This document shows, in pieces, positions 1 through 64,000 of a stretch of 64,000 bases of DNA. Below the pieces are notes generated by a model, which was given only the letters and a program-made list of their open reading frames with translations, did not search any database and was not told the origin of the DNA. The stretch covers positions 45,090 through 109,089 of the forward strand of contig CACXQV010000020.1 in NCBI GenBank assembly GCA_902769875.1, given 5' to 3'. The DNA is from an uncultured Bacteroidia bacterium (lineage in GTDB: Bacteria; Bacteroidota; Bacteroidia; Bacteroidales; F082). The position numbers and the translations under genes are program-made. Positions within the stretch are counted from its first letter, which is position 1. The number at the start of each line of letters is the position of its first letter.

Positions 1-301
1 TCACCCAAAACTCACGGTTCGTCTGCGGAATCTTGCAGCAAGAACTATTAACTCCTAACTCCACACTCTCAACTCCTAACTCCACGAAGTGTCCATGCCA
101 AAAACACCCATTAACGAAAATCGCTGTTCGATACTTGCGCATCACAATATCCGGCTTGCCCGGCACCGATTTCACGTTGAGGCGATAGCGGTAGCCGTGC
201 CGCCATAGCCATTGCCGCACCAAGAGTTCGGGCTTGGTGCCTTTGCCGTGGATGCGTGACATCACATAGTGGCGTTGCTGTGGAGTGAGGCGATCGGTCA
301 T
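1..301 (-). CDS. vsr: Very short patch repair (Vsr) endonuclease, 3' end outside the window
   Basis: Vsr enzymes nick DNA at T:G mismatches left by deamination of 5-methylcytosine and usually accompany a cytosine methyltransferase. The protein starts MTDRLTPQQRHYVMSRI and carries the family motifs KPELLVRQWLWRHGYRYRLN, GKPDIV, FVNGCFWHGH and PQTNREFW; translation runs off the left edge. Between the WHGH zinc and catalytic segment and the following cysteine there is an in-frame 42-bp insertion (44-85) of two 21-bp repeats, adding 14 residues (VELGVES VELGVNS). Without it the spacing HGH-FSCCKI-P matches the family. In E. coli Vsr a zinc site uses residues on both sides of this point, so the insertion may impair the enzyme. 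No cytosine methyltransferase is visible beside it in this window. Confidence 0.9.
   Translation of the reverse strand, partial: MTDRLTPQQRHYVMSRIHGKGTKPELLVRQWLWRHGYRYRLNVKSVPGKPDIVMRKYRTAIFVNGCFWHGHFVELGVESVELGVNSSCCKIPQTNREFWV
44..85. repeat. Two 21-bp direct repeats inserted in vsr
   Basis: Copies at 44-64 and 65-85 differ at two positions and share the core AACTCCTAACTCCAC. They sit inside the vsr reading frame and keep it open because 42 is a multiple of three. The neighbouring codons fit the family once the block is removed, so this looks like a clean insertion of low-complexity repeat DNA. Confidence 0.85.
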
Positions 302-305
302 AACG

Positions 306-971
306 TTACCAAATAAACGGCAAAACCTTGTATTTCACGCGCTGTTTATACTCTTTATAGCCTTCCAAACCTTGTTCCAAAACGGCTTCTTCGTTGCGGA
401 TGCGTTTGGCAATCAATGGGATATAAAGCAGCATAATGGCAAAGGAAATGGGCGAGGCCAACACCAACGGCATCATCAGGAAGAGGATGGTCGTGGCCAT
501 ATACATCGGGTGGCGAACAATGCCATAAAGGCCCGTATCGACCACTTTTTGATGCTCTTGCACCTCGATGGTACGCGAGAGGTAGGTGTTTTCGCGCAAG
601 ACCTCGGCATACAAAGCATAACAAACAAGGAAAACACCCGCAGCCACCCAAACCACCCAATTGGGCAGCACAAACCACTGAAAACGCCAGTTGAGGCCAG
701 CGACGACAAAAGTAGCGATGAACAACACGCCGCTCAATGCCACGACGGTCTTTTGTTCTTTTTCTTGCTCCTTGGCGTTCAGCCGTTTGCGGAGCAGTTC
801 AGGGTTCTTCGCCATCATCACGAGTCCCGCGACGAACATCGGCACAAAAAGGATGCCCATCAGCAGCCAGCCCTGCCAATAGTGGAACGAGCCTGCGGGT
901 AGGAAGATGAGCAGGCCAAGAATGATGACTCCCAAGAGGAATTTGGCTATGGATTGGAGGAGGAGGTTCAT
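306..971 (-). CDS. Isoprenylcysteine carboxyl methyltransferase-like membrane protein
   Basis: A 221-residue integral membrane protein of the ICMT/PEMT-like methyltransferase family. It has several hydrophobic segments and the signature YGIVRHPMYMA followed by a hydrophobic stretch and a C-terminal RNEEAVLEQGLEGYKEYKQRV helix; the histidine-proline and acidic residues form the SAM site in relatives. The physiological substrate is unknown in bacteria. I chose the ATG at 971 (MNLLLQSIAKF) because upstream codons belong to the preceding small gene, whose stop lies 5 nt earlier. The two genes are therefore likely co-transcribed. The gene ends 4 bp before the vsr start, so vsr may be in the same transcript. 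Confidence 0.75.
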   Translation of the reverse strand: MNLLLQSIAKFLLGVIILGLLIFLPAGSFHYWQGWLLMGILFVPMFVAGLVMMAKNPELLRKRLNAKEQEKEQKTVVALSGVLFIATFVVAGLNWRFQWFVLPNWVVWVAAGVFLVCYALYAEVLRENTYLSRTIEVQEHQKVVDTGLYGIVRHPMYMATTILFLMMPLVLASPISFAIMLLYIPLIAKRIRNEEAVLEQGLEGYKEYKQRVKYKVLPFIW

Positions 972-976
972 GGGGC

Positions 977-1132
977 TTATTTGTTCTTGTTCAAGATAAT
1001 CAGTGCGGCAATCACGCCCGGCACCCAGCCGCAAAGCGTGAGCAGAAACACGATGAGCATCGAGCCGCAGCCGCGGTCGTACACCGCCAAGGGCGGGAAA
1101 AGGATGGAAAGGAGGACTCGGAGGAAGGACAT
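977..1132 (-). CDS. YqaE/Pmp3 family small membrane protein
   Basis: A 51-residue peptide beginning MSFLRVLLSILFPPLAVYDR and continuing with GCGSMLIVFLLTLCGWVPGV. It shows the two transmembrane helices, the FPPLAV segment and the GW-PG turn of the YqaE/Pmp3 (UPF0057) family, which stabilises membrane potential under stress in yeast; its bacterial role is unclear. It ends with a lysine-rich tail (LNKNK). The stop is 5 nt before the start of the ICMT-like gene, and its start is 6 nt after the stop of the DUF2357 gene, so read-through from the defence operon is possible. Confidence 0.8.
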   Translation of the reverse strand: MSFLRVLLSILFPPLAVYDRGCGSMLIVFLLTLCGWVPGVIAALIILNKNK

Positions 1133-1138
1133 AATGGT

Positions 1139-3472
1139 TTATTTTTGATTATGAATTACATATTTCATTAGAGTTGCCATAGAAACGCCTTCTGGCTCGG
1201 CACTCAAATGGCCTTTTTTTATAATGCTGTCATCGGCCATCTGGGCAAGATTCCATTTTACGCCTTGAAACGCTTCTTCTGGTTCTGTGGCCGCAATATC
1301 AAATACCACATAATAAGGCAACGAAGGGGTATAGAGTTCAGCATAATGCAGTTTCATTAGAGTTTCTTTTGACATCACCCTTGGCCCTTTGTTTCCTAAC
1401 CTAAGCAAAAGTTGTTTTTCGCCTTTGTGCAGTAAAAGGTATTTTGCAGAAGAAATCTCTTGTTTCAGGCGCACAGAACCATTTCCAGTGTCGGTTCTCG
1501 TATTGTATAGTTGATTGCCAAGTATCCATTTCAGATGGCTCTCGTCGCGGAAAGAGCCTAACAACACAAAGGTTTCTTCTGGTATCAAATTGCGGTCGAT
1601 TCCATACGGCTCGGGCATGGATTCGCAAAGCACCGATGGTTCGCTGTTATATATTTCGTATGTGTGATACGATATGCGCTCGCGTTGGGAAGCCCTGTTC
1701 AGCATGTGTGCCAAAATATCACGCAAGAAGTGTTCGATTTCTTTCGAGTCTTTTTCTATGCTGTTTGGCGACAGACAAAATGCACCCAATCCAGGTAGCA
1801 CCTCATGAAAGCCTATAAGTTTCTTGTTTTCCGAGCCAGGATAAAGAATGTAGGCTCCGCTTGTCCGGCGGATGGCGTCTTTGTAAGCGTGCATTTTCAG
1901 CAAATCCACCCGTTTGTAGATGCCTTTTTCTTCTTCCCGCTTTTCTTGGTTCATCAGCATGTCTTCTTCCGAAAGGTCTGCGTCCTCGTCTTCAAAGGTA
2001 TGTGTTTCGTCTGGCTCTTTTTCGTTGAGTAGGATTCGATTCAGTTTGTATTTTGCATCGAAGTGGATGTGAACGATGATGTCTTGCTCTTCCGCTTTTT
2101 CTTCTGCATCTTTTCCAGTGATATCTCCGGGCCAAATCGATAAGGTGTAGTCGGGACGCATGGCGGTGGTCCAAGAGCCGCTTTTGTCCAATTGGTCGGA
2201 TGTGCTGAAAGTTCGGTTGTAATACAAGCGCACATTCAAAGTTCGGGAGGCTTCGTGGAACTGACCGCCAATCATTTTCATGTGGCCTTGCTTGAGTTCC
2301 AGATTGATGCGGTCTTGGTCGGTTTTGACCAATTTCTTTTCGTCTTCTTCCGTCAGTTCCAAATGGAAGGTCTGTTTGACGATGTCAAGCAACTTGAAGA
2401 ACACCCAATACTCGTAAAGTGCCGCCACATTCCGTTTGCCGGCTTGATATACATTGTCGCCACCTTTCCAAGTGATTTGTGCCGCTAATTTCGACATCAT
2501 CCAGGCTTGCAGCACTTCTCGATAACCTTCTTTGCGTTGCAAGGCGGGACTGTTCAAGGTCATGGTCTGCAAGTTGGAAACATCAAGGAAGAAACTGCGG
2601 CTCAGCCATCCCGTCAGTTTGTTGGCCGTCAGTTCGGCCTCGGTTTTCAGCCTTGGACTGGCATTTTTGCATTGCTGGATAGTGCTGCAAAATGAAGAAA
2701 ACGACTGTAACACAAACTTCACGAAACGGTTTTCCGCCACATCGACGGTGTCTTTCTTGTAGGAAACCGACAATCTTCGCGGAACGCTGTCGATATGGTC
2801 GCCGATGGTTGTTCCTTCTCCCAATGGCAGCCGATTCTTACTGGAGGCAATCTGTCTTATTTCTTGTCGTCCAAGTTTCTTTACGGAACAAATGTCTTTC
2901 TCTATGGTCGTTCCCGTCCATTTGTGGATGGGGTTGTAAAGAATCTTGTTCAAGGCTTCTTCAAACTCTTCGCTGTCCACCAACGATTTCATAAATGCAA
3001 ATTGCTGGTAAAGCGTGTTGCTGTTCTCGTTAGGATCAACTTCAAACCGTTGCGTTACAGGAGCTCCCTGCATCATTACCAAATCGGTGAAATGGCTTGT
3101 GATGTCGTGGAGCATCGTTTTGTAATCTGTCCGGTAATCCATTTTGACGGAACGCACCTCAAAACTAACCTCGGCTTCGAAGCCTGCATCGTTGGTGACA
3201 GTCAAAGTTAGGCAACCGACATAGATGCCCGTTTTAATCCAACCCCGTGAAGGTGAACTTTTTGAAGGGCGAACCAATTCGTGTTCCTTGAAACGAAACC
3301 TGTTATCACTAAATTCATACTCATATTCCTCGCCCTCCACCAGTTGCCATCTCGATTCACCCAAGTCTGCAGCTTGCTCATCCTCGAATACCTTTGCATT
3401 TTGGGACAGAGGATACACCCGCAGCATTGCTTCGTGCACTACATCAATCGGTATTTCGAGAGGCTTTGTCAT
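1139..3472 (-). CDS. DUF2357 protein with PD-(D/E)XK nuclease domain (McrC-like partner)
   Basis: 777 residues. The N-terminal part has the DUF2357 pattern, including VAENRFVKFVLQ (about 245-256) and YEYWVFFKLL (about 353-362). The C-terminal half carries a PD-(D/E)XK nuclease core: RPD with Asp441, then HFDAKYK with Asp472 and Lys474, followed by the helical KMHAYKDAIR stretch. In known systems, DUF2357 nucleases pair with McrB-like AAA+ motors and act like McrC as the DNA-cutting subunit. A McrB-like gene lies upstream in the same operon, separated from it by an AlbA_2 gene. It is the last gene of the eight-gene cluster. The 157-bp gap before it holds one copy of a 23-nt repeat. Nuclease assignment is firm by motif; the target is unknown. 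Confidence 0.8.
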   Translation of the reverse strand: MTKPLEIPIDVVHEAMLRVYPLSQNAKVFEDEQAADLGESRWQLVEGEEYEYEFSDNRFRFKEHELVRPSKSSPSRGWIKTGIYVGCLTLTVTNDAGFEAEVSFEVRSVKMDYRTDYKTMLHDITSHFTDLVMMQGAPVTQRFEVDPNENSNTLYQQFAFMKSLVDSEEFEEALNKILYNPIHKWTGTTIEKDICSVKKLGRQEIRQIASSKNRLPLGEGTTIGDHIDSVPRRLSVSYKKDTVDVAENRFVKFVLQSFSSFCSTIQQCKNASPRLKTEAELTANKLTGWLSRSFFLDVSNLQTMTLNSPALQRKEGYREVLQAWMMSKLAAQITWKGGDNVYQAGKRNVAALYEYWVFFKLLDIVKQTFHLELTEEDEKKLVKTDQDRINLELKQGHMKMIGGQFHEASRTLNVRLYYNRTFSTSDQLDKSGSWTTAMRPDYTLSIWPGDITGKDAEEKAEEQDIIVHIHFDAKYKLNRILLNEKEPDETHTFEDEDADLSEEDMLMNQEKREEEKGIYKRVDLLKMHAYKDAIRRTSGAYILYPGSENKKLIGFHEVLPGLGAFCLSPNSIEKDSKEIEHFLRDILAHMLNRASQRERISYHTYEIYNSEPSVLCESMPEPYGIDRNLIPEETFVLLGSFRDESHLKWILGNQLYNTRTDTGNGSVRLKQEISSAKYLLLHKGEKQLLLRLGNKGPRVMSKETLMKLHYAELYTPSLPYYVVFDIAATEPEEAFQGVKWNLAQMADDSIIKKGHLSAEPEGVSMATLMKYVIHNQK

Positions 3473-3520
3473 ATTAAGACATTTTTTGTACTGTTGGTTG
3501 TTCTGTTACTATTCCTTCTC

Positions 3521-3632
3521 CTTGGCAAATTACCAGCAAATTAGATCGTAAATTACATAGTATTGGTTATCAGTGTTTTATTATACAAATAGCAAGTTCT
3601 TTTATTCATCTTGGCAAATTACCAGCAAATTA
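3521..3632. repeat. Pair of perfect 23-nt direct repeats
   Basis: Identical 23-nt sequences lie at 3521-3543 and 3610-3632, 89 bp apart start to start, beginning CTTGGCAAATTACC. The second copy contains the stop codon of the AlbA_2 gene; the first lies in the gap before the DUF2357 gene. Each copy contains an inner repeat of GCAAATTA. The arrangement fits a short duplication at a junction, or a binding site. Confidence 0.8.
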
Positions 3633-5087
3633 AACAGAGGCCCAAATCGGGACATAGCGCATATATCTTTTGGCTGTGTTTGGATCAAGAGCTTTTATCT
3701 TGTTTTTATCCACAGCATCTTTTATTAATCTCGAGATACTTCCAGCTGATGAATCTTTAAGTCCAAACCTGTCCCGTAAAGAAGTGTTTGTTAAAGCATC
3801 CCCTTGAATATACATTAGGCAAGAATGAAGATAGCACGACCACAGCTTATCATCGGCGGGGATATTCTTGAACTCCATTTCAGAGAACAATGTAACCTTT
3901 GTCGATTCCTCAAAAATCTCAATTCTCGGTGCGGGAAGAAATTGCGATTCGCAAGCAAGGACCATTCTGTCCCATCCGCGCCCCAACTCCTCACACATCT
4001 TCATTCTGCGCATTAAGGATGCCAATTTCTCGTTTCTTGATTTTGGGGGATTATCAATAATTCTCATTATGTCCACCAACGGAGTGCCAGGATTGGTTAC
4101 TTCGATTCGGTTGTCAAAAACTTCCACAACCGGACCGGCTCCTGTTATATATAAGTCTTGATGGATTAAACTATTGGCTATAGCCTCTCTCACAGATGGT
4201 AAGGGATATATGCTTTTTGTGGTCAGTGCCACTGTAGCAATGTCTTCGTTGCTTGGCAAAAGTGCATTGACATATCTTACAATATTCTCAAAGCATATAG
4301 CATATCCCGTTTTGAAAGTTTCTTCTTTTTGGATAAACAATCTGTTTTTGCCTTGGTATTGAACCACTCGCATGGCTTTTCGCCCTAATCTTGGAAAGTT
4401 GTTCAAATCTTTAGCAAACAAGATTGCCCCTAAATTCGTAATCCCATATAGACCATTGTCAAGTTTGATAGCAACTCCGTCTTCCATAAGGTAGTGCATC
4501 ACCTCATTTTCTTCTGTAGGTTGAGGGAGTTTTAACATAGAGAAGTATGCCCCACAATCAATCATTTGTAGTACTTCCGCATACCTTAAATCTTTAATAG
4601 GACACACGTCTTCAAATCGACTGTTGCGAAGTTTATCCCAAAGTTGAGCCATTAGTTCGGGATAATCATTCAATTTCTTGGTGTAGCTTCCACTGCGGAT
4701 ATATTCATTTTTTTCAAAGGCAACGGGAATGTGCAATGCTTTGTGGATTCTGATGATTTCGATATGATTGCCGTCTATCTCCGTTGCCAAGAATTCAAAA
4801 TTGGCATTTCTTGACAATTGGTGTCTCAGCCAGTTTTCCAGCTCTTCTTGTCCCTTCTTCTGTAACGCAAGCCGAACAGACGTACCTATAATATCGTGTG
4901 TAGTATCGTCAACCCCAAAAATCATATAGGCAAAGTCTCTGTCTTTCAAAGTTGCCGTATTTGCAAGAGCACAGATATCCTCCCCAATCATTTTTGGGTC
5001 GTCATTATTATGCTTAAACTCCACCCAGCCAGTTTCTTTGGGCAATTTGCAGAGTTCCTTTACAAGTATGTCATAGTTTCCTTCCAT
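3630..5087 (-). CDS. AlbA_2 (Schlafen-type) ATP-binding protein with winged-helix end
   Basis: 485 residues. The N-terminus has the AlbA_2/Schlafen signature GWVEFKHN (Glu23, Lys25), then DICALANT and the glycine-rich MIFGVDD strand. A central RecG-like HATPase_c_4 region reads REAIANSLIHQDLY and FDNRIEVTNPGTPL, followed by ELGRGWDRM. The last 90 residues look like a winged helix (NTSLRDRFGLKDSSAGSISRLI). Such proteins are usually annotated as transcriptional regulators or RecG-like helicase-related proteins; some Schlafen relatives cut RNA. Here it lies between the McrB-like motor and the DUF2357 nuclease, 33 bp after the former, so it may be an added regulator or effector of the same defence operon. 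Confidence 0.8.
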   Translation of the reverse strand: MEGNYDILVKELCKLPKETGWVEFKHNNDDPKMIGEDICALANTATLKDRDFAYMIFGVDDTTHDIIGTSVRLALQKKGQEELENWLRHQLSRNANFEFLATEIDGNHIEIIRIHKALHIPVAFEKNEYIRSGSYTKKLNDYPELMAQLWDKLRNSRFEDVCPIKDLRYAEVLQMIDCGAYFSMLKLPQPTEENEVMHYLMEDGVAIKLDNGLYGITNLGAILFAKDLNNFPRLGRKAMRVVQYQGKNRLFIQKEETFKTGYAICFENIVRYVNALLPSNEDIATVALTTKSIYPLPSVREAIANSLIHQDLYITGAGPVVEVFDNRIEVTNPGTPLVDIMRIIDNPPKSRNEKLASLMRRMKMCEELGRGWDRMVLACESQFLPAPRIEIFEESTKVTLFSEMEFKNIPADDKLWSCYLHSCLMYIQGDALTNTSLRDRFGLKDSSAGSISRLIKDAVDKNKIKALDPNTAKRYMRYVPIWASV

Positions 5088-5120
5088 AAGTTCTTAGTTG
5101 TACGTATCTCAACTATTTCT

Positions 5121-6734
5121 TTACGCCTCCGCAAAACTAGTAAATCCATTGTCCACAACGGCATTGTACATCCTTTGAATCTTCTCCGCAGATTCGGGAT
5201 ATTTGAAATCATCCTTGTTGAACTCGGCTTCTATCTCTTTGGCAACGCCATCGTTGAGACAGAGTTTCCACATTGAAGTAAGCACTGGCACAAGTTTCTT
5301 GCGGGAGCCGTGCAGTTTGGGCAGCAGCTTTTGCAGGATGGCGGTGTCTATGGCTGAATCAGCAGACAAATCTCCTTCGGCGAAATGCAAGTAACGGCTG
5401 ATTTCGTTCACGGTGCGATAGCCAAATTCGGCGTTGACCTCTTTCAACTCCTTGAAGAACGAAAGCAAAACATCCTTGTTCTTCTCGTCTTTTTCAACTT
5501 GACTATTGGCTTTGTTTACAAAATCGACAGCCATGTCTGCGCATGCTGAATAGGCTTGTTCAAGATTGATGTTTACTTTTTTACCCAAATAGTCCTCCAT
5601 TTCATTAGGGGCAATCTTGAACTCAATCACATTGGCGCGGTCGAGCACCTTGGGGCTGAACATATAGGTGGTTTCGTCCACATTGATGGTACCGACGATG
5701 AAGACATTCTTGGGCAATTCAATTTCTTTGGGAACGTTTCCTTCTTCATTGTCCCAAAGTTTGATAGGTTCGCCCGATTCCATAGCACTGAGAAAATCTG
5801 CAAAGTAGCGTTCCACCACGCTGAGGTTCATTTCGTCGAGAATCAGGAAATAGGGTTTGCTCTGGTCCTCGTTGGCTCGCATCAAAAGTTGAAGCACTCC
5901 GCTTTCGGGCAGTACATACTCCCCGCTTTTTAAGGCATTGGGATAGCCCAACAATGGTTCACGGTTGGTCCAATCCGCCCCGATGGAAACCGTGCAGACC
6001 TGCTCCTCGATGTTCTCGCTCAAACATTTGGCAAAAGCCAACGCCAGTTGCGTCTTTCCCGAACCCGCCAGACCGCTGAGGATAACGAAAGGCTTGGCCA
6101 TCAGCGAAAAGGCGAGGCGTTTGATGAGGGTTTCGGAATAGATTAGGCCGGTGGAGAGGATAGAGGTGACAACTTGGTCGATCATAAATGAATCATTATG
6201 TAGCGAATCCTCGTTTTCTACTTTTGTTTTATTAACCATGATCAGTTGAGAGGAATACATTTTAGAATTGGCTTTTTTCACAAAATCAACAAAAAATCTT
6301 TGCTTGCTATTTTGATATATTGCCATCGCAAAATCGTTAATGCGAAGATTCTTCTTCTCTTCCGTTTCATGACCAACCCATTGATTGCTAATATAGTATT
6401 CTTTTCCATCAATCAAAAATGTTTTCTCTGTTATCCATCTTGTTAAATCTTTACCTGTTAAAGATGGGTAAATATCAACAGATAAAAACAAACGTGGTAT
6501 CCTTATGCTATCAAACACATAAATCATGTAATCTAACTTTCCTGAATTATCAGGAACTATATGTTTCATGAATGATTGGAAAACATCTTGATAATGTTTT
6601 TCTAAATACGACAATACTTTAAAAGGAAAATCGCTGTAATACTGAGATTCAACCAAAATCGTTGTTTCGTATTTGGTCTTCATTTCTTTTGCTATAGATT
6701 CCACTATAGCCATAAGGTCGTTGTTTTCAGCCAT
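5121..6734 (-). CDS. McrB-like AAA+ ATPase/GTPase
   Basis: 537 residues. The AAA+ core has Walker A GLAGSGKT (221-228), Walker B FLILDE (297-301) and the McrB-type sensor GTINVDETT (348-356) with LDRANV as the arginine-finger segment. These are features of the McrB/AAA_5 clade, in which the ring-forming NTPase drives DNA translocation and activates a McrC-type nuclease. The N-terminal 200 residues have no domain I recognise and could read DNA or modified bases. Its expected partner, a DUF2357 nuclease, lies two genes downstream. The 115-bp gap before it shows no clear TAnnTTTG promoter on this strand, which supports transcription from upstream. Confidence 0.85.
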   Translation of the reverse strand: MAENNDLMAIVESIAKEMKTKYETTILVESQYYSDFPFKVLSYLEKHYQDVFQSFMKHIVPDNSGKLDYMIYVFDSIRIPRLFLSVDIYPSLTGKDLTRWITEKTFLIDGKEYYISNQWVGHETEEKKNLRINDFAMAIYQNSKQRFFVDFVKKANSKMYSSQLIMVNKTKVENEDSLHNDSFMIDQVVTSILSTGLIYSETLIKRLAFSLMAKPFVILSGLAGSGKTQLALAFAKCLSENIEEQVCTVSIGADWTNREPLLGYPNALKSGEYVLPESGVLQLLMRANEDQSKPYFLILDEMNLSVVERYFADFLSAMESGEPIKLWDNEEGNVPKEIELPKNVFIVGTINVDETTYMFSPKVLDRANVIEFKIAPNEMEDYLGKKVNINLEQAYSACADMAVDFVNKANSQVEKDEKNKDVLLSFFKELKEVNAEFGYRTVNEISRYLHFAEGDLSADSAIDTAILQKLLPKLHGSRKKLVPVLTSMWKLCLNDGVAKEIEAEFNKDDFKYPESAEKIQRMYNAVVDNGFTSFAEA

Positions 6735-6849
6735 ATTATGAATGTTTAATCAGTCTGTTTAGTGGTTTTCGCTAAAATGTTAGTATGTTAGTGAAAGCTG
6801 CCGATGTCTGCGAGCAAATCTATGAATGTGTATTTTTTCTTTGGCATAA

Positions 6850-7995
6850 TCACTTTATTGCTTGGCTAGGGATACTCGGCAACCCTTGTCTTTGTATATA
6901 TGAAGAATACTTTTGTTGTATTCTTGTAATAAATGGAGGTAAGAGACGACCACAGCGATTGACTTTTACTTCATTCCATTTCTTGATGTCAAGTTTGCGC
7001 AAAGAAAAACGCAATATCTTTCCATCAACAAATGCCACAAAACAGTTATTGATTTTCTCTTGAAATTCTCCTTGAGAAAAAACTATTTTGTCATCCGTGT
7101 TTGAATTAATTTTAGCCTCCTCAATAACATTTCCTTTCAAAAGATACAAGTCCTTCTTTTCTCTAATTATATCACAATCAGGACGAATGTTGATATAATA
7201 ATTATTGTCTATCAAATAAATGTCTCCTGCAAATGGGTAATCAGGCAACTTGTTATTTGGGATAAAACGCTCACATTCTAAAATTTTGCGTACTTCCTCT
7301 TTTGTGATGCCTTCCTTTTCCAAACCAATTATATCGTTGTCAAATTCTGGAAAAACAATACGATAAGACAAGTTATTTTGTAAGGAATTCATCAACTCCC
7401 AATTTTTGTCTCCGCCATCATCTTGGATTGCTTTTGTCAACACTGAAGGCCAAAAGGGATTCGTTGAGCTTAATTCAGAAAGCATTATAGTTTTTGCCTC
7501 TCTTGTTGCTTTTTCCCATTCTTTCAGCACATAAATAGAAGGCGTTTCTTTAACCCACTTTTCTATCTCATCAAACAGTTTGTCAACCGTGTCAAGATTT
7601 TCTTTCTTTTTTATGAAAATGGGGCAATTTTGAGGACTAATGTTTTGTTCTGATAAAGCCACCTCTATCGTATGAGGATCCTCGTCGCTAAAAATGAACA
7701 ATGGAACAAAACAAACCTCAAATAATTTTTTTATGAACTCAATATTGTCAGTAATAGTAGCATCCGGAATTGGATGAAAACCACTTAAATTCCAATCTAA
7801 AATCAAAAAGCTAATAGAATGCAATCGTGATATTTCGTTATCGTTGGGCAAAACTTCATATTCAAGCACGGGGATATACTTGCTCTTAATAGATTGAACA
7901 ATTTTTTGAATGCCATTCGGTGTCTCATTGTCCTCATAGATGGCCTCGTCAATAACAACGCTAATGCCAGAAAAAAGTTGAACAGTATCAGTCAT
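6850..7995 (-). CDS. Receiver (REC)-domain protein with unrecognised C-terminal domain
   Basis: 381 residues. The first 130 form a CheY-like receiver: Asp16 after the first strand, the phospho-acceptor Asp67 in FLILDWNLSG, Ser103 in LFIFSDED and a lysine in IFIKKKEN (129-131). The remaining 250 residues lack a DNA-binding output domain; they contain a strand-rich section (DIYLIDNNYYINIRPDCDII) and a conserved-looking end RCGRLLPPFITRIQQKYSSY. The gene overlaps the end of the GHKL/histidine-kinase-like gene by 8 bp. That strongly suggests the two proteins form a kinase-receiver pair within the restriction-like operon, rather than a normal transcriptional two-component system. Confidence 0.75.
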   Translation of the reverse strand: MTDTVQLFSGISVVIDEAIYEDNETPNGIQKIVQSIKSKYIPVLEYEVLPNDNEISRLHSISFLILDWNLSGFHPIPDATITDNIEFIKKLFEVCFVPLFIFSDEDPHTIEVALSEQNISPQNCPIFIKKKENLDTVDKLFDEIEKWVKETPSIYVLKEWEKATREAKTIMLSELSSTNPFWPSVLTKAIQDDGGDKNWELMNSLQNNLSYRIVFPEFDNDIIGLEKEGITKEEVRKILECERFIPNNKLPDYPFAGDIYLIDNNYYINIRPDCDIIREKKDLYLLKGNVIEEAKINSNTDDKIVFSQGEFQEKINNCFVAFVDGKILRFSLRKLDIKKWNEVKVNRCGRLLPPFITRIQQKYSSYIQRQGLPSIPSQAIK

Positions 7996-10255
7996 TTTCG
8001 TCAGAATTTACAAAGTTAATCACAAAATTGGCACCCGAAAGGATCTGCTCGGAAGGAATTTCAGCCAAAGAAATGGAATAGCCCATTCTTTGGAGCAGTT
8101 GTCTTGCTATATATAATCCCAATCCACGACCATCCTCTTTCCCTGAATAAAAAGCCTCAAAAATATACGGTTTATCGTCCTCTCGGATACCAGGCCCGTT
8201 ATCAGAAAAGATAACTTGTTGGTTATTTCCGTCAAGTGTGATGGTAATTTTCTTTTCTACAATATCAGGCATAGCCAACCAATATACGGCATTGTCAAAC
8301 AGATTTATAAGTAGTTGTAGAATGACGGCATCAGTGCATTTGGCAATAATAGGTGAACCAATTTTATTTACGGAATATTCTATGTGCTCTCTGTTCAGGG
8401 TCCGTTTGTAGATTTTCTCCACTTTTTCAAGTAAATCCTCAAAACGAATCGGTCTTCTTCTTTGTTTCGAGGACTTGAACATCAATTGAATATCTCTCAT
8501 TTGGTCCTTTACGAAGGAAAACATTCCCCTGATGGAATGCAATTCGTTTTCAATTTGTTCGTCAGTCAGAACACCTCCGTCAATATCTTTGATTAAATTA
8601 TCAATAGCATCGACACCTTTAGTCAGCATCATAGACATATCGTGTGAGGCGGTTTCTACGGACAACCCTACGGCAGCCAAATCTTCGGTGTTATCAAGTC
8701 TGTTTTGGTAAAACTTCTTTTCAATTTGATACGTTCTGTACAAATTATTGTAAGCTGCCAAGGCTTTTGTGTTACCACCAATACTGTCTTTTAACTGTGT
8801 AAATTGGTTGTCTACAACTTTTAACTTATTGATTTGCTGTTCTTTCTGCTGCTTTGTTCTTTCTTGGTATTGCCGGTAGGCGTGTTGTCGAATGAACAAT
8901 AAGAAAGAGTGTAGCAAAACGATAAAATCTCGCGTAGCATTTCCTTCTTCAATTAACCCTTCTCGATTTGTTTTATCTTTTAGTTTTGGATTCCCATGTT
9001 TGGAAATGTCAACAAATCCAACCACTTGATCGTTGCTAAGATAGTCACCCGCACGTCCTACGCCTCTTTTCTTGTCAATCTCAAGCCAATCATTGTCGGG
9101 GTCTCCGTACGGAGCAACGCGAATATGGTCTCTGTATAAATATATCCTGTGTTCTTTTATTGTTTCTTTGTCTTTTTTATCTAAATAGTATGCGCCGCTT
9201 TCCCTATCAGCCGCAAAATCAAAAACGAAAAAATTAAACTTGAAATCTCCACATGTTGTTTTTCTGATTTCTATTTCGTCAAATAGATTCTTCTCGGCAA
9301 AACGTTCTTTGAATACGGTCAACCCGGAAATTTGACTGTCTTTAAGCGATAGAGCATAGGGGACATTGTTTATTTTGTAAGTAAAACGCCCTTCTTTTTC
9401 TGAATATAAACCATTCGTTATTTTAAGAACTGCGGAATTTTCTAACAAAGATGACAATTCTTTGATGGTTTCATCAGAATATAACAATCTGTCGCCGTTG
9501 CATTCAAATCCAATTTCGAAAAGATCCTCTTTTTTCTTTTCGGAGAAAATTTTTTCGAAGATGGATTCAAGCTTTTGCGATTCGGCATTTACTTTTTTAA
9601 TCTTGTCAAAAGACCACTCGCCTTTAAGATTGGAAATTTCAATAATAGTACCATGATTGTTTCCTTTCTCAAATACAGTGTTATTGACGGTCACTTTTCT
9701 GTCCACCAATAGAAACGGCGTTTGCTCAGAAACAGGAATGTTGATATCGTCAATGAACAACTGTTTATCTTTGCCGTCTTCGGTTAGGAAATCATCATCG
9801 TACTGAGACAATTTATAGTCAATGACGTATTCGGTGTTTTCATCTTCGGGTCTTGTCGTGATTTTTATATCTCTACCCAATTTAAGAATGGCAAATCGAC
9901 CTATACCCTTTTCACCTTGAATAATTCGATGCTTCTTTGGAGTAGTCTTTATTTCTTCGTTTTCTCGTGTTTTTTTGTTTGGCGTGGCAGGATTCATCCA
10001 ACTATCTTCAATGACTTTCAAAGTCATACCACATCCATTGTCTTCCACAATAATCTTTGAATCCTTGGTTTTGAGGATTTCTTTTTTCTTCTCATCGTAG
10101 CAGAAATTAACAAAACTAACCTTGACCCAATCAGCATCGGCGTCATACGAGTTTTTGATGAGTTCTGCCAAAGCGATTTGCTCATTCTTGATAAGTTGTT
10201 CCCCAAGCATAGTAAGCAAACGAGCGTATGGCCTTATTTTCATTGTCTTATTCAT
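7988..10255 (-). CDS. Double-GHKL protein: Hsp90/MORC-like ATPase plus histidine-kinase core
   Basis: 755 residues with two separate GHKL ATP sites. The N-terminal one is Hsp90/MutL/MORC-like: ELIKNSYDADAD (31-42), DNGCGM (72-77) and GEKGIGR (114-120). The C-terminal one is histidine-kinase-like: LLINLFDNAVYW (about 648-659), DNGPG (685-689) and GRGLGLYIA (709-717). Ahead of the second lies a candidate H-box, VETASHDMSMM, with His538, and a coiled-coil-like stretch rich in Q, K and E (about 465-490). There is no signal peptide or membrane segment, so it should be cytoplasmic. It starts 6 bp after the methyltransferase gene and overlaps the receiver gene. GHL ATPases in restriction-modification operons have been described (MORC ancestors); the fusion with a kinase core is the notable point. 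Confidence 0.85.
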   Translation of the reverse strand: MNKTMKIRPYARLLTMLGEQLIKNEQIALAELIKNSYDADADWVKVSFVNFCYDEKKKEILKTKDSKIIVEDNGCGMTLKVIEDSWMNPATPNKKTRENEEIKTTPKKHRIIQGEKGIGRFAILKLGRDIKITTRPEDENTEYVIDYKLSQYDDDFLTEDGKDKQLFIDDINIPVSEQTPFLLVDRKVTVNNTVFEKGNNHGTIIEISNLKGEWSFDKIKKVNAESQKLESIFEKIFSEKKKEDLFEIGFECNGDRLLYSDETIKELSSLLENSAVLKITNGLYSEKEGRFTYKINNVPYALSLKDSQISGLTVFKERFAEKNLFDEIEIRKTTCGDFKFNFFVFDFAADRESGAYYLDKKDKETIKEHRIYLYRDHIRVAPYGDPDNDWLEIDKKRGVGRAGDYLSNDQVVGFVDISKHGNPKLKDKTNREGLIEEGNATRDFIVLLHSFLLFIRQHAYRQYQERTKQQKEQQINKLKVVDNQFTQLKDSIGGNTKALAAYNNLYRTYQIEKKFYQNRLDNTEDLAAVGLSVETASHDMSMMLTKGVDAIDNLIKDIDGGVLTDEQIENELHSIRGMFSFVKDQMRDIQLMFKSSKQRRRPIRFEDLLEKVEKIYKRTLNREHIEYSVNKIGSPIIAKCTDAVILQLLINLFDNAVYWLAMPDIVEKKITITLDGNNQQVIFSDNGPGIREDDKPYIFEAFYSGKEDGRGLGLYIARQLLQRMGYSISLAEIPSEQILSGANFVINFVNSDEND

Positions 10256-10261
10256 ATTGGC

Positions 10262-11524
10262 TTACTTTTTCATTATTATCACATACTCATTCGGATACAC
10301 TTTTTTGCAATTGGGATTGTCCTGTTTTGTGAACCTACCTGTGTTTTTATCCCTTAGAGTGGGCATCAATTTGTGAGGAATGCTTCGCTTTATCACATCC
10401 ACTTTTTTCAAACCTGCATTTTTCAGAAACTCATAGAACACTTCTGCCGATTTTATCTGAACTTCCTTTATCTTTGTATTGCCAATCACAATGCAGGCAT
10501 GTCCGTTTGGAGCAAGCACTCTTGCCATCTCTTTGGCAACTTCTTGCATGTCATTAAAGTACTGCGCAACATCTCGTGCAATATGCATGCTTTTTTCCGA
10601 TAAATCATTGACAATCTTTTGGGCTTGTTTGCTGTCTGAAACTGTTAGTGAATCATTTCCAGAGTAGGAAGAGCCAATGAACTTTTTGCGGAACTCATGA
10701 ATATCAGAAATATACTCCATCCAATAGGCTGTTAATTGATGGATGTCTGCATATTCATAAGATGTTACGTAAGGAGGTGATGTAATAATTGCATTTATAC
10801 TTCCTGTTGGGATTGACGTATGGCGGGCATCCTCCAATAGGATTTCACATGTGGTATTCAGCAGCCCCTTCTGACTTAATTCTTCATAGAAGTTTCTGTT
10901 CCAGTCCATCATCCTCTTACAGTGACGACAGAATTCATCAAAGGGATCTTCAAGTTTCTTTCCCATATCTCTTTGAGGCTTTGTACCAGATTGCAACCAC
11001 CATGAACAGTTTTTCAAAATATGAGAGATACAGACACAGAAGAAATCCTTTATATCATCGTTTATAACAGAATTGTAAACCTTATCATACAGAAAAGCAA
11101 TTTTGGCTTTTTGTGGTAGAGTAAACCAATAGTCTATCCTTTCATGCTTTTCTATGGCTGTATAATCGTCCTCATTATATTCATCAAACAATGCCACTAA
11201 ATCATCATATGCCAGTTTAAGAGCATCTGGTGTAATGGGAGTTGTCTTTACCTTTGTTATAAGCTGAGCCACGGGATTAATATCCGTCCCCACAGAAGCG
11301 ATACCATGAACTTTTGCTTCAACCAATGTCGTTCCGCACCCAGCAAACAAATCAGCTATTCGAATACTATTTTGTGTATAGTCTTCAATAATTTTTCTAA
11401 CGACATCAGGGAGAAACTTCGCTGGATAACGATGGTATCCATGAGTCCATTGTTCCGTAGAACGAACATTTTCAAATGCCCATTCTCGATTCTCGGGTAT
11501 GTTGTCAAAACTTATATAACGCAT
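10262..11524 (-). CDS. Site-specific DNA methyltransferase (amino-methylating, SPPY type)
   Basis: 420 residues. Motif I is DLFAGCGTTLVEA (58-70), with the acidic cofactor contact GTDINPVA just after. Motif IV is TSPPY (248-252), the catalytic loop of N6-adenine or N4-cytosine methyltransferases. The FxGxG motif precedes SPPY. The region 95-240 between them probably holds the target-recognition part. It overlaps the Toprim gene by 13 bp and is followed at 6 bp by the double-GHKL gene, so it should be made together with them. Likely role: protect host DNA at the site surveyed by the operon's nuclease. The base modified cannot be told from sequence. Confidence 0.85.
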   Translation of the reverse strand: MRYISFDNIPENREWAFENVRSTEQWTHGYHRYPAKFLPDVVRKIIEDYTQNSIRIADLFAGCGTTLVEAKVHGIASVGTDINPVAQLITKVKTTPITPDALKLAYDDLVALFDEYNEDDYTAIEKHERIDYWFTLPQKAKIAFLYDKVYNSVINDDIKDFFCVCISHILKNCSWWLQSGTKPQRDMGKKLEDPFDEFCRHCKRMMDWNRNFYEELSQKGLLNTTCEILLEDARHTSIPTGSINAIITSPPYVTSYEYADIHQLTAYWMEYISDIHEFRKKFIGSSYSGNDSLTVSDSKQAQKIVNDLSEKSMHIARDVAQYFNDMQEVAKEMARVLAPNGHACIVIGNTKIKEVQIKSAEVFYEFLKNAGLKKVDVIKRSIPHKLMPTLRDKNTGRFTKQDNPNCKKVYPNEYVIIMKK

Positions 11525-12132
11525 AATAATTTGTCATTTAAAAAATTCCTCAACGCCCCCAAATACTCCGCATCCAAATTCCAGTGTTGTGTGTTCTCAT
11601 ATTCGCGGTTGGGTTCTTTGATCAACTCCTTTTGGCTCTTCGACTCTCCCAACAAGGCTTCGAGATAACCATAAATCTTGGTTTTCTTGGCTGGCGTGGT
11701 CAAGGGCGGGGGCGTTCTGCCTGGAATGTCCAATTTCACTAGTTCCTTTTCGTATCCTTCCCAACAATCAAAAATCGGCTTGTTGTTCGGATTGATGATG
11801 TTTTCCAAAAGGTCTTCCAATGCACCAGCATCTTTGTCGTTGGGCAGCAAAAACAGCTCAAACTCCAAACTGTTATCTTGTTTCCATTTGAGTATGTCGG
11901 AGCGGCGGGCATCGATGTCTTTGTCAGCGTCAATGATGACGATATTTGTGCCGCCATTGTCGGTCATGGTTTTCATGCGCTGTTGCCAAGCGGTTCCTTT
12001 GAGATTGGTCCAACCATCCAGCTTCACGATGCTATTCTCAGGAATCTCAATGCCCAACACATGATGAATGTATTGCTTGAAGAATACCACATCAGCAATG
12101 CCCTCTACATATATGTTGAACAAGCCTTTCAT
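11512..12132 (-). CDS. DUF3226/Toprim-fold protein
   Basis: 206 residues. The pattern IYVEGIADVVFFKQYI (conserved Glu, then Asp), NIVIIDADKDIDARR (Asp-x-Asp) and FLLPNDKDAGALEDLLENII matches the DUF3226 branch of Toprim-like proteins. Toprim domains bind metal and cut nucleic acid in OLD-family nucleases. The gene begins with a 4-bp overlap (ATGA) with the end of the ATPase gene, so the pair probably forms a split OLD-like ATPase-nuclease, comparable in logic to PARIS or Gabija but with a different Toprim family. It overlaps the methyltransferase gene by 13 bp at its other end. Confidence 0.75.
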   Translation of the reverse strand: MKGLFNIYVEGIADVVFFKQYIHHVLGIEIPENSIVKLDGWTNLKGTAWQQRMKTMTDNGGTNIVIIDADKDIDARRSDILKWKQDNSLEFELFLLPNDKDAGALEDLLENIINPNNKPIFDCWEGYEKELVKLDIPGRTPPPLTTPAKKTKIYGYLEALLGESKSQKELIKEPNREYENTQHWNLDAEYLGALRNFLNDKLLCVI

Positions 12133-13208
12133 AACACAACGCTTCTGATTTCAATGTCATTATTACACGCTTCTGCAAGTCCTTCATAGGTATATTTATA
12201 AGCCTGATGCCCTTTCAGTTTCGTGTTTTCAATCGTATAGAGCCGCAACGCATCTTGATACTCCGAATGTTCTTCAAGCATCTCGTTCAAGCGGTAAAGT
12301 GTTTCCTTGCTGTGGGTGGTCACAAACACCTGTTTGTTGGTATCGGTGGCCAAGGCAAAGATGGCCTCCCAAAGTTTCTTGTAGGCGGAATAATGCAGGC
12401 CGTTGTCAATCTCGTCAATCAAGATGATGTTGTTCATCGGATTGGCGGAGGCAGCCACGATGTTTAGGTAACGGCGCAGACCATCGCCCATCATGTTTAC
12501 CATCATCAACTGGTCTATACCATCCAGACCGATATATGCCACGTTGTTCAATATTTCCCATGTGGTGATATGGCTGTCAAAATTCGATAGGTATTTCGTT
12601 ATGACCTCCTTTTTCTTTCGTTTGGCAAGTTCAACCAAATCGTTAGTTGGGACTCCCAAAGCAATGTCAGCTGGTAAAAATGCTACTGTGTTCTTTTCCA
12701 GATACCCCTCGGCAATCTTTTTGCCAGTGACTTGATTCATCTGATTAAAAGTAACACTGCTTTCATAACTGCTTTTCTTTTGATTGACTTCAACTTCAAA
12801 CAGCAATTTCAAAGTGTTAAAGAAGGTCTTCGTTTCAGAGGTGGGAATATGTCCTTGGGGTAGATCAACTTGCGCCTTTTCGTCAAAGGTGTATGTCATT
12901 TCCAATGCCAAATGACGCATCGACCCATCAAACATTTCAGAGGAAATCATGGGACTTACCTTTAGATTGCCATTGTGGAACATATATTCCAAATCCGCAA
13001 AATTGCTATAGCCTCGCGATCTAATATTATTGATACTTTGAGGCAGGTCGGGGTTTGACATTCCCATCAGCAATAAAAAACTTTCCAACACGGAGCTTTT
13101 TCCCGAACTGTTTTGCCCAAGAAAAACATTCACACGCGACAAATCGTCAATCGTCAAATGCTCAATCCCTCTAAAGTTCTTGATTTCCAAATTCTTGAAT
13201 CCGTCCAT
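12129..13208 (-). CDS. OLD/RecF-like AAA ATPase
   Basis: 359 residues of the ABC-like SMC/RecF/OLD ATPase group. Walker A is GQNSSGKSS (31-39) after LEIKNFRGIEHL; Walker B is IILIDEIDNGLH, followed by the KQVFVTTHSKE histidine switch. There is no Toprim domain fused at the C-terminus; it is encoded by the next gene, which starts within the stop codon region. This is the first gene of the eight-gene minus-strand operon, and a TATATTTG promoter lies 25 nt upstream. By analogy with OLD-type systems it may sense DNA or phage proteins and gate the Toprim subunit. Confidence 0.85.
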   Translation of the reverse strand: MDGFKNLEIKNFRGIEHLTIDDLSRVNVFLGQNSSGKSSVLESFLLLMGMSNPDLPQSINNIRSRGYSNFADLEYMFHNGNLKVSPMISSEMFDGSMRHLALEMTYTFDEKAQVDLPQGHIPTSETKTFFNTLKLLFEVEVNQKKSSYESSVTFNQMNQVTGKKIAEGYLEKNTVAFLPADIALGVPTNDLVELAKRKKKEVITKYLSNFDSHITTWEILNNVAYIGLDGIDQLMMVNMMGDGLRRYLNIVAASANPMNNIILIDEIDNGLHYSAYKKLWEAIFALATDTNKQVFVTTHSKETLYRLNEMLEEHSEYQDALRLYTIENTKLKGHQAYKYTYEGLAEACNNDIEIRSVVL

Positions 13209-13233
13209 AATAGGATATTTGATGTTTAACCTG

Positions 13234-13241
13234 CAAATATA
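13234..13241 (-). promoter_or_regulatory. Bacteroidetes promoter (TATATTTG) of the eight-gene defence operon
   Basis: On the minus strand the sequence TATATTTG matches TAnnTTTG, with a TTG about 16 nt upstream as a weak -33 element. Transcription would begin near 13227, giving a leader of about 20 nt before the ATPase start at 13208. No equally good match was found inside the operon gaps. Confidence 0.6.
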
Positions 13242-13273
13242 CGGATTTTCAATTAATCAACTTGAATATCCAC

Positions 13274-13567
13274 TTACTTTTCTTTTAAAAGGAAATGAAA
13301 TATCTCCTTCAACCGCCCATAATCCGAAAGCAAATTCCAAAGCCCGTCCTCTGAAAGCACCCCGCGCTTCAGGTCTTTCGGCAGTTTGCCGGCTTCGTCG
13401 GCTTCAAAGTCCTTGCGCCATTGGGAGGAGGTGTAATAGGCTTCCAGTTCGGCGATGGCGGGTTGGAGGGCGGCGAAGTCCTCAAGGGCTTGGTCGAGGC
13501 GGCGGACGACCTCCTCGCTCTTGTCGAAGAGGGCTTCCATGTGGGTGATGCGGTCGATGCGGGTCAT
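13274..13567 (-). CDS. DUF4298 domain protein
   Basis: 97 residues, mostly helical, beginning MTRIDRITHMEALFDKSEEV. The pattern ALEDFAALQPAIAELEAYYTSSQWRKDFEADEAGKLP with a C-terminal GVLSEDGLWNLLSDYGRL fits DUF4298, a small family of unknown function. The ATG at 13567 was chosen rather than an upstream one because a TATTTTTG promoter box lies at 13599-13606. It is divergent from the yceD-rpmF genes and marks the boundary where the defence operon gives way to housekeeping genes. Confidence 0.75.
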   Translation of the reverse strand: MTRIDRITHMEALFDKSEEVVRRLDQALEDFAALQPAIAELEAYYTSSQWRKDFEADEAGKLPKDLKRGVLSEDGLWNLLSDYGRLKEIFHFLLKEK

Positions 13568-13598
13568 AGTTTGCGGTTTTGTTGACTTGTTGATGAGG

Positions 13599-13606
13599 CA
13601 AAAATA
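13599..13606 (-). promoter_or_regulatory. TATTTTTG promoter of the DUF4298 gene
   Basis: TAnnTTTG match on the minus strand, 31 nt before the ATG at 13567. It forms a divergent pair with the plus-strand box at 13659. Confidence 0.55.
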
Positions 13607-13658
13607 GTGATTTTTGCGAAAATTGCGGCTCAAGTGTGCCACATTCAAATTAATTCCG

Positions 13659-13666
13659 TACTTTTG
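13659..13666 (+). promoter_or_regulatory. TACTTTTG promoter of yceD-rpmF
   Basis: TAnnTTTG match 20 nt before the ATG at 13687. Transcription should start close to 13673, giving a short leader. Confidence 0.6.
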
Positions 13667-13686
13667 CAGCCCGTTTTTAGGCAGAT

Positions 13687-14214
13687 ATGGAAAAGAAGAA
13701 CGAATTCCTGATTCCGGTTAGTGGCCTCGCCTTGGGGAGCCATTCCTACCAGTATGAAATCAACGACGGTTTCTTTGCTGGCATGGATTATTCTGAGGTT
13801 CAGCAAGGTAAGGTGACAGTGAAGTTGGATATTGACCGACAGGAAACCATGCTGACCCTGCATTTCGACCTCGCGGGAACGGTGCGCGTGCCTTGCGACC
13901 GCTGCGCCGACGAGTTCGACTTGCCGATTGAGAGCCAGCAGCAGTTCTTCATCAAGTTGGGAACGGAGAACGCCGAAGAGTCGGACGATGTGGCTGTGGT
14001 TTCCGCCGAGTTGAGCGAATACGACATCCGCCCGTTGGTGTATGAATACATCATCCTCGCCATCCCGATGCACCGTGTGCACCCTGAAGGCGAATGCAAC
14101 CCCGAAGTGCTGGCCATGCTCTCGCAAGAGACCATCGCTGCCGACGAGGAAGCCACCGACGAAATCGACCCGCGCTGGGCCGCCTTGAAAGACATTAATT
14201 TGAACGATAAATAA
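13687..14214 (+). CDS. YceD/DUF177 family protein
   Basis: 175 residues with the DUF177 signature: a strand-rich N-terminal part, VPCDRCADEFDLP as the two-cysteine knuckle, then an acidic central section and the ending EIDPRWAALKDINLNDK. The family is thought to act in large-subunit rRNA maturation. The gene lies directly upstream of rpmF, the conserved arrangement in many bacteria, with 35 bp between them and no terminator, so the two should be co-transcribed. Usual downstream partners plsX and fabH are absent here. Confidence 0.85.
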   Translation: MEKKNEFLIPVSGLALGSHSYQYEINDGFFAGMDYSEVQQGKVTVKLDIDRQETMLTLHFDLAGTVRVPCDRCADEFDLPIESQQQFFIKLGTENAEESDDVAVVSAELSEYDIRPLVYEYIILAIPMHRVHPEGECNPEVLAMLSQETIAADEEATDEIDPRWAALKDINLNDK

Positions 14215-14249
14215 ACAACAGGTAATTAACGATTTAAAATAACAAAGAA

Positions 14250-14435
14250 ATGGCACATCCTAAAAGAAGACAGTCTCACACCAGAGGCGCTAAGAGAAGA
14301 ACGCACTACAAGGCCGAAACGCCTAACGTGACCATCGATCCCACCACCGGCACAATGCACGTGATGCACCGTGCTTACTATGTGGACGGCGACCTGTACT
14401 ACAGGGGTCAGTTAGTCATGGCTGCCAAGCAGTGA
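14250..14435 (+). CDS. rpmF: 50S ribosomal protein L32
   Basis: 61 residues, MAHPKRRQSHTRGAKRRTHY at the start followed by the TPNVTIDPTTGTMHVMHRAYY core. It is a typical short bL32 without zinc-binding cysteines. It follows the yceD-like gene with a 35-bp gap. Confidence 0.97.
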   Translation: MAHPKRRQSHTRGAKRRTHYKAETPNVTIDPTTGTMHVMHRAYYVDGDLYYRGQLVMAAKQ

Positions 14436-14562
14436 TTGCTGGCGAGCGGACGCGGCGCCTGAGAGGGCTGGGGGAGGGTGGAAAATACCCTGAAAAGATA
14501 CAAATCGTTGAAAAATTGTATACAAACGCCCCAAAAGTGTGCCGTGAGTGAAAAAGAATGTT

Positions 14563-14677
14563 TATCTTTGCACCTGTTTTTGGTGCGAGAGCATTAAAGA
14601 AAACCAAATACGGATTTTTTTCATAATCTTTATATTGTTTTTCCCCACCTTCTTCCCCATGGAGGTGGGGTTTTTTT
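14563..14677 (+). ncRNA. Candidate small RNA: promoter box to terminator
   Basis: A TATCTTTG box (14563-14570) is followed by a short hairpin GCACC-GGTGC (14570-14587) and, about 75 nt later, by an intrinsic terminator at 14643-14677. The roughly 100-nt interval has no convincing open frame. It could be a small RNA or a terminated leader. There is no good -33 element, and the match to any known RNA family is unknown. Confidence 0.3.
14643..14677 (+). terminator. Intrinsic terminator
   Basis: Stem CCCCACCT (14643-14650) pairs with AGGTGGGG (14663-14670) around a 12-nt loop, followed by seven T. It may end the yceD-rpmF transcript or the candidate small RNA. Confidence 0.75.
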
Positions 14678-14827
14678 ATTCGGCAGGGTGGACAATTGTC
14701 CCTTCGGATGCAACGGCGTGGTTCAAGGCTTGGTTGCCTTGGATGGATTGTTTGCGGGATGATGAAATTCAAACCGATATGATTCCGTGCTTACTTTCTA
14801 AAGCTGGTACACAGATAGCACAAAATC

Positions 14828-14949
14828 TTGCGATTTTCGGCGTTTTAGGGTAAAAACATTTTGCGATTTTCGGCAATTTTCCAAGAAAACATTTTGCGAT
14901 TTTTGGCATTTTAGGGTAAAAACATTTTGCGATTTTCGGCAAAGTGCGT
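14828..14949. repeat. 33-bp tandem repeat, about 3.6 copies, in a promoter region
   Basis: The word TTGCGATTTT(C/T)GGC starts at 14828, 14861, 14894 and 14927, an exact 33-bp period. Full units carry TTTTAGGGTAAAAACAT or a variant between the words. The last partial copy supplies the TTTG -33 element of the promoter for the next gene. 33 bp is close to three helical turns, so the copies would present the same face of DNA to a protein. Confidence 0.85.
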
Positions 14950-14956
14950 ATTTTTG
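14926..14956 (+). promoter_or_regulatory. Perfect TTTG-N19-TAnnTTTG promoter
   Basis: TTTG at 14926-14929 is followed by exactly 19 nt and then TATTTTTG at 14949-14956, the full Bacteroidetes consensus. The ATG at 14972 lies 15 nt later. This promoter overlaps the upstream TTG-initiated extension of the reading frame, which decides the start in favour of 14972. Confidence 0.8.
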
Positions 14957-14971
14957 CCGCGAAAAACCAAC

Positions 14972-16315
14972 ATGGAAATGGCAACGCATACTTTCAAAAG
15001 GAAGATTTATGACAAACTGCTCAAATGGAAAACGGAGCGTCAGGGCAAGTCGGCGATTCTTGTTCAGGGCGCAAGACGAGTGGGGAAGTCAACCATAGTG
15101 GAGGAGTTCGCCAAACGTGAATATAAGTCTTATATCCTGATTGATTTCTCCACTTGCGCAAAAGAGGTTTTCGACCTGTTCAACGACATTTCGGACTTGA
15201 ACTATCTTTTTGTGCGCCTTCAACTGAATTACAATGTCAGTTTGCATGATCGGCAGTCGGTCATCATTTTCGACGAGGTGCAGAAACAGCCTTTGGCTCG
15301 CCAAGCCATCAAGCATCTGGTGGCTGATGGCCGTTATGATTATATTGAGACAGGTTCGCTGATTTCCATTCGCAAGAATGTCAAGGATATAGTCATTCCC
15401 AGCGAGGAAACTCGTGTCAATATGTATCCTATGGATTATGAGGAATTTAGATGGGCTTTGGACGACACGGCTACTGTTCCGTTGCTGCGGTCAATCATGG
15501 AGAAGCCTTTGCCCTTGGGGGGCACTCACAGGAAATTATTGCGCGATTTTCGCCTTTATATGCTTGTGGGCGGGATGCCTCAAGCCGTGGACGAATACCT
15601 TGCAACCAACAATCTGGCCAATGTCGATGCTGTCAAGCGCGATATTTTGGCGCTTTACGAAGGCGATTTCTACAAAATTGACGACTCAGGGACGCTTTCG
15701 ATGCTTTTCAATGCCATACCCGCCGAACTCAACAAAAATGCCTCTCGCTATCAGATTTCCAGTGTCATCGAAAATGGCAGGGTTGACCGGATGACGGAAT
15801 ACATCGCTGACTTGAAAGAGTCAATGACAGTCAATATGGCCTACTTTGTCAGCGACCCTAACGCTGGGATGTCGTTCTGCAAAGACCTTAACCGTTACAA
15901 GATGTTTCTCGCCGACACGGGTCTTTTTGTCACTTTGGCTTTTCGCGACAAAGATTTCACCGAAAATGTCATCTATCAGAAACTTTGGAACGACAAGTTG
16001 AGTACCAACCTCGGCTATCTGTATGAAAATGTGGTGGCTCAAATGTTGAGAGCGGCGGGAAACGAACTTTTCTATCACACATTCCCGACAGAAAAGGGTA
16101 ACCGAAATTATGAAATCGACTTTTTGTTGGCTCGGAAAAACAAGGTGTGTCCTATAGAGGTGAAATCGTCGGGCTACAGCACCCATGCCTCGCTTGATGC
16201 TTTCTGCAACAAATATTCCGATAGAATCCTTGACAAGTATCTCATTTATTCCAAGGACATCAAAAAAGACAAGGGTGTTCAATACCTTCCGTTTTATATG
16301 ACGATGTTCTTGTAA
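14972..16315 (+). CDS. AAA_14/DUF4143 family ATPase
   Basis: 447 residues. The N-terminal P-loop domain has AILVQGARRVGKSTIVEEF (Walker A) and SVIIFDEVQKQP (Walker B), followed by YIETGSLIS; the C-terminal part contains LYENVVAQML and a nuclease-like core NYEIDFLLARKNKVCPIEVKSS, in which Glu-x-Asp and Glu-x-Lys are the DUF4143 PD-(D/E)XK-like residues. Such proteins are very common in Bacteroidales, often in multiple copies; their role is unsettled. Its promoter carries a 33-bp tandem repeat. It is transcribed alone: the terminator at 16408 lies beyond it, and the next genes run the other way. Confidence 0.85.
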   Translation: MEMATHTFKRKIYDKLLKWKTERQGKSAILVQGARRVGKSTIVEEFAKREYKSYILIDFSTCAKEVFDLFNDISDLNYLFVRLQLNYNVSLHDRQSVIIFDEVQKQPLARQAIKHLVADGRYDYIETGSLISIRKNVKDIVIPSEETRVNMYPMDYEEFRWALDDTATVPLLRSIMEKPLPLGGTHRKLLRDFRLYMLVGGMPQAVDEYLATNNLANVDAVKRDILALYEGDFYKIDDSGTLSMLFNAIPAELNKNASRYQISSVIENGRVDRMTEYIADLKESMTVNMAYFVSDPNAGMSFCKDLNRYKMFLADTGLFVTLAFRDKDFTENVIYQKLWNDKLSTNLGYLYENVVAQMLRAAGNELFYHTFPTEKGNRNYEIDFLLARKNKVCPIEVKSSGYSTHASLDAFCNKYSDRILDKYLIYSKDIKKDKGVQYLPFYMTMFL

Positions 16316-16322
16316 TCAAGAA

Positions 16323-16361
16323 TTCACTATATTTGCCGCAAATTTCAAGGCTATGCAACTC
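16323..16361 (+). repeat. Duplicated promoter and start region, orphan copy
   Basis: This 39-bp sequence matches 17441-17479 at 38 of 39 positions, including a TATATTTG box (16328-16335) and ATGCAACTC. Unlike the second copy, it leads only to a 24-codon frame (MQLTKSQLNLPKSGLAQ...) which ends near a terminator. It is either a remnant of a duplicated gene or a source of a short transcript. The two copies bracket the DUF3990 module. Confidence 0.85.
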
Positions 16362-16407
16362 ACAAAAAGCCAATTGAACCTGCCGAAAAGCGGCCTCGCC
16401 CAACCCC

Positions 16408-16441
16408 AAAAGACCTTTGGGGAAACATGAAGGTCTTTTTT
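16408..16441. terminator. Bidirectional intrinsic terminator
   Basis: AAAAGACCTT (16408-16417) pairs with AAGGTCTTTT (16430-16439), with T-runs on both strands. It can stop the orphan promoter transcript and the ATPase gene on the plus strand, and the DUF3990 module on the minus strand. Confidence 0.75.
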
Positions 16442-16469
16442 CGGCGTTTTTCAACCAAGGTAAATATGT

Positions 16470-16940
16470 TCAAAACCCACCTGCATAATAACTGCGGGCA
16501 ATGTAAGGCGAAGGTTCGTAATAGGCACTGCCGTTGTAATTGTCGATGGTCTCGCAAATAGGGTTGTTGTAAACCCGAAGGATACCGTCTGCATAGTCTT
16601 CATCCTTCGAAAGCGTATTCAGAATCAGTCTTTTATAAACTTTTCCCATTTGGGTTGCCGTAGGAATGTGCTCGCACAATTCAGGGTCGACTTGGGTGAC
16701 ATCATAATTGCCTTCTTGCAGATGATACTCGTCAATCCAGTCGGCAGCCACAGACATTGGATTCTCAGAATGAAGCACATCGGCAACGGAGAGTTTCTTC
16801 ACCAGCTCGTCATGTCCCATCGCATTGGCCACATACTTGTTGGGCTGTTTGAGTTGTCTTGCAATCCGCTCAATCATGTAGCAGACAAAATAGAGGTCGT
16901 TGGTTGAGACGGTGTCTTCGGGAAAGTAGAAGTTGGTCAT
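16470..16940 (-). CDS. Partner protein of DUF3990 toxin-like gene (DUF3791-like)
   Basis: 156 residues. The first 60 resemble the DUF3791 pattern seen beside DUF3990 genes: LYFVCYMIERIARQLKQPNK, then LVKKLSVADVLHSENP. The C-terminal half (MGKVYKRLILNTLSKDEDYA, ending SYYAGGF) has no recognised domain. It starts inside the stop codon of the DUF3990 gene (ATGA overlap), so the two are translationally coupled. Infer an antitoxin or accessory role; this is based on context and a weak pattern match rather than a firm family call. Confidence 0.5.
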   Translation of the reverse strand: MTNFYFPEDTVSTNDLYFVCYMIERIARQLKQPNKYVANAMGHDELVKKLSVADVLHSENPMSVAADWIDEYHLQEGNYDVTQVDPELCEHIPTATQMGKVYKRLILNTLSKDEDYADGILRVYNNPICETIDNYNGSAYYEPSPYIARSYYAGGF

Positions 16941-17401
16941 AATTCATAGCTCCTTTCAAACTGGATGGATGAGAGTGACTTTGGTGTGCAGAAAACGATT
17001 TGATGGGTGGGATATTTGAATTTGGCCAGCACCCAGAACGCCTCGCGCGTGATGATGCCGTCCATCAAATCCTCTATGTAATCCCAAATCTGGTCATCGG
17101 CCATCGGCCCTTCCACGATGTCGAAGTCATGTGGTGTTCCTTGTCTGCAATTGATGACGAAATCAAGCCATTCTTCGGTCATTTCGGGGAAGGAACAGAT
17201 TTTCAAAGTCGGATCGTGATGATAATGGTACACTGAAACGACGCTGTCGCCTTTTTTCGTTATAGCCCATTTCCGGGCTTGCTTTTCCAAGTTAGTACAA
17301 TAGAATCCATAGCCGAAATCCTTGTAGAATCCCATAACGAGAATCTTAGGGTTATCGACTTTCACATTGCTGCCATGATATAGAGTCATTGTTTCGTTCA
17401 T
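16937..17401 (-). CDS. DUF3990 protein (ADP-ribosyltransferase-like toxin candidate)
   Basis: 154 residues. The start TLYHGSNVKVDNP and the segment KDFGYGFYCTNLEKQARKWA are hallmarks of DUF3990, which belongs to the ADP-ribosyltransferase-like fold; TYR/HIS (YHGS, 8-11), GFYCT (32-36) and THQIVFCT (132-139) occupy the expected places of the NAD-binding motifs. Relatives are found in toxin-antitoxin-like pairs. The ATG at 17401 was chosen because a TATCTTTG box ends only 5 nt upstream (17407-17414), so the mRNA is nearly leaderless. An alternative ATG is at 17389. Toxic activity is inferred, not shown. Confidence 0.7.
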   Translation of the reverse strand: MNETMTLYHGSNVKVDNPKILVMGFYKDFGYGFYCTNLEKQARKWAITKKGDSVVSVYHYHHDPTLKICSFPEMTEEWLDFVINCRQGTPHDFDIVEGPMADDQIWDYIEDLMDGIITREAFWVLAKFKYPTHQIVFCTPKSLSSIQFERSYEL

Positions 17402-17406
17402 AGCCG

Positions 17407-17414
17407 CAAAGATA
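17407..17414 (-). promoter_or_regulatory. TATCTTTG promoter of the DUF3990 module
   Basis: TAnnTTTG on the minus strand, 5 nt from the ATG at 17401; divergent from the plus-strand box at 17446. A nearly leaderless transcript is expected. Confidence 0.6.
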
Positions 17415-17440
17415 GTCTTTTTTCCACACTTCCCGATATT

Positions 17441-17479
17441 TTCACTATATTTGCCGCAAATTTCAAGGCCATGCAACTC
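17441..17479 (+). repeat. Duplicated promoter and start region, functional copy
   Basis: Second copy of the 39-bp duplication, with the TATATTTG box at 17446-17453 and the ATG of the 72-codon gene at 17471. It differs from the copy at 16323 by one base. Confidence 0.85.
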
Positions 17480-17689
17480 TCGGAACAACAGAAAGCCATC
17501 GTGAAGGTCGCGCCAATTGGACTGATTGGCATGTTGGGTGTTCCATTGTTTAATGTATGCATCGGACGGCAAACTTGGATGGATACGCTTCGGGATTCTT
17601 TAATGAGCATAGGTGTTTGGGCGGTCTTGATCGGGTTGTTTTTGCTTGGGTCGAGGGTGCCGAAAAATGGGAAAGGAGAAGCAAAATGA
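17471..17689 (+). CDS. Small two-helix membrane protein
   Basis: 72 residues, no family recognised. Two hydrophobic stretches, VAPIGLIGMLGVPLFNV and IGVWAVLIGLFLLG, are likely membrane helices, separated by a charged loop; the C-terminus is basic (RVPKNGKGEAK). It lies directly behind a TATATTTG promoter and its stop overlaps the start of the MNT gene (ATGA), so it is the first gene of a three-gene unit with the MNT-HEPN pair. Confidence 0.65.
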   Translation: MQLSEQQKAIVKVAPIGLIGMLGVPLFNVCIGRQTWMDTLRDSLMSIGVWAVLIGLFLLGSRVPKNGKGEAK

Positions 17690-18000
17690 GTAGAAAGGAA
17701 ATAGTGTTACAAATTCAGATGCTGATGCGGCATTTGTTTCCCACTGCGGAGGTCATTTTGTATGGCAGCGAGGCTCGTGGTGAGGCAAGGCCCGACAGCG
17801 ATATAGACCTGCTTATCCTTGTCGATGGCGACAAACTTACTTTGGCACAGGAAGATGCGGTCACCACACCACTCTATGAATTGGAATTGCAAACAGGCGT
17901 AGTCATCAGCCCGATTGTGATGCTGAAAAAGCAATGGGAAAACCGCCCGTTGGTAACACCATTTTACCTCAATGTAATGAAGGAAGGAGTAAGACTATGA
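17686..18000 (+). CDS. MNT-type nucleotidyltransferase (antitoxin candidate)
   Basis: 104 residues. The minimal nucleotidyltransferase signature YGSEARGEARPDSDIDLLI is complete: Gly27-Ser28 and Asp39-x-Asp41. In MNT-HEPN modules this protein adds nucleotides to the HEPN partner and silences it. The start at 17686 was chosen over longer frames because it forms a 4-bp overlap with the membrane-protein gene, and the stop again overlaps the HEPN start. The chain of overlaps indicates one tightly coupled operon. Confidence 0.85.
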   Translation: MSRKEIVLQIQMLMRHLFPTAEVILYGSEARGEARPDSDIDLLILVDGDKLTLAQEDAVTTPLYELELQTGVVISPIVMLKKQWENRPLVTPFYLNVMKEGVRL

Positions 18001-18419
18001 GCGGATTGGATGACGAAAGCAGAAAAGCCTTGGTTGATTATCGCCTTGAAAGGGCGTATTCCACGATGAAGGAGGCATCCGTAATGTCCGAAAAGGAGTT
18101 CTATAATGCTGCGGTGAATCGGTTGTATTATGCGTGTTATTATGCTACGGAAGCCTTGCTTTTGAAACATAAAATCGAAGCCAAGTCACATGCAGGAGTT
18201 AAGGTTATGCTTGGACTGCATTTTGTGTCAAAAGGATTGGTGCCAGTCTCGATTGGCAAAATATTGTCAACACTTTATGAAAAAAGGCAAAGCGGTGATT
18301 ATGACGACTTTATCTATTGCGACAAGGAAATGACCGATGACCTCACAATACAAGCACAAACATTTATTGACTACGTTGTTAAGTTAGTACATGATGATTC
18401 CATAGAATTGAACGATTAA
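17997..18419 (+). CDS. HEPN-domain protein (UPF0332 type), toxin candidate
   Basis: 140 residues, all-helical. The motif NRLYYACYYATEALL and SHAGVKVMLGLHFVSKG are typical of the UPF0332 HEPN group. The usual RNase motif of the group is Arg-x6-His; here Arg42 is followed six residues later by Tyr49 instead of His, so catalytic activity is doubtful or altered. It starts by ATGA overlap with the MNT gene. The DPP7-type peptidase gene follows after 11 bp without a terminator. Confidence 0.8.
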   Translation: MSGLDDESRKALVDYRLERAYSTMKEASVMSEKEFYNAAVNRLYYACYYATEALLLKHKIEAKSHAGVKVMLGLHFVSKGLVPVSIGKILSTLYEKRQSGDYDDFIYCDKEMTDDLTIQAQTFIDYVVKLVHDDSIELND

Positions 18420-18430
18420 ACTTATATCAA

Positions 18431-20572
18431 ATGAAAAAACTTTTCTCATTAATCGCAGCATTAACGCTGACATTGATGGTGGCCCGCGCCGACGAAGGCA
18501 TGTGGCTGCCTTATTCGTTGAATGGCCAGAACTTGGCCGAAATGCAAGCCATGGGCTGCAAGCTCACGGCGGAGCAAATCTTCAGCTTCAACCAACCCAG
18601 CTTGAAAGACGCCATCGTGCAATTCGGTGGCGGCTGCACGGGCGAAATCATCTCCCCTGAAGGCCTGCTGCTCACCAACCACCACTGCGGCCTGAGCTAT
18701 GTGCAAAAACATTCGTCCATCGAGCACGACTACCTCACCGACGGCTTCTGGGCCAAGAGCAAGGGCGAAGAGCTGCCCAATGCAGGGCTGTCAGTCCTGT
18801 TCTTGAACAAGGTGGAAGACGTAACCGAGGCTGTGTTGCAAGGCGTCACCGCCGAGACTTCGGAGGCCGACCGCCAAGAGCTGGTGAGCAAAAACTCGCG
18901 CCAGATTGCCAAGGAGCGTAAAGGCGACCGCAACGTGCGCATCGAGGTCGTGCCGTTCTACAGCGGCAACCAGTACATCCTGTTCGAGTACGACGAATAC
19001 AAGGATGTGCGCTTGGTGTGCTGCCCGCCTTGGGGCATCGGCAAGTTTGGCGCCGACACCGACAACTGGACATGGCCGCGCCACAAGGGCGACTTCAACA
19101 TCTTCCGCGTCTATACCGCCCCCGATGGCAGTCCCGCCAATTATTCGGAAGACAACATCCCGATGAAGTCGAAATGGTTCCTGCCCATTAATCTCGGTGG
19201 CGTGAAGCCCGGTGACTATGCCATGATTCTCGGCTATCCCGGCTCGACCGACCGCTATTCGACTTCCTACACCGTAAAGAACGTCATCAACGATGAAGGT
19301 CCCGCCATCATCGACTGCCGCACGACCAAGCTCGAAAACTACCGCAAGCACATGGACGCCGACCAAGAGGTGTTCATCAAATACGCCTCCAAGCAGGCCA
19401 GCGTGTCGAACTACTGGAAATACTACATTGGTCAGGTGAAGCAGCTCAAGCGCAACCATGTGTATGAGCGCCGCCAAGCCCAAGAGGAAGACTTCGCCAG
19501 ATGGGTCGGCGCCGATGCCGGCCGCATGGCCGAATATGGCGACATCTTCAAAGGCATTGTCAAAAAATGGGACATCCTCGACGAGATTGAGAAGTCGTTT
19601 GTCTATCACCGCGAGGCCGGCTGGAACGGCGGTGAGGCCATCGCCTTCAGCCGCAGGTTCATTCGTTTGAACAAGATGTTTGAGGCCAAGGCCGACAAGG
19701 CCGACATCAAGGCCGCCGCCGAGCAGATGCAACCTGCCGTGGAAACCTTCTTCAAGGACTACAGTATGCCTTTGGACCAAGACGTGACGGCTGCCCTGCT
19801 CGCTCTGTTCTACAAGAACATCTCTGCCAACCTTATGCCGAGCGAAATCTTGCGCATCGGTTTGGAGACCGGTGGCGACTTCAGCAACTTTGTGGCGAAG
19901 GCCTTCGAGAAGTCCGTATTCACCGACAAGGCCCGTATGGAAAAATGGCTCAGCAAGCCCAAAGCCTTGGACAAAGACCCGATTTTCGCCCTTGCCTCCA
20001 ATATTTTGGATTCCTATAATGCCTTGTATGCACGTTATTCAGAAGCACAGAACCTTGGCAACCAAGGCGAGCGCCTCTACATGAAGGGCTTGATGGAGAT
20101 GCAGAGCGACCGCAACTTCTATCCTGATGCCAACTTCACCATGCGCCTGACCTATGGCACAGTGGAGCCTTACAAGGCCGCCGATGCCGTCAACTATAAC
20201 TATTACACCACCATGGATGGTGTGATGGCCAAGTACGTGCCCGGCAACTGGGAGTTCGACATCCCGCAAGACGTGCGCGACCTCGTGGCCAAGAAGGACT
20301 ATGGCCGTTATGCCAACGAAAACGGTGAGTTGGTCGTCAACTTCATCACTACCAACGATATCACGGGTGGCAACTCGGGTAGTCCCGTCATCGATGGCGA
20401 GGGCAACCTCATCGGCTTGGCCTTCGACGGCAACTGGGAAGCCATGAGCGGCGACCTCAGCTTCGAGCAAAAGGTGCAGCGCACCATCTGCATGGATGCC
20501 CGCTATCTGCTTTGGTGCATCGAGAAGGTCGGCAAGTGCCAGAACATTATTGATGAGCTGGTGATTAAATGA
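18431..20572 (+). CDS. S46 family dipeptidyl peptidase, DPP7 type
   Basis: 713 residues with a signal peptide (MKKLFSLIAALTLTLMVARA, cleavage likely after Ala20). This is a chymotrypsin-fold serine peptidase: His85 in LLTNHHCG, Asp in ADTDNWTWPRHKGDF, Ser649 in TGGNSGSPV. In the S46 family, a glycine in FDGNWE (here Gly667) marks DPP7, which releases dipeptides with hydrophobic P1 residues; DPP11 has Arg there. It acts in the periplasm to feed amino-acid metabolism, as in asaccharolytic and proteolytic Bacteroidetes. It lies 11 bp after the HEPN gene, which is probably chance rather than function. Confidence 0.93.
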   Translation: MKKLFSLIAALTLTLMVARADEGMWLPYSLNGQNLAEMQAMGCKLTAEQIFSFNQPSLKDAIVQFGGGCTGEIISPEGLLLTNHHCGLSYVQKHSSIEHDYLTDGFWAKSKGEELPNAGLSVLFLNKVEDVTEAVLQGVTAETSEADRQELVSKNSRQIAKERKGDRNVRIEVVPFYSGNQYILFEYDEYKDVRLVCCPPWGIGKFGADTDNWTWPRHKGDFNIFRVYTAPDGSPANYSEDNIPMKSKWFLPINLGGVKPGDYAMILGYPGSTDRYSTSYTVKNVINDEGPAIIDCRTTKLENYRKHMDADQEVFIKYASKQASVSNYWKYYIGQVKQLKRNHVYERRQAQEEDFARWVGADAGRMAEYGDIFKGIVKKWDILDEIEKSFVYHREAGWNGGEAIAFSRRFIRLNKMFEAKADKADIKAAAEQMQPAVETFFKDYSMPLDQDVTAALLALFYKNISANLMPSEILRIGLETGGDFSNFVAKAFEKSVFTDKARMEKWLSKPKALDKDPIFALASNILDSYNALYARYSEAQNLGNQGERLYMKGLMEMQSDRNFYPDANFTMRLTYGTVEPYKAADAVNYNYYTTMDGVMAKYVPGNWEFDIPQDVRDLVAKKDYGRYANENGELVVNFITTNDITGGNSGSPVIDGEGNLIGLAFDGNWEAMSGDLSFEQKVQRTICMDARYLLWCIEKVGKCQNIIDELVIK

Positions 20573-20692
20573 GATGATTGACGGAGGACGGAAGACGGAG
20601 GACAAAGGACGGTCCTTAAGTCCTCAGTCCCCAGTCCCAAGTCCTCAGTCCCCCAGTCCCCAGTCCTCAGTCCCCCAGTCCCCAGTCCCATT
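20573..20692. repeat. Low-complexity AGTCC/GGAC repeat tract
   Basis: Between the peptidase and the Gre-like gene there is a purine-rich stretch (GGAGGACGGAAGACGGAGG) followed by about nine AGTCC-type units (AGTCCTCAGTCCCC and variants). The halves are partly complementary, with AAGGACGGTCCTT at the centre. No promoter box is visible in it. Confidence 0.75.
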
Positions 20693-21709
20693 ATGAGCCG
20701 AGGCTTCATAAAAGAAGGCGATCAGGAAGAGATTCCGAGGGTGCCGATGAGGGCATATCTGCCCCAAGGCGTGCCCAACTATGTCACGAAAGAAGGGCTT
20801 GAGGCACTCAAAGAGGAACTGAAAGCCCTTCAGGCTGAACGCGCCAAGGCGGGCGACAACTACATCAAGGCCAATTTCTTGGACACGACAATCAAACTGC
20901 TCGTCGACCGTATTAATAGTGCCGTGGAAGTCGACCTTTCAAAGGCCAAAAAGGGCACGGTGAGCTTCGGGGCGTGGGTGCGCTACAACGGTCGCGTGGT
21001 GCGGATTGTGGGCGTGGACGAAGCCGACGTGAACAAAGGCCTCATCTCATTCATCTCTCCCATAGCCAAGTCGTTGATAGGGAAGAGGGCGGGCGATGTC
21101 ATAGAATTGAAAGGCTCGGAAAGGATAAAGGTTGAGGAAGTGTCGTTTGTGCCGATGGAACTTACGGAATTGGTTTATGACAAGCCCACAAAAACCTCGA
21201 CGGCCAAGGAAAAACACCCCCGAAGAATCGCCGAAGAAAAACCCGACCAGATTGTTCAGACACAGCCGATTGTAGAGGAAAAAACCATTGGTTTACCAGC
21301 CAAAACGGATGGCTTGCGCAGGTTTGAGCCTGAAGTGAATGGCATCGATTTCCTTCCCGTTGTCAACGAGCGGGGCAACATCATAGGGCGGGCGATGCAT
21401 GTGGAACTGCACAATGGAAACAGGATGCTTCACCCCGTCGTACACCTTCTCGTCATGAACGGCAAGGGAGAGACCACGAGGCGTTATTGGTGGCACGTTG
21501 CGTTTGGCGACACGCCGGAGAAAACCCTCAAGCGTAAGATGGCGGAAACCTTGGGACTTTCGGGAGCAAATCCGAAACTGAAGCGGCAATACATAAGAGA
21601 GGCCAAGACCGAGAGGGAGTTGGTTTATGTCTTCACGGTTGTTTCCGAAGGAGATTTGCCATTTACTCCTGAAGGAAAAGATTATATTGAGCTTTTTGAG
21701 AAAGATTAA
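20693..21709 (+). CDS. GreA/GreB C-terminal domain fused to a Nudix-like domain
   Basis: 338 residues. Residues 25-65 form a charged helix pair; about 88-155 match the FKBP-like C-terminal domain of GreA/GreB (FGAWVRYNGRVVRIVGVDEAD, then SPIAKSLIGKRAGDVIEL). The full GreA coiled-coil reaching the polymerase active site appears shortened. After a basic linker, residues 225-338 look like a Nudix fold: IIGRAMHVELHNGNRMLHPV, then WWHVAFGDTPEKTLKRKMAETLGL in the Nudix-box place, but the REXXEE residues are missing. Suggests an RNA-polymerase-associated factor with a binding or inactive Nudix module. The ATG at 20693 follows the repeat tract; a terminator ends the gene. Confidence 0.7.
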   Translation: MSRGFIKEGDQEEIPRVPMRAYLPQGVPNYVTKEGLEALKEELKALQAERAKAGDNYIKANFLDTTIKLLVDRINSAVEVDLSKAKKGTVSFGAWVRYNGRVVRIVGVDEADVNKGLISFISPIAKSLIGKRAGDVIELKGSERIKVEEVSFVPMELTELVYDKPTKTSTAKEKHPRRIAEEKPDQIVQTQPIVEEKTIGLPAKTDGLRRFEPEVNGIDFLPVVNERGNIIGRAMHVELHNGNRMLHPVVHLLVMNGKGETTRRYWWHVAFGDTPEKTLKRKMAETLGLSGANPKLKRQYIREAKTERELVYVFTVVSEGDLPFTPEGKDYIELFEKD

Positions 21710-21733
21710 TCGTATAATTACAAGTTATAATTG

Positions 21734-21770
21734 AAAAAGTCGGGAAAGCAAAGCACTCTCCCGACTTTTT
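21734..21770 (+). terminator. Intrinsic terminator
   Basis: AAAAAGTCGGGA (21734-21745) pairs with TCCCGACTTTTT (21759-21770). It is symmetrical enough to act on both strands between the convergent Gre-Nudix and T9SS genes. Confidence 0.85.
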
Positions 21771-21807
21771 ACATTCTCTTGATTCTGCGATTTCTGCGTG
21801 AGAAAAA

Positions 21808-23004
21808 TCATTCCTTCACAAACTTCTGCGTAGCTTTTCTGCCGTCATTGAAGGTGGCTCTCAGCAGATAGCAGCCCTTGGCCAAGTTGCCCACTTGGAG
21901 GCCTTCAAAACCATTTTCAAGGTGCATCACCTGCCTGCCGTCCATACTGAAGATTTCCACTTGCCGCAAGCCCTCGGCATTGAGGCTCAAGGTTTCCGAA
22001 ACGGGATTGGGCCAAATGGCGAGTTGAGTTGAGCTGTTTTCGCCAAGGCCTGTAGCAGCTGAATAATACAAAACACTCTTGATGGTCTGTTCGGGTAGAC
22101 CTTCGTCGTAATCGGTTTCTTCGGCAACCAATAACTTGTTGTGAATGCTGATGATGTTCCCTTCAAAGTAGTTGAGGCCGGCAATGACACTGCTGGATAC
22201 CGTCAAGTCATAGTTGAATATGACCTCGTTCTCGATCACCCAATCCTGCGAGTCCCACTCAAAATCGAATTCGACCTGCTTCACGCAATTGTGGTTCTCG
22301 TCGTAAGCATAGTTGATCTTGTCGTTATAGGTCCAGATGTCAATGTCTTTGTTGTAATAAATCTCTTCGACAAGGTCGCCGTGGTCGTCGTATTGGTATT
22401 CTGTCTTGTGGCTTTCACCCCAAGCGTTCATAGACCAATAGAATTCCATGGTGTTGACCAATTTGCCTCCCTGATAGGTGTATTCCACTCTCTCTTGGTT
22501 TATCCAAGCACCATCTTCATAATCCAATTCTGTGGCAACCAAAACGTTGCCGTCGTTGTCATACTCATAGACGGTTTTGTATTCTTCCTCCCAAACACCA
22601 TTCTCGTTTTCATAATGCACATCTTCCGAAACCCAGCCTTGGTTGTTGTAGCTGATTTCGTCTTTCGTGCTGCTGCCATCATAGCTGTTTTCGATCATGC
22701 CGACGCAGCGGTTTTGGTCGTCGTAGGTGTAATCGATGGTTGAACTAAACATACCCATCAATAATGACATTTCGACTTTCGAAATGTTGAACCGCTCGTC
22801 ATACTGGAAAGCGATTCTCGTCATTCCCATCTCCGAGACCATGCTGTCAAGTTTTTGGGTGTAGGCCTCGGTGCCACGGTTGAGTTGCTCCAACCTTTTG
22901 ATTCTTGATTTCAACTGGTTTTCAGCCGATTTGTTCGTTTCGGTTTGTGCCTGTGCCGAAATCATAAAGCACAATGCCACTGCAAATAGTAATACTTTTT
23001 TCAT
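21808..23004 (-). CDS. Secreted protein with type IX secretion sorting domain
   Basis: 398 residues. Signal peptide MKKVLLFAVALCFMISAQAQ; the start at 23004 was chosen because the upstream part of the open frame contains the TACTTTTG promoter box. A central region of tyrosine- and aspartate-rich strands (YTYDDQNRC, VYEYDNDGN, YQYDDHGDL, YAYDENHNC) resembles YD/RHS-like repeats. The last 75 residues are a T9SS type A sorting domain: LAIWPNPVSETLSLNAEG, VEIFSMDGRQV and LLRATFNDGRKATQKFVKE. Probably exported and attached to the cell surface. Function of the repeat region is unknown. Confidence 0.85.
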   Translation of the reverse strand: MKKVLLFAVALCFMISAQAQTETNKSAENQLKSRIKRLEQLNRGTEAYTQKLDSMVSEMGMTRIAFQYDERFNISKVEMSLLMGMFSSTIDYTYDDQNRCVGMIENSYDGSSTKDEISYNNQGWVSEDVHYENENGVWEEEYKTVYEYDNDGNVLVATELDYEDGAWINQERVEYTYQGGKLVNTMEFYWSMNAWGESHKTEYQYDDHGDLVEEIYYNKDIDIWTYNDKINYAYDENHNCVKQVEFDFEWDSQDWVIENEVIFNYDLTVSSSVIAGLNYFEGNIISIHNKLLVAEETDYDEGLPEQTIKSVLYYSAATGLGENSSTQLAIWPNPVSETLSLNAEGLRQVEIFSMDGRQVMHLENGFEGLQVGNLAKGCYLLRATFNDGRKATQKFVKE

Positions 23005-23050
23005 ACTGCTGTTGTTTAAATGATTAATTGTTTGAAATGGTTTGTCGGGG

Positions 23051-23058
23051 CAAAAGTA
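23051..23058 (-). promoter_or_regulatory. TACTTTTG promoter of the T9SS protein gene
   Basis: TAnnTTTG on the minus strand, 46 nt before the ATG at 23004. It decides the start against the longer frame. Confidence 0.55.
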
Positions 23059-23093
23059 CAAAAAACTTTGGAAGAGTATTCTTAAGTTCCGAT

Positions 23094-23107
23094 GGATTTG
23101 CAAATCC
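23094..23107. repeat. Palindrome GGATTTGCAAATCC, copy 1
   Basis: A perfect 14-bp palindrome between the T9SS and lipoprotein genes. The same palindrome occurs at 26497-26510, where it lies in the 3' end of a barrel gene. It may be a genome-wide repeat. Confidence 0.6.
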
Positions 23108-23121
23108 GACCGACGGAGGCT

Positions 23122-23610
23122 TCACTTCACCTTCTTGAATTCCTTTTTCAAATTGCCTTCCTTGATAAGTTGGTTGATGTAGGCCGTATCGATGCCCATC
23201 GGATTGCTGCCATTGTTGTCATAAAGATTATAGTTGTCGGTGGCACTAAAAAACTCAATGAAAGGGTCGTCGTCAATAATCATTTGCTTCAATGTGTCAA
23301 TCGAATAATTCATTACGTTTTCATTGTATTCCTTTGGACTGATGGAAAGAAACGCGGCATTGGACGGCATTTCGTGATGAAGATAATAGCCTCCATACAG
23401 CGGCATGGGAAAAATCTCAGTGTCGACGTCGTCATAGTAGCCGTAAATGTAGTCTTTTTCTTTGTTATAAAGGACGTAAGCATTATTGGTATAGTCGCCT
23501 TTGGTTTTATAGACTTGTACAAAGTCACCATTGATGCAACATTTCCATTTGATGCACGAACTTATCGAGACGACGACAAGCAGCATCGAAAAAACGACAA
23601 ATCTTTTCAT
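23122..23610 (-). CDS. Putative lipoprotein, unknown function
   Basis: 162 residues. A short hydrophobic N-terminus ends in a lipobox, VVSISSC, so the mature protein would be lipid-anchored at Cys19. The rest is rich in Tyr, Asp and Asn with no domain I recognise (GGYYLHHEMPSNAAFLSISP). It is one of a run of small envelope-protein genes, each on the minus strand with gaps of 21 to 48 bp, so it may be co-expressed with the barrel and lipoprotein genes upstream. Confidence 0.6.
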   Translation of the reverse strand: MKRFVVFSMLLVVVSISSCIKWKCCINGDFVQVYKTKGDYTNNAYVLYNKEKDYIYGYYDDVDTEIFPMPLYGGYYLHHEMPSNAAFLSISPKEYNENVMNYSIDTLKQMIIDDDPFIEFFSATDNYNLYDNNGSNPMGIDTAYINQLIKEGNLKKEFKKVK

Positions 23611-23631
23611 GACAATTTGAATTTAAACAAC

Positions 23632-24213
23632 TTACTTCCTGAAATGAAAACTATACGCATAATGCAGAAATAAGGCAGGCTTCAAGTGGTTGTTGGTGAA
23701 GGTTAGGCACCCCCCGGGAAGGATGTCCGGCCATTCGGTACTATACGCTTTCATGTTGACGAGTTGCCCACCAATGCCAATATCGGAGTGGCCAATGGAA
23801 TAGCCAAGGATGAGTTGGGAGAAGAACCCTTCCACTGAATACCAGTTAGGGTCTCCGTTTTCAGGCTTGGCGTATTTCAAGGGAAAGGCATATCCGGCAC
23901 GCAGTTCAGCATAAGGTCTTGACTTTCCTGTGCCGAAGCTGTATTTGGCATCGGCAAAGGTTGGAAGGTATTGAAACGCGGGGTGTGCGCAATAATTGGC
24001 CCCTATGCCGATTTCCAAACGGTCTCCCACTTGATAGCGCAAAACAGGACCTATGGCTCCTTCAAGGTCAATTGAATTAAAAGTACCTTGATAGGGATAA
24101 CAGAACAAAATGCCGGCATTGGCTTCGGCTTGAAGCACGAATTGTCCCTTTTCTTGGGCGTGGAGGCCACCTAATGCAAGTAGCAATCCAAACAAAAAGA
24201 TGTTTCTTTTCAT
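23632..24213 (-). CDS. Putative outer-membrane beta-barrel protein
   Basis: 193 residues. Signal peptide MKRNIFLFGLLLALGGLHAQ, then alternating strands such as GPVLRYQVGDRLEIGIGANY, YAELRAGYAFPLKY and LILGYSIGHSDIGIGGQLV, ending in an aromatic C-terminal strand (LFLHYAYSFHFRK). This pattern fits a small eight-stranded barrel. No specific family is recognised. Confidence 0.65.
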   Translation of the reverse strand: MKRNIFLFGLLLALGGLHAQEKGQFVLQAEANAGILFCYPYQGTFNSIDLEGAIGPVLRYQVGDRLEIGIGANYCAHPAFQYLPTFADAKYSFGTGKSRPYAELRAGYAFPLKYAKPENGDPNWYSVEGFFSQLILGYSIGHSDIGIGGQLVNMKAYSTEWPDILPGGCLTFTNNHLKPALFLHYAYSFHFRK

Positions 24214-24261
24214 AATTAATTGAATTTTAAATCTTTGAATCTTGAATTTTGAATTCTGAAT

Positions 24262-24669
24262 TTAATGCGGTTTAACTGCTACAATGCGGAACGTGTTGAA
24301 CCATCCTTCGGCCTCGTCGGTGCCGTTGCTGATGACGAGGTGGTAGCGATTCAAGGGTTGGTCGCCCATATAAAACCGCCACGAGGCCCCAAAGTAGGCA
24401 TCGATGGTGTCGCAAACGACAAACGAACCGCCCTTGTCGCCGATGCTTATCGTGCAAGTGCCTAAGTCGTCGTAGAACCCAATCCAAACCGTTTTTCCAA
24501 AATATTTCGCCACGATGTTCGGGTTGCGCATGTCGCCGTTGCTCAGCGAACCCTTGATGTCGATTTTGTCCTTGTCGTCGATGGTATTATCATTAGTAGA
24601 GGGCTTCTTACATGAAGCGGTAATCATTAAGACGATAACGGACAGCAATGCTAAAACCTTGTTTTTCAT
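24262..24669 (-). CDS. Putative lipoprotein, DUF3244-like
   Basis: 135 residues. Lipobox MITASCKK near residue 20, then a low-complexity Asp/Asn linker and a single beta-sandwich-like domain (NIVAKYFGKTVWIGFYDDLG, then YHLVISNGTDEAEGWFN). The arrangement resembles DUF3244 proteins of Bacteroidales, but the match is by general pattern only. The gene starts 4 bp from the stop of the TPR regulator gene, so the two are likely in one transcript. Confidence 0.5.
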   Translation of the reverse strand: MKNKVLALLSVIVLMITASCKKPSTNDNTIDDKDKIDIKGSLSNGDMRNPNIVAKYFGKTVWIGFYDDLGTCTISIGDKGGSFVVCDTIDAYFGASWRFYMGDQPLNRYHLVISNGTDEAEGWFNTFRIVAVKPH

Positions 24670-24673
24670 ATTA

Positions 24674-26257
24674 TTATTCGTTTGTTTTCATTTTTGAATT
24701 AAGATTTGCCCTGATTTTGTCCACATTGTAAACGCTGCAACCGAGCACATTCGCATACTCTTGGCGCGAAAGTTTGAAGTGCGAGAGCAGGCAGTAGCGG
24801 AACTCCAAATCGGTCAAGTCGGGATATTGTTTGTGTACAAAAGCGATGAAGCCTGGATGCACGCCCTCGAAAGCGGCCTCGAAACCCGCCCAATGGTCTT
24901 CGCCCTCGAAAAGCGAATGTTCCAAGTCTTTGAAAGCCATCGGATTGCTTCTGTCGCGCGAAAGTACCTCGAAGCAGCGGATGATGTTGCATTTCTGCAA
25001 GTATTCATCTTTCAGCTTGTCGCCAAATTCAGCCTGTAGCTCGCTTTGTTGCGCGTTTTGTTTCTGTAGTTTGTCGTATTGTGCTTGCATCTCGTAATGC
25101 GCTTGCTGTTGCTGCGCGTTACGTTTTTTCAGTTCAAGCAAGTTCGCGTTGATTTCGGCCTCGATACGCTTCTTTTTCAAGGCATTGAGAATCAAAATGG
25201 TGACCAAAACCAAGGCAGCAATCAAGACGATGGTGAGCACAATGATGAGCCTTTGTCGCGAGAGCATTTGGCGGTTGTGCTGGTTGGCCTGTGCCTCGAA
25301 GTCGTATTTCTTCTGGATTTCGAGGACGGAGCTTTGGGTTTGGTCGGAAAGCAAGTCCAAGGCGACTTTTTCGTGCTGTTTCTCAAACTGATAGGCCTTT
25401 TCGTAGTCGCCCACGGCAAGCGCATCCTTAATCAAAAACCCATAAACGGCGGCTTGTGTTTCGGGCCGACATTCCACTTCCTCAATCGCGCTGAGCATCC
25501 GTGTTTTGTAATAATCCAACGAGTCGCGCTCGTCCAAAGCCAAATACACCTTGGCGAGGTTGAGCAAGGCAATGGGGCGGCGTTTTTCGTCCACCAAGGG
25601 CAAGGTCTTGCGCAGGCAGTCCAAGGCGGCATCGTTCTCGTCAAGAAGTTGATAGGTAACGGAATAGTTGTTCCAAACCGAGGCTTCGGTCACGTTGTCC
25701 CCAGCGGTTTGCGCCAAATTCAATGCTTGTTCGAGATAGACAAACGCGCTGTCATATTCGTCAATGACGATGTTCATCATCGCCACGGCGTTGAGGCACT
25801 TGGCTTTGCGCGAAAGACTGTCGCCCCACAGTTCGGCGGCGGCTTTGTAGTTTGAGATGGCCTCGGCCTCGTGGCCGCTGTTGTTGAGCAAGTCACCTAT
25901 ATAATATTGCGCGAAGGCTGCACTCACCGAGTCGCCGACCAAGCGACCGTATTCATCCGCCTTTTTGTAGCAGTTCATGGCGGCCTCGTATTCCTTTTTG
26001 GCTTGGCGCACGCAGCCGCTGTAGAGTGCGGCGGGAGCGGCGTTTCCGTAGTCCTTTTGACGCACGAAGTAGTCGTAAGCCTCAAAGATTTGGTCGTCGT
26101 TGCTGATGTCCTCGTAGGCCTTGTATTTGGCGCGCACCTCCGCTACCACGGCTTGCATCCGTTCCGTCTTGCTCCGAGTGTTGCAAGCGGCAAGGAGCAA
26201 AACCGCCGCGAGGAGGAGCAAAAAACCTGATTTTATTTTCACCGATTCACAATTCAT
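24674..26257 (-). CDS. TPR-repeat membrane-anchored regulator with C-terminal HTH
   Basis: 527 residues. N-terminal lipoprotein-like signal ending LLLAAC, then about seven TPR-like helical repeats (ALYSGCVRQAKKEYEAAMNC, LGD, LNLAQTAGDNVTEASVWNNY and others), a transmembrane helix LIIVLTIVLIAALVLVTILIL, a coiled coil rich in Q and K, and a C-terminal helix-turn-helix (LTDLEFRYCLLSHFKLSRQE, then VYNVDKIRANL). Similar proteins are common one-component regulators in Bacteroidetes. The start at 26257 (MNCESVK) is favoured because the frame's upstream ATG lies inside the TACATTTG promoter box. Confidence 0.75.
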   Translation of the reverse strand: MNCESVKIKSGFLLLLAAVLLLAACNTRSKTERMQAVVAEVRAKYKAYEDISNDDQIFEAYDYFVRQKDYGNAAPAALYSGCVRQAKKEYEAAMNCYKKADEYGRLVGDSVSAAFAQYYIGDLLNNSGHEAEAISNYKAAAELWGDSLSRKAKCLNAVAMMNIVIDEYDSAFVYLEQALNLAQTAGDNVTEASVWNNYSVTYQLLDENDAALDCLRKTLPLVDEKRRPIALLNLAKVYLALDERDSLDYYKTRMLSAIEEVECRPETQAAVYGFLIKDALAVGDYEKAYQFEKQHEKVALDLLSDQTQSSVLEIQKKYDFEAQANQHNRQMLSRQRLIIVLTIVLIAALVLVTILILNALKKKRIEAEINANLLELKKRNAQQQQAHYEMQAQYDKLQKQNAQQSELQAEFGDKLKDEYLQKCNIIRCFEVLSRDRSNPMAFKDLEHSLFEGEDHWAGFEAAFEGVHPGFIAFVHKQYPDLTDLEFRYCLLSHFKLSRQEYANVLGCSVYNVDKIRANLNSKMKTNE

Positions 26258-26278
26258 TGCGTGTTCCGTTTTTCGGTG

Positions 26279-26286
26279 CAAATGTA
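26279..26286 (-). promoter_or_regulatory. TACATTTG promoter of the TPR regulator
   Basis: TAnnTTTG on the minus strand, 21 nt before the ATG at 26257. A second box (TATCTTTG, 26442-26449) lies further upstream in the 229-bp gap. Confidence 0.55.
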
Positions 26287-26486
26287 TTACAAAATTTCGA
26301 TGAAAAATACAACCGAATCGGCCATTACAAACTTTTGTAAAAATCCGATATTGAAAATCAATGAGTTATGGTTTTTGATTACAACTTTTTATTGCCTCAA
26401 TAATTAACGAAATGGCCATTACCGTAATGTACATTCCGTTGCAAAGATAATTAATCTCTGACAATTGACCGTGGTTTGATCATTTT

Positions 26487-27026
26487 TTACTTCGACGGAT
26501 TTGCAAATCCAATGGAGCCAAAGTCTAACCCAAAATGTTGCGTTTGCAACTTGAATTCGGTTTTTCGGCTTGGGGTGCTGAATTCAAAACCTATCAAGCA
26601 CGGACGGAAGTCCAATGATAGCTGGAGCGGAATGGCATCGAAATGATAGTCCATACCAACTTGACCCACTGCACCTGCCGCGCCTGCAAAGCCAAATGGA
26701 TGATTATAGGAGTGACCATCATAGTGGAATAGTACGAGTCTGGGACCAAAACCAAAATACCACCCAAGGTTTTTAGCGGCAGAAATATCAAAATGCAGTT
26801 GATAGACACCCGTCAAAAACAAATCGCCCATTCTGTAAAAATCATCAAACCTGTAACCAAGGTTTGCCTCAATACGGTGGGGGGCGCCCAAACTTCGCTG
26901 ATAGGAGATTTCCCCACAATACCATTGGTTGCCTCCGCTAAGGCGAACACCTATGGCATTGTTCTGCGCCTTTGCCGCAAAGGCCAAACCCATAACTGCA
27001 ACCGCAAGAAGAATTGCTTTTTTCAT
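26487..27026 (-). CDS. Putative outer-membrane beta-barrel protein
   Basis: 179 residues. Signal peptide MKKAILLAVAVMGLAFAAKAQ; strands such as IGVRLSGGNQWYCGEISYQ, HRIEANLGYRFDD and LGWYFGFGPRLVLFHYDGHS suggest a small barrel. The 3' end (GFANPSK) is encoded by the 14-bp palindrome GGATTTGCAAATCC. ATG at 27026 chosen as the first residue of a normal signal peptide. Function unknown. Confidence 0.65.
   Translation of the reverse strand: MKKAILLAVAVMGLAFAAKAQNNAIGVRLSGGNQWYCGEISYQRSLGAPHRIEANLGYRFDDFYRMGDLFLTGVYQLHFDISAAKNLGWYFGFGPRLVLFHYDGHSYNHPFGFAGAAGAVGQVGMDYHFDAIPLQLSLDFRPCLIGFEFSTPSRKTEFKLQTQHFGLDFGSIGFANPSK
26497..26510. repeat. Palindrome GGATTTGCAAATCC, copy 2
   Basis: Second copy of the palindrome at 23094; here it encodes the last residues of the barrel protein. 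Confidence 0.6.
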
Positions 27027-27277
27027 TTTAATGAACATAATAAGTAGAATTTGTGTTTACGGGAGGCAAAAATAGACAATTTTACTGTATAACCCGCCGT
27101 GACTGTAAAAAACATCTCTTTTCGTAAGGTGCTGCTTGGAATATAGGCGCAGAAATATCGGTCAAGGATTCAAGAGTGAAAAGTGGGATGCGATTTGTTG
27201 CAAAAAGGTGTCCAAATCACCGCTGTTTTGGGAAATATGCTTATTTTTGCGCACTTAACTCAGAAAACAAAAGCAAA

Positions 27278-27478
27278 ATGAAGAAGAGACTTTATCGTTC
27301 GATGGCCGACAAGAAACTCTGCGGCGTGTGCGGCGGACTCGGCGAATACTTCGATGTGGACCCCACCTTGATTCGTCTGTTGTGGATTGTCTTCACTTTT
27401 ATGGGCGGTGCAGGTCTTTTGGCCTACATTGTTTGTGCCATCATTGTGCCGCAGCAAGGGCAATTGCCTGAGCCTTAA
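27278..27478 (+). CDS. PspC-domain protein
   Basis: 66 residues: RSMADKKLCGVCGGLGEYFD, then DPTLIRLLWIVFTF and a glycine-rich membrane helix ending IIVPQ. This is the stand-alone PspC domain found in stress-response membrane proteins. The ATG at 27278 was preferred to the longer frame since it begins with the conserved KKRLYRS. A TATTTTTG sequence lies about 30 nt upstream. Confidence 0.9.
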   Translation: MKKRLYRSMADKKLCGVCGGLGEYFDVDPTLIRLLWIVFTFMGGAGLLAYIVCAIIVPQQGQLPEP

Positions 27479-27501
27479 TTTGATAAGGCCAAGACAAATT
27501 A

Positions 27502-28011
27502 TCAGTCGACGCGGTTTTCAAGTTCGAGCAAAAAACGTTTTGTGTCGAGTCCGCCGCCATAGCCTGTCAGGGTGCCGTTGCTGCCGATGACGCGGTGGCA
27601 GGGTGCGATGATGCTGATGGGATTGGCTCCGTTGGCGTTGGCCACGGCACGCACCGCCTTGGGCATCCCGATGTTTCGGGCCATTTGGCCGTAGGAAACC
27701 GTTGTGCCGTAGGGAACACGAAGCAATTCAGCCCAAACCCGTTTCTGGAACGCTGACCCGGCAAAGAGCAACGGAAGGACGAACTCCCGACGCTCGCTGC
27801 GGAAATACTCGTCCAACTGCCGCCGTGCGGTTTCGGTCGCCTCGGACGGCGCTTCCACAAAACCGGCTTTCAGCAACCTTTTCAGCCTGTTTTCGGTGGC
27901 TTGCCAATGCCAGCCGTCGGCCCAGTCGCAGAGGCAGAGCTGCTGGCCTAACGAGCCAAGCCGCAACCTGCCACAAGGGCTGTCGTAGTATTGCAGGCTG
28001 ATGGCATTCAC
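27502..28011 (-). CDS. ogt: Methylated-DNA--protein-cysteine methyltransferase
   Basis: 169 residues. The active-site motif IIAPCHRVIGSNG is intact, preceded by the VPYGTTVSYGQMAR recognition helix and KAVRAVANANGANP. It repairs O6-alkylguanine by irreversible transfer to the PCHR cysteine. The start is a GTG at 28011 overlapping the stop codon of bcp (GTGA), indicating translational coupling; upstream codons in the open frame are a shadow of bcp. Confidence 0.92.
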   Translation of the reverse strand: MNAISLQYYDSPCGRLRLGSLGQQLCLCDWADGWHWQATENRLKRLLKAGFVEAPSEATETARRQLDEYFRSERREFVLPLLFAGSAFQKRVWAELLRVPYGTTVSYGQMARNIGMPKAVRAVANANGANPISIIAPCHRVIGSNGTLTGYGGGLDTKRFLLELENRVD

Positions 28012-28451
28012 AGGATTTGCGCTGTGTGGTTTTTCGTGTCCACCTTGCCGATGGCCTCCACAATGGTGCCCTGTTCGTCGATGACGTAAGTTGTGCGCAG
28101 CGTGCCTTCGGTCACTTTGCCGTACATCTTCTTCTCGCCCCAAGCCTCGTAGGCCTTCAGGATGCTGAGGTCGGTGTCGGCAATGAGATGGAACGGCAGC
28201 TGGTATTTCGCGATGAAGTTTTGGTGCGATTTCGCGCTGTCGCGACTGACCCCCAACACGTTGTAACCCAATGCAAGGAAACGCTCGTAGTTGTCGCGAA
28301 GGTCGCAGGCTTCGGCGGTGCAGCCCGGGGTGCTGTCCTTGGGATAGAAATAGAGCACCAACTTCTTGCCGGCAAAATCGGTGAGTTTCACGGTGTTTCC
28401 GTTTTCGTCAACTCCCTCAAAATAAGGGGATTTTGTTCCTTTTTGTAGCAT
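28008..28451 (-). CDS. bcp: Thiol peroxidase Bcp/PrxQ
   Basis: 147 residues of the atypical 2-Cys peroxiredoxin family: YPKDSTPGCTAEACDLRD holds the peroxidatic Cys with the second Cys five residues on, and VLGVSRDSAKSHQNFIAKY follows. It reduces peroxides in the cytoplasm using thioredoxin. Located between tcdA (12 bp upstream) and ogt (4-bp overlap), so the three probably share a transcript dedicated to damage repair and RNA modification. Confidence 0.92.
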   Translation of the reverse strand: MLQKGTKSPYFEGVDENGNTVKLTDFAGKKLVLYFYPKDSTPGCTAEACDLRDNYERFLALGYNVLGVSRDSAKSHQNFIAKYQLPFHLIADTDLSILKAYEAWGEKKMYGKVTEGTLRTTYVIDEQGTIVEAIGKVDTKNHTAQIL

Positions 28452-28463
28452 AGTGTGTTTGAT

Positions 28464-29264
28464 TTATTGATTGTAAATGTCCTGCATGACCAACCCTGCA
28501 ATCGTGAAGCCGAAGATGGCGGTGATGTGTGCCGTAGTGCCGTTGATTTGGGCTTTCGATGAGCACCATTCGTGGTTGGCGAGGTCGGGGTTGCCCGCTG
28601 CAATGATGGCTTTTGGGCACATGCAGGCAGTGGTGCCACAAGCGCTTGCCGCGCCTTTGTTGGGCAACACTTCGGGCGAGAACACGCAGAGGAATTTCTT
28701 TTTCGGATACTCGTCCATCTTCTTGAATCGCTTGCGGATGGCGCGTGCCAAGGGGCAGCCTTGCACCTCCCAAAACTCGGCAACTTGCACCTTGGTCGGG
28801 TCCATCTTGAGGGCGGCGCCCATGGCCGAGAAAAGTTTGCCTTGGCATTCGGTGGCGTGCAGGATGAGGTGTACCTTGTCTTTGAGGCTGTCAATGGCGT
28901 CGATGATGTAGTCGTAGGTCTCTAATTGGAACAAAGCGGCATTCTCGGCGGAATAAATCTCCTGCATCGCGTTGATTTCGGCCTGCGGGTTGATTTCAAG
29001 GAGCCGTTCTTTCAGCACTTCCACTTTGACTTTTCCGACGGTCTTGGTCGTGGCTTGCAGCTGTCGGTTCACGTTGGTGATGCACACGCAATCGCTGTCG
29101 ACGATGGTGAGGTGGCCGATGCCGCTGCGCACGAGGCTCTCGGCGCACCAGCTGCCCACGCCGCCCACGCCGAAGATGATGACGCGCTTGTTTTGCACGC
29201 GCTCCATCGTTTCGTCGCCCAAAAGCAGGTTCAAGCGGTTGAATATGGCGTTTTCGAGGCCCAT
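28464..29264 (-). CDS. tcdA: tRNA threonylcarbamoyladenosine dehydratase
   Basis: 266 residues of the E1/ThiF-MoeB type: GVGGVGSWCAESLVRSGIG (ATP loop), IVDSDCVCITNVNRQ, and CGTTACMCPKAI with closely spaced cysteines. TcdA cyclises t6A to ct6A at position 37 of ANN-decoding tRNAs. First gene of the tcdA-bcp-ogt unit; a TATTTTTG box lies about 30 nt upstream (29295-29302). Confidence 0.9.
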   Translation of the reverse strand: MGLENAIFNRLNLLLGDETMERVQNKRVIIFGVGGVGSWCAESLVRSGIGHLTIVDSDCVCITNVNRQLQATTKTVGKVKVEVLKERLLEINPQAEINAMQEIYSAENAALFQLETYDYIIDAIDSLKDKVHLILHATECQGKLFSAMGAALKMDPTKVQVAEFWEVQGCPLARAIRKRFKKMDEYPKKKFLCVFSPEVLPNKGAASACGTTACMCPKAIIAAGNPDLANHEWCSSKAQINGTTAHITAIFGFTIAGLVMQDIYNQ

Positions 29265-29294
29265 CGATGCCTTTTCTTAGGGGTTTTAAGGGTG

Positions 29295-29302
29295 CAAAAA
29301 TA
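29295..29302 (-). promoter_or_regulatory. TATTTTTG promoter of tcdA-bcp-ogt
   Basis: TAnnTTTG on the minus strand, 30 nt before the tcdA ATG. Confidence 0.55.
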
Positions 29303-29327
29303 CGAAATTTTCCTATTTGTGCATCCG

Positions 29328-30425
29328 TTATGATGAAGACTTTAGAAGCGATTCCACTTCCTCACGATGTTCCCAAAGGGTGCAGCCGCCCGAATGTTCC
29401 CAGCTGAGCGCGTTGGCGTTGCGAATCTTACGGAACAGCGGCGATTGCAAGGCTTTTCGCAGCCCGATTTCGGCCACGTTGCTGTCGCTGAAGGGCGAGA
29501 ACGGACAAGGTTCCGCGCTGCCGTCGGGGCCGATGTGGAAGAAGCCGCGCCCCGAAGCGAGGCAGCCGCCCACATATTTTTCGTCGCCGGGGAACGAAAA
29601 GAATATCATGGCCTCGAACTCCTTGCGACGCTGCTCTACCATTTCCTCCATCTCCTTGACGTGCGCCTCGGTGAGAGCCAAGTGCCCGGTGCCTTTTTCG
29701 GTAGGCACATATTCCACAAAAAACACGATTTTGCAGCCCATCTCGCGGAGTTGCGCGATGTGGCTGGCCGAGGCGGCCAAGCGGTAGTTTTCGGTGGTCA
29801 CGGTGATGCTGGTACCGAAAAACAGGCTCTCGGCTTTCAGTTTTTCCATCGCCCGCCTTGCCCGAAGGAAAACGCCATGGCCGCGACGCTCGTCGGTCTT
29901 TTCTTCGCTTCCTTCGATGCTGATGACAGGCACCATGTTGAGGTTTTTCTTCAGGAAGTCGAGGTAGGCCGGGCCGATGAGGGTGCCGTTGGTGAAGATG
30001 GGGAAAATCATCCCTTTCACTTCGGCCACGCGCTCAAGGATGTCGCGGCGCGTCAGGGGTTCTCCACCCGCGAGGAGCGAGAAGTTGATGCCCATTTCGG
30101 CGGCCTCGGCGAAGATGTCGTGCCATTGCTGCGGTGTGAGCGTAGGCTTTCTGAGGTCTTCCCTGTCGTTGGCAATGCCATTCGATCGGGCATAGCAGCC
30201 CGCGCAGTGCAAGTTGCAAGTGGTGGCGATGCTGCTGATGAGCAGGGGAGGCACATCCAAACCCTCTGTCTCCTTCAGCTTCTTGCGGAGCCTTTCGGAC
30301 TTCCGGAACTGCTTCTGCATCCGAAACACAAACTCGGCCTCGCGCGGGTTTGACAACACGTTTTTATAGGCATTCGCCATCATGTTGCGGATGGAATTGC
30401 CCATATATTCGGCTACATCAATCAT
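29328..30425 (-). CDS. Radical SAM protein
   Basis: 365 residues. The radical SAM cluster motif is TTCNLHCAGCYA (CxxxCxxC); LAGGEPLTRRDIL is the GGE motif. The C-terminal part, GGCLASGRGFFHIGPDGSAEPCPFSPFSD and later GGCTLWEH, provides extra cysteines of a SPASM-like region. Substrate unknown; peptide or protein modification is the commonest role of such proteins. It is transcribed alone from a TATTTTTG box at 30449-30456, divergent from the PAP2-VanX gene. Confidence 0.85.
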   Translation of the reverse strand: MIDVAEYMGNSIRNMMANAYKNVLSNPREAEFVFRMQKQFRKSERLRKKLKETEGLDVPPLLISSIATTCNLHCAGCYARSNGIANDREDLRKPTLTPQQWHDIFAEAAEMGINFSLLAGGEPLTRRDILERVAEVKGMIFPIFTNGTLIGPAYLDFLKKNLNMVPVISIEGSEEKTDERRGHGVFLRARRAMEKLKAESLFFGTSITVTTENYRLAASASHIAQLREMGCKIVFFVEYVPTEKGTGHLALTEAHVKEMEEMVEQRRKEFEAMIFFSFPGDEKYVGGCLASGRGFFHIGPDGSAEPCPFSPFSDSNVAEIGLRKALQSPLFRKIRNANALSWEHSGGCTLWEHREEVESLLKSSS

Positions 30426-30448
30426 AAACGGGGTATCATTTGAGGCGG

Positions 30449-30456
30449 CAAAAATA
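30449..30456 (-). promoter_or_regulatory. TATTTTTG promoter of the radical SAM gene
   Basis: TAnnTTTG on the minus strand, 23 nt before the ATG at 30425; divergent from the plus-strand box at 30521. Confidence 0.55.
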
Positions 30457-30520
30457 CGACAATGGGCTTTGCAAATGCCAAAACGGACTGAAAATCAGCT
30501 TTACTTTCATCAAAAAGCCG

Positions 30521-30528
30521 TACTTTTG
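30521..30528 (+). promoter_or_regulatory. TACTTTTG promoter of the PAP2-VanX fusion gene
   Basis: TAnnTTTG 26 nt before the ATG at 30555. Confidence 0.55.
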
Positions 30529-30554
30529 CCGAACGAATCGAAACAACACACAAG

Positions 30555-31952
30555 ATGAAACGAATGTATTTGGCCTTGCTTGCTGCCATCCTGTTTTGCG
30601 GTAGCCTCATGACCCAAGCACAAAACGACGGCGTGACGTTGTATTTCAGCACCGATGAGATGCCCGACCTCATCAAGTGCTTGCCACCGCCGCCTGACAC
30701 CATCGGGGAAGATTTTGCCCACGACATCATACGTTACATGTGGGGCAAGTCACAGCGTGCCGACTCGGCTCGCGCAGCCATCGTGTTCCGCGACGCGGTT
30801 TGGAGCTTTGATGCCTTGCTGGCTGAATTCAACGTGCCTTTGGGCCTGACAGTCACGAAAGAAGGTACGCCCGAAATCTACAAATACATGGTGAACAGCT
30901 TGGCCACCATCGACCAGATGCGCGTGGCCCCGAAGGCTTATTATCACCGCAAGCGCCCGTTTGAGCGTTTCCATGAACACATGCTCACAAGATACGAGGA
31001 AAAAGAGCTTTCGGGCGAAGGCTCCTATCCTTCGGGACACAGCCAACGCGGCTATGCGGCGGCATTGCTGCTTTCGGAAATCAACCCAAATCGGGCCGAT
31101 ACCATCATGGCGCGAGGCTATATGTATGGCGAAAGCCGCGTCATTGCGGGAGCCCATTGGCAAAGCGATGTCGACGCCAGCCGTCTTGCAGCGGCCATCG
31201 GCGTTTCGCGCTTGCACACCAGCCCCGATTTCCTTGCCCAGCTCAACAAGGCTCGAAACGAGTTCAAGTGGCTGGCTGGTGGATTGCCGCCGACCGACGA
31301 TGCCTCGCAGTTCGTCAATCTGGCCGAGGCCGTCCCCGATGCCATCTTGGAAATCCGATACTATGGCACTTACAATTTCGTCGGAGCCCGAATCGACGGC
31401 TATTTGGAGCCCACGGCATTGCTCACCCGCCAAGCGGCTGACAGCTTGCGCGCCGTCAGCGACGACTTGGTGAAGCAGGGCTATCGCCTGAAGATTTATG
31501 ACGCCTATCGTCCGCAGTGCGCCGTCGACCATTTCGTGCGTTGGGCTGCCGACATTGAAGACACGTTGATGCGTCGTTATTTCTATCCTGACGTCGACAA
31601 AAGCGAGTTGTTCGAACGGGAATACATTATGGAACGAAGCGGCCACACTCGCGGCTCCACCGTCGACCTGACCCTTTTCGATATGGAGACGGAGAAGGAA
31701 CTCGACATGGGCGGCACCTTCGACTGGTTTGGCCGCGAGAGCCATCCCGACTTTGGCGGTGACCCAATGAAAGGCGAATGGAAACAGGGCGACAACATCA
31801 CCCCCGAACAGTTCCACAACCGTATGATCCTGCGTGAGGCCATGATGCGCCACGGCTTCAAGCCTTTGGACACGGAGTGGTGGCATTTCACCCTGAACAA
31901 CGAGCCCTTCCCCGACACTTATTTCACTTTCCCCGTGCGGAAATTGGAATAA
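30555..31952 (+). CDS. Fused class A acid phosphatase (PAP2) and VanX-type D-Ala-D-Ala dipeptidase
   Basis: 465 residues with signal peptide (MKRMYLALLAAILFCGSLMT, AQAQ-like cleavage). Residues 40-235 are a PAP2-type acid phosphatase: RKRPF (132-136), YPSGHS (158-163) and SRVIAGAHWQSD (194-205), the three phosphatase motifs. Residues 250-465 are an M15D dipeptidase: YDAYRP (315-320), SGHTRGSTVDLTL with zinc ligands His364 and Asp371, and EWWHF with Glu441 and His444. Both active sites look complete. In the periplasm it could release phosphate from a lipid or nucleotide substrate and cut D-Ala-D-Ala from cell-wall turnover. A fusion of these two domains is unusual. Confidence 0.85.
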   Translation: MKRMYLALLAAILFCGSLMTQAQNDGVTLYFSTDEMPDLIKCLPPPPDTIGEDFAHDIIRYMWGKSQRADSARAAIVFRDAVWSFDALLAEFNVPLGLTVTKEGTPEIYKYMVNSLATIDQMRVAPKAYYHRKRPFERFHEHMLTRYEEKELSGEGSYPSGHSQRGYAAALLLSEINPNRADTIMARGYMYGESRVIAGAHWQSDVDASRLAAAIGVSRLHTSPDFLAQLNKARNEFKWLAGGLPPTDDASQFVNLAEAVPDAILEIRYYGTYNFVGARIDGYLEPTALLTRQAADSLRAVSDDLVKQGYRLKIYDAYRPQCAVDHFVRWAADIEDTLMRRYFYPDVDKSELFEREYIMERSGHTRGSTVDLTLFDMETEKELDMGGTFDWFGRESHPDFGGDPMKGEWKQGDNITPEQFHNRMILREAMMRHGFKPLDTEWWHFTLNNEPFPDTYFTFPVRKLE

Positions 31953-32244
31953 GCCGAATGGCCGCAAAAACCTCTTTGTTTCAAAGGTGTTGCCGTCACA
32001 CGCCCTTTCCCAACCTGCAAGCCTCCTGCAATTTCCATGTTTTTGTCTTTCTGATTAACGTAAGATCGCTACTTGACAAGGCCTCGAAACTCGCGGGTCC
32101 TTCACCATGTTCTTGATGAAACAGAGGCTTGGAATGCTGGGATTCGGCCTGTTTTGTGTCATAGTCAACAATGGGATTTATCTATATGCTTTTCCCTTTG
32201 GACGAACAAGATTCTGGCTTGTAAAAGTGCTCTTGGCAAAAGAG
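31953..32244. other. Intergenic stretch, no gene seen
   Basis: About 290 bp between convergent genes. A weak hairpin (CCTCTTTGTTTCAAAGG, about 31971-31990) could stop the PAP2-VanX transcript. No convincing reading frame or promoter was found. Confidence 0.5.
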
Positions 32245-32949
32245 TCATTTCGTGAACTCCACAATAGCACTCGCCTCGCTACCAATGGCAAGCGCAATGA
32301 CGAAGCCGTTTTCCATCTCGAAAAGGGTAGGGGTGAGGCAGTCGCCTAATTTGGCGGCCACACGGTATTCCACGCGAAGCCCCCTCACGGCGAAGTCCTC
32401 GGGCAGCAGTTCCATCGCCATGCGGATGTAGTTGGCGTTGTTGACGTGGCGGTTGTAGTCGATGTCGGCGCGCATCACACGGATGGGCGCAAAGGTTGTG
32501 CCTCCTTCTTTTGGCAGGATGATGCGGCGGTCTTTGTAGTTCATCTCCAATTGCGGCTCGATGAGCAGGGAGTTGGCCACGGCATCGTCCACACGTTTCA
32601 GCTTGCCGTTGGCCTTGTCCACAAAGGCGCCCATGCTCCAAGTGCGGTAGCAGGGCTTGCCTTCGGCATCATAGATGAAGGTGTTGCGGAAGCCGAACAT
32701 GGGCTTCATGCCATACACCGAGGTCGTCACCGTCAGTTCTTCCTTGAAATCGGGCACTCTGACAATCTCCACTTGCCTTGAGGCCAACAGTTGCGCCATG
32801 TTCTCGCGGGCGAAGTGTTCCTTCACCTGCGGTTCGCTGTCGATCCACATCTCCGAGCAGTCCTGCATCATCTGGAGGGCAGAAAACAGCTTGAGTTTGC
32901 CCTCGCTGTCGCAGGTGCTGGTGGTCACTTTGTAATTCAGGCTGTACAT
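32245..32949 (-). CDS. Acyl-ACP thioesterase (FatA-like)
   Basis: 234 residues with a double hot-dog arrangement. N-terminal half: DSEGKLKLFSALQMMQDCSE, then GAFVDKANGKLKRVDD; C-terminal half has the characteristic VMRADIDYNRHVNNANYIRM, holding the catalytic Asn-His region. It releases free fatty acids from acyl-ACP. The ATG at 32949 (MYSLNYK) is preferred to 32958 because a TACCTTTG promoter box lies at 32966-32973, so the longer start would leave almost no leader. Transcribed alone. Confidence 0.88.
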   Translation of the reverse strand: MYSLNYKVTTSTCDSEGKLKLFSALQMMQDCSEMWIDSEPQVKEHFARENMAQLLASRQVEIVRVPDFKEELTVTTSVYGMKPMFGFRNTFIYDAEGKPCYRTWSMGAFVDKANGKLKRVDDAVANSLLIEPQLEMNYKDRRIILPKEGGTTFAPIRVMRADIDYNRHVNNANYIRMAMELLPEDFAVRGLRVEYRVAAKLGDCLTPTLFEMENGFVIALAIGSEASAIVEFTK

Positions 32950-32965
32950 AAATTCCAATTTTCGG

Positions 32966-32973
32966 CAAAGGTA
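32966..32973 (-). promoter_or_regulatory. TACCTTTG promoter of the thioesterase gene
   Basis: TAnnTTTG on the minus strand, 16 nt before the ATG at 32949. Confidence 0.55.
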
Positions 32974-33007
32974 GGGAAATTCTTCTTAATTTTATACTTC
33001 CTGTTTT

Positions 33008-33796
33008 TTACTCACCTTCCACCTCAAGGATGCCTTCGTCCACGAGTTGTTTGAGGTAGTCGCGGGTTCTTGAAGGTTTGAGTCCGATGGCTTTCGAAAT
33101 GGTTTTTGCGTCTGAAATCCCGTTATCGGCGATAAAATCGATGATTTGTCGCCGATTTTCCTCATTTCGATTTGGTTTTTCCGTTTTTATTGTCGTTTTA
33201 TCGGATTCCTCTTCATTCATCGAAGCGATCAGTTCGAATACCAGATGCATCTGGCTATATGCAATTTTATCCTCGGGCATAGCCTCGCTAAGACGCGTCA
33301 ACTCCTTGGCATAGCCAATGGCGCGTTGCAGGTCGCCATGCTCCGTTAAGTACTTGTATAGGTCGTTCTTCTTGAAGTAACGTGCCGTCTTTTCGTACCC
33401 AGGCATATAACGCTGCAAATCTGGCAGCACATCCTCGTAAGACACATAATGTTTGGTGGAAAGCTGAGGCAGGAAATGAAGCAGAAACCAAAACTCTGTA
33501 CAAGGGTTCGTTTCTATCCAAATCACATTACGACTGCTGTTTTTTCTCAGTTTCTGATAGGTTGCCATTTCTGCGGGCAGTCTGAGCAGACGGTCCATGT
33601 CCACAAGGCACACCACGTAGTCTGTCTGGCGCTTCACATAGTCCTCTGCCAGTTTCGCCATGTGAGGAATGTCGGAATGTTGAGGGAAGTCGGGGGCCAC
33701 CTTGAATTTATAGCGACAAGCGACACGGAGGGTTTCAAAGTACCACCACTCGGTTTCGCCTTCGCCTATGATTGCTATGCTCTTTTTTACTGCCAT
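33008..33796 (-). CDS. RloB-like Toprim protein with C-terminal winged helix
   Basis: 262 residues. RloB/AbiLii pattern: IAIIGEGETEWWYFETLR (Toprim Glu), YVVCLVDMDRLL (Asp-x-Asp), and IWIETNPCTEFWFLLHFLP. The C-terminal 60 residues (about 200-262) form a winged helix, NGISDAKTISKAIGLKPSRT, after a charged linker. The ATG at 33796 is chosen; the frame opens at a TTG touching the rloA stop codon. Paired with the ATPase gene, it resembles the AbiL/RloAB abortive-infection arrangement in which the Toprim protein is the effector. A 114-bp near-copy of the winged-helix coding region lies upstream of rloA. Confidence 0.8.
   Translation of the reverse strand: MAVKKSIAIIGEGETEWWYFETLRVACRYKFKVAPDFPQHSDIPHMAKLAEDYVKRQTDYVVCLVDMDRLLRLPAEMATYQKLRKNSSRNVIWIETNPCTEFWFLLHFLPQLSTKHYVSYEDVLPDLQRYMPGYEKTARYFKKNDLYKYLTEHGDLQRAIGYAKELTRLSEAMPEDKIAYSQMHLVFELIASMNEEESDKTTIKTEKPNRNEENRRQIIDFIADNGISDAKTISKAIGLKPSRTRDYLKQLVDEGILEVEGE
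33060..33173 (-). repeat. 114-bp repeat, copy inside the RloB-like gene
   Basis: Encodes the winged-helix part of the RloB-like protein. It matches 35261-35374 at 107 of 114 positions without gaps and in the same orientation. The two copies bracket the RloA-RloB cassette as direct repeats. Confidence 0.9.
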
Positions 33797-33802
33797 ATCC
33801 AA

Positions 33803-35098
33803 TTACTCTGTTTCAAGGTAAACACTTCCGAGGAAAGGCAGATCCACCAGCTTGCCCTGTTTGTAGGCGTTGTATGGATTCATAGTCTTGTGGAGACCGA
33901 GCGATGAGAGTCGTTTGAGTTGGGTGGCTCCCACTTGGCTCTTGTCCGTAAACCACACCACATCTCTGCGGATGAAATCTTCGTTCAGCAGGTTGATGTC
34001 GTGGGTGGTCATCAGTATCTGTGACGAGCCCTCGCTGTTGGCAAGGAACAGCTTGATGAAATACGAAAGGAGCTCATAATGGATGCTCGTCTCTACCTCA
34101 TCAATGGGAATAAAACTGTTCGTGTGCAATACATAGTATAGCACCATTGACATCCCCAGAAACCGATGCGTTCCGGCAGATTCCAGTTGCTCGTGCAACT
34201 CGTATTCTCCATCCTCGCCTATGTGTCTGAACATAATGTCATCATGCTTGATGGTGCCGCGCTTGAGCATCTCTATCTTCGCCTCTTCGGATATCGGAGC
34301 ACTATTGATAGCCTTTTCCATTTCGGGCGTGATGGATTCTTCAAGTTCGTTAAGTGTCATGTCAACGATGTTAAAGTCGCTTGCCTTCAGCAATTGGAGC
34401 AGGAATCGCTTTTTCTTGCCATCCTTGTCATTCCTGAGTTCGCTTTTCACATCGAACGACAAAGAATTTCTTGGACTTAAAACGGTATGTAAGCCAGAAT
34501 AGAAAAACTCAAACACATCGTTAAGTTTTGAGGCACGAGCGTTTGACTGTCCGAAGGCGGCCATTACTGTACAGTTGTTGGTGGTATTTCCCGTGATAGC
34601 GCGCTGGTCGGCTTTTTTTATTCCGGCGTTGTTGCCAAAGGTCACTTCCGTGTGGTCGGACTCTGGTTGATAGACACGTTTGTAAAGTGAGGCAGGTCGA
34701 GCGCTGGTATATACAAGCAGCGACTCTTCGTAAATCCGCTTGCTATCGAATTCAAGATGTAGAATATACTTTTCTCCTTTTACCCAGAATGTCATCTGCA
34801 TGTGTGAATGTTCTCCCTCGCTGTGTTTGTCGAGCAAGAATGGGAGGTATCCCATGCTATCAATCTTCGATTCGGGTTTGTCGATCATGACGCTGCGGAA
34901 GAACGACAGGGCTTGGAGCAAGGTGGTCTTACCGCTGGCATTGCTACCATACACGATGCCAACCTTAAGCAGCCCGACTCCATCTGCCACTTCATGGACA
35001 TATTGCCCACGCATATTGTCGTCATTGGTTGGCACAAAACTGATGGACTGCCGTTCCCTGATGCTATAGAAATTCTGTACTTGAAACTCCTGTATCAT
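33803..35098 (-). CDS. RloA/AbiLi-like AAA ATPase
   Basis: 431 residues of the AAA_15/21 group. Walker A is VYGSNASGKTTLLQAL (51-59); Walker B region reads SFIPIDEVETSIHYELL, followed by SQILMTTHDINLL. This is the usual ATPase partner of RloB proteins. The stop is adjacent to the start of the RloB gene, so the two are coupled. Promoter TATCTTTG at 35130-35137. Its expected role is to sense infection and hold or activate the Toprim effector. Confidence 0.82.
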   Translation of the reverse strand: MIQEFQVQNFYSIRERQSISFVPTNDDNMRGQYVHEVADGVGLLKVGIVYGSNASGKTTLLQALSFFRSVMIDKPESKIDSMGYLPFLLDKHSEGEHSHMQMTFWVKGEKYILHLEFDSKRIYEESLLVYTSARPASLYKRVYQPESDHTEVTFGNNAGIKKADQRAITGNTTNNCTVMAAFGQSNARASKLNDVFEFFYSGLHTVLSPRNSLSFDVKSELRNDKDGKKKRFLLQLLKASDFNIVDMTLNELEESITPEMEKAINSAPISEEAKIEMLKRGTIKHDDIMFRHIGEDGEYELHEQLESAGTHRFLGMSMVLYYVLHTNSFIPIDEVETSIHYELLSYFIKLFLANSEGSSQILMTTHDINLLNEDFIRRDVVWFTDKSQVGATQLKRLSSLGLHKTMNPYNAYKQGKLVDLPFLGSVYLETE

Positions 35099-35129
35099 AG
35101 TTGCCGTTGTTTAAAAAGAAATTCGGCTG

Positions 35130-35137
35130 CAAAGATA
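35130..35137 (-). promoter_or_regulatory. TATCTTTG promoter of the RloA-RloB pair
   Basis: TAnnTTTG on the minus strand, 31 nt before the ATG at 35098. Confidence 0.6.
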
Positions 35138-35260
35138 TAAAATAAAAACCGAAAAACAATATATAATTTGTATTTTCGTGAAAAAATCACGAAATTTGTG
35201 TATAAATAATAATTTTTTAGGTTGTGAAAACAGAAAATGATTGGCGATATTTTGGGCTTG

Positions 35261-35374
35261 TCGCGGGTCCTTGAGGACTTGAGTCCGATGGCTTTCGAAA
35301 TGGTTTTTGAATCTGAAATTCCGTTATCGGCGATAAAATCGATGATTTGTCGCCGATTTTCCTCATTTCGATTT
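35261..35374 (-). pseudogene. Fragment of an RloB C-terminal winged-helix gene
   Basis: In the right minus-strand frame this reads NEENRRQIIDFIADNGISD and continues SKTISKAIGLKSSRTRD, almost identical to the RloB-like protein; two residues differ (Ala to Ser, Pro to Ser). The sequence beyond the match is unrelated and no full gene surrounds it. It is a leftover of a duplicated rloB, or a spare C-terminal cassette. Confidence 0.8.
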
Positions 35375-35516
35375 CGATTTTTGGGTTTAGGGACGTATAT
35401 GTCGTTGCGGGTTGAAACAGCTGATTAAAAACCAATGCGAATACTACTATGAATAGAAAATTTACAAGTCGATGAATAAATTATGGAAAAAAACGGTGCT
35501 GCTTTTCCAAAAGTTG

Positions 35517-35524
35517 TATTTTTG
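35517..35524 (+). promoter_or_regulatory. TATTTTTG promoter of the methyltransferase-nuclease pair
   Basis: TAnnTTTG 27 nt before the ATG at 35552. It excludes the longer frame beginning at 35483. Confidence 0.6.
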
Positions 35525-35551
35525 CATTTGATTAAGGGTAGGAGTTATAAA

Positions 35552-38476
35552 ATGTCTTCAAGTTTATTTCGAAATAATATAGAAAGAGCACGAATCCCAA
35601 CCCTCTCTGTATTGGGAGAAAGTGGTGTTGTTTTCACCAACGAAACCAATAGTGTCGGTTTTGAACCTTCTATTATTTTCGCGCTTGAACTTGCTCGTGA
35701 TCGTTTTAACGCAGATGCTGTATATTTTCGCTATTTTCCAGATCGAAAGACATACATCCCACAGATGTATATTTTCGATTTTACCAATGGGGCTATTTCC
35801 GAAAACGAGAGAAGAGATGTTCACAAAAAGATGTGGAACGGGTCTCAGATTCCCACATACATGATTGTTGAAAAGACAAAAATCACAGTTTGTAATGCTC
35901 GATTTACGCCTTCAAATCCTGACTTAAGTCTTTCTGATATCCTTAAACTATCAGCAGAGGCTTTTGCCTGTTTCCCTTCTCAAGACCTTGCAAATGGAGT
36001 GTTTTGGGAAACGCTACAAAATGAAAAAAGATACGAATTTGACCAGTCTGCAACGAAATATTTGATCAAAGGGCTGAAAAACGTATTTGAAGATTTCCAA
36101 AAAACCTCTGACCTTGACAGGCACATAGCACTTCGTTTGCTCATGCAGTGTTTACTAATCAAATATTTGGAAGAACGTGAAGAATCAAGTAAAAACGGTT
36201 ATTTTGCTTCACACTACTTCAAAAAGAATTTTGGTTGCGAAGATTTCTGCTCTACAATTAGAATGGGGAAATTGTTAGACCTTCTTGATTTACTTGCAAA
36301 AGATTTCAATGGGAAAATCTTTGAGTGGGATAAAGACACCCAATCAGAAGAGAGAAAAGCTATTCAGCAAACTCAAGTGCGAGAATTAGCTAAATACCTT
36401 GATGCCAATATTGAAAACAATCAATATCTACTTTGGCGAACATGCTCTTTTTCCCATTTGCCTGTGGAGGTTATTAGCTCCGTCTATGAAGAGCTACTTA
36501 CTGACAGCAAAGACATTGTTTATACGCCAGAGATGATTGTTTCGACACTCATTGACGAATGCATGCCCATCGACAAACCTAAGAACAATTTCAAACTGAT
36601 CGATGTAAGTTGTGGCTCTGGAATATTTCTTGTAAAAGCATATAAACGGCTAGTCCAGTGGTGGCGGTATGAACAGTGGAAACAGACGAGAGAACTAAAA
36701 AAACCTACTTTAAGCCTCCTGAAAGACCTACTCACTAATTCCATTTATGGTGTAGATATAGAACAGGACGCTGTCAGTCTTTCTATTTTCAGCTTGGCTT
36801 TAGCTATTCTTGATGAAGTTGATTTGAATCCACCCATTTGGGAGGAACTCAAGTTTCCAAATTTGAACGAGAACATTGCATGCCAAAATTTTTTTGAATA
36901 TATAACCAATCAAAACCATCACGGCACTTTTGATTTAGTAATTGGCAACCCCCCTTTTAATCTGAAAAAGGAAAACGACAAAGAGCCTAATAGGAAAGAG
37001 TATTTCGCGAGAATGAAAGAAGAGTATGAATATCAAAGCCCCATACAAGTTCCCGACGAAAATCCCGCACTTCACTTCCTATGCAGTTCGATGTCATTAC
37101 TAAAGAATGGTTCTATGCTCTGCATGATTCAGCCGTCTGGTCCATTGCTCTATAAAAAAGACCAAGCGTTCAAAAAATACATATTTGAGAACTACAATCT
37201 TTTGCAAGTTATTGACTTTACAAATTTGGATGATAAATTGTGGGGGCAAAAGAGAGTTGCAACCGCAGCTGTCTTTATGGAGAAAAGTAAACCTGATAAA
37301 GCAAATGTTCTTCATCTAATTGCAAATCGTACCTTTTCAAATACCCATAAGCTATTCTTGGAATTTGACAATTATGATTTTCATTTTGTAAATAAATACG
37401 ACACGATACACAACAATCATGTATGGAAGTCCAACCTTCTAGGTGGCTATAGGATTGCACGATTATTAGACAGATTGTTAAATCAACGTACTATTTCAGA
37501 GTTCTTGGAAAGTAAAAAAGACTCTGGATGGGAAAATGGCGAAGGTTTTATGAAATGGACGGGATTGAGAGAATGCCATACAGCTGACTACATCACTGGG
37601 AAGCCGTATTTAGAGACTAATTCTTTTATTGGTAAACAAAAAGATAATGTCTTAACAACATGCGATGTTCAATATTTTATATATCCGAGACCTAAAACTT
37701 TGTACGAACCCCCTCATTTGCTCATTAGAAAAATATTACCTAAGGATGGTCTTATTTCATGCCTCTATAATGACTATGTGACATTTAGGAGCGGAATATA
37801 TTCCATCCACGCTCCAAAAAACGACTTTAAAGAGCTCCAAACCTTGTCAGAATATTTGGACAAGAATAGTTTCTTGCTTCGGTTCCTTATCCAAACGATG
37901 AGTAGCCGAATGGGAATAATAAAAATGAATTCATTTTATAATGAGGATATCGAAAATTTACCATACCCTGAGAATGCACTTCTTGTGACACTTTCTGAGG
38001 CGGATACCATTGTTATAAATGACGCCTTAAACTATTATTCGACCCCAAGGAAACAGTCTGTTCATAAACAGCTTTTCCATGAAACGATATCTCCTAACGA
38101 ACTTCTTTCTTTTGCTGATGTGTTTTGTAAAGGAATTAATTGTATCTCCAGCTCTAAAGAAAAAAGCTACTCTTTGGCAAAAATCATTGATGCCTATAAC
38201 TATTACGCTCTACAATTTGAACTTCGGGAAGTAGGCAATACGCATTTTGAACAAGAATCAAACAAGGACATTTCAAATTATTTGAAGACATTGCTTCCTG
38301 TTGATACTCAACAAACACATACCACACACATCCAAAAGATTATGAAGGTTTGTGGAGATGGCATAGTTGTTTTAGTAAAGCCCAAGCAGAGAAGATATTG
38401 GCTAAAATCCATCGCATTGAGAGATTCTGACGACCTTTTTGCGGAAAACATACAAATGTTAAGATCTCATGCTTAG
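35552..38476 (+). CDS. N6-adenine DNA methyltransferase (large, Eco57I-like)
   Basis: 974 residues. The middle holds FKLIDVSCGSGIFLVKAYKR (motif I), a GVDIEQDAVSLS cofactor contact and FDLVIGNPPFNLKK (motif IV, NPPF). It is preceded by a helical region with YTPEMIVSTLIDECM, as in type I and IIG N6 methyltransferases. The first 200 residues (GFEPSIIFALELARDRFNAD, YFPDRKTYIPQMY) are a separate domain, possibly a DNA-binding or degenerate nuclease fold. The C-terminal 400 residues probably recognise the target. Overlaps the nuclease gene by 8 bp. Together they form a restriction-modification pair. AT-rich codon use suggests transfer. Confidence 0.82.
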   Translation: MSSSLFRNNIERARIPTLSVLGESGVVFTNETNSVGFEPSIIFALELARDRFNADAVYFRYFPDRKTYIPQMYIFDFTNGAISENERRDVHKKMWNGSQIPTYMIVEKTKITVCNARFTPSNPDLSLSDILKLSAEAFACFPSQDLANGVFWETLQNEKRYEFDQSATKYLIKGLKNVFEDFQKTSDLDRHIALRLLMQCLLIKYLEEREESSKNGYFASHYFKKNFGCEDFCSTIRMGKLLDLLDLLAKDFNGKIFEWDKDTQSEERKAIQQTQVRELAKYLDANIENNQYLLWRTCSFSHLPVEVISSVYEELLTDSKDIVYTPEMIVSTLIDECMPIDKPKNNFKLIDVSCGSGIFLVKAYKRLVQWWRYEQWKQTRELKKPTLSLLKDLLTNSIYGVDIEQDAVSLSIFSLALAILDEVDLNPPIWEELKFPNLNENIACQNFFEYITNQNHHGTFDLVIGNPPFNLKKENDKEPNRKEYFARMKEEYEYQSPIQVPDENPALHFLCSSMSLLKNGSMLCMIQPSGPLLYKKDQAFKKYIFENYNLLQVIDFTNLDDKLWGQKRVATAAVFMEKSKPDKANVLHLIANRTFSNTHKLFLEFDNYDFHFVNKYDTIHNNHVWKSNLLGGYRIARLLDRLLNQRTISEFLESKKDSGWENGEGFMKWTGLRECHTADYITGKPYLETNSFIGKQKDNVLTTCDVQYFIYPRPKTLYEPPHLLIRKILPKDGLISCLYNDYVTFRSGIYSIHAPKNDFKELQTLSEYLDKNSFLLRFLIQTMSSRMGIIKMNSFYNEDIENLPYPENALLVTLSEADTIVINDALNYYSTPRKQSVHKQLFHETISPNELLSFADVFCKGINCISSSKEKSYSLAKIIDAYNYYALQFELREVGNTHFEQESNKDISNYLKTLLPVDTQQTHTTHIQKIMKVCGDGIVVLVKPKQRRYWLKSIALRDSDDLFAENIQMLRSHA

Positions 38477-39128
38477 AGACCAGAGTACAACATATACTAC
38501 AGGAACGAGTCTATTTGTTTCATGGGACGAGGTGGAACAAACTATCGTGTCTTTTGTTGACAATTATATTTCTGGTTTCATTCCGTATTATAAGTCTCAA
38601 AATAGTCCCTTGGGAGAAAATCGAATAACCGACTTGCTTTCTGTTTATTTCAACATGTGCACTCAAGGCTTCGAGCCTTTCTTTTTTCAGAAGAACCCAA
38701 CACAACCAATGGGATACAGGGAAAGCGATTTAGGGGTTTATGCAAAAGACTGGAACATGACTCCTTTAGTCCCCATCTTTGAATTTGAAGCAAAGAAATT
38801 ACCGGCATCAGCAACTCATGAATACGTATATGGTGAAAGAGGTGGTATGGAACGATTTAAAAGAGAACTTCATTCCCCACACTTGCCTCATTGTGGTATG
38901 CTTGGATATATGTTCTGTAATAATGCAAATTATTGGACAGGAAAAATCAATGCTTGGATTACCACTCTCGCCAGCCAATCTCCAAAAGATGGAATTGATT
39001 GGCGAGGCGATAATGAGTTACTTCACCCTATTAAATCTTTTGGTACAGTTACCAAATTTGCATCAAAGAACAAACGAGTTACACAAACAGACATTGTTGT
39101 TTTCCACTACTTAATTGATTTAACATGA
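38469..39128 (+). CDS. PD-(D/E)XK restriction-endonuclease-like protein
   Basis: 219 residues. The core RESDLGVYAKDW, then VPIFEFEAKKLP, supplies the acidic residue and the Glu-Ala-Lys of a PD-(D/E)XK site; GERGGMERFKREL follows on a helix. It begins inside the end of the methyltransferase gene (8-bp overlap) and is convergent with the next operon (stop-to-stop distance 33 bp). It is the likely cutting subunit of this restriction-modification pair; specificity is unknown. Confidence 0.75.
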   Translation: MLRDQSTTYTTGTSLFVSWDEVEQTIVSFVDNYISGFIPYYKSQNSPLGENRITDLLSVYFNMCTQGFEPFFFQKNPTQPMGYRESDLGVYAKDWNMTPLVPIFEFEAKKLPASATHEYVYGERGGMERFKRELHSPHLPHCGMLGYMFCNNANYWTGKINAWITTLASQSPKDGIDWRGDNELLHPIKSFGTVTKFASKNKRVTQTDIVVFHYLIDLT

Positions 39129-39161
39129 TTTTTCATGATTGCTGTAACTTGATTTTCAATC

Positions 39162-42100
39162 CTAATCGTTGTTGTCTGCTTTATACTCCTCCCTCGTAAA
39201 CGGCGGCGCAGGGTCAATGACAAGCACTTCGTCGTAAGTCAAGCCGTAAAGCTGATATACAAGACGGTCGATTTCCTGCTCTAATACTTTATCTCCTCCT
39301 TTCTCTAATACTTGATTGACAAGTGAAATAATAGAAGTTTTATACTTTTCATTATATGGTAAAGGAATTGATTTAATTTGATTCCCATTCAAATCAAAGT
39401 AATTCCCAGAAACCTTGGTTGAACTATATTTATATTCAAACCAAAAGTTTGTTATCTTACTGTTGATGATGCCAATGACATATTGGTTCTCAATTGTCGT
39501 GTTATTCCTAGGAATCAGATAATAAATCCTATCAAGTAGTATCAGCCCCTTTTTCTTAATTGTAGATTTTAAATACAGAACTGTTCTAGGCATAATCACC
39601 ATTTCGGGAGAGAATCTTTGAGCATAATCTGTGTCAACGTATTCTACGCTTCCTTTTATGCAATACTTATCTACATTCTTTGATTTTATGGCTGGATATA
39701 TTTCAACACCAAAATCCACTTTGTTATTAGCCAGTCCTCTTGCAACATCAAAATAAGTAGATATAGAAGATTTGATCTTGTCTATTTTTCCAATAATTTT
39801 AGAGGTGTTGTTATCGGAAGGAATAATAAACAGACATTCTTCTGAATTGAAAGAAGACTGGTCAAAAGTAGTTGCATCGTTGGTTTTTAGGTTTAACACC
39901 TCTATGATTTCACTTGGTCGATAATACTTTACAAGATTATGTTGATTGTTGTTCTTTTCAAGAAGCAATACGCAAGGATAAGTCAGCGCATTCTCAAAAA
40001 CAGACAACTGCGATACATCTAAAATAGATTTAATACAACTTTCACGCATTATAACCTTACGACAACCTTCACCATAATCAGAATTGAAAAATCTTATTGG
40101 ATTGATAAAGCACAAATGACCATTTGATTGCAATGATTTTAGACCTCGTTCGATGAAAAGGAGATATATGTCGTATTGTTTTTTGGCACTATTATATAGT
40201 CTTTCGTAATTCGCTTTATCTTTCTCTGACAAACTTGTTCTGCGTATATATGGGGGATTGCCTATTACAATATCAAACCCACCCCTAACACCAAACATCC
40301 ATTCGGCATCAAAGTAGGAGGAAGACGCATTTTGGTCAAACATGTCCCATTTGGCAAGCTGTTCCGCCTCACTATGTCCCACAAAGCCTGTGTCCTCAAT
40401 GGCTTGCGCAAGGGCTTCACGAGTTGCCTTAATCTCGTTCTTCAGTCGCTGCTTGTCCACATTGCGCTTGGCCAAGAAGATCTTGTGGTTCAACTCTTTC
40501 AGACGACTCTTGTATTTTATCACATCATCGTCGTTCTCCACTAAAGTGCCGTCATACTCCACAGGAATCAGTGTGTTTGCGGCAACAAATTTCGATTCAA
40601 GGTTGGGCAATGGACGAATGCCAAAGTTGTGCACAGCATCATCAGAAGGTTTCTGATCAACTACCAAAGAGATAAAGAAACGGAGCTTGGAGATTTGCAC
40701 GGCAATAGGTTGGATGTCCACGCCATAGATGCAGTTTTCTATCAGATAGAGTTTACGGGCATAGTCAGGGTCATTGACATGACGGTTGAAGGCTTCCTCG
40801 ATGTCAGCCAACCGAGCCTTGCGTTCCTTTTCCACCTCTGCATTATAGGCTTTGCGCGACTGCTCAATGGCAAGGTCAATCATAAACTCCTTCCACATCT
40901 CATTGGTTGGGTCAAGTTGTCGCAAAATATGAACCATCTGCTGGAGCATACCCATTGGGAATGCACCAGAGCCACAAGCCGGGTCGAGCACCCGACAGTG
41001 GTAGATGGCTTGCATAATGTTGCGTCGTTGCTCTTTATTGAGCGTGGTTTCCTCTGTCGAATAGCTGAGAAGTGTACGATATTGTGGCTCCAGTTCGTCA
41101 CCACAAACGCGCTTTAGATGCGCCACAAGACTTTCGTCTACCATGTATTGCACAATCTCGCGAGGTGTGTAGAATGAACCTGTCTGCTTGCGTGCCGAGG
41201 TCTTGGTCTCTGGATTATAGGAAGCCAGCAGGTTCTCGAAAGCCTTACCTAACAGCTCTGGGTCAAGCGAGACTTCTTGGTCGAGTGGCGTGTTTTCCTC
41301 AATGGTGAAGTTGTAGCGTTTCAAAATGTCAATGATGCCACGTGCCGATACATTGCGCTTCTTGGTGTCATCATACCACTGTGAGAGGTCGATGCCTCTG
41401 CCCACTTCCTCGCCAAAGAAAAGCCAGTCGGGCAGATAGAGCTGCTCTAACGATTCCTTGCGTTCTGAGAAACCATCATAATAGAGTTTGTTTGGCTTGT
41501 CGTCAAGGCAATCGAAAAGGCCTCCATTGAGAAACGGTACATTATTGTTGGCCATCTGTACAAATTCATCCGCTCCGCCTTCTTTGAAATCAGCTTTATA
41601 ACGCATCAAGTTGTTCACATTGTATCCGTCTCGCTTTATGCCGTACTGATGGTCACCACGGAATTTGCGGTTGTTGGCTGTGTCTTTCCCCTCTTCCACA
41701 ATGGGGCAGTTGAGCATGGCAAAGAACAAATTCTGAAGTATCAGACGGTAATACTTGCTCTTTTCGGGATTGTAGAGCATATTCTCGCGGTCGTGTGGGT
41801 CGAAGTTCTCGATGAAATGGTCCCGAATGTAATCCTCATCGAAAAATTCTTCAGGAATAAGATGCTTTTGTTTCAGGAACCAAACAAAGATAAGACGGGT
41901 GATGAGGCGTATGCAACTCTCGTGATTGAATTTCTCGTCATCGTCCGTAGTGTTCAAGTCGTTGGGGAATCTGACCACTTGTACGGCCCAAGCATACCAG
42001 TCACTAAGCTCAGAATAGAACTTCTTGGTAAGCAATTCGCTGGAGAACACCTGCATCCAATGCTTGTAAAGCTCTTCAAAGGTTGGATAGGCTTTGTCGC

Positions 42101-42653
42101 CAATGCTTTCCAAAATGTCGATATGTCCACGATGGGGATGCTCGCAGTTGATGTCGCGAAGCAAACTCACCTTGCCAAGCTTTTCACCGTCGCGCCATTG
42201 TTGGGTGTATTCGCTACGCTCACAAGTGGCCAAGGCTAATTTGTCGTTTTGCTTGATGAAAAGCACAACAGGTTGTGCAGCGGCTATTCGGTTGAAGCCA
42301 CGAGTCAATGTCGCCAACTCTGTTCGTGTTAGTTTCTGCCCATCACGAATCTCAGCGGCAAAAACCATCATCCCTGTATAGCGGCCTTGAGCGGCCTCCT
42401 GTGTGACATCTTCTCCGCTTTTCACCTTGGCTTGTCCCGACAACGATGCCTCATCCACGGTACCTATAAAATAGGTGTGTTCCACTTTGCGCATAATCTC
42501 TTGTAAAGCCTTGCTCAGAGGCCCTGGATAAAGGCCATCGAACGGAACTGGAGTGCGCGTTATCTCATTGAAAGAAATGTGAAGATGGTTGAGCAATGCA
42601 GCACAAGCATCAAACAGCGGTTCATCAACAAACTTTCTTAATATGGTATTCAT
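39162..42653 (-). CDS. Eco57I-type N6-adenine DNA methyltransferase, partner of a PLD helicase
   Basis: 1163 residues. Methyltransferase motifs: GSFYTPREIVQYMVDESL, CRVLDPACGSGAFPMGMLQQ (motif I), GVDIQPIAVQIS, and FDIVIGNPPYIRRTS (motif IV, NPPY). The N-terminal 450 residues are helical and contain many charged segments; the C-terminal 350 residues should hold target recognition, ending TYDEVLVIDPAPPFTREEY. It follows the helicase gene after 11 bp. The pair resembles two-gene restriction systems in which a PLD-nuclease helicase acts with a type IIG-like methylase. DISARM markers (DrmA, DrmB) and BREX markers (PglZ, BrxC) are absent. Confidence 0.85.
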   Translation of the reverse strand: MNTILRKFVDEPLFDACAALLNHLHISFNEITRTPVPFDGLYPGPLSKALQEIMRKVEHTYFIGTVDEASLSGQAKVKSGEDVTQEAAQGRYTGMMVFAAEIRDGQKLTRTELATLTRGFNRIAAAQPVVLFIKQNDKLALATCERSEYTQQWRDGEKLGKVSLLRDINCEHPHRGHIDILESIGDKAYPTFEELYKHWMQVFSSELLTKKFYSELSDWYAWAVQVVRFPNDLNTTDDDEKFNHESCIRLITRLIFVWFLKQKHLIPEEFFDEDYIRDHFIENFDPHDRENMLYNPEKSKYYRLILQNLFFAMLNCPIVEEGKDTANNRKFRGDHQYGIKRDGYNVNNLMRYKADFKEGGADEFVQMANNNVPFLNGGLFDCLDDKPNKLYYDGFSERKESLEQLYLPDWLFFGEEVGRGIDLSQWYDDTKKRNVSARGIIDILKRYNFTIEENTPLDQEVSLDPELLGKAFENLLASYNPETKTSARKQTGSFYTPREIVQYMVDESLVAHLKRVCGDELEPQYRTLLSYSTEETTLNKEQRRNIMQAIYHCRVLDPACGSGAFPMGMLQQMVHILRQLDPTNEMWKEFMIDLAIEQSRKAYNAEVEKERKARLADIEEAFNRHVNDPDYARKLYLIENCIYGVDIQPIAVQISKLRFFISLVVDQKPSDDAVHNFGIRPLPNLESKFVAANTLIPVEYDGTLVENDDDVIKYKSRLKELNHKIFLAKRNVDKQRLKNEIKATREALAQAIEDTGFVGHSEAEQLAKWDMFDQNASSSYFDAEWMFGVRGGFDIVIGNPPYIRRTSLSEKDKANYERLYNSAKKQYDIYLLFIERGLKSLQSNGHLCFINPIRFFNSDYGEGCRKVIMRESCIKSILDVSQLSVFENALTYPCVLLLEKNNNQHNLVKYYRPSEIIEVLNLKTNDATTFDQSSFNSEECLFIIPSDNNTSKIIGKIDKIKSSISTYFDVARGLANNKVDFGVEIYPAIKSKNVDKYCIKGSVEYVDTDYAQRFSPEMVIMPRTVLYLKSTIKKKGLILLDRIYYLIPRNNTTIENQYVIGIINSKITNFWFEYKYSSTKVSGNYFDLNGNQIKSIPLPYNEKYKTSIISLVNQVLEKGGDKVLEQEIDRLVYQLYGLTYDEVLVIDPAPPFTREEYKADNND

Positions 42654-42664
42654 GGCTCCGTGCT

Positions 42665-45600
42665 TTATTTACTGACATATTCCCATGCAATCAAATCAAA
42701 TTCTTCTTTCCTGAATTTTTCTTCGAGTCGCTTGCTTTCTTTACTTGGTGTTGGGCTAAAACCTTTGCGCGACCTCGCTATCTGTAGAATTTCGTTAGTG
42801 GCTTGTTGCGGCACTTGTTCCTCCATCCATTGCTGGACAATGGCTTGAAGTTTGGCAATGCGTTCGTTTTGATGCGTTTCAATCCAGTCGGGCAGATAGC
42901 GGTCTTTTAGCCTATTCTTGCGAAGGAAATTGAGAATTTCCGCACGGTTCATCTCAGTGAATGTGGGGGCTTTCGACTTGTCGGCAGGCTGGCACATCAG
43001 ATAAATCTCGCGGTATTTCTCCTCGGATGACTCGCGCTTGGGATAGCCTATCACGGCCACGAGGCATTCCGGGATTCTTTCAAACAATGTGTCCTCGTTG
43101 CGGAATCCAGTGAAAATACCGTTGGGCATCCCTTCAAGCTGCTGCTTGTACTTCTCGAAGTAGTCAAGCAAGTCTTGACGATACACTTCAAGCGAGAAGT
43201 CTTTGAGCGACAACGCCTGAGGCGACTCAATGTCGCTGATGCTGTTGTTCTGCAATTCTTCCAACAAGCGGTCAGCGTTCTTGTCCACAAGTGGATTGTC
43301 TTTCTCCATCTGCAAATACTCATCGTTTAGCTGTTGCGTCTCTGAGCCAACCAAATTCATGGTCACCATACGGTTCATAATGCGCGACTCCAAGTTCAGA
43401 TACTCCTCAAATGACGTGGCAGGCCAAAAGTTGACACATTGTATCAGTTTGTTGGGCGATCCGATACGGTCAATACGGCCAAAGCGTTGTATCAGTCGTA
43501 CAGGATTCCAGTGAATGTCATAGTTTACCTGCATATCTGCATCCTGCAAGTTTTGGCCTTCGGACAAACAATCGGAGGCAATCAGGATGTCTATTGGGTC
43601 ATCAAGCAGTCGAACTACGTCTGGCTCATTTGCTCTGACGAGTTGTTCCCACACGGTATATGGCACACGCCATTGACGTTTTTCGGCATCGAAATACTTC
43701 TCCGTGTCAAGATGTGTCTCTTCATAGAGCTGACTCCAGTCCCTTTCCTTATAGAGTTTGCTGTAAGGAGCAAAACTCTGCAATACTTCATGGAAGTCCT
43801 TGGTATGGTGCTGGCCAGAGGTATAGATAGCGGTGCCCGAAACTGAGGCTATGCGGCTGAAACCACGTTGCATAAGCTCGTCATACAGGAACTTGGCGGT
43901 GTCGCTATAGGCCGTAAAGATGACTATCTTCTTGTTCTTACTCTCCTGCTTTTCTTTGAGCAACTTTTCGAGCTCGTCTAATTTCACGTCTTGTTCAGAG
44001 CGGTTTCGATAGTTTTTCTCAAAGCCCTGCAAACTCAGGTAAATTTCGTTCAGGCATTTCACGTTATGTTGTAGCCCTCGCTTGAATCCGCCAAGGTTCT
44101 TCATCTCACTAAGTTTGATGGTTCCCTTGCGAAGCGTGAACACATCGTCTGTGTCGAAGTTCTCATCCTCATCAGGCACATCCACATCAATGACTCCGTT
44201 CTTCTTGTGCTCTTCAAAGTCGATGACTTTTTTAAGGGTTTGTTCATGGACGTCGAGCACCTTTTTCACGGTCAACATACATGAATACCACGAGCTTTCT
44301 AATCGTTTCATGAACAGGATGCTCATCATCTTGACCAGAAACCGCTCACGATTCACATTGTCGTTCCAGTCGTTTTGTGCGCCCTTTCTGGCTTGAACGG
44401 GTTTGTCTGGGATGTAAAGGCTGGGTTGATAGGCCGTAAGCGTGAGCTCCTCAAATGCCTTGTAGATTTCATCTGTGGTTTGGTATTTGCCGAAGTGGTC
44501 TACACCTTTGTAAATATTTCGCGGCTTGGCTTTTTCAGGGAATCCCATGTCTTCGCCTAAGGTCTTCTCAATCAACTTGCGTGTCCTTGCCACAATCAGT
44601 TTGTCCGTCAAGTTGAAGAACTTTGGGGAGAGCATGGCAATGAAACTGCCAATGGTGCGGTTTGAGTCTTTGCACCATTCGGTGTATTTACGTTGTGAAT
44701 CGGCAAAAAGGTTACGGAGCGATTCCACCCCAAAGTCATCGTTGTCAAAGGCATCATCTTTGCCTCTGCCAATCAGGTTGAACTGTCCTTTCACATCGCG
44801 CAATCCTGTGTTGATAGGTGTGGCCGACAACATAAGAATCTTTAGCTGATGGCCTTCTTTCTGTGATTGTACTTTGATGATGGTTTCAAGCAAATCTTGG
44901 TATCGTCCTGACTTCTCATTGCGTAGATTATGGCTTTCATCAATCACAATCAGCAGTTTCTCGCGTTTTTGCAGATAATCGAGCTTATAGGTGTCATAGC
45001 TGGTTTGCAGCCTCTCGTTCTGCAAATCGGTATGGAAGCGAACCTGATAGTCAAATTTGTCCTTGTCGAAGCGCGACCCCGCTCCTTTCAGGTATTGTGT
45101 CCAGTTCTGTTGCAACTTCTTGGGACAAAGCAACACCGTAGTGTAACCCTGTATCTGGTAGAACTTAATGACTGCCAAAGCCGAAAAAGTCTTACCTAAG
45201 CCAACGGCATCCGCCAAAATGGCACCGTTGTATTTGCGCAACATCTTGATGAGAGAGATAACGCCTTTTTGCTGGTAGTTGAACAAGGTCCGCCAAATCT
45301 CACTCGTTTGGAGCAGCGACATATTTTCCTGATGCTCAATGGATGTGCCGTCCAATTCAAGATCAGCCTTAAACAGTTCGTAGAGTATCTTATAATAGAT
45401 TTCCTGGGGGGTGTATTTGCGGAAATACTCTTCTATCATGCGAATGAAGTAATCCTTCATGCTGATTTGGCCTGCTCCTGGATTGTTAGGGTCTTGAATC
45501 TTCTCCTTGGCTGTCTTCCAAATATCCTCAAACCAACGGCAGACCTCTTTATAATCGGAGTTGGCCTTGTTGACGGAGTCGCCAATAGTCAATTCCACAT

Positions 45601-46075
45601 TGGAAGTTTTCTTAAGCCCTAACCCTGCATCTGTGAGGTTGCTGCTGCCCGTCAAGTAATAGCCATTGTTCTGGGGAACGCTATTTTTGAACATATACAC
45701 CTTGGCATGGCAGAAAGCATTGGCGATGGCACGGACTTGCACACTATTGCGTTCGAGGAACGCCTTGGCTTCTTGGGCATACTCGTCTAATTGAAACGAG
45801 CTTTCCACCGAGAAGTCGCCATTCAGCAAGTCTTTGATGTCGTCCAATTGTTTCTCTTCTCTCACCATTTCCGAAGAAACGATACGGAACTCGTCCTCCT
45901 CTGGCAGTTCGCGATAAAGCTTACTGAGAGCGCGAATGGTAAAATAACCCGTCACGATGTCGAGCTTCCCAGTTTGGCCTGACTGTTGGCCTGAATACAG
46001 ATTGATGAAATCCCAAACGGTCGTTATATTTAGGCCGTCATCCGGATAACGATCCACTTTATTGTCAATGAGCAT
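42665..46075 (-). CDS. SNF2-like helicase with N-terminal PLD (HKD) nuclease domain
   Basis: 1136 residues. N-terminal PLD-type domain with a single HKD motif: FCHAKVYMFK (His123, Lys125) and LTGSSNLTDAG (143-146), as in dimeric BfiI-type nucleases. The helicase core follows: LADAVGLGKTFSAL (Walker A), LLIVIDESHNLRNEKSG (motif II), LMLSATPINTG (motif III), and SEGQNLQDADMQVNYD with RLIQRFGRIDRIGS (motifs V and VI). It is predicted to be an ATP-driven DNA translocase with a nuclease head. First gene of a two-gene operon with the methyltransferase. Its roughly 280-nt leader contains the large inverted-repeat element at 46151-46313. Confidence 0.87.
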   Translation of the reverse strand: MLIDNKVDRYPDDGLNITTVWDFINLYSGQQSGQTGKLDIVTGYFTIRALSKLYRELPEEDEFRIVSSEMVREEKQLDDIKDLLNGDFSVESSFQLDEYAQEAKAFLERNSVQVRAIANAFCHAKVYMFKNSVPQNNGYYLTGSSNLTDAGLGLKKTSNVELTIGDSVNKANSDYKEVCRWFEDIWKTAKEKIQDPNNPGAGQISMKDYFIRMIEEYFRKYTPQEIYYKILYELFKADLELDGTSIEHQENMSLLQTSEIWRTLFNYQQKGVISLIKMLRKYNGAILADAVGLGKTFSALAVIKFYQIQGYTTVLLCPKKLQQNWTQYLKGAGSRFDKDKFDYQVRFHTDLQNERLQTSYDTYKLDYLQKREKLLIVIDESHNLRNEKSGRYQDLLETIIKVQSQKEGHQLKILMLSATPINTGLRDVKGQFNLIGRGKDDAFDNDDFGVESLRNLFADSQRKYTEWCKDSNRTIGSFIAMLSPKFFNLTDKLIVARTRKLIEKTLGEDMGFPEKAKPRNIYKGVDHFGKYQTTDEIYKAFEELTLTAYQPSLYIPDKPVQARKGAQNDWNDNVNRERFLVKMMSILFMKRLESSWYSCMLTVKKVLDVHEQTLKKVIDFEEHKKNGVIDVDVPDEDENFDTDDVFTLRKGTIKLSEMKNLGGFKRGLQHNVKCLNEIYLSLQGFEKNYRNRSEQDVKLDELEKLLKEKQESKNKKIVIFTAYSDTAKFLYDELMQRGFSRIASVSGTAIYTSGQHHTKDFHEVLQSFAPYSKLYKERDWSQLYEETHLDTEKYFDAEKRQWRVPYTVWEQLVRANEPDVVRLLDDPIDILIASDCLSEGQNLQDADMQVNYDIHWNPVRLIQRFGRIDRIGSPNKLIQCVNFWPATSFEEYLNLESRIMNRMVTMNLVGSETQQLNDEYLQMEKDNPLVDKNADRLLEELQNNSISDIESPQALSLKDFSLEVYRQDLLDYFEKYKQQLEGMPNGIFTGFRNEDTLFERIPECLVAVIGYPKRESSEEKYREIYLMCQPADKSKAPTFTEMNRAEILNFLRKNRLKDRYLPDWIETHQNERIAKLQAIVQQWMEEQVPQQATNEILQIARSRKGFSPTPSKESKRLEEKFRKEEFDLIAWEYVSK

Positions 46076-46150
46076 ACGCTATAGTTTTGCAGCGCAAGGA
46101 CTATCTGTTCGGAGGGGATGGGCTCAAACAAAGAACCTCAGGGCATGAAA

Positions 46151-46313
46151 AAGCGCGGATAGGCGCTTATCAATGTCCCAAGGCCCTAGGAAGCCCATTT
46201 GTAAAGATAAGTCCAGCCCGCGCTATAGCGCAGGCGCTGGTACTTATTCGTCTTACAAATGTCTTTTGAATTTCCTAGGTTCAGGGACATTCCGAATATA
46301 GCACTAACGCTAT
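46151..46313 (-). other. Nested inverted-repeat element in the helicase leader
   Basis: Three hairpins in a row: AAGCGC/GCGCTT (46151-46168), a 120-nt nested structure (46172-46291) and ATAGC/GCTAT (46298-46313). The large one pairs, from outside in, AATGTCCC with GGGACATT, CCTAGGAA with TTCCTAGG, ATTTGTAA with TTACAAAT, ATAAGT with ACTTAT, CCAGC with GCTGG, and has a GCGCTATAGCGC palindrome at its tip. All arms are in order, with small asymmetric loops between. On the minus strand it would be in the 5' leader of the helicase mRNA. It may be a structured RNA, an attenuator or a miniature inverted-repeat element. Confidence 0.75.
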
Positions 46314-46359
46314 GTTATTTCCAATAAAAACGCACCGCTGTTTAGGCGATACTTGAGGG

Positions 46360-46367
46360 CAAAAATA
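46360..46367 (-). promoter_or_regulatory. TATTTTTG promoter of the helicase-methyltransferase operon
   Basis: TAnnTTTG on the minus strand, with TTTG 16 nt upstream (46384-46387). The predicted leader runs about 280 nt to the ATG at 46075 and covers the inverted-repeat element. Confidence 0.5.
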
Positions 46368-46439
46368 CAAAAACTTGGAGAATCAAAGGAAAAAAGAGAA
46401 AAAAGATAGATTTCAATCTAAAAGAATGAGAGCATTGGC

Positions 46440-46560
46440 ACCTCGGCAAGTGACACCTACCACCGTCTGCGGGACGCAGATGATGACAATGCGCCAGGAC
46501 AAGTCCCAAAGGGACAACCCTACCACACCCCGATATGCAATGTCGGTTTTTTTGGATTTT
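46440..46560. other. Intergenic stretch with small hairpins
   Basis: No gene is visible. Two perfect small hairpins occur: TCTGCG-GGA-CGCAGA (46466-46480) and GTCCC-AAA-GGGAC (46503-46515). Role unknown. Confidence 0.5.
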
Positions 46561-46570
46561 GGCAAAAAGA

Positions 46571-46605
46571 AAAGCCGTCGCAAGACGAAGGCTTGCGGCG
46601 GCTTT
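46571..46605 (-). terminator. Terminator after the flavodoxin-like gene
   Basis: AAAGCCGTCGCAAG (46571-46584) pairs with CTTGCGGCGGCTTT (46592-46605) with one G-T pair. On the minus strand it is followed by TTTCTTTTT, 31 bp after the stop of the flavodoxin-like gene. Confidence 0.75.
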
Positions 46606-46635
46606 CATAAAACTTTGTTTTGGGCGATTTGGCAC

Positions 46636-47172
46636 TCAAACGCATTTTCCCATCTCAAACGCCTCTTGTAGCTTGGCGTTTCCTTCAATCTCTTTCGGGC
46701 CGCCCACGCCGCCGCAGAAGATATGGCCTTTGAGCGCGGACTTGCCGTAGCAGTCGATCCAGCCGGTGAGGCCGCCTTCGGCGCGCTTCGGCACGAACTC
46801 CTCGTTCTCGGCAGCCGTGGTCAGCAGATAGATGTCGCGAAAGCGGTAATCCTTGGGATACATCGCGTTCATACGGTCGATGAGGGTCTTCATCTGGCCG
46901 CTCATCTCGTAGTAGTAGATGGGCGTGGCCCAGCAGACCACATCGGCGTTCAAGACGCTCTCCATAATGGCCGGCACGTCGTCCTTGATGACGCAGGCAC
47001 CCGTCTTTTGGCACGACAGGCAGCCGATGCAAAACTTGATTTCCTTGCCTCTCAGCGAGACGAGTTCCACTTGATGCCCAGCGGCTTCTGCGCCCTTGGC
47101 AAACTGCTCCGCCAAAGCCTGGCTGTTCGAGCCGGGGCGGAGGCTGGTTGAGATTACGATTACTTTTTTCAT
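46636..47172 (-). CDS. NAD(P)H-dependent FMN oxidoreductase, flavodoxin family
   Basis: 178 residues. Flavin-binding start VIVISTSLRPGSNSQALAEQF, then KFCIGCLSCQKTGACVIKDD, the cysteine-rich motif typical of this oxidoreductase group, and VVCWATPIYYYEMSGQMK. ATG at 47172. The gene follows the hydrolase gene after 8 bp and ends an operon of three; substrate unknown. Confidence 0.85.
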   Translation of the reverse strand: MKKVIVISTSLRPGSNSQALAEQFAKGAEAAGHQVELVSLRGKEIKFCIGCLSCQKTGACVIKDDVPAIMESVLNADVVCWATPIYYYEMSGQMKTLIDRMNAMYPKDYRFRDIYLLTTAAENEEFVPKRAEGGLTGWIDCYGKSALKGHIFCGGVGGPKEIEGNAKLQEAFEMGKCV

Positions 47173-47180
47173 ATTTTGAC

Positions 47181-48290
47181 TTATAGATTTTTGCTGAAAA
47201 ACTCCGCCAGCGTGTCCCACGGGATGTAGTTGCCTTCGCCGCCGTCGTAGAGGTCGCAGTGGGTGGCGCCGGGGATGATGAGCAGTTGCTTGTTTTCGGG
47301 GTTGGGATTGGGCTTGCCGATGAAGTTGTAGCCTTCGGCTTGGCCTTCCACCATATATTTGTAGGCCGCCTCGCCGAAATAGCGCGAATGGGCTTCCGCG
47401 CCGTGTATCACGAGGACGGCGGAGCGGATTTCGTTGATGTAGTAAAGGAAACGGCTGTTGGCGTAGGCCTGCGTGCCGATGACGCGCCAGCCGTCGTTGC
47501 TGTTGCCGCTGCGCTTGTGATAGCCGCGAGGCGTTTTATAATATGCGTGATAGTCTTTCACGAACTGCGGAACCTCAGCGGGCAGCGGGTCGATGACGCC
47601 GCCTGCCATCGCCATCGGGTCGGTAAGACGCTGTTTGGCGAGGGCTTCACGGGCAGCGTGGCGGTCGGCCTCGTTGTCGTTGGACTCATAATAGCCGTTG
47701 CCGCTGATGCGGGTCATATCGTACATCGTCGAGGCCACGGTGGCTTTGATGCGCGGGTCGGCAGCGGCAGCATTCAATGCAATACCACCCCAGCCGCAGA
47801 TGCCAATGATGCCAATCCTTTCAGCATCCACATTGTCCAACTTCGAGAGGTAATCGACGGCGGCCATAAAGTCCTCCGTGTTGATGTCGGGCGAGGCCGT
47901 GCGGCGGGGTTCTCCACTGCTTTCACCAGTATAGGACGGGTCGAAAGCCAAGGCCACAAAGCCGCGCTCTGCCATCTTCATAGCATACAGGCCGCTCGAC
48001 TGCTCCTTGACGGCACCAAAAGGCCCGCTCACAGCAATAGCTGCCAATTTGCCTTCGGCATCCTTGGGCGTATAAAGGTCAGCAGCCAACGTCAGACCGT
48101 ACTGCGTTTCAAACGTCACCTTGCGGTGGTTCACTTTTTCGCTCAGCGGGAACACCTTGTCCCACTCCTGTGTGAGGTTCAATTCTTGCTTCATTTCTTC
48201 TTTGTTTTCTTTTGCTTCTGTTGTTTGAGGTTGGTTGTTGCAGGCGGTCATAAGTGCTACCACTGCTGCAAAGATGAGAATCTTTTTCAT
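47181..48290 (-). CDS. Alpha/beta hydrolase lipoprotein, dienelactone-hydrolase-like
   Basis: 369 residues. Lipobox LMTACNNQ near residue 17, then an alpha/beta hydrolase core: AIAVSGPFGAVKEQSSGLYA, LAFDPSYTGESSGEPR, and IGIIGICGWGGIALNAAA. The nucleophile elbow is Gly-Ile-Cys-Gly-Trp-Gly, so a cysteine replaces the usual serine, as in dienelactone hydrolase. Asp and His are plausible at VLVIHGAEAHSR and LLIIPGATHCDLYDGG. It is middle gene of the operon driven from 48899. Confidence 0.8.
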   Translation of the reverse strand: MKKILIFAAVVALMTACNNQPQTTEAKENKEEMKQELNLTQEWDKVFPLSEKVNHRKVTFETQYGLTLAADLYTPKDAEGKLAAIAVSGPFGAVKEQSSGLYAMKMAERGFVALAFDPSYTGESSGEPRRTASPDINTEDFMAAVDYLSKLDNVDAERIGIIGICGWGGIALNAAAADPRIKATVASTMYDMTRISGNGYYESNDNEADRHAAREALAKQRLTDPMAMAGGVIDPLPAEVPQFVKDYHAYYKTPRGYHKRSGNSNDGWRVIGTQAYANSRFLYYINEIRSAVLVIHGAEAHSRYFGEAAYKYMVEGQAEGYNFIGKPNPNPENKQLLIIPGATHCDLYDGGEGNYIPWDTLAEFFSKNL

Positions 48291-48294
48291 AATA

Positions 48295-48873
48295 TCAATG
48301 GTTTATCCTTTTTTTCCCGTTTTTAATCACAATGCCTTTGTATCCTTTGGGAGCAATTTGCCCGGTAATCGTGTAGGCTGTTCCTTCGCTATTTTCGTCA
48401 GGTGATAGTTCTTGGATCCCTGTATAGATGGGCTGCAAGGAAAGCGTGATGCTCACTTCGCCTTCGCCGGCTTTGACGAACCTACGCACCTCGTCAGCAG
48501 AAAGACCGTCGAGTTTGCCGATGCGGGTGTACGACCACGAGTTGCTTCCATAGAAAATACAGATGTTGTCGCCGCCATAGAGGACAAGGTCGCCCGCCGA
48601 AGTGGTGGTTTGGTGGTTGTCGGTCGGGAACGACTGCCCAATATAGCCCACTTTCTCGAAGTTGCCGTAGTCGTGTGCAATGTAAACGATGTTTTCGGTT
48701 TGCAGAGCGGCAATCAAGGCTCGTGTTCCGACATTGTCTTCCATTGTGACGGTATGCGTCTCCTCGCCGATGGTGATATACATTTTCTGTTCCATAGTCT
48801 GTGCAAAAGTCTCGCTGTTTTTTGTGCAACCTGTTATCAGTATTGCAGCCAATAACCAAAGAATCTGTTTCAT
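48295..48873 (-). CDS. Cyclophilin-like-fold lipoprotein with sorting-tail-like end
   Basis: 192 residues. Lipobox AAILITGCTK; residues 30-125 match the cyclophilin-like fold found beside flavodoxin genes (MYITIGEETHTVTMEDN, YGNFEKVGYIGQSFP, GDLVLYGGDNICIFYGSNSW, TRIGKLDG). The end, TAYTITGQIAPKGYKGIVIKNGKK, resembles the short T9SS-like tails of Prevotella-type proteins. First gene of the operon with the hydrolase (4 bp apart) and flavodoxin genes. Divergent from the AraC regulator, which probably controls it. Confidence 0.75.
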   Translation of the reverse strand: MKQILWLLAAILITGCTKNSETFAQTMEQKMYITIGEETHTVTMEDNVGTRALIAALQTENIVYIAHDYGNFEKVGYIGQSFPTDNHQTTTSAGDLVLYGGDNICIFYGSNSWSYTRIGKLDGLSADEVRRFVKAGEGEVSITLSLQPIYTGIQELSPDENSEGTAYTITGQIAPKGYKGIVIKNGKKRINH

Positions 48874-48898
48874 TTAGGAATAATTCTAATTTCGTTGG

Positions 48899-48906
48899 CA
48901 AAAGTA
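48899..48906 (-). promoter_or_regulatory. TACTTTTG promoter of the cyclophilin-hydrolase-flavodoxin operon
   Basis: TAnnTTTG on the minus strand, 25 nt before the ATG at 48873. The divergent AraC promoter at 49025 shares the intergenic space, which is where the regulator would bind. Confidence 0.6.
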
Positions 48907-49024
48907 CGCTTGTTGTTTAAAAGAGGTATTACACAAATTGGCTGAATTAATACCAATTTCGCAGAAAATGAGCAAAAAGTATAAAATATAGTACCATTTT
49001 TATCTTATTTCATCGGAATAATCG

Positions 49025-49032
49025 TAACTTTG
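49025..49032 (+). promoter_or_regulatory. TAACTTTG promoter of the AraC regulator
   Basis: TAnnTTTG only 8 nt before the ATG at 49041; the mRNA would be nearly leaderless. Confidence 0.6.
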
Positions 49033-49040
49033 CCCCCACG

Positions 49041-49934
49041 ATGAAGAAAATCCTGAAAATAGATAGCCCCAACGATTTTGCCCGATTCGTGGATGCTCCT
49101 GAGCTGCATCCATTGGTCAGCATTATTCATTACGATGAACTTCCGCCTTTCCGTCATAGCCTGAACAACTACGGTGTCTATGGACTCTTTATCCAACGCC
49201 AGTTTCCCAAAGATCTCTCGTATGGTATGAAAACCTTGCAGGTGAGCGATGCCTCGATTATTGCCGTCGAGCCTGGACAGATTGGCGGGTTGGAGGACAA
49301 CGGCGAGCGTATCTCGTTGAGCGGATGGGTGCTTTTGTGGTCGCCCGAACTGCTGCACGGTTCCGAACTGGAGCACCAGATAGAACGCTATCAGTATTTC
49401 TCTTATTTCTTCACTGGCTCTTTGCGGATGGAGCCTGACGAATGGCTCTGCATTACGCAACTGCTCGCCCAGATGCGGCAAGAGTTGGCGGCTCACGAGG
49501 ATTCGCCATCGCTCAGAAGCATCCTTTTGGCCTACCTGCACCTGATATTGGAGTACTGCAACCGCATCTACTTGCGTCAACTCTCTGAGGAAGATAATGG
49601 CAACAGCGACTTGCTGAAACGCTTTCACGACCTGCTGCAACAGTATTTCCGTGAGAATCGACAGCTTTCACAAGGCCTGCCTACTGTTGCCTATTGTGCT
49701 TCAGAGCTGGCCTATTCGCCGCGATATTTCGGCGACATCGTCCACAAGGCCACTGGCGGAACAGCCATCGGCTACATCCACAACTATGTCATCAACCAGG
49801 CCAAGAGCCTACTGATGAACGGCCACAACATCAGCGAGACTTCGCGCCTCCTCGGTTTCGATTTTCCCCATCATTTCACCCGCCTCTTCAAGAAGATGAC
49901 AGGCCTCACGCCCAGCGAATATTTGGGGAAATAG
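49041..49934 (+). CDS. AraC-family transcriptional regulator
   Basis: 297 residues. The C-terminal 100 residues carry both helix-turn-helix units: VAYCASELAYSPRYFGDIVHK and ISETSRLLGFDFPHHFTRLF, ending KMTGLTPSEYLGK. The N-terminal 180 residues form a cupin-like sensing domain. It is divergent from the cyclophilin-hydrolase-flavodoxin operon, a common context in Bacteroidetes where the AraC protein controls the neighbouring oxidoreductase genes. Confidence 0.92.
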   Translation: MKKILKIDSPNDFARFVDAPELHPLVSIIHYDELPPFRHSLNNYGVYGLFIQRQFPKDLSYGMKTLQVSDASIIAVEPGQIGGLEDNGERISLSGWVLLWSPELLHGSELEHQIERYQYFSYFFTGSLRMEPDEWLCITQLLAQMRQELAAHEDSPSLRSILLAYLHLILEYCNRIYLRQLSEEDNGNSDLLKRFHDLLQQYFRENRQLSQGLPTVAYCASELAYSPRYFGDIVHKATGGTAIGYIHNYVINQAKSLLMNGHNISETSRLLGFDFPHHFTRLFKKMTGLTPSEYLGK

Positions 49935-49947
49935 TTTGATTATTAGT

Positions 49948-50490
49948 TTATCCCTTCTTGATTTCCCTAATCACCCTCGCTGGACTGCCCGCCACGATCA
50001 TATTGTCGGGCACATCCTTGGTGACTACGCTGCCCGCTGCCACGATGGCGTTCTCGCCGATGGTGACACCCGCCAATACCGTGACATTGGCTCCAAGCCA
50101 AGCGTTGCGTTTCACGACGATGGGTTTGGTCAGCAGCGAATGGCGCGTTTCAGGGTTTTCGGGATGGTATTCCGTGGCCAACACACAATGCGGCCCGATG
50201 AAGACATCGTCCTCAATGGTGATGCCGCCCAAAGCGAGGAAAGTGCAGCCGAAGTTGACGAAACAGTCGCGCCCGAAGGTGGTCTTCTTGCCATAGTTGA
50301 TATGGAACGGCGTGAAAATGCGGAGGGTCTCGTCGATTTCGGAGCCTGTGATTTGCCGCATATAGTCGCGCACTTCGGCTTCAGTATGGTAGCCCGTGTT
50401 CATCTCCGCTGCGAGGCGCATCGTGCACTGCACATCGGTGTAGAGGTCATCGCTGCCGACATAGTCTTTTCCTGTGGGGGTGTTGTTCAT
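49948..50490 (-). CDS. Sugar O-acetyltransferase (maltose acetyltransferase-like)
   Basis: 180 residues of the left-handed beta-helix type. Hexapeptide repeats begin at FTPFHINYGKKTTFGRDCFVNF and include ITIEDDVFIGPHCVL and AWLGANVTVLAGVTIGENAI; ATEYHPENPETR holds the catalytic histidine. It acetylates a sugar from acetyl-CoA in the cytoplasm. It is convergent with AraC (13-bp gap) and lies 21 bp after the FMN-reductase gene. Confidence 0.9.
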   Translation of the reverse strand: MNNTPTGKDYVGSDDLYTDVQCTMRLAAEMNTGYHTEAEVRDYMRQITGSEIDETLRIFTPFHINYGKKTTFGRDCFVNFGCTFLALGGITIEDDVFIGPHCVLATEYHPENPETRHSLLTKPIVVKRNAWLGANVTVLAGVTIGENAIVAAGSVVTKDVPDNMIVAGSPARVIREIKKG

Positions 50491-50511
50491 AAGTGGTTTA
50501 CTTATAATGTT

Positions 50512-51129
50512 TTACCTAATGAAATTAGTATATCTCACCACTTCCTTTTCGGGCAATCCGTTGCGCTCGCGCTCGGCGGCGATGGCGCGGATGAGGAAGG
50601 CCATATTGCGACCCAAAATGCGCATAATTTGCACGCCTTCTTCGTCTTTCATCACGTCTTCGGGCGTGTGACCGTGAACCATATTCCAATAACGGCTGCT
50701 CGCGATGGGCATTTCGCTAATGGTGAAATACTTGTTGAGCCTGTCGAAAGCGGCTGTGGTGCCGCCACGTCGTGCCGAGACGACGGCCGCGCCCACTTTC
50801 ATCCGCTTGTCGAAAGGCGTGCTGAAAAACAGACGGTCGAGCAGGTTGGTGAGCGTTCCATTGGGGCCGGCGTAATACACCGGCGAGCCGACCACGAGAC
50901 CATCGGCCTGCTCAAATTTGGGTGCCACTTCGTTCACCATATCGTTGAACACGCAATGCCCTAGTTCGACGCATTTCCCGCAGGCGATGCAGCCTCGGAT
51001 GTCCTTGTTCCCGATGTGGATGATTTCTGTTTCTATGCCGTTTTTCTGTAATTCTTCCGCCACAATGTTCAAGGCGGTGAAGGTGCAGCCGTTAGCGTGT
51101 GGGCTGCCGTTGATGAGGAGTGCTTTCAT
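50512..51129 (-). CDS. NADPH-dependent FMN reductase, flavodoxin-like
   Basis: 205 residues. Flavin loop LLINGSPHANGCTFTAL, then the cysteine motif RGCIACGKCVELGHCVFNDM, and GLVVGSPVYYAGPNGTLTNL. It is a relative of the oxidoreductase at 46636. ATG at 51129 chosen from the motif start and from the promoter at 51146-51153. It shares a transcript with the acetyltransferase gene. Confidence 0.88.
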   Translation of the reverse strand: MKALLINGSPHANGCTFTALNIVAEELQKNGIETEIIHIGNKDIRGCIACGKCVELGHCVFNDMVNEVAPKFEQADGLVVGSPVYYAGPNGTLTNLLDRLFFSTPFDKRMKVGAAVVSARRGGTTAAFDRLNKYFTISEMPIASSRYWNMVHGHTPEDVMKDEEGVQIMRILGRNMAFLIRAIAAERERNGLPEKEVVRYTNFIR

Positions 51130-51145
51130 TTGTGATAAATTTGTG

Positions 51146-51153
51146 CAAAAGTA
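51146..51153 (-). promoter_or_regulatory. TACTTTTG promoter of the FMN reductase gene
   Basis: TAnnTTTG on the minus strand, 16 nt before the ATG at 51129. Confidence 0.6.
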
Positions 51154-51199
51154 CAAAAAATCCGCTATCCAAACCATCTCCTGATTTGCAGTTTTCACC

Positions 51200-51343
51200 T
51201 TAGAATATTTCGCCATCCCAAAGCATTTTCAGGAAGTCGAGGACATAGATAAGTTCCTTATCATCGGATTTACGGGTGATTGGGTCAAATCTATTAAATT
51301 CGGGAGTGTACTCCCGATTTTTATAAGAAATTCGGGAGTATGG
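51200..51343 (-). pseudogene. Possible C-terminal fragment of an unrecognised gene
   Basis: A 47-codon open stretch without a start reads PYSRISYKNREYTPEFNRFD and continues PITRKSDDKELIYVLDFLKM, then LWDGEIF and a stop. Its composition looks like a real C-terminus rather than random sequence, but I do not recognise the family. The DNA also contains the hairpin TCGGGAG/CTCCCGA (51300-51317). It lies in a 320-bp gap otherwise free of genes. Confidence 0.35.
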
Positions 51344-51448
51344 TCACGAATTTTGCAACTTTTTTACGGCGCAAAAATAATAAACAAATCAATTAGTCAA
51401 TGAACAAAATGAAATATTCTGAACATTAATTAATGCAACGGGCAAGTT

Positions 51449-51820
51449 TTATTCTTCCTTTGCATTAGGCACCACAAAAACAACCGTCAGCACGCCAATG
51501 GCACCAACAATGGGTACGATGACACGAGCCACCGAGCCTTGGGGAATAAAGACGAAAGTGGAAAGCAGCACCATTGTCACCATAATGCCACAAGCGCCCG
51601 CCTTTTGCGCAAAGGTCATCCCGCCGCGACGACGATAACTGCGGATGTAAGTCCCTAACCACGACTGCAACAGCCATTCTTGTAGTCGTGGCGAGGAGCG
51701 GTAGAAGAGCCACGAGGCCAACAGCAAGAAAGGCGTGGTGGGCAATCCCGGCACCACTACGCCTAAGGCGCCAAGTCCAACGCAAAGCAAGCCTAAAGAT
51801 ATGAAGGCAATGCGTTTCAC
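51449..51820 (-). CDS. YbaN/DUF454 family inner-membrane protein
   Basis: 123 residues with hydrophobic segments at both ends and the family pattern GVVVPGLPTTPFLLLASWLFYRSS, then LQEWLLQSWLGTYIRSYRRRGGM. Function is unknown. It follows the alcohol dehydrogenase gene after 7 bp, so the two are likely co-expressed. Confidence 0.85.
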   Translation of the reverse strand: MKRIAFISLGLLCVGLGALGVVVPGLPTTPFLLLASWLFYRSSPRLQEWLLQSWLGTYIRSYRRRGGMTFAQKAGACGIMVTMVLLSTFVFIPQGSVARVIVPIVGAIGVLTVVFVVPNAKEE

Positions 51821-51827
51821 AATTCCC

Positions 51828-53009
51828 TTAAGCTGTCATACACATTTCAAAGATCCTCTCCACGTCGGCCTGTTGCAGTGGCTTGAATCCGGGCAAACTT
51901 CCTCCTCCGACGGCTTTCTTGGCCATCACCCCGAAATGGGTGCGGTCGATGCCCACCTCGGGGAAGGTGCGCTTCAGTTGCAAAATGTTGAAGAGGAAGT
52001 CGCTCAACTTGTCGATGGCTTGACGGGCGATGTCCATCGGAGGCAAAGTCGGGTCGATGCCGAAGACATTAGTTCCGAATTGAACGTATTTTGACACGGT
52101 GGTTTCGTCGAGGCAATACTCCATCCAACGTGGGGTGAGGATGGCGAGGCCGAGGCCGTGGGTGATGTCGTAGAAGGCCGACAACTCGTGTTCCATCGGG
52201 TGGCAACTCCAAGCCTTGCGTTTGCCGCCGTTCACGAAGCCGTTGATGGCCCACGAGGAAGCCCACATCAGATTGGCGCGAGCCTCGTAATTATCAGGCT
52301 CTCGCATTGCAATGGGAGTGTAGCGGATGACAGTCTTCATCAGGCCCTCCATAAAGCAATCGAGCATATATAGGTCTTGATCCATATTGAAATAGACCTC
52401 AAAGAGGTGCGACAGGATGTCGGCCGAGCCGCAGGCAGTCTGATACGGACTGACGCTGAAGGTGATGCTCGGGTCGAGAAAGGATGCCTTGGGCAGCATA
52501 GCAGGGTCAAGCCGCCCAATTTTGTCGTTGGTCTCGGGGTTGCTGATGACGGCTGCCGTGTCCATCTCGGAACCTGTGGCCGAAAGGGTCAAGATGCTGA
52601 TGATGGGCAAGGCACGCTCGATGGGCGCACGTTTGCTGAGGTCGAGGAAGTCCCAAGGGTCATAGTCGACGCTGGCACCGGCGGCCATAATCTTGGTGGC
52701 GTCGATGGTGGAGCCGCCGCCTACAGCCAAAAGCACGTCGATGTTGTGTTCTTTACATAGTTGCACGCCTTTCCTGACGGAGTCGATGCGCGGGTTTGGC
52801 TCGATGCCAGAGAGTTCGAACAGTTCGAGTCCGGCTTCTTTGATTGCTGTAACCACACGGTCATACAGTCCCATTTTCTTGATGGAGCCGCCGCCGTAGG
52901 TCATCAGCACGCGGGTGCCGTATTTCTTGAGTTCTGCGCCAAGGTGTTTCAGTTGGTCGCGCCCGAAGTAGATTCTTACGGGAATGTCGTAGATGAAGTC
53001 GTTGATCAT
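51828..53009 (-). CDS. Iron-containing alcohol dehydrogenase (YqhD/BDH type)
   Basis: 393 residues. Cofactor loop LLAVGGGSTIDATKIMAAG, then TLSATGSEMDTAAVI. Metal ligands are in DILSHLFEVYFN and HPMEHELSAFYDITHGLGLAI. This fits NADPH-dependent aldehyde reductases that also detoxify short aldehydes. The ATG at 53009 was chosen on family length; a TATTTTTG box lies 53 nt upstream (53062-53069). Confidence 0.9.
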   Translation of the reverse strand: MINDFIYDIPVRIYFGRDQLKHLGAELKKYGTRVLMTYGGGSIKKMGLYDRVVTAIKEAGLELFELSGIEPNPRIDSVRKGVQLCKEHNIDVLLAVGGGSTIDATKIMAAGASVDYDPWDFLDLSKRAPIERALPIISILTLSATGSEMDTAAVISNPETNDKIGRLDPAMLPKASFLDPSITFSVSPYQTACGSADILSHLFEVYFNMDQDLYMLDCFMEGLMKTVIRYTPIAMREPDNYEARANLMWASSWAINGFVNGGKRKAWSCHPMEHELSAFYDITHGLGLAILTPRWMEYCLDETTVSKYVQFGTNVFGIDPTLPPMDIARQAIDKLSDFLFNILQLKRTFPEVGIDRTHFGVMAKKAVGGGSLPGFKPLQQADVERIFEMCMTA

Positions 53010-53061
53010 AGTGTTTGTGTTTTGTTTGCCATATCCATTAAAATGCTTACATTTGAGGTTA

Positions 53062-53069
53062 CAAAAATA
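53062..53069 (-). promoter_or_regulatory. TATTTTTG promoter of the alcohol dehydrogenase gene
   Basis: TAnnTTTG on the minus strand, 52 nt before the ATG at 53009. Confidence 0.5.
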
Positions 53070-53151
53070 CGAAATTCGCAATCCACGCCGCGCTGAATAG
53101 TGAGTTTTTTATATCGCAAGCGATGTTTTGAAAAGAAATCTATATAAGAGA

Positions 53152-54231
53152 TCAATGCTTCAATTTCAGGACAAGGTATTCAGATTGAGAGCCTATACGG
53201 AACTTTCCGCCCCAGATGCCTAACCCTGAAGTGACGTAATAATGTGTGTTTCCGCGCCGATAGGCCCCGTAAGCCTTTTCGTACAGGATGTCCGTAATCC
53301 AGTTGGCAGGCCATATTTGGCCGTGGTGCGTGTGTCCGCTGAACTGGAAATCGATACCACACCGCTCTGCCTCTTCCAAGTGATAGGGCTGATGGTCGAG
53401 GAGGATGGTGAACAGCGTGTCGGTCGGGGCCAAATCAGACAGCGCACGGCGCGAAGCGTTGCTTCTGTCGTCGCGCCCGACAATCCAAATCCCTGATGCC
53501 ACGACAGAACTATCGCGCAGCAAGCACATTCCGGCATCCTCATAGAAGGCGAGCGAGGATTCCAAGCTGGCGATATACTCGTGGTTTCCCAAGGCTGCAT
53601 AAACAGGGGCATTGAGGTCGCGGAACTCCTCGTCAAGCCTCCATTCCCTGACGGGTCGGATGGCACCGTCCAAAATGTCGCCGGCAAAAAGAACCAAGTC
53701 GGGGTTTTCCTCGTTCAAGAGCCGAACCCAGCGTTGCAGTTCCGCTTTGCGGTTGTGATAACCTATGTGCAGGTCGCTGGCCAGAACAATCGTGAGGGGC
53801 TTTTTCAACGGTTTTTCCGTCTTGATTTCGAGCACTTCGCGATGCTTGTGAGGGTAATGGAGCCCGCCATACAGCAACAATATCGCAATGATGCCGAGCA
53901 CGGTGCAAGTGCCCGCCACCGAATGATTCAGAAAACTTTCAGGCACCCAATGCAACAACCGGCCCAATCCCAAAGCCAGAAAGATAAGCAGCGCATAGAG
54001 GAAGAAAATCATCCAAGAGGTGCCAATTTCATAGGTGACAGTGGCCACGCCTATGGGCAGCTTGTTACCTAACCCGTAATGCAGAAAAACGCTGGCGAAG
54101 CAGAGAAGATACACTGCTACGGCCAAGGTCTTTCCCAACGGGGAAAGCGGCAAAATGAGCCAGAAACGCCAACTGGTATAGGCGATGCAGGAGAGCAGAA
54201 AAAGAGGAATTAGGATAAGCATAACATTCAT
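53152..54231 (-). CDS. Membrane-anchored metallophosphoesterase
   Basis: 359 residues. Four to five hydrophobic segments in the first 150 residues, then a calcineurin-like domain: LASDLHIGYHNRK (metal site 1), LVLFAGDILDGA, ALGNHEYIAS, LDHQPYHLEEAE and FSGHTHHGQIWP. Related proteins remove phosphate from lipid or nucleotide substrates at the membrane. The ATG at 54231 (MNVMLILI) is preferred to a TTG at 54246. Confidence 0.87.
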   Translation of the reverse strand: MNVMLILIPLFLLSCIAYTSWRFWLILPLSPLGKTLAVAVYLLCFASVFLHYGLGNKLPIGVATVTYEIGTSWMIFFLYALLIFLALGLGRLLHWVPESFLNHSVAGTCTVLGIIAILLLYGGLHYPHKHREVLEIKTEKPLKKPLTIVLASDLHIGYHNRKAELQRWVRLLNEENPDLVLFAGDILDGAIRPVREWRLDEEFRDLNAPVYAALGNHEYIASLESSLAFYEDAGMCLLRDSSVVASGIWIVGRDDRSNASRRALSDLAPTDTLFTILLDHQPYHLEEAERCGIDFQFSGHTHHGQIWPANWITDILYEKAYGAYRRGNTHYYVTSGLGIWGGKFRIGSQSEYLVLKLKH

Positions 54232-54281
54232 CAACTTTGGGTTCAACAGATTTGGATTCGGACAATTTGCTCATTGTCATT

Positions 54282-55847
54282 TCATTTCCTTTTTACGACA
54301 TACCTTTGGTTGGGGGAATTGGGCGAATCGGGTTGTGTTCGATCAAGAAGACCTGCATCAACAAGGGTGTTAATGAACCTCTCTCTATTCTTTTGATGAG
54401 ATATTACACCGATGTGTTCCAATATTTCTTTACTACTTCTTGGAAATATACAATAACGCAATACTTCCTTTTGTCTGTCAGATAAAAGCAAGCGACCGTC
54501 AGAGTTAGTATCTAAGTTGGTATCTAAGTTACTAACAGAGTAAGTATCAGAGTTAATATGTTGATTATGTGATGTATTACTTTTGTCTGTAATATTCAAA
54601 GGGGTATTAGTATCAGAGTTAGTGTCTAAGTTAGTGTCTAAGTTAGTGTCTAAGTTGGTGTCTAAGTTGGTGTCCAAGTCAGGCCTCTTGAAGGTAATCC
54701 AAACGAAAAGGCCATCGGTGCCATAGGTTGGCTCTGGTACTCCTGCATCCTTACAGGCATCAACCATACGGCTCACTCCTGTGCCCCAACTTTCCAAATA
54801 TGCCGTCATATACAGGGCGTTTGCAATGATGGGATTTTGTGGATAGGAACGGTGCGGCAGTTTGATGGTCTCAACGGTCAGTTCGTTGGGCAAATGTCCC
54901 GCATTCTCTATCTCCACACGGTCATCGAAAACAGCGATACCGACACTGCCGCTGGGCGAATCCAATTGGCGGTGGCACAAGGCATTGGTCAGTGCCTCGC
55001 GCAGTGCCTCAAAGGGAATCTCCAATTGCTCTTCACGGCGAAGGCCTTTCACGACACCGCTTTGGTTCAAATGCTTGAACAGGAAGGCCAAACCAGCATC
55101 GAGCAGTTCAAAGAAATTACCGTTGACGCGCATATTGTCAATGAAATCGCGCTTTTCTGTGCCACGGAAACGCGCCATTCGAAGCAAAAACTGCGGGTAA
55201 TCCTGCGGGCGTTTGGTGAACAGTGCGGCAGCGGCATTCTTTATCTTCCCGTTTTCAACCATCGCAAACTTGTCGAGCAGGGTCATCGTGTCTTCCGAGG
55301 CGGATGAGGCCGGCATTCGTCCCTTGTTGATGCCATACGTCACAGTATTCCGAATCTGTCTTTCGTCCAAATCCTCAAGACGAAGGGAATCGGGTGTTTG
55401 GCTTTCCCACGCAAATCGGGTGGGGTTGCTGCGCCGCAGTCGTTCCTCAAACATAGCACGAGGCATCTGCACCGTCGTACTCTCCACCTTGTAGTAGGCG
55501 CGACCGTCGTAGGTATAGGGCGCATCGCCGAATTTGGCCGCTTCCACGTGAATGCCGATTACGAAGTTGCCAGGCCGTTCAGGAACTTCAACGATCTCCA
55601 ACGGCAACTTGATGGCAGGTTCTATCTTCGTGATTTCGTGGGCGATTTCGCGTTGTGTGTTGTCGGTGACGTTTTGTCCCAAAATCTCCAACTTCGGTGT
55701 GATGCCGAAAAACAGCCAGCCACCGTCGGAGTTCAGAAAAGCGCACAGCGTCTGCATTGCTTTTACCAGTTCGCCAGTACTCTTTTTCAACTCCAAGACA
55801 CGGCTTTCGTCGTTGGCGATTAGTTTCTTTATGTCGGCTATTGTCAT
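54282..55847 (-). CDS. AlbA_2 ATP-binding protein with LDTN repeat linker
   Basis: 521 residues. N-terminal AlbA_2 domain: DESRVLELKKSTGELVKAMQ and GGWLFFGITPKLEILGQNV. Central HATPase_c_4 region: FEALREALTNALCHRQLD and FDDRVEIENAGHLP, then YLESWGTGVSRMVDAC. From about residue 395 a linker of five LDTN units plus SDTN precedes a second short block (NLDTNLDTNSD) and a winged helix (LLSDRQKEVLRYCIFPRSS). It is related in architecture to the AlbA_2 gene at 3630 but the repeat linker is unique to this one. No neighbouring defence genes. Confidence 0.82.
   Translation of the reverse strand: MTIADIKKLIANDESRVLELKKSTGELVKAMQTLCAFLNSDGGWLFFGITPKLEILGQNVTDNTQREIAHEITKIEPAIKLPLEIVEVPERPGNFVIGIHVEAAKFGDAPYTYDGRAYYKVESTTVQMPRAMFEERLRRSNPTRFAWESQTPDSLRLEDLDERQIRNTVTYGINKGRMPASSASEDTMTLLDKFAMVENGKIKNAAAALFTKRPQDYPQFLLRMARFRGTEKRDFIDNMRVNGNFFELLDAGLAFLFKHLNQSGVVKGLRREEQLEIPFEALREALTNALCHRQLDSPSGSVGIAVFDDRVEIENAGHLPNELTVETIKLPHRSYPQNPIIANALYMTAYLESWGTGVSRMVDACKDAGVPEPTYGTDGLFVWITFKRPDLDTNLDTNLDTNLDTNLDTNSDTNTPLNITDKSNTSHNQHINSDTYSVSNLDTNLDTNSDGRLLLSDRQKEVLRYCIFPRSSKEILEHIGVISHQKNRERFINTLVDAGLLDRTQPDSPNSPNQRYVVKRK
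54503..54679. repeat. 12-bp intragenic repeats coding for LDTN units
   Basis: Units of AGTGTCTAAGTT or close variants repeat with a 12-bp period at about 54610-54679, and again in a shorter block at 54503-54532. Being a multiple of three, copy-number change would lengthen or shorten the protein linker without a frameshift. Confidence 0.85.
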
Positions 55848-55971
55848 TGGCTATGTTTGTTTTGCAAATATTTGATTCTCGTACCAATACGGTTCGCTTT
55901 TCGCGATAGTTTAGAAGCGATGGATGTTTTTCGTTTCAATTGCAAAATTACATTTTTTTCGTTTCAAAACA

Positions 55972-56001
55972 AAAAAGGTGTCTCGGAGGAAACACCTTTT
56001 T
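55972..56001. terminator. Bidirectional terminator-like hairpin
   Basis: AAAAAGGTGT (55972-55981) pairs with ACACCTTTTT (55992-56001). It lies between the TolC gene and the AlbA_2 gene and would end the efflux operon transcript. Confidence 0.6.
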
Positions 56002-56115
56002 TCGGTTTTGCTATTCGGGAAAGGTTGGAGGCCAAAGTGGAATGGCCATAACAGGCTTCTCTTTTAAGTTTCTTGTTCTCAAAGCCCTTTCAACCACTTC
56101 TCGACCTTAACGCGA

Positions 56116-57474
56116 CTATTTTAATCCCAAATTTTCCCCAGCGGCCCTCATATACCTCAAGCCGCAGAGATACTGCTGGCAGTCGGTTTCCACCTTGGCG
56201 GCAAAGGCTTGTTGCCAAAGGGTTTGCGCTTCGAGGAGGTCGCTGATCGACTCCATGCCTGCCTCGTATTGCTTACGGCTGAGTTGGAGGTTCTCCTCTG
56301 CCTGCGACAGCGACTTCACAGCCAGTTCCGCTTCAAGGCGGGCCTCATCAAGGTTGTCGGTGGCTTGCGACAGTTCGAGTTGCATCTTTTCCACCAAGTC
56401 CTGACGCTCCAGTTCCACCTGCTCCATCTTGGCTTGCGCAGCCTTGACCTTGTTGGATCGACCGCCAAAATGATACAAAGGGATGCTAACATTGAGCACT
56501 ACGCTGAACGAGCCGCCATCCAGTACCGTTGCATCATCAACTTTCAGCCCGAGTATGTAGTTGTAGTTTCCTTGCAACCCCACCTGCGGCAGCATCTCTG
56601 AACGCACGAGGCGCATTTGCTGGCTCGCCATTTCATTTTGGCAGTCAAGCATTTGGAACTCGGGACGGGCTTCAAGATGGGCTTCAAACGTTCTGCCAAC
56701 GTCAAATTTGGGCAAAGTGCCCTCCACGGCAAAGTCTTCATCGTAGGGCTGACCGATGAGTTGACACAGGTTTTTCGCTGCAAGTCGACGAGCATTGTCG
56801 GCACGATGCACGGCCAGTTCGCTTTCATTGAGTCGCACCTGCACCTTAAGCTCGTCGTTGTGGATTTTCATGCCGTGTCGCACAGCGGATTGCACATCAT
56901 GGAGCAGTTTGTCGAGCAGCGCATGATGTTGTTGGGCCACTTGTTGCATCTCTTGGGCGCGCACCAATAGCGTGTAGGCTTCGGCCACTTCAATCCAAAC
57001 CGATTGTTGGGTCTGCGTTTCTTGTAGCTTCGACATTTTCTCCGCAGTTTGGGCCATACGATAAGCCGAAGTAATTTTTCCGCCTGTATAGATGGGTTGC
57101 GTGACACTGACACCGCCTCTCATTATTGTGCCGATTTCGTAGCCGATGGTCGTGCCTGGGAATAGTGCCGCTAACGAGGTCTGAATTGGTGTTCCAGTCA
57201 TCATATCGTAACAAGGCAAATAGGTCTCGGGGATACTCAATAGCGTTCCCTTGCTGTTGTTCCAGTAACCGGATCCTGTCAAGGCGATGTCAGGCAGATA
57301 GTTTGCACGTTGTGCCTTCACCGTATAGGTGGCTTGTTTTGTTTGAGCCTGCCGCGAGCGGATTTGTTTGTTGTTTTCCTGTGCAAGCCTGAAACATTCG
57401 TCGAGGCTCAAGGGTTGGGCTGTTGCTGCTAAAGAAAAGAGCGTCAATAGGATAACGAGAATTTTATTTTTCAT
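56116..57474 (-). CDS. TolC-family outer-membrane efflux protein
   Basis: 452 residues. Signal peptide MKNKILVILLTLFSLAATAQ, then the duplicated helical hairpin pattern of the OEP family: LSLDECFRLAQENNKQIRSRQ, GGVSVTQPIYTGGKI, and the second half, GSFSVVLNVSIPLYHFGGRS followed by a long helical QAKMEQVELERQDLVEKM. It is the outer-membrane channel of the tripartite pump encoded upstream; start at 57474 overlaps the end of the RND gene by 11 bp. Confidence 0.9.
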   Translation of the reverse strand: MKNKILVILLTLFSLAATAQPLSLDECFRLAQENNKQIRSRQAQTKQATYTVKAQRANYLPDIALTGSGYWNNSKGTLLSIPETYLPCYDMMTGTPIQTSLAALFPGTTIGYEIGTIMRGGVSVTQPIYTGGKITSAYRMAQTAEKMSKLQETQTQQSVWIEVAEAYTLLVRAQEMQQVAQQHHALLDKLLHDVQSAVRHGMKIHNDELKVQVRLNESELAVHRADNARRLAAKNLCQLIGQPYDEDFAVEGTLPKFDVGRTFEAHLEARPEFQMLDCQNEMASQQMRLVRSEMLPQVGLQGNYNYILGLKVDDATVLDGGSFSVVLNVSIPLYHFGGRSNKVKAAQAKMEQVELERQDLVEKMQLELSQATDNLDEARLEAELAVKSLSQAEENLQLSRKQYEAGMESISDLLEAQTLWQQAFAAKVETDCQQYLCGLRYMRAAGENLGLK

Positions 57475-60400
57475 TGCCACTGGTTTTTATGGGAAAGAAA
57501 ATGGAATAAAGTACCGGCACGAAGACCAAGGTGATGACCGTGCTGTAGGCCAAACCGCCCATAATGGCTGCCGCCATGGAACCAAACATCGGGTCAGGGA
57601 GCAGCGGTATCATTCCTAGGATAGTGGTCAGTGCGGCCATCATCACCGCCCGCAAGCGATTTTGGCTGCCGTAGACGAGTGCCTTGACCGGTGGCACTCC
57701 TTGTGACAGCTGTAGGTTGATTTCGTCCATTAGCACGATGCTGTTCTTGATAATCATGCCTATCAGTCCCAGCGTACCGGCAAGAGCCACGAAGCCGAAG
57801 GCCTTGCCAGAGACCAGTATGCCAGCCACCACGCCAGTGAGCACTGTCGGCACTGTACAGAGGATAATGAGGGGTTTGCGGTAGTCCTTGAAGAGGATGA
57901 TGAGAATGGAGATGATGAGCAACAGGGCAATCGGATAGGTGGCGAACAGGTATTTCATAGCATCGCCGTTAGCCTCGTATTCGCCCATCCATGTGCGGGT
58001 GTATCCGTCGGGCAGCGGTATCTGGTCAATCTTCTCGGCCAAGTGGTTGCGCGTAGCAGCCACTTCGTGGCCCGGCATCGGCGAGCACTGCACGGTCTGT
58101 ATGCGCTGACCGTTGCAGCGCATCACCACCGGGTCTTCCCATTCCACCTTCACTCTTGCCACTTGCGACAGCGGCGTGGAGCCCAGCAACTGCTGTGTCA
58201 ACTCATCGCTGCTAAGTTTGCCAGCGCGGAGCTTGAGCAGGTTTTCCTCGCTGAGGAGGGTGCCGAGTGAGGGCGACGTAGGGAACACCTGAGCCTGCGT
58301 TAGGTCCGGAATAGGCTGCCCGTCGGCAGTGCGAATACGGACGTTCACATTCTCGCGGTGTATGCCATCATAAAAGAATCCCACTGGGACACCCTCGGTG
58401 GCAGCAAGCACCGACAGGCCCACATCGCTACGTGATAGACCGCTGCGGCGTGCAGCCGGCTGCTTGTAGTCGATGGTCAGCACTGGCACCTGCGGAGCCC
58501 AGTCGGTGGTGATTTGCATCACCTCGCCCGACTTTTCCATGATGGCGCGTGCCGAGTCGGACAGACGGTGCAACACTGCTGGGTCGGGACCGGTGAACTT
58601 CACCTCAATGGGGTACTTCTTGCACATCAGATTGTAGCGTTTCAGCTTCACGTAGGCGTCGGGATAATGATTTTGCACATACTCCTGTATCTCGTCCATG
58701 TTGTCCACCAGTTCCTTGGAGGAGGTGAAGTCGATGATCAACTCGCCGTATGAGAGCGATGAGGTAGAGACGACGCGCACTAGGTTATAGTGACCCGGTG
58801 TACCGCCTACGCTGGCGGTGACATGGGCAATCTCAGGTCGAGTGGAGAGATACCGCTGTATGGAGTCGAGGTCGGCACGCACACGCGTTGAGTTGCTCCC
58901 CTCGGGCAGTTTGTATTCCATATAAAGCTGGCTGTAATCCATGTCGGGGAAAAAGGCGTTTTTCATGAAGCGACTACCCCACAGCGACAATCCCAGCAGT
59001 GCCACCACTATGCCAGTGAAGAGCCACGGGCGGCGCAGACCGAAGCGCAACATTCCGCGCAATGTACGGTAGGCCACACCGTCATAGTTTCCTGTACCTG
59101 TGGTTTGGGGTGCCTTGAGCATCCGTTCACCCATCAACGGCACGTGGAACAATGCCAGCACCCAACTAAGCAATAGCGACACAGCCAGTACGACGAAGAG
59201 GTCGCGGACATAGACGCCCGTGGTGTCAGGCGACATATAGAGCGGCCAGAAGGCCAGGATGGCGATGAGGGTGGCACCGAGCAGCGGCATGGCGGTCTGT
59301 CGGCCAATGTCGGTCAGTGCTTGCAGGCGCGATTTGCCTGCCGCAAGGCCTACTTGTATGCCGTCCACTATCACTATGGCGTTGTCCACCAGCATACCCA
59401 TTGCCATAATAAACGCTGCTAGCGACACCCTCTGCAATGTGCCACCCACGGCGCCCACCACAGTGAAGGTGCCCAACACTGTCAGCAGCAGGCTGATGCC
59501 TATGATAATGCCGCTGCGCATACCCATGAAGAACATCAGGATAATGAGCACGATGGCAATGGACTCTATTAAGTTTATGGCGAATGAGCCGAGAGCCTTG
59601 TTCACCTGATCGGGCTGATAAAATACCTTGTGGAACTCCACGCCCGCGGGCATTCGCGTCTGTTTCAGCTGCTCGATGCGGGCATCGACGGCCTTGCCCA
59701 CCTTGGTGACATCGGTACCGCTGCCAGCAGCAATGAGGATGCCAATGGCGGGCTCACGGTCGTAGGTCATCTCGTTGCGCGTGGGCGTGGCGAAGTCTTT
59801 CTCCACCGTAGCAATATCGCCTAAACGCATCTGGCTGCCGTCGTGGCCTTGGATAAGCATGGCAGCGATGTCATCGGTGCCTTTGAACTTGTCGCTCATG
59901 CGTACACGGTAACGGCAAGTGCCATTCTCGTAATAACCAGGATAAACTACAGCGTTCTGCCCTTGCAAGGTCATCAACACCTCGGCGGTGCCAACGCCGA
60001 GATTGGCCATGCGGTCTTCCTGCAGCGATATGTTGATGCATTGCGGGCGGCTGCCGTAGAGTTCCACGCGTTCCACTCCGTTCACTCCCAGCAACTCGCG
60101 TTTCACCATCTCGGCATAGTCGGTCAGCCGTGCCGCATCCATGCCGTCGCCAGTGAGGGCAAAGAACATGCCGTAGAGGTCGCCGAAGTCGTCGCGCACT
60201 ACAGGACGACTGGCTCCAGCGGGCAGTACGGCATCGCCCACCTTGCGGCGCAACATGTCATAGTGTTGCTCCACCTCGTCGTCGGGCACCGTTTGTTCAA
60301 GCACCACTGAGATGAGCGAGAGGTCGCTATACGATTGGCTCTTTACGTATCGCAGTCCCTTCATGGTGCGAATTCTCTTCTCCAGAACATCCGTCACCTC

Positions 60401-60586
60401 CAGCTCCACCTCATGAGCCGAGGCTCCAGGATAGGTAGTAACCACCAAGGCATTCTTCACCTTGATTTCGGGGTCTTCTAGTTTGCTCATGTTCCCCACC
60501 GACACTAGGCCGCCCACAGCCAGTGCCACCACGAGAAACCACACCAAGTGTTTATTTCGTAAAGCCCATCCGCTGAGATCCATCAT
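57464..60586 (-). CDS. RND efflux transporter (inner-membrane pump)
   Basis: 1040 residues, the normal RND length. The membrane N-terminus is followed by YPGASAHEVELEVTDVLEKRI and RRKVGDAVLPAGASRPVVRDD (porter domain); then the transmembrane block IALVLIILMFFMG-like at 340-480 with MAMGMLVDNAIVIVDGI. A second repeat includes LGLIGMIIKNSIVLMDEINL. Proton relay residues lie in this TM region. Substrates may be drugs, detergents or metal ions; sequence does not tell which. It starts by 4-bp overlap with the MFP gene. Confidence 0.92.
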   Translation of the reverse strand: MMDLSGWALRNKHLVWFLVVALAVGGLVSVGNMSKLEDPEIKVKNALVVTTYPGASAHEVELEVTDVLEKRIRTMKGLRYVKSQSYSDLSLISVVLEQTVPDDEVEQHYDMLRRKVGDAVLPAGASRPVVRDDFGDLYGMFFALTGDGMDAARLTDYAEMVKRELLGVNGVERVELYGSRPQCINISLQEDRMANLGVGTAEVLMTLQGQNAVVYPGYYENGTCRYRVRMSDKFKGTDDIAAMLIQGHDGSQMRLGDIATVEKDFATPTRNEMTYDREPAIGILIAAGSGTDVTKVGKAVDARIEQLKQTRMPAGVEFHKVFYQPDQVNKALGSFAINLIESIAIVLIILMFFMGMRSGIIIGISLLLTVLGTFTVVGAVGGTLQRVSLAAFIMAMGMLVDNAIVIVDGIQVGLAAGKSRLQALTDIGRQTAMPLLGATLIAILAFWPLYMSPDTTGVYVRDLFVVLAVSLLLSWVLALFHVPLMGERMLKAPQTTGTGNYDGVAYRTLRGMLRFGLRRPWLFTGIVVALLGLSLWGSRFMKNAFFPDMDYSQLYMEYKLPEGSNSTRVRADLDSIQRYLSTRPEIAHVTASVGGTPGHYNLVRVVSTSSLSYGELIIDFTSSKELVDNMDEIQEYVQNHYPDAYVKLKRYNLMCKKYPIEVKFTGPDPAVLHRLSDSARAIMEKSGEVMQITTDWAPQVPVLTIDYKQPAARRSGLSRSDVGLSVLAATEGVPVGFFYDGIHRENVNVRIRTADGQPIPDLTQAQVFPTSPSLGTLLSEENLLKLRAGKLSSDELTQQLLGSTPLSQVARVKVEWEDPVVMRCNGQRIQTVQCSPMPGHEVAATRNHLAEKIDQIPLPDGYTRTWMGEYEANGDAMKYLFATYPIALLLIISILIILFKDYRKPLIILCTVPTVLTGVVAGILVSGKAFGFVALAGTLGLIGMIIKNSIVLMDEINLQLSQGVPPVKALVYGSQNRLRAVMMAALTTILGMIPLLPDPMFGSMAAAIMGGLAYSTVITLVFVPVLYSIFFPIKTSGNEK

Positions 60587-61665
60587 AACAGCCCTCCTAT
60601 GTTAGTCTCGCTGGCTGGCTCCAGCGGTTTCACTTCCTGGCCGTCTCTCACATGATGGATGCCAGACACCACAACGAGGTCGCCTTCGTGGAGGTCATCA
60701 GACATCACCACACAACGTCCGTCATTAAGCAGTCGAACGAGGCTCACCGTGTACTCATGTAAGGTGTGGCTGGCAGTGTCAAAGACGAACACGCTGGTGC
60801 GTCCGTTGGCGTGGAGCACGCCGCTGGTGGGCATCGTGAGTTCGGAGTTAAAGTCGTTTTGCTCCATATTGATGGTCACCATGGTGTTCATCCCAGGAGT
60901 GGACATCTCTTTTCCATCGTCTTGCAACGCAAAGCGCATCGTGTAGAGTTGGTTGGCGTTGGCCTTGGGTGAGATGCTGACTGGGACAAGCTGGAACACC
61001 TTATCAGGATAAATGTCGAAACTGCACGTGTAGCCGCTAAACGACTCACGTTGTGAATAGGCTGCTGCCGAAAGGCTGATTTCCACTTCGGTACTGCCAC
61101 TGCCGAGCAGACTCAAGACGGGCATTCCTGCGCTCACAATCTCGCCTGTGCTCATCATCTTGCTTTGAATGAAGCCATCCATAGAGGCATAGAGACGCGT
61201 GTAGGCCAACTGGTCTTGGTGATTCTTTAGTTTGGCATCGATCTGTTGTTTGCCGAAGACGGCCTTGTCGTAGTTGTTTGCTGAGGTGGCGCTATCGTTG
61301 TAAAGACCGATAACACGTTCGCTTTCGGCGGTGATTTGAGCGTGTTGGGCTTCGGTGGCCCTCAGTTGCGCCTCGTAGTCAGAGGGGTCGAGCAAGGCCA
61401 CCAACTGGCCGCGTTTCACGTGGTCGCCTTCCTTCACTAAGATGCGTTCGATGCGTCCGCTGACCTTGAACGAGAGGTTTACCTCATCGGATGCTTTTAC
61501 CCGTCCAGGGTATTGCAGTGTGGTGTTGCTTCCTGTCGACCGAAGTGTGTCGAGGTTTACTGTCGGGATTTGCAAAGCGGCAGGCTCATTAGGTCTTCCG
61601 CAGGCTGTCATCATCAAGGCGAGGCAGCCCACGACTGTAACAATTAGTGATGATATCGATTTCAT
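60583..61665 (-). CDS. RND efflux periplasmic adaptor (MFP)
   Basis: 360 residues. Lipobox ALMMTACGRP, then the barrel-sandwich pattern NLSFKVSGRIERILVKEGDHVKRGQL, an alpha hairpin, and a second lipoyl half YASMDGFIQSKMMSTGEIVSAG. Links the RND pump to TolC. Its stop overlaps the pump start (ATGA type). Confidence 0.9.
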   Translation of the reverse strand: MKSISSLIVTVVGCLALMMTACGRPNEPAALQIPTVNLDTLRSTGSNTTLQYPGRVKASDEVNLSFKVSGRIERILVKEGDHVKRGQLVALLDPSDYEAQLRATEAQHAQITAESERVIGLYNDSATSANNYDKAVFGKQQIDAKLKNHQDQLAYTRLYASMDGFIQSKMMSTGEIVSAGMPVLSLLGSGSTEVEISLSAAAYSQRESFSGYTCSFDIYPDKVFQLVPVSISPKANANQLYTMRFALQDDGKEMSTPGMNTMVTINMEQNDFNSELTMPTSGVLHANGRTSVFVFDTASHTLHEYTVSLVRLLNDGRCVVMSDDLHEGDLVVVSGIHHVRDGQEVKPLEPASETNIGGLL

Positions 61666-61691
61666 TGCTTTGTACTTTTACAATTGGATGT

Positions 61692-62189
61692 CTAAAAACT
61701 TCTTGACACGCCAAGTCGAAGCATACTGGCATCGTTGTACGAAATTTCAAGGGAGAGGCGCCAATGTGGGGCAAAGCGCCATTCGGTGCCCACAAAGACG
61801 GGCACAAAGAACTGGTTGACGCTTTTCTCAAGGGCGGTGTGGCGGAACCAATGGTAACCTACGCCTGTGCCAGCATAGAAATCCCAACGCGGGTCGGACG
61901 TGCCGAGCATAGACTTGATGTGGAGACTGCCACGCAATGAAAGGCTAAAAGCATTGTAGGTATTGTTTGAAGGCATCGGCTTGTGGAAATAGGTTCCTTG
62001 TGCGCCCACTTGTATGCCGTGGGGCAACAAGTAACGGCCTTCCAAGGTCAGATTGGGGCGTTTCCCGTTTTGGTAGGCCACACCGTTCCATCCGGCTGCA
62101 AGCCCCACACTCCAACGGTCTTCGGTTTGCTGTGCCTTCACGCAGATTGCTGCAAGCAGCATAAAAGATAACAGAATCGTCTTTTTCAT
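61692..62189 (-). CDS. Outer-membrane barrel protein, DUF3575-like
   Basis: 165 residues. Signal peptide MKKTILLSFMLLAAICVKAQ, then strands WSVGLAAGWNGVAYQNGKRP, LTLEGRYLLPHGIQVGAQGT and SLEISYNDASMLRLGVSRSF. It belongs to the small-barrel group near DUF3575. The ATG at 62189 is used; a GTG at 62195 overlaps the esterase stop. Position inside the efflux operon suggests envelope remodelling along with the pump. Confidence 0.7.
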   Translation of the reverse strand: MKKTILLSFMLLAAICVKAQQTEDRWSVGLAAGWNGVAYQNGKRPNLTLEGRYLLPHGIQVGAQGTYFHKPMPSNNTYNAFSLSLRGSLHIKSMLGTSDPRWDFYAGTGVGYHWFRHTALEKSVNQFFVPVFVGTEWRFAPHWRLSLEISYNDASMLRLGVSRSF

Positions 62190-62191
62190 AT

Positions 62192-63205
62192 TCACATTCC
62201 TTTCGCTATTTCAATAAATTGTTCGTGTGCTTTTTTGGTTTCAGGTAGCATCGGCACGGCGGTCCAAACGTGGAACATCTGGGGATATTCATACACGGTC
62301 AAAGGTAGGTGCTCACGCTTCATTCGGTCGCGAAGGCGCACCACATCGGGATAGAACATATCGCGTCCGCCGATAAATACGTGTAGCCGAGGCAGGTCGT
62401 GGAGATCGCCGTATATGGGACTGACTTGGTAGCAGCGCGTGGTGGTGTCGGATGCCCAAAGCGTGCCAACAATCTGTCCGTAAGTTCGGTTGAGCATTGG
62501 GTCGTCAATCTGGTCGATGTCAGGGTTGGTGAGTGTCACGTCGAGCCAAGGGGAAAGCAAAATGATGGCTCCAGGTTGTTGCCCGTTGTGCTCGCGCAGC
62601 CATTGTGCAAAACCAAACGAAAGCCCTGCGCCAGCCGAATCGCCCATCAGGAGGATGTTGTTGGCACCCACTTCGTCAACGAGGTTGGCATACACCTCAG
62701 CCACCATAGCGTAGGCATCGCGGAAGGTGTAGGCGCCACAAAGCGGATAGTCGGGGATGATGGCACCAAAGCCCAACTCCTCAACGAAAGGCTTCACGAG
62801 ATTGTACTGCACACTTTGCATATTACCCGTGTAATAGCCGCCGTGGATATAAAGTACATAGCGACTCACCCCGCTCCTCGGATGGATATGGCACACGCGA
62901 CGACCCTTTACGGTATCGTATGTCACCGTCAACCCTTTTTCAGCCACCCATTTGGCATCAGGTTCGACAAACACAGGCAGTGCCGACGGTTCGGTAGGGA
63001 TATCGCCGTAGCTTTCGTAGTTGTTCATCCCGGAGACATACATATAGGCATTGGCCAAGTCGCCGAGAGGCGTATTCGGGCCAGTGTAGAAATGGGTGAC
63101 AACTGTGCCGTCGTTGTCAACAAAGTCAATGTCCTCTTTCAGGCAGCTTGTCAGGGTGGCACAACCCATCAAGGCCGCAATCGTCAATGTCTTAAGCAAT
63201 TTCAT
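62192..63205 (-). CDS. Alpha/beta hydrolase lipoprotein, hormone-sensitive-lipase type esterase
   Basis: 337 residues. Lipobox CATLTSCLKE; oxyanion-hole motif LYIHGGYYTG and nucleophile LMGDSAGAGLSFG, both HSL-type. The likely acid and base residues are Asp in VFIGGRDMFYPDVV and His in YPQMFHVWT. First gene of the efflux operon, with a TATTTTTG promoter 28 nt upstream (63233-63240). It may hydrolyse an exported or imported ester such as an antibiotic or lipid; this is inferred from context. Confidence 0.82.
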   Translation of the reverse strand: MKLLKTLTIAALMGCATLTSCLKEDIDFVDNDGTVVTHFYTGPNTPLGDLANAYMYVSGMNNYESYGDIPTEPSALPVFVEPDAKWVAEKGLTVTYDTVKGRRVCHIHPRSGVSRYVLYIHGGYYTGNMQSVQYNLVKPFVEELGFGAIIPDYPLCGAYTFRDAYAMVAEVYANLVDEVGANNILLMGDSAGAGLSFGFAQWLREHNGQQPGAIILLSPWLDVTLTNPDIDQIDDPMLNRTYGQIVGTLWASDTTTRCYQVSPIYGDLHDLPRLHVFIGGRDMFYPDVVRLRDRMKREHLPLTVYEYPQMFHVWTAVPMLPETKKAHEQFIEIAKGM

Positions 63206-63232
63206 ATTCTTGAGCGTTAAATATTACGGCTG

Positions 63233-63240
63233 CAAAAATA
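63233..63240 (-). promoter_or_regulatory. TATTTTTG promoter of the esterase-efflux operon
   Basis: TAnnTTTG on the minus strand, 27 nt before the ATG at 63205. The Crp/Fnr regulator gene ends at 63292 just upstream. Confidence 0.6.
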
Positions 63241-63291
63241 GAACTGCGGTTGCGATTGGCTTTTAATATATATTAAAAAAGGAAAGGAAGT

Positions 63292-63858
63292 TTAAAGTTT
63301 GACTTCCTTGCGAATTACACTCAGGCGTTGTTGTGTGATGCCAAGGTAAGAGGCGATGTGGCCGAGCGGCACACGAAGCACGATGTCGGGCTGTTCGCGC
63401 AACAAAGCCTCGTAGCGCTCGGCAGCGGAGCGGTGCTGAAGACTGTGCGATATGGCGAACATCTGGCGGATGGTGCCAGAATACATCTGAAAGGCAAAGC
63501 GTTGCAACGAGAGGTTGTCGGCCATCATTTGCTCGATATCGTAGTAAGGCGCGATTCGCACCACGCCGTCTTCTTCCATTTCAAGGCTTGTCGTGAGGTC
63601 GTCGCCAAAAAACAAGTAATTCAACGGTATGTAGAATGTGTTTTCGAGGTGAAAGTAGTTGGTTACCTCGTTGCCGTCCACATTGGTGAACTCGCGCGCA
63701 ATGCCTTGTTCGAAGAAATACACGCGGTCGGTGTTGAAACCATCAGTGACCAAATGCGTTCCTTTCTTCACCTTGCGAGACACAAACAACTGGTCAGCCT
63801 TTTCGGCCAATGAGCGGTTTTGCTGCAGTTCCTGAGTGAGAAAGTCGATAAGTTTCAT
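63292..63858 (-). CDS. Crp/Fnr-family transcriptional regulator
   Basis: 188 residues. N-terminal cyclic-nucleotide-binding-like barrel (VKKGTHLVTDGFNTDRVYFFEQG, then NYFHLENTFYIPLNYLFF) and C-terminal helix-turn-helix VPLGHIASYLGITQQRLSVIRKEVK. No cysteine cluster like that of Fnr is visible. The ATG at 63858 lies 4 nt after a TATCTTTG box (63863-63870), so the message is leaderless or nearly so. It lies directly upstream of the esterase-efflux operon and is the best candidate regulator. Confidence 0.87.
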   Translation of the reverse strand: MKLIDFLTQELQQNRSLAEKADQLFVSRKVKKGTHLVTDGFNTDRVYFFEQGIAREFTNVDGNEVTNYFHLENTFYIPLNYLFFGDDLTTSLEMEEDGVVRIAPYYDIEQMMADNLSLQRFAFQMYSGTIRQMFAISHSLQHRSAAERYEALLREQPDIVLRVPLGHIASYLGITQQRLSVIRKEVKL

Positions 63859-63862
63859 GTGG

Positions 63863-63870
63863 CAAAGATA
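63863..63870 (-). promoter_or_regulatory. TATCTTTG promoter of the Crp/Fnr gene
   Basis: TAnnTTTG on the minus strand, only 4 nt before the ATG at 63858. Confidence 0.6.
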
Positions 63871-63914
63871 CAAAAATTCCGCAACCCAAGCCTTTGCACG
63901 GCAGGGCAACCGCA

Positions 63915-64000
63915 TCAAATGCGATAATTTGCGAGGATTTCGATGAGATAATTGGGGTCGAGGGAGGCCTTGAAGAGCCTTTTCCTTAGGCTTCTCTTGT
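63915..64000 (-). CDS. Possible end of a gene running off the right edge
   Basis: The last 27 codons before the stop at 63915 read LRKRLFKASLDPNYLIEILA, then NYRI. It is open to the window edge but too short to recognise; the codon choice looks coding-like. It could be a real C-terminus or chance. Confidence 0.35.
   Translation of the reverse strand, partial: KRSLRKRLFKASLDPNYLIEILANYRI

Follow-up and report, generated by a model that had tools for sequence, protein, structure and literature searches.

The operon at positions 1139-13208 (minus strand) of the window, the 64,000-nucleotide stretch of DNA analysed here, is a mosaic located at a defence site of the chromosome, with a frame of genes surrounding slots whose contents have been exchanged. 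The frame is an AAA_15-Toprim pair, the AAA core of an McrB-like protein, a DUF2357 nuclease and a Vsr-like gene. One slot holds a trio of genes for a DNA methyltransferase, a double-GHKL kinase and a receiver protein. We judge it somewhat better than an even chance (about 55%) that the trio is a methylation-guarded signalling module, carried within the mosaic operon and lying outside the published HEF_HK/Response_reg_2 models.

Eight ORFs occupy the interval in the ORF list, all on one strand and in the order given by a sequence-only reading of this DNA. The recomputed spacings from P0001 to P0008 were -4, -13, +6, -8, +115, +33 and +157 bp, confirming the overlaps of 4, 13 and 8 bp and the 6 bp gap described for the first five genes. 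That reading also assigned a clear TAnnTTTG promoter to the first gene alone. The motif was present 33 bp before the start of that gene; however, the pattern also lay upstream of the McrB-like gene (by 88 bp), the AlbA_2 gene (52 bp) and the receiver gene (23 bp). Within 14 kb it occurred 11 times on the operon strand and 10 times on the opposite strand, and was rejected as a marker of transcription starts because it was too frequent in the promoter scan.

The frame begins with P0001 (12129..13208; minus strand, as for every gene below), an OLD/AbiLi-like ATPase with matches to Pfam AAA_15 (8.7e-23) and PADLOC AbiLi (1.3e-63). It is followed by P0002 (11512..12132; Pfam DUF3226, 3e-12), in which E10, D68 and D70 were invariant in 12/12 aligned relatives; this E and DxD pattern we take to be the Toprim signature. 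P0006 (5121..6734) was identified as an McrB-like AAA+ protein with the NxD motif TINVDE from an alignment and a match to PADLOC PDC-M26A (1.5e-47); matches to Pfam AAA_5 (5.9e-4) and to the NCBIfam McrB subunit (3.2e-7) fell under and far under the respective cut-offs. Its AAA core is conserved and its N-terminal domain is exchanged among relatives; a search of this N-terminus for a modified-base reader domain gave no Pfam match. The last frame gene of the operon, P0008 (1139..3472), encodes an McrC-like DUF2357 and PD-(D/E)XK nuclease (Pfam DUF2357, 8.5e-40; PDDEXK_7, 6.2e-27). A ~740-aa partner of a second McrB family was considered as DUF2357-like and not accepted (hhalign probability 41% over 130 C-terminal columns). 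The Vsr-like gene (1..301) runs past the window edge as a 183-aa ORF (window -250 to 301), and takes its label from a homologue annotated as a very short patch repair endonuclease. Such a gene is common at the far end of the site, with homologues at the same end of relatives' sites.

The frame is interrupted at two places. By blastn, DNA common to the window and frame relatives stopped at 11526-11541, and DNA common to the window and trio relatives began at 11530 (L003) or 11519 (L001), placing the right edge of slot A at 11519..11541. In the window this slot holds the trio. In relatives it holds PD-Lambda-5_A (2.4e-174) with a D12 methyltransferase (L115), PDC-M30A/B (L117), a C5 methyltransferase with HNH_2 (L121), single-GHKL paraMORC-type proteins (L116 and L114) or a C5 methyltransferase with a double-GHKL protein and a receiver (L118); in L119 it is empty, with a Toprim-McrB gap of 69 bp. 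Slot B is occupied in the window by P0007 (3630..5087; Pfam SLFN_AlbA_2, 7e-17; HATPase_c_4, 9e-20), by a YhcG nuclease in L114, by a YhcG homologue in L116 and by nothing in L117.

Nine relatives whose Toprim gene is close were compared with the window, and in all of them the shared DNA ceased near the end of that gene. Since a chimeric window would show the same shared breakpoint, the relatives were also compared among themselves, and the same edge was found in 31 of 36 pairs. The other five shared more than 20 bp past the Toprim gene: L114-L118 (1092 bp), L126-L127 (1533 bp), L117-L119 (39 bp), L118-L126 (28 bp) and L118-L127 (28 bp). These counts leave out L128 and L129, whose Toprim proteins are distant (30-34%), the duplicate contig L120, and L121, which has no Toprim gene. 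Exchange at the Toprim-gene end is thus evident among the relatives even with the window set aside. A misjoin at the slot A edges of the window itself is possible because its assembly, GCA_902769875.1 (completeness 82.6%, contamination 5.7%), is incomplete, and reads would be needed to exclude one. Within the McrB gene, most relative pairs had common DNA from a point ~1030-1095 bp ahead of the stop codon onwards.

The chromosomal neighbours of the site, which we take to be an S46 peptidase, rpmF and DUF177, are fixed, and its contents highly varied. Of 23 anchored sites, 6 had both frame ends, 2 had one and 15 had neither (Fisher p 0.0005); if a 22-28% McrB/DUF2357 pair is counted, 3 had one end and 14 neither (Fisher p 0.0017), both p-values being too small because they ignore relatedness. 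The 23 sites leave out L131, L132 and L136 (anchored, <8 kb), a duplicate G359 contig, 38 DUF177 matches at 38-47% (sites unread), and 28 sites with a DUF177 identity of 61-75%, several of them short contigs, at which blastp found none of the eight families. L114, L118, L052 and L127 are on contigs without a DUF177 anchor. As a separate observation, a true PF19192 protein (2.5e-25) is encoded at the same site in G403.

The trio recurred as a unit, which supports this part of the sequence-only reading. A methyltransferase, a double-GHKL kinase and a receiver were found in the same order and on the same strand at 12/12 loci, namely the window and 11 others in three phyla. Receiver queries returned five full-length non-self loci, and kinase and methyltransferase genes adjoined the receiver in 5/5. 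Partial matches to the receiver profile adjoined a C5 methyltransferase and a GHKL gene in L066 (tail), L070 (receiver part) and L068, and a GHKL gene in L069 (methyltransferase not identified); around L067, which borders the end of its contig, no GHKL gene was visible. Pairwise identities over 11 loci (L043, with a cut methyltransferase, being left out) correlated strongly between kinase and receiver (r 0.81; 0.97 without L003), and less between methyltransferase and kinase (0.52; 0.35 without L003) or methyltransferase and receiver (0.29; 0.32 without L003). The L003 kinase is 96% identical and its receiver only 39% identical; partners can therefore be swapped. The trio is thus intact, its kinase and receiver co-vary and its motifs are preserved. 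An ordinary defence island, in which unrelated systems share one site with no functional link beyond the trio, would account for the fixed neighbours and the many different contents. We regard this as rather unlikely, since the frame genes hold their strand, order and position around changing cargo, the exchange points fall where the Toprim gene ends and within the McrB gene, and trio order is kept across phyla.

Whether frame and trio form one system can be judged from how they combine. The sequence-only reading proposed a single eight-gene system in which the relay gates two nuclease pairs; in such a system a kinase relay would sense methylation and switch on the AAA_15-Toprim and McrB-DUF2357 pairs. 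Consistent with this, the genes lie on one strand with overlaps and tight spacing, the outer pairs co-occur beyond chance at the site, and two-component genes accompanying an NxD McrB are noted in the part of PMC11090510 consulted. Moreover, methylase, double-GHKL and receiver modules follow AAA_15-Toprim in 5/11 loci (the window, L118, L126, L127 and L052), the last four belonging to families other than that of the window. Against it, the frame was absent beside the trio in the available sequence of the 11 other trio loci (three of which end at a contig edge near the trio), and the window's trio was absent from all seven other framed loci (L114-L119, L121). A kinase half matching P0004 was present at 2/7 anchored sites with AAA_15 and at 2/16 without it, and the exact eight-gene set at 1/23, that is, in the window alone. 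The expectation that the genes would be found together elsewhere therefore held for parts of the set only. As the parts recombine in other loci, and as outer pairs and trio occur apart from each other, a single eight-gene system is not favoured and we consider it quite improbable; gating of the outer nucleases by the relay likewise finds no support in these comparisons. The view of OLD-like/Toprim and McrB/DUF2357 as separate known themes agrees with their PADLOC profile matches.

The first trio gene, P0003 (10262..11524), encodes an N6/N4 DNA methyltransferase with an SPPY motif (Pfam N6_N4_Mtase, 3e-20; PADLOC MTase_II, 7.8e-63). The second, P0004 (7988..10255), matched Pfam HATPase_c_3 (7e-21) and HATPase_c (5e-20), and a DHp-like segment carrying His538 lies between the N-terminal GHL ATPase and the C-terminal histidine-kinase ATPase. 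Eighteen motif positions, H538 included, were identical in 10/10 homologues. Residues 14-145 resembled BbrUII/HgiDII restriction enzymes at 3.8e-15, far under the model cut-off, and the label paraMORC-like comes from the GHL domain and its context, with no family model behind it. No relative of P0004 was found in viral contigs.

The third gene, P0005 (6850..7995; AlphaFold pLDDT 85), encodes a receiver, a helical linker and a predicted MazF-fold C-terminal domain. The AlphaFold model supports the receiver fold, as do residues D16, D67 and K131, which were identical in 11/11 homologues; position 104 varies among homologues (Ser/Thr at 103 was left uncounted). P0005 had no Pfam match at E 0.1, PemK (PF02452) included, and no solved structure was matched by sequence at E 10. 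The C-terminal domain (6853..7278) was modelled separately from 14 sequences (pLDDT 87). In a Foldseek search with this model the best 50 of 524 matches were all MazF-type toxins, at E 5.7e-3 and weaker, with probabilities of 0.99-1.00 and TM scores of 0.47-0.72 by target and 0.43-0.56 by query. The whole P0005 model also retrieved MazF-type proteins (best E 3.1e-3), ranking under a response regulator, AmiR and arginine decarboxylases. In neither search did a MazF match reach E 0.001, and the listings give no aligned ranges. The tail is thus predicted, from weak fold matches, to be MazF-like, of the MazF/PemK fold. Comparison with a PemK profile gave a probability of 4.1% and was uninformative, the PemK side being one sequence. 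Within the tail, G, D, C, D, P, R and P were invariant in 14/14 sequences. Among plasmids there was one P0005 match, in Allorhizobium, and no match to the L070 receiver.

In the proposed working of the module, the methyltransferase would mark host DNA, and the GHL ATPase of P0004, similar to paraMORC-type restriction enzymes, would monitor it. If the marks were missing or the DNA altered, the C-terminal kinase would phosphorylate Asp67 of the receiver via His538. This may free or activate the MazF-fold domain, which would block growth, for example by cutting RNA; kinase and toxin-like output would thus occupy the place of the nuclease in other paraMORC systems. We infer the signal, the phosphotransfer, the toxicity and a role in phage defence. 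In its fullest form, which we offer tentatively, the trio would provide restriction-like immunity by signalling rather than cutting. Its paraMORC-type ATPase, fused to the histidine kinase, would recognise unmodified or altered DNA and, via phosphotransfer, turn on a MazF-type toxin gated by the receiver; the exchangeable methyltransferase would provide the mark of self, and the module would fit as a cartridge into a larger operon, with a Toprim pair on one side and an McrBC pair on the other. The receiver might instead control the expression or activity of the methyltransferase and nearby restriction genes, with no toxin action, much as the consulted part of PMC8011034 speculates for such pairs; paraMORC families do lie beside restriction genes in the part of PMC2292703 consulted. 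This appears unlikely: the best 50 of 524 matches to the tail model include no transcription regulator, and the two downstream genes searched in L042 are of housekeeping types (the upstream side lay outside the search).

If the route from kinase to MazF-fold domain is true, restriction-modification would gain a branch that works by signalling, growth being arrested, rather than DNA cut, when the methyl mark is lost; an output domain would also be suggested for a class of receiver proteins published without one. The layout of fixed frame and changing slots amounts to an exchange of defence cassettes inside an operon, with breakpoints where one gene ends and within a second gene, and this exchange can be traced genome by genome.

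MADS systems bring together a methyltransferase, an AAA ATPase and regulatory genes, a grouping also seen here. Among the matches listed, mad2 (2.7e-7), mad3 (3.2e-16) and mad8 (6.8e-4) were each outscored by other families, and MADS, which has a methyltransferase, ATPase and kinase set of its own, was rejected on these matches. An AAA_15 ATPase adjoins a Toprim protein here as in AbiL and PARIS, the Toprim partner in this case being DUF3226. P0001 matched AbiLi, and AbiLii was matched at only 0.0015 (PADLOC); PARIS was rejected, since AriA was matched (1.8e-23) but no AriB was among the four matches of P0002. P0006 has the signature NxD motif and a DUF2357-PD-(D/E)xK partner, P0008, as in McrBC; PADLOC PDC-M26B was matched at only 1.3e-4. 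In the part of Bell (2024; PMC11090510) consulted, NxD-type McrB genes share the GTPase motif and partner type seen here and are noted in operons that also contain methyltransferases and two-component genes. That text gives no gene set for these operons; the two-component unit here is exchangeable and was seen without McrBC.

In the part of Iyer (2008; PMC2292703) consulted, paraMORC families, like BbrUII/HgiDII, carry a GHL ATPase at the N-terminus, have methyltransferases, Vsr and nucleases as neighbours, and adjoin restriction genes; P0004, by contrast, combines the GHL ATPase with a histidine kinase in one protein. The part of Bellieny-Rabelo (2021; PMC8011034) consulted describes HK-like/RR-like pairs beside restriction-modification systems, and speculates that they control these systems. 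The sequence-only reading knew of no named system with this set of genes; the exact set was indeed seen in the window alone, a novelty limited by the precedents in the consulted parts of PMC8011034 and PMC11090510. P0004 had no PF19191 match and P0005 no PF19192 match at E 0.1, and membership of HEF_HK/Response_reg_2 was rejected. P0004-P0005 nevertheless have the layout of that pair as the consulted text gives it: a HATPase_c_3, DHp (His) and HATPase_c kinase adjoining a receiver protein without other known domain, a methyltransferase upstream and restriction genes near. They differ in that the methyltransferase here is N6/N4 and there mainly C5, and in that a MazF-fold tail is proposed here for P0005.

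The eight genes lie on the minus strand, from 13208 down to 1139: an AAA_15 ATPase (P0001), a DUF3226 Toprim protein (P0002), an N6/N4 methyltransferase (P0003), a double-GHKL kinase (P0004), a receiver protein (P0005), a McrB-like AAA+ protein (P0006), an AlbA_2 protein (P0007) and a DUF2357 nuclease (P0008). The window sequence bore out the overlaps and gaps described in the sequence-only reading, and domain searches were consistent with its gene labels; P0005 had no Pfam match at E 0.1. A Vsr-type gene that follows the eight crosses the window edge. On the plus strand, a 462-aa ATPase-like protein (14927-16315) adjoins the defence site and shares one blastp cluster with a gene from compared locus L123. 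Two small neighbouring genes (17557-18419) are, from the appearance of their sequence, presumably akin to a nucleotidyltransferase/HEPN pair.

P0001, P0002, the McrB AAA core and P0008 form a frame around two slots, one between the Toprim and McrB genes and one between the McrB and DUF2357 genes. Among 173 family genomes, the window's included, P0002 had matches in 16 and P0008 in 22, many of them weak. Both frame ends occurred together on one strand in seven other genomes (L114, L115, L116, L117, L118, L119 and L121; L120 is a duplicate contig of L119, and L121 is without the Toprim gene). Slot contents were a C5 methyltransferase and a single GHKL protein in L114, PD-Lambda-5_A and a D12 methyltransferase in L115, a single-GHKL protein in L116, PDC-M30 in L117, a C5 methyltransferase, double GHKL and receiver in L118, and a C5 methyltransferase and HNH_2 in L121, several of the C5 labels resting on blastp only; L119 was empty. 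The slot between McrB and DUF2357 held AlbA_2-type proteins or YhcG nucleases, and was empty in L117. Three further loci (L126, L127 and L052) carry AAA_15 and Toprim genes without P0008, followed by a C5 methyltransferase, a double GHKL and a receiver. Some methylase-kinase-receiver set, of differing families, was thus present in 5 of 11 AAA_15 loci.

Other operons were seen in these loci. Two C5 methyltransferases followed by a McrB-like AAA gene and then by a protein of ∼740 aa with no Pfam match occur in L003 (13421-20089), L127 (11559-18551) and L041; we take them to resemble LlaJI-type restriction operons, and PADLOC calls the L003 AAA gene REase_II. In L041, L137, L142 and L146, a YhcG/DUF1016-type gene (labelled by blastp in all but L041) separates a second McrB-like gene from the ∼740-aa protein that partners it, the position of AlbA_2 or YhcG in McrB-DUF2357 operons. 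At the same chromosomal site as the window's operon, L126 (genome G403) encodes a true Response_reg_2 protein (9035-10612; PF19192, 2.5e-25) adjoining a GHKL protein and a C5 methyltransferase; upstream of these is an AAA_15 protein that matches the window's at 100% identity across 359 residues.

The AAA_15-Toprim block shared with the window stops at 11541 in seven relatives, at 11540 in one and at 11526 in one. The shared McrB block starts at 6152-6182 in five relatives and takes in the N-terminal domain in two (6707 and 6857), while methyltransferase-kinase-receiver DNA is shared from 11530 in L003 and from 11519 in L001. Because a chimeric window alone could yield such edges, the relatives were compared among themselves. 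In 31/36 pairs, shared DNA ended between 60 bp upstream and 20 bp downstream of the Toprim gene end, and most pairs had ∼1030-1095 bp of McrB DNA in common, reaching to the stop codon. As the same edges recur between relatives without the window, cassette exchange at the Toprim end and within McrB is a property of the locus. In the window, Toprim matching to relatives stops ∼29 bp short of the gene end (11512-11541), ∼20 bp earlier than in most relative-relative pairs, as if the tail of the gene had arrived with the methyltransferase-kinase-receiver trio.

We examined 23 chromosomal sites having at least 80% identity in the DUF177 anchor gene and at least 8 kb of sequence. AAA_15 was present at seven, six of which carried a close McrB-DUF2357 pair. 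AAA_15 is lacking at L176, where the McrB-DUF2357 pair is more distant, and the pair in L147 is very distant. Ignoring shared ancestry, the association gave Fisher p 0.0005 for counts of 6/1/1/15 and 0.0017 for 6/1/2/14. The N6/N4 trio was found at two sites (the window and L181), and the exact eight-gene set at one of the 23 and at none of the other loci examined. No AAA_15 was found in the available sequence of L047, L123, L124 and L125 (the last with little upstream), where distant DUF2357 homologues (43-53%) occur. Judging by these loci, the frame may have been put together locally and recently.

The trio itself is kept intact. Searches with the kinase and receiver recovered it in 11 further loci (L001, L002, L003, L005, L040, L041, L042, L043, L044, L064 and L065), from Bacteroidota, a Bryobacterales MAG (presumably Acidobacteriota) and an Allorhizobium conjugative plasmid, and gene order and strand were identical in 12/12 loci including the window, the L043 methyltransferase being truncated where its contig ends. 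In L004, from a Lachnospiraceae MAG, the contig stops after methyltransferase and kinase. Homologues of P0001, P0002, P0006 and P0008 were found by blastp in 0/11 other trio loci in the available sequence, which is weak evidence for L001 and L043, cut near the trio, and for L064, which ends soon after it; McrB genes of a second family stand in L003 and L041 in place of the P0006 type. All five full-length non-self receiver loci (two in 295 other genomes, two in 394 and one plasmid record) adjoined a kinase and a methyltransferase. By itself, the trio may make up a full module of the abortive type.

Kinase and receiver are paired. Their identities correlated across 11 loci (55 pairs) with r 0.81, or 0.97 without L003, whose kinase is 96% identical, yet its receiver 39%. 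In 11 loci, r was 0.52 for methyltransferase versus kinase (0.35 without L003) and 0.29 for methyltransferase versus receiver (0.32 without L003). Kinase and receiver thus act for the most part as a cognate pair, the methyltransferase being more replaceable. In the more distant L066, a receiver with the same tail type adjoins a GHKL gene and a C5 methyltransferase. A second set, of C5 methyltransferase, GHKL and partial Response_reg_2-like genes (L043, 9475-14000), shares its contig with the N6/N4 trio, ∼5 kb away. On a conjugative Campylobacter jejuni plasmid (L056, CP120313.1), a double-GHKL kinase, split over two ORF calls, stands alongside a response regulator with a tail of the P0005 family.

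Eighteen checked kinase positions, covering both ATPase sites and His538-Asp539, were identical in 10/10 sequences, and receiver residues D16, D67 and K131 in 11/11. Residues 14-145 of P0004 match the BbrUII/HgiDII restriction-enzyme family (3.8e-15, well under the model's own cut-off), and the protein therefore appears to combine a paraMORC-type ATPase with a kinase. The single-GHKL proteins in the same slot of L114 and L116 are of paraMORC-type kind, the latter with a sub-threshold HSDR_N_2 match.

In the AlphaFold model of P0005 (mean pLDDT 85), a helical linker joins an alpha/beta domain at the N-terminus to a beta domain at the C-terminus. Foldseek, whose output for the whole model gives no aligned ranges, ranked KdpE and AmiR best, then arginine decarboxylases, MazF chains and more receiver domains. 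When the tail was modelled alone from 14 sequences (pLDDT 87), it gave 524 PDB matches, of which the 50 listed were MazF, other TA toxins and endoribonucleases of MazF type. Their probabilities were 0.99-1.00 and their TM-scores reached 0.72 by target and 0.56 by query; the best E was 5.7e-3, none reaching 0.001. No sequence search that was run supported the link to MazF, and the MazF fold of the tail is therefore a prediction. Seven positions invariant in 14/14 sequences (G18, D19, C35, D36, P115, R130 and P134, domain numbering) mark out the tail as a separate family.

In the proposed working, methylation would serve as the self mark, the GHL ATPase would sense DNA, phosphate would pass from H538 to D67 and the tail would arrest growth. 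No published account of the eight-gene set was found in the full-text literature, most subscription papers and bioRxiv lying outside its reach, and of seven titles listed on the subject, none reported MazF fused to a receiver, response regulator or histidine kinase. In PADLOC-DB 2023, P0005 had no match and P0004 only a marginal one (MzaB, 0.0073). Earlier papers note McrB genes of the NxD type together with methyltransferase and two-component genes (PMC11090510), describe paraMORCs (PMC2292703) and a GHKL-Shedu protein (PMC12137116), and count AbiL and PARIS among ATPase-Toprim systems (PMC12409363). The outer pairs probably act independently, as AbiL/PARIS-like and McrBC-like systems.
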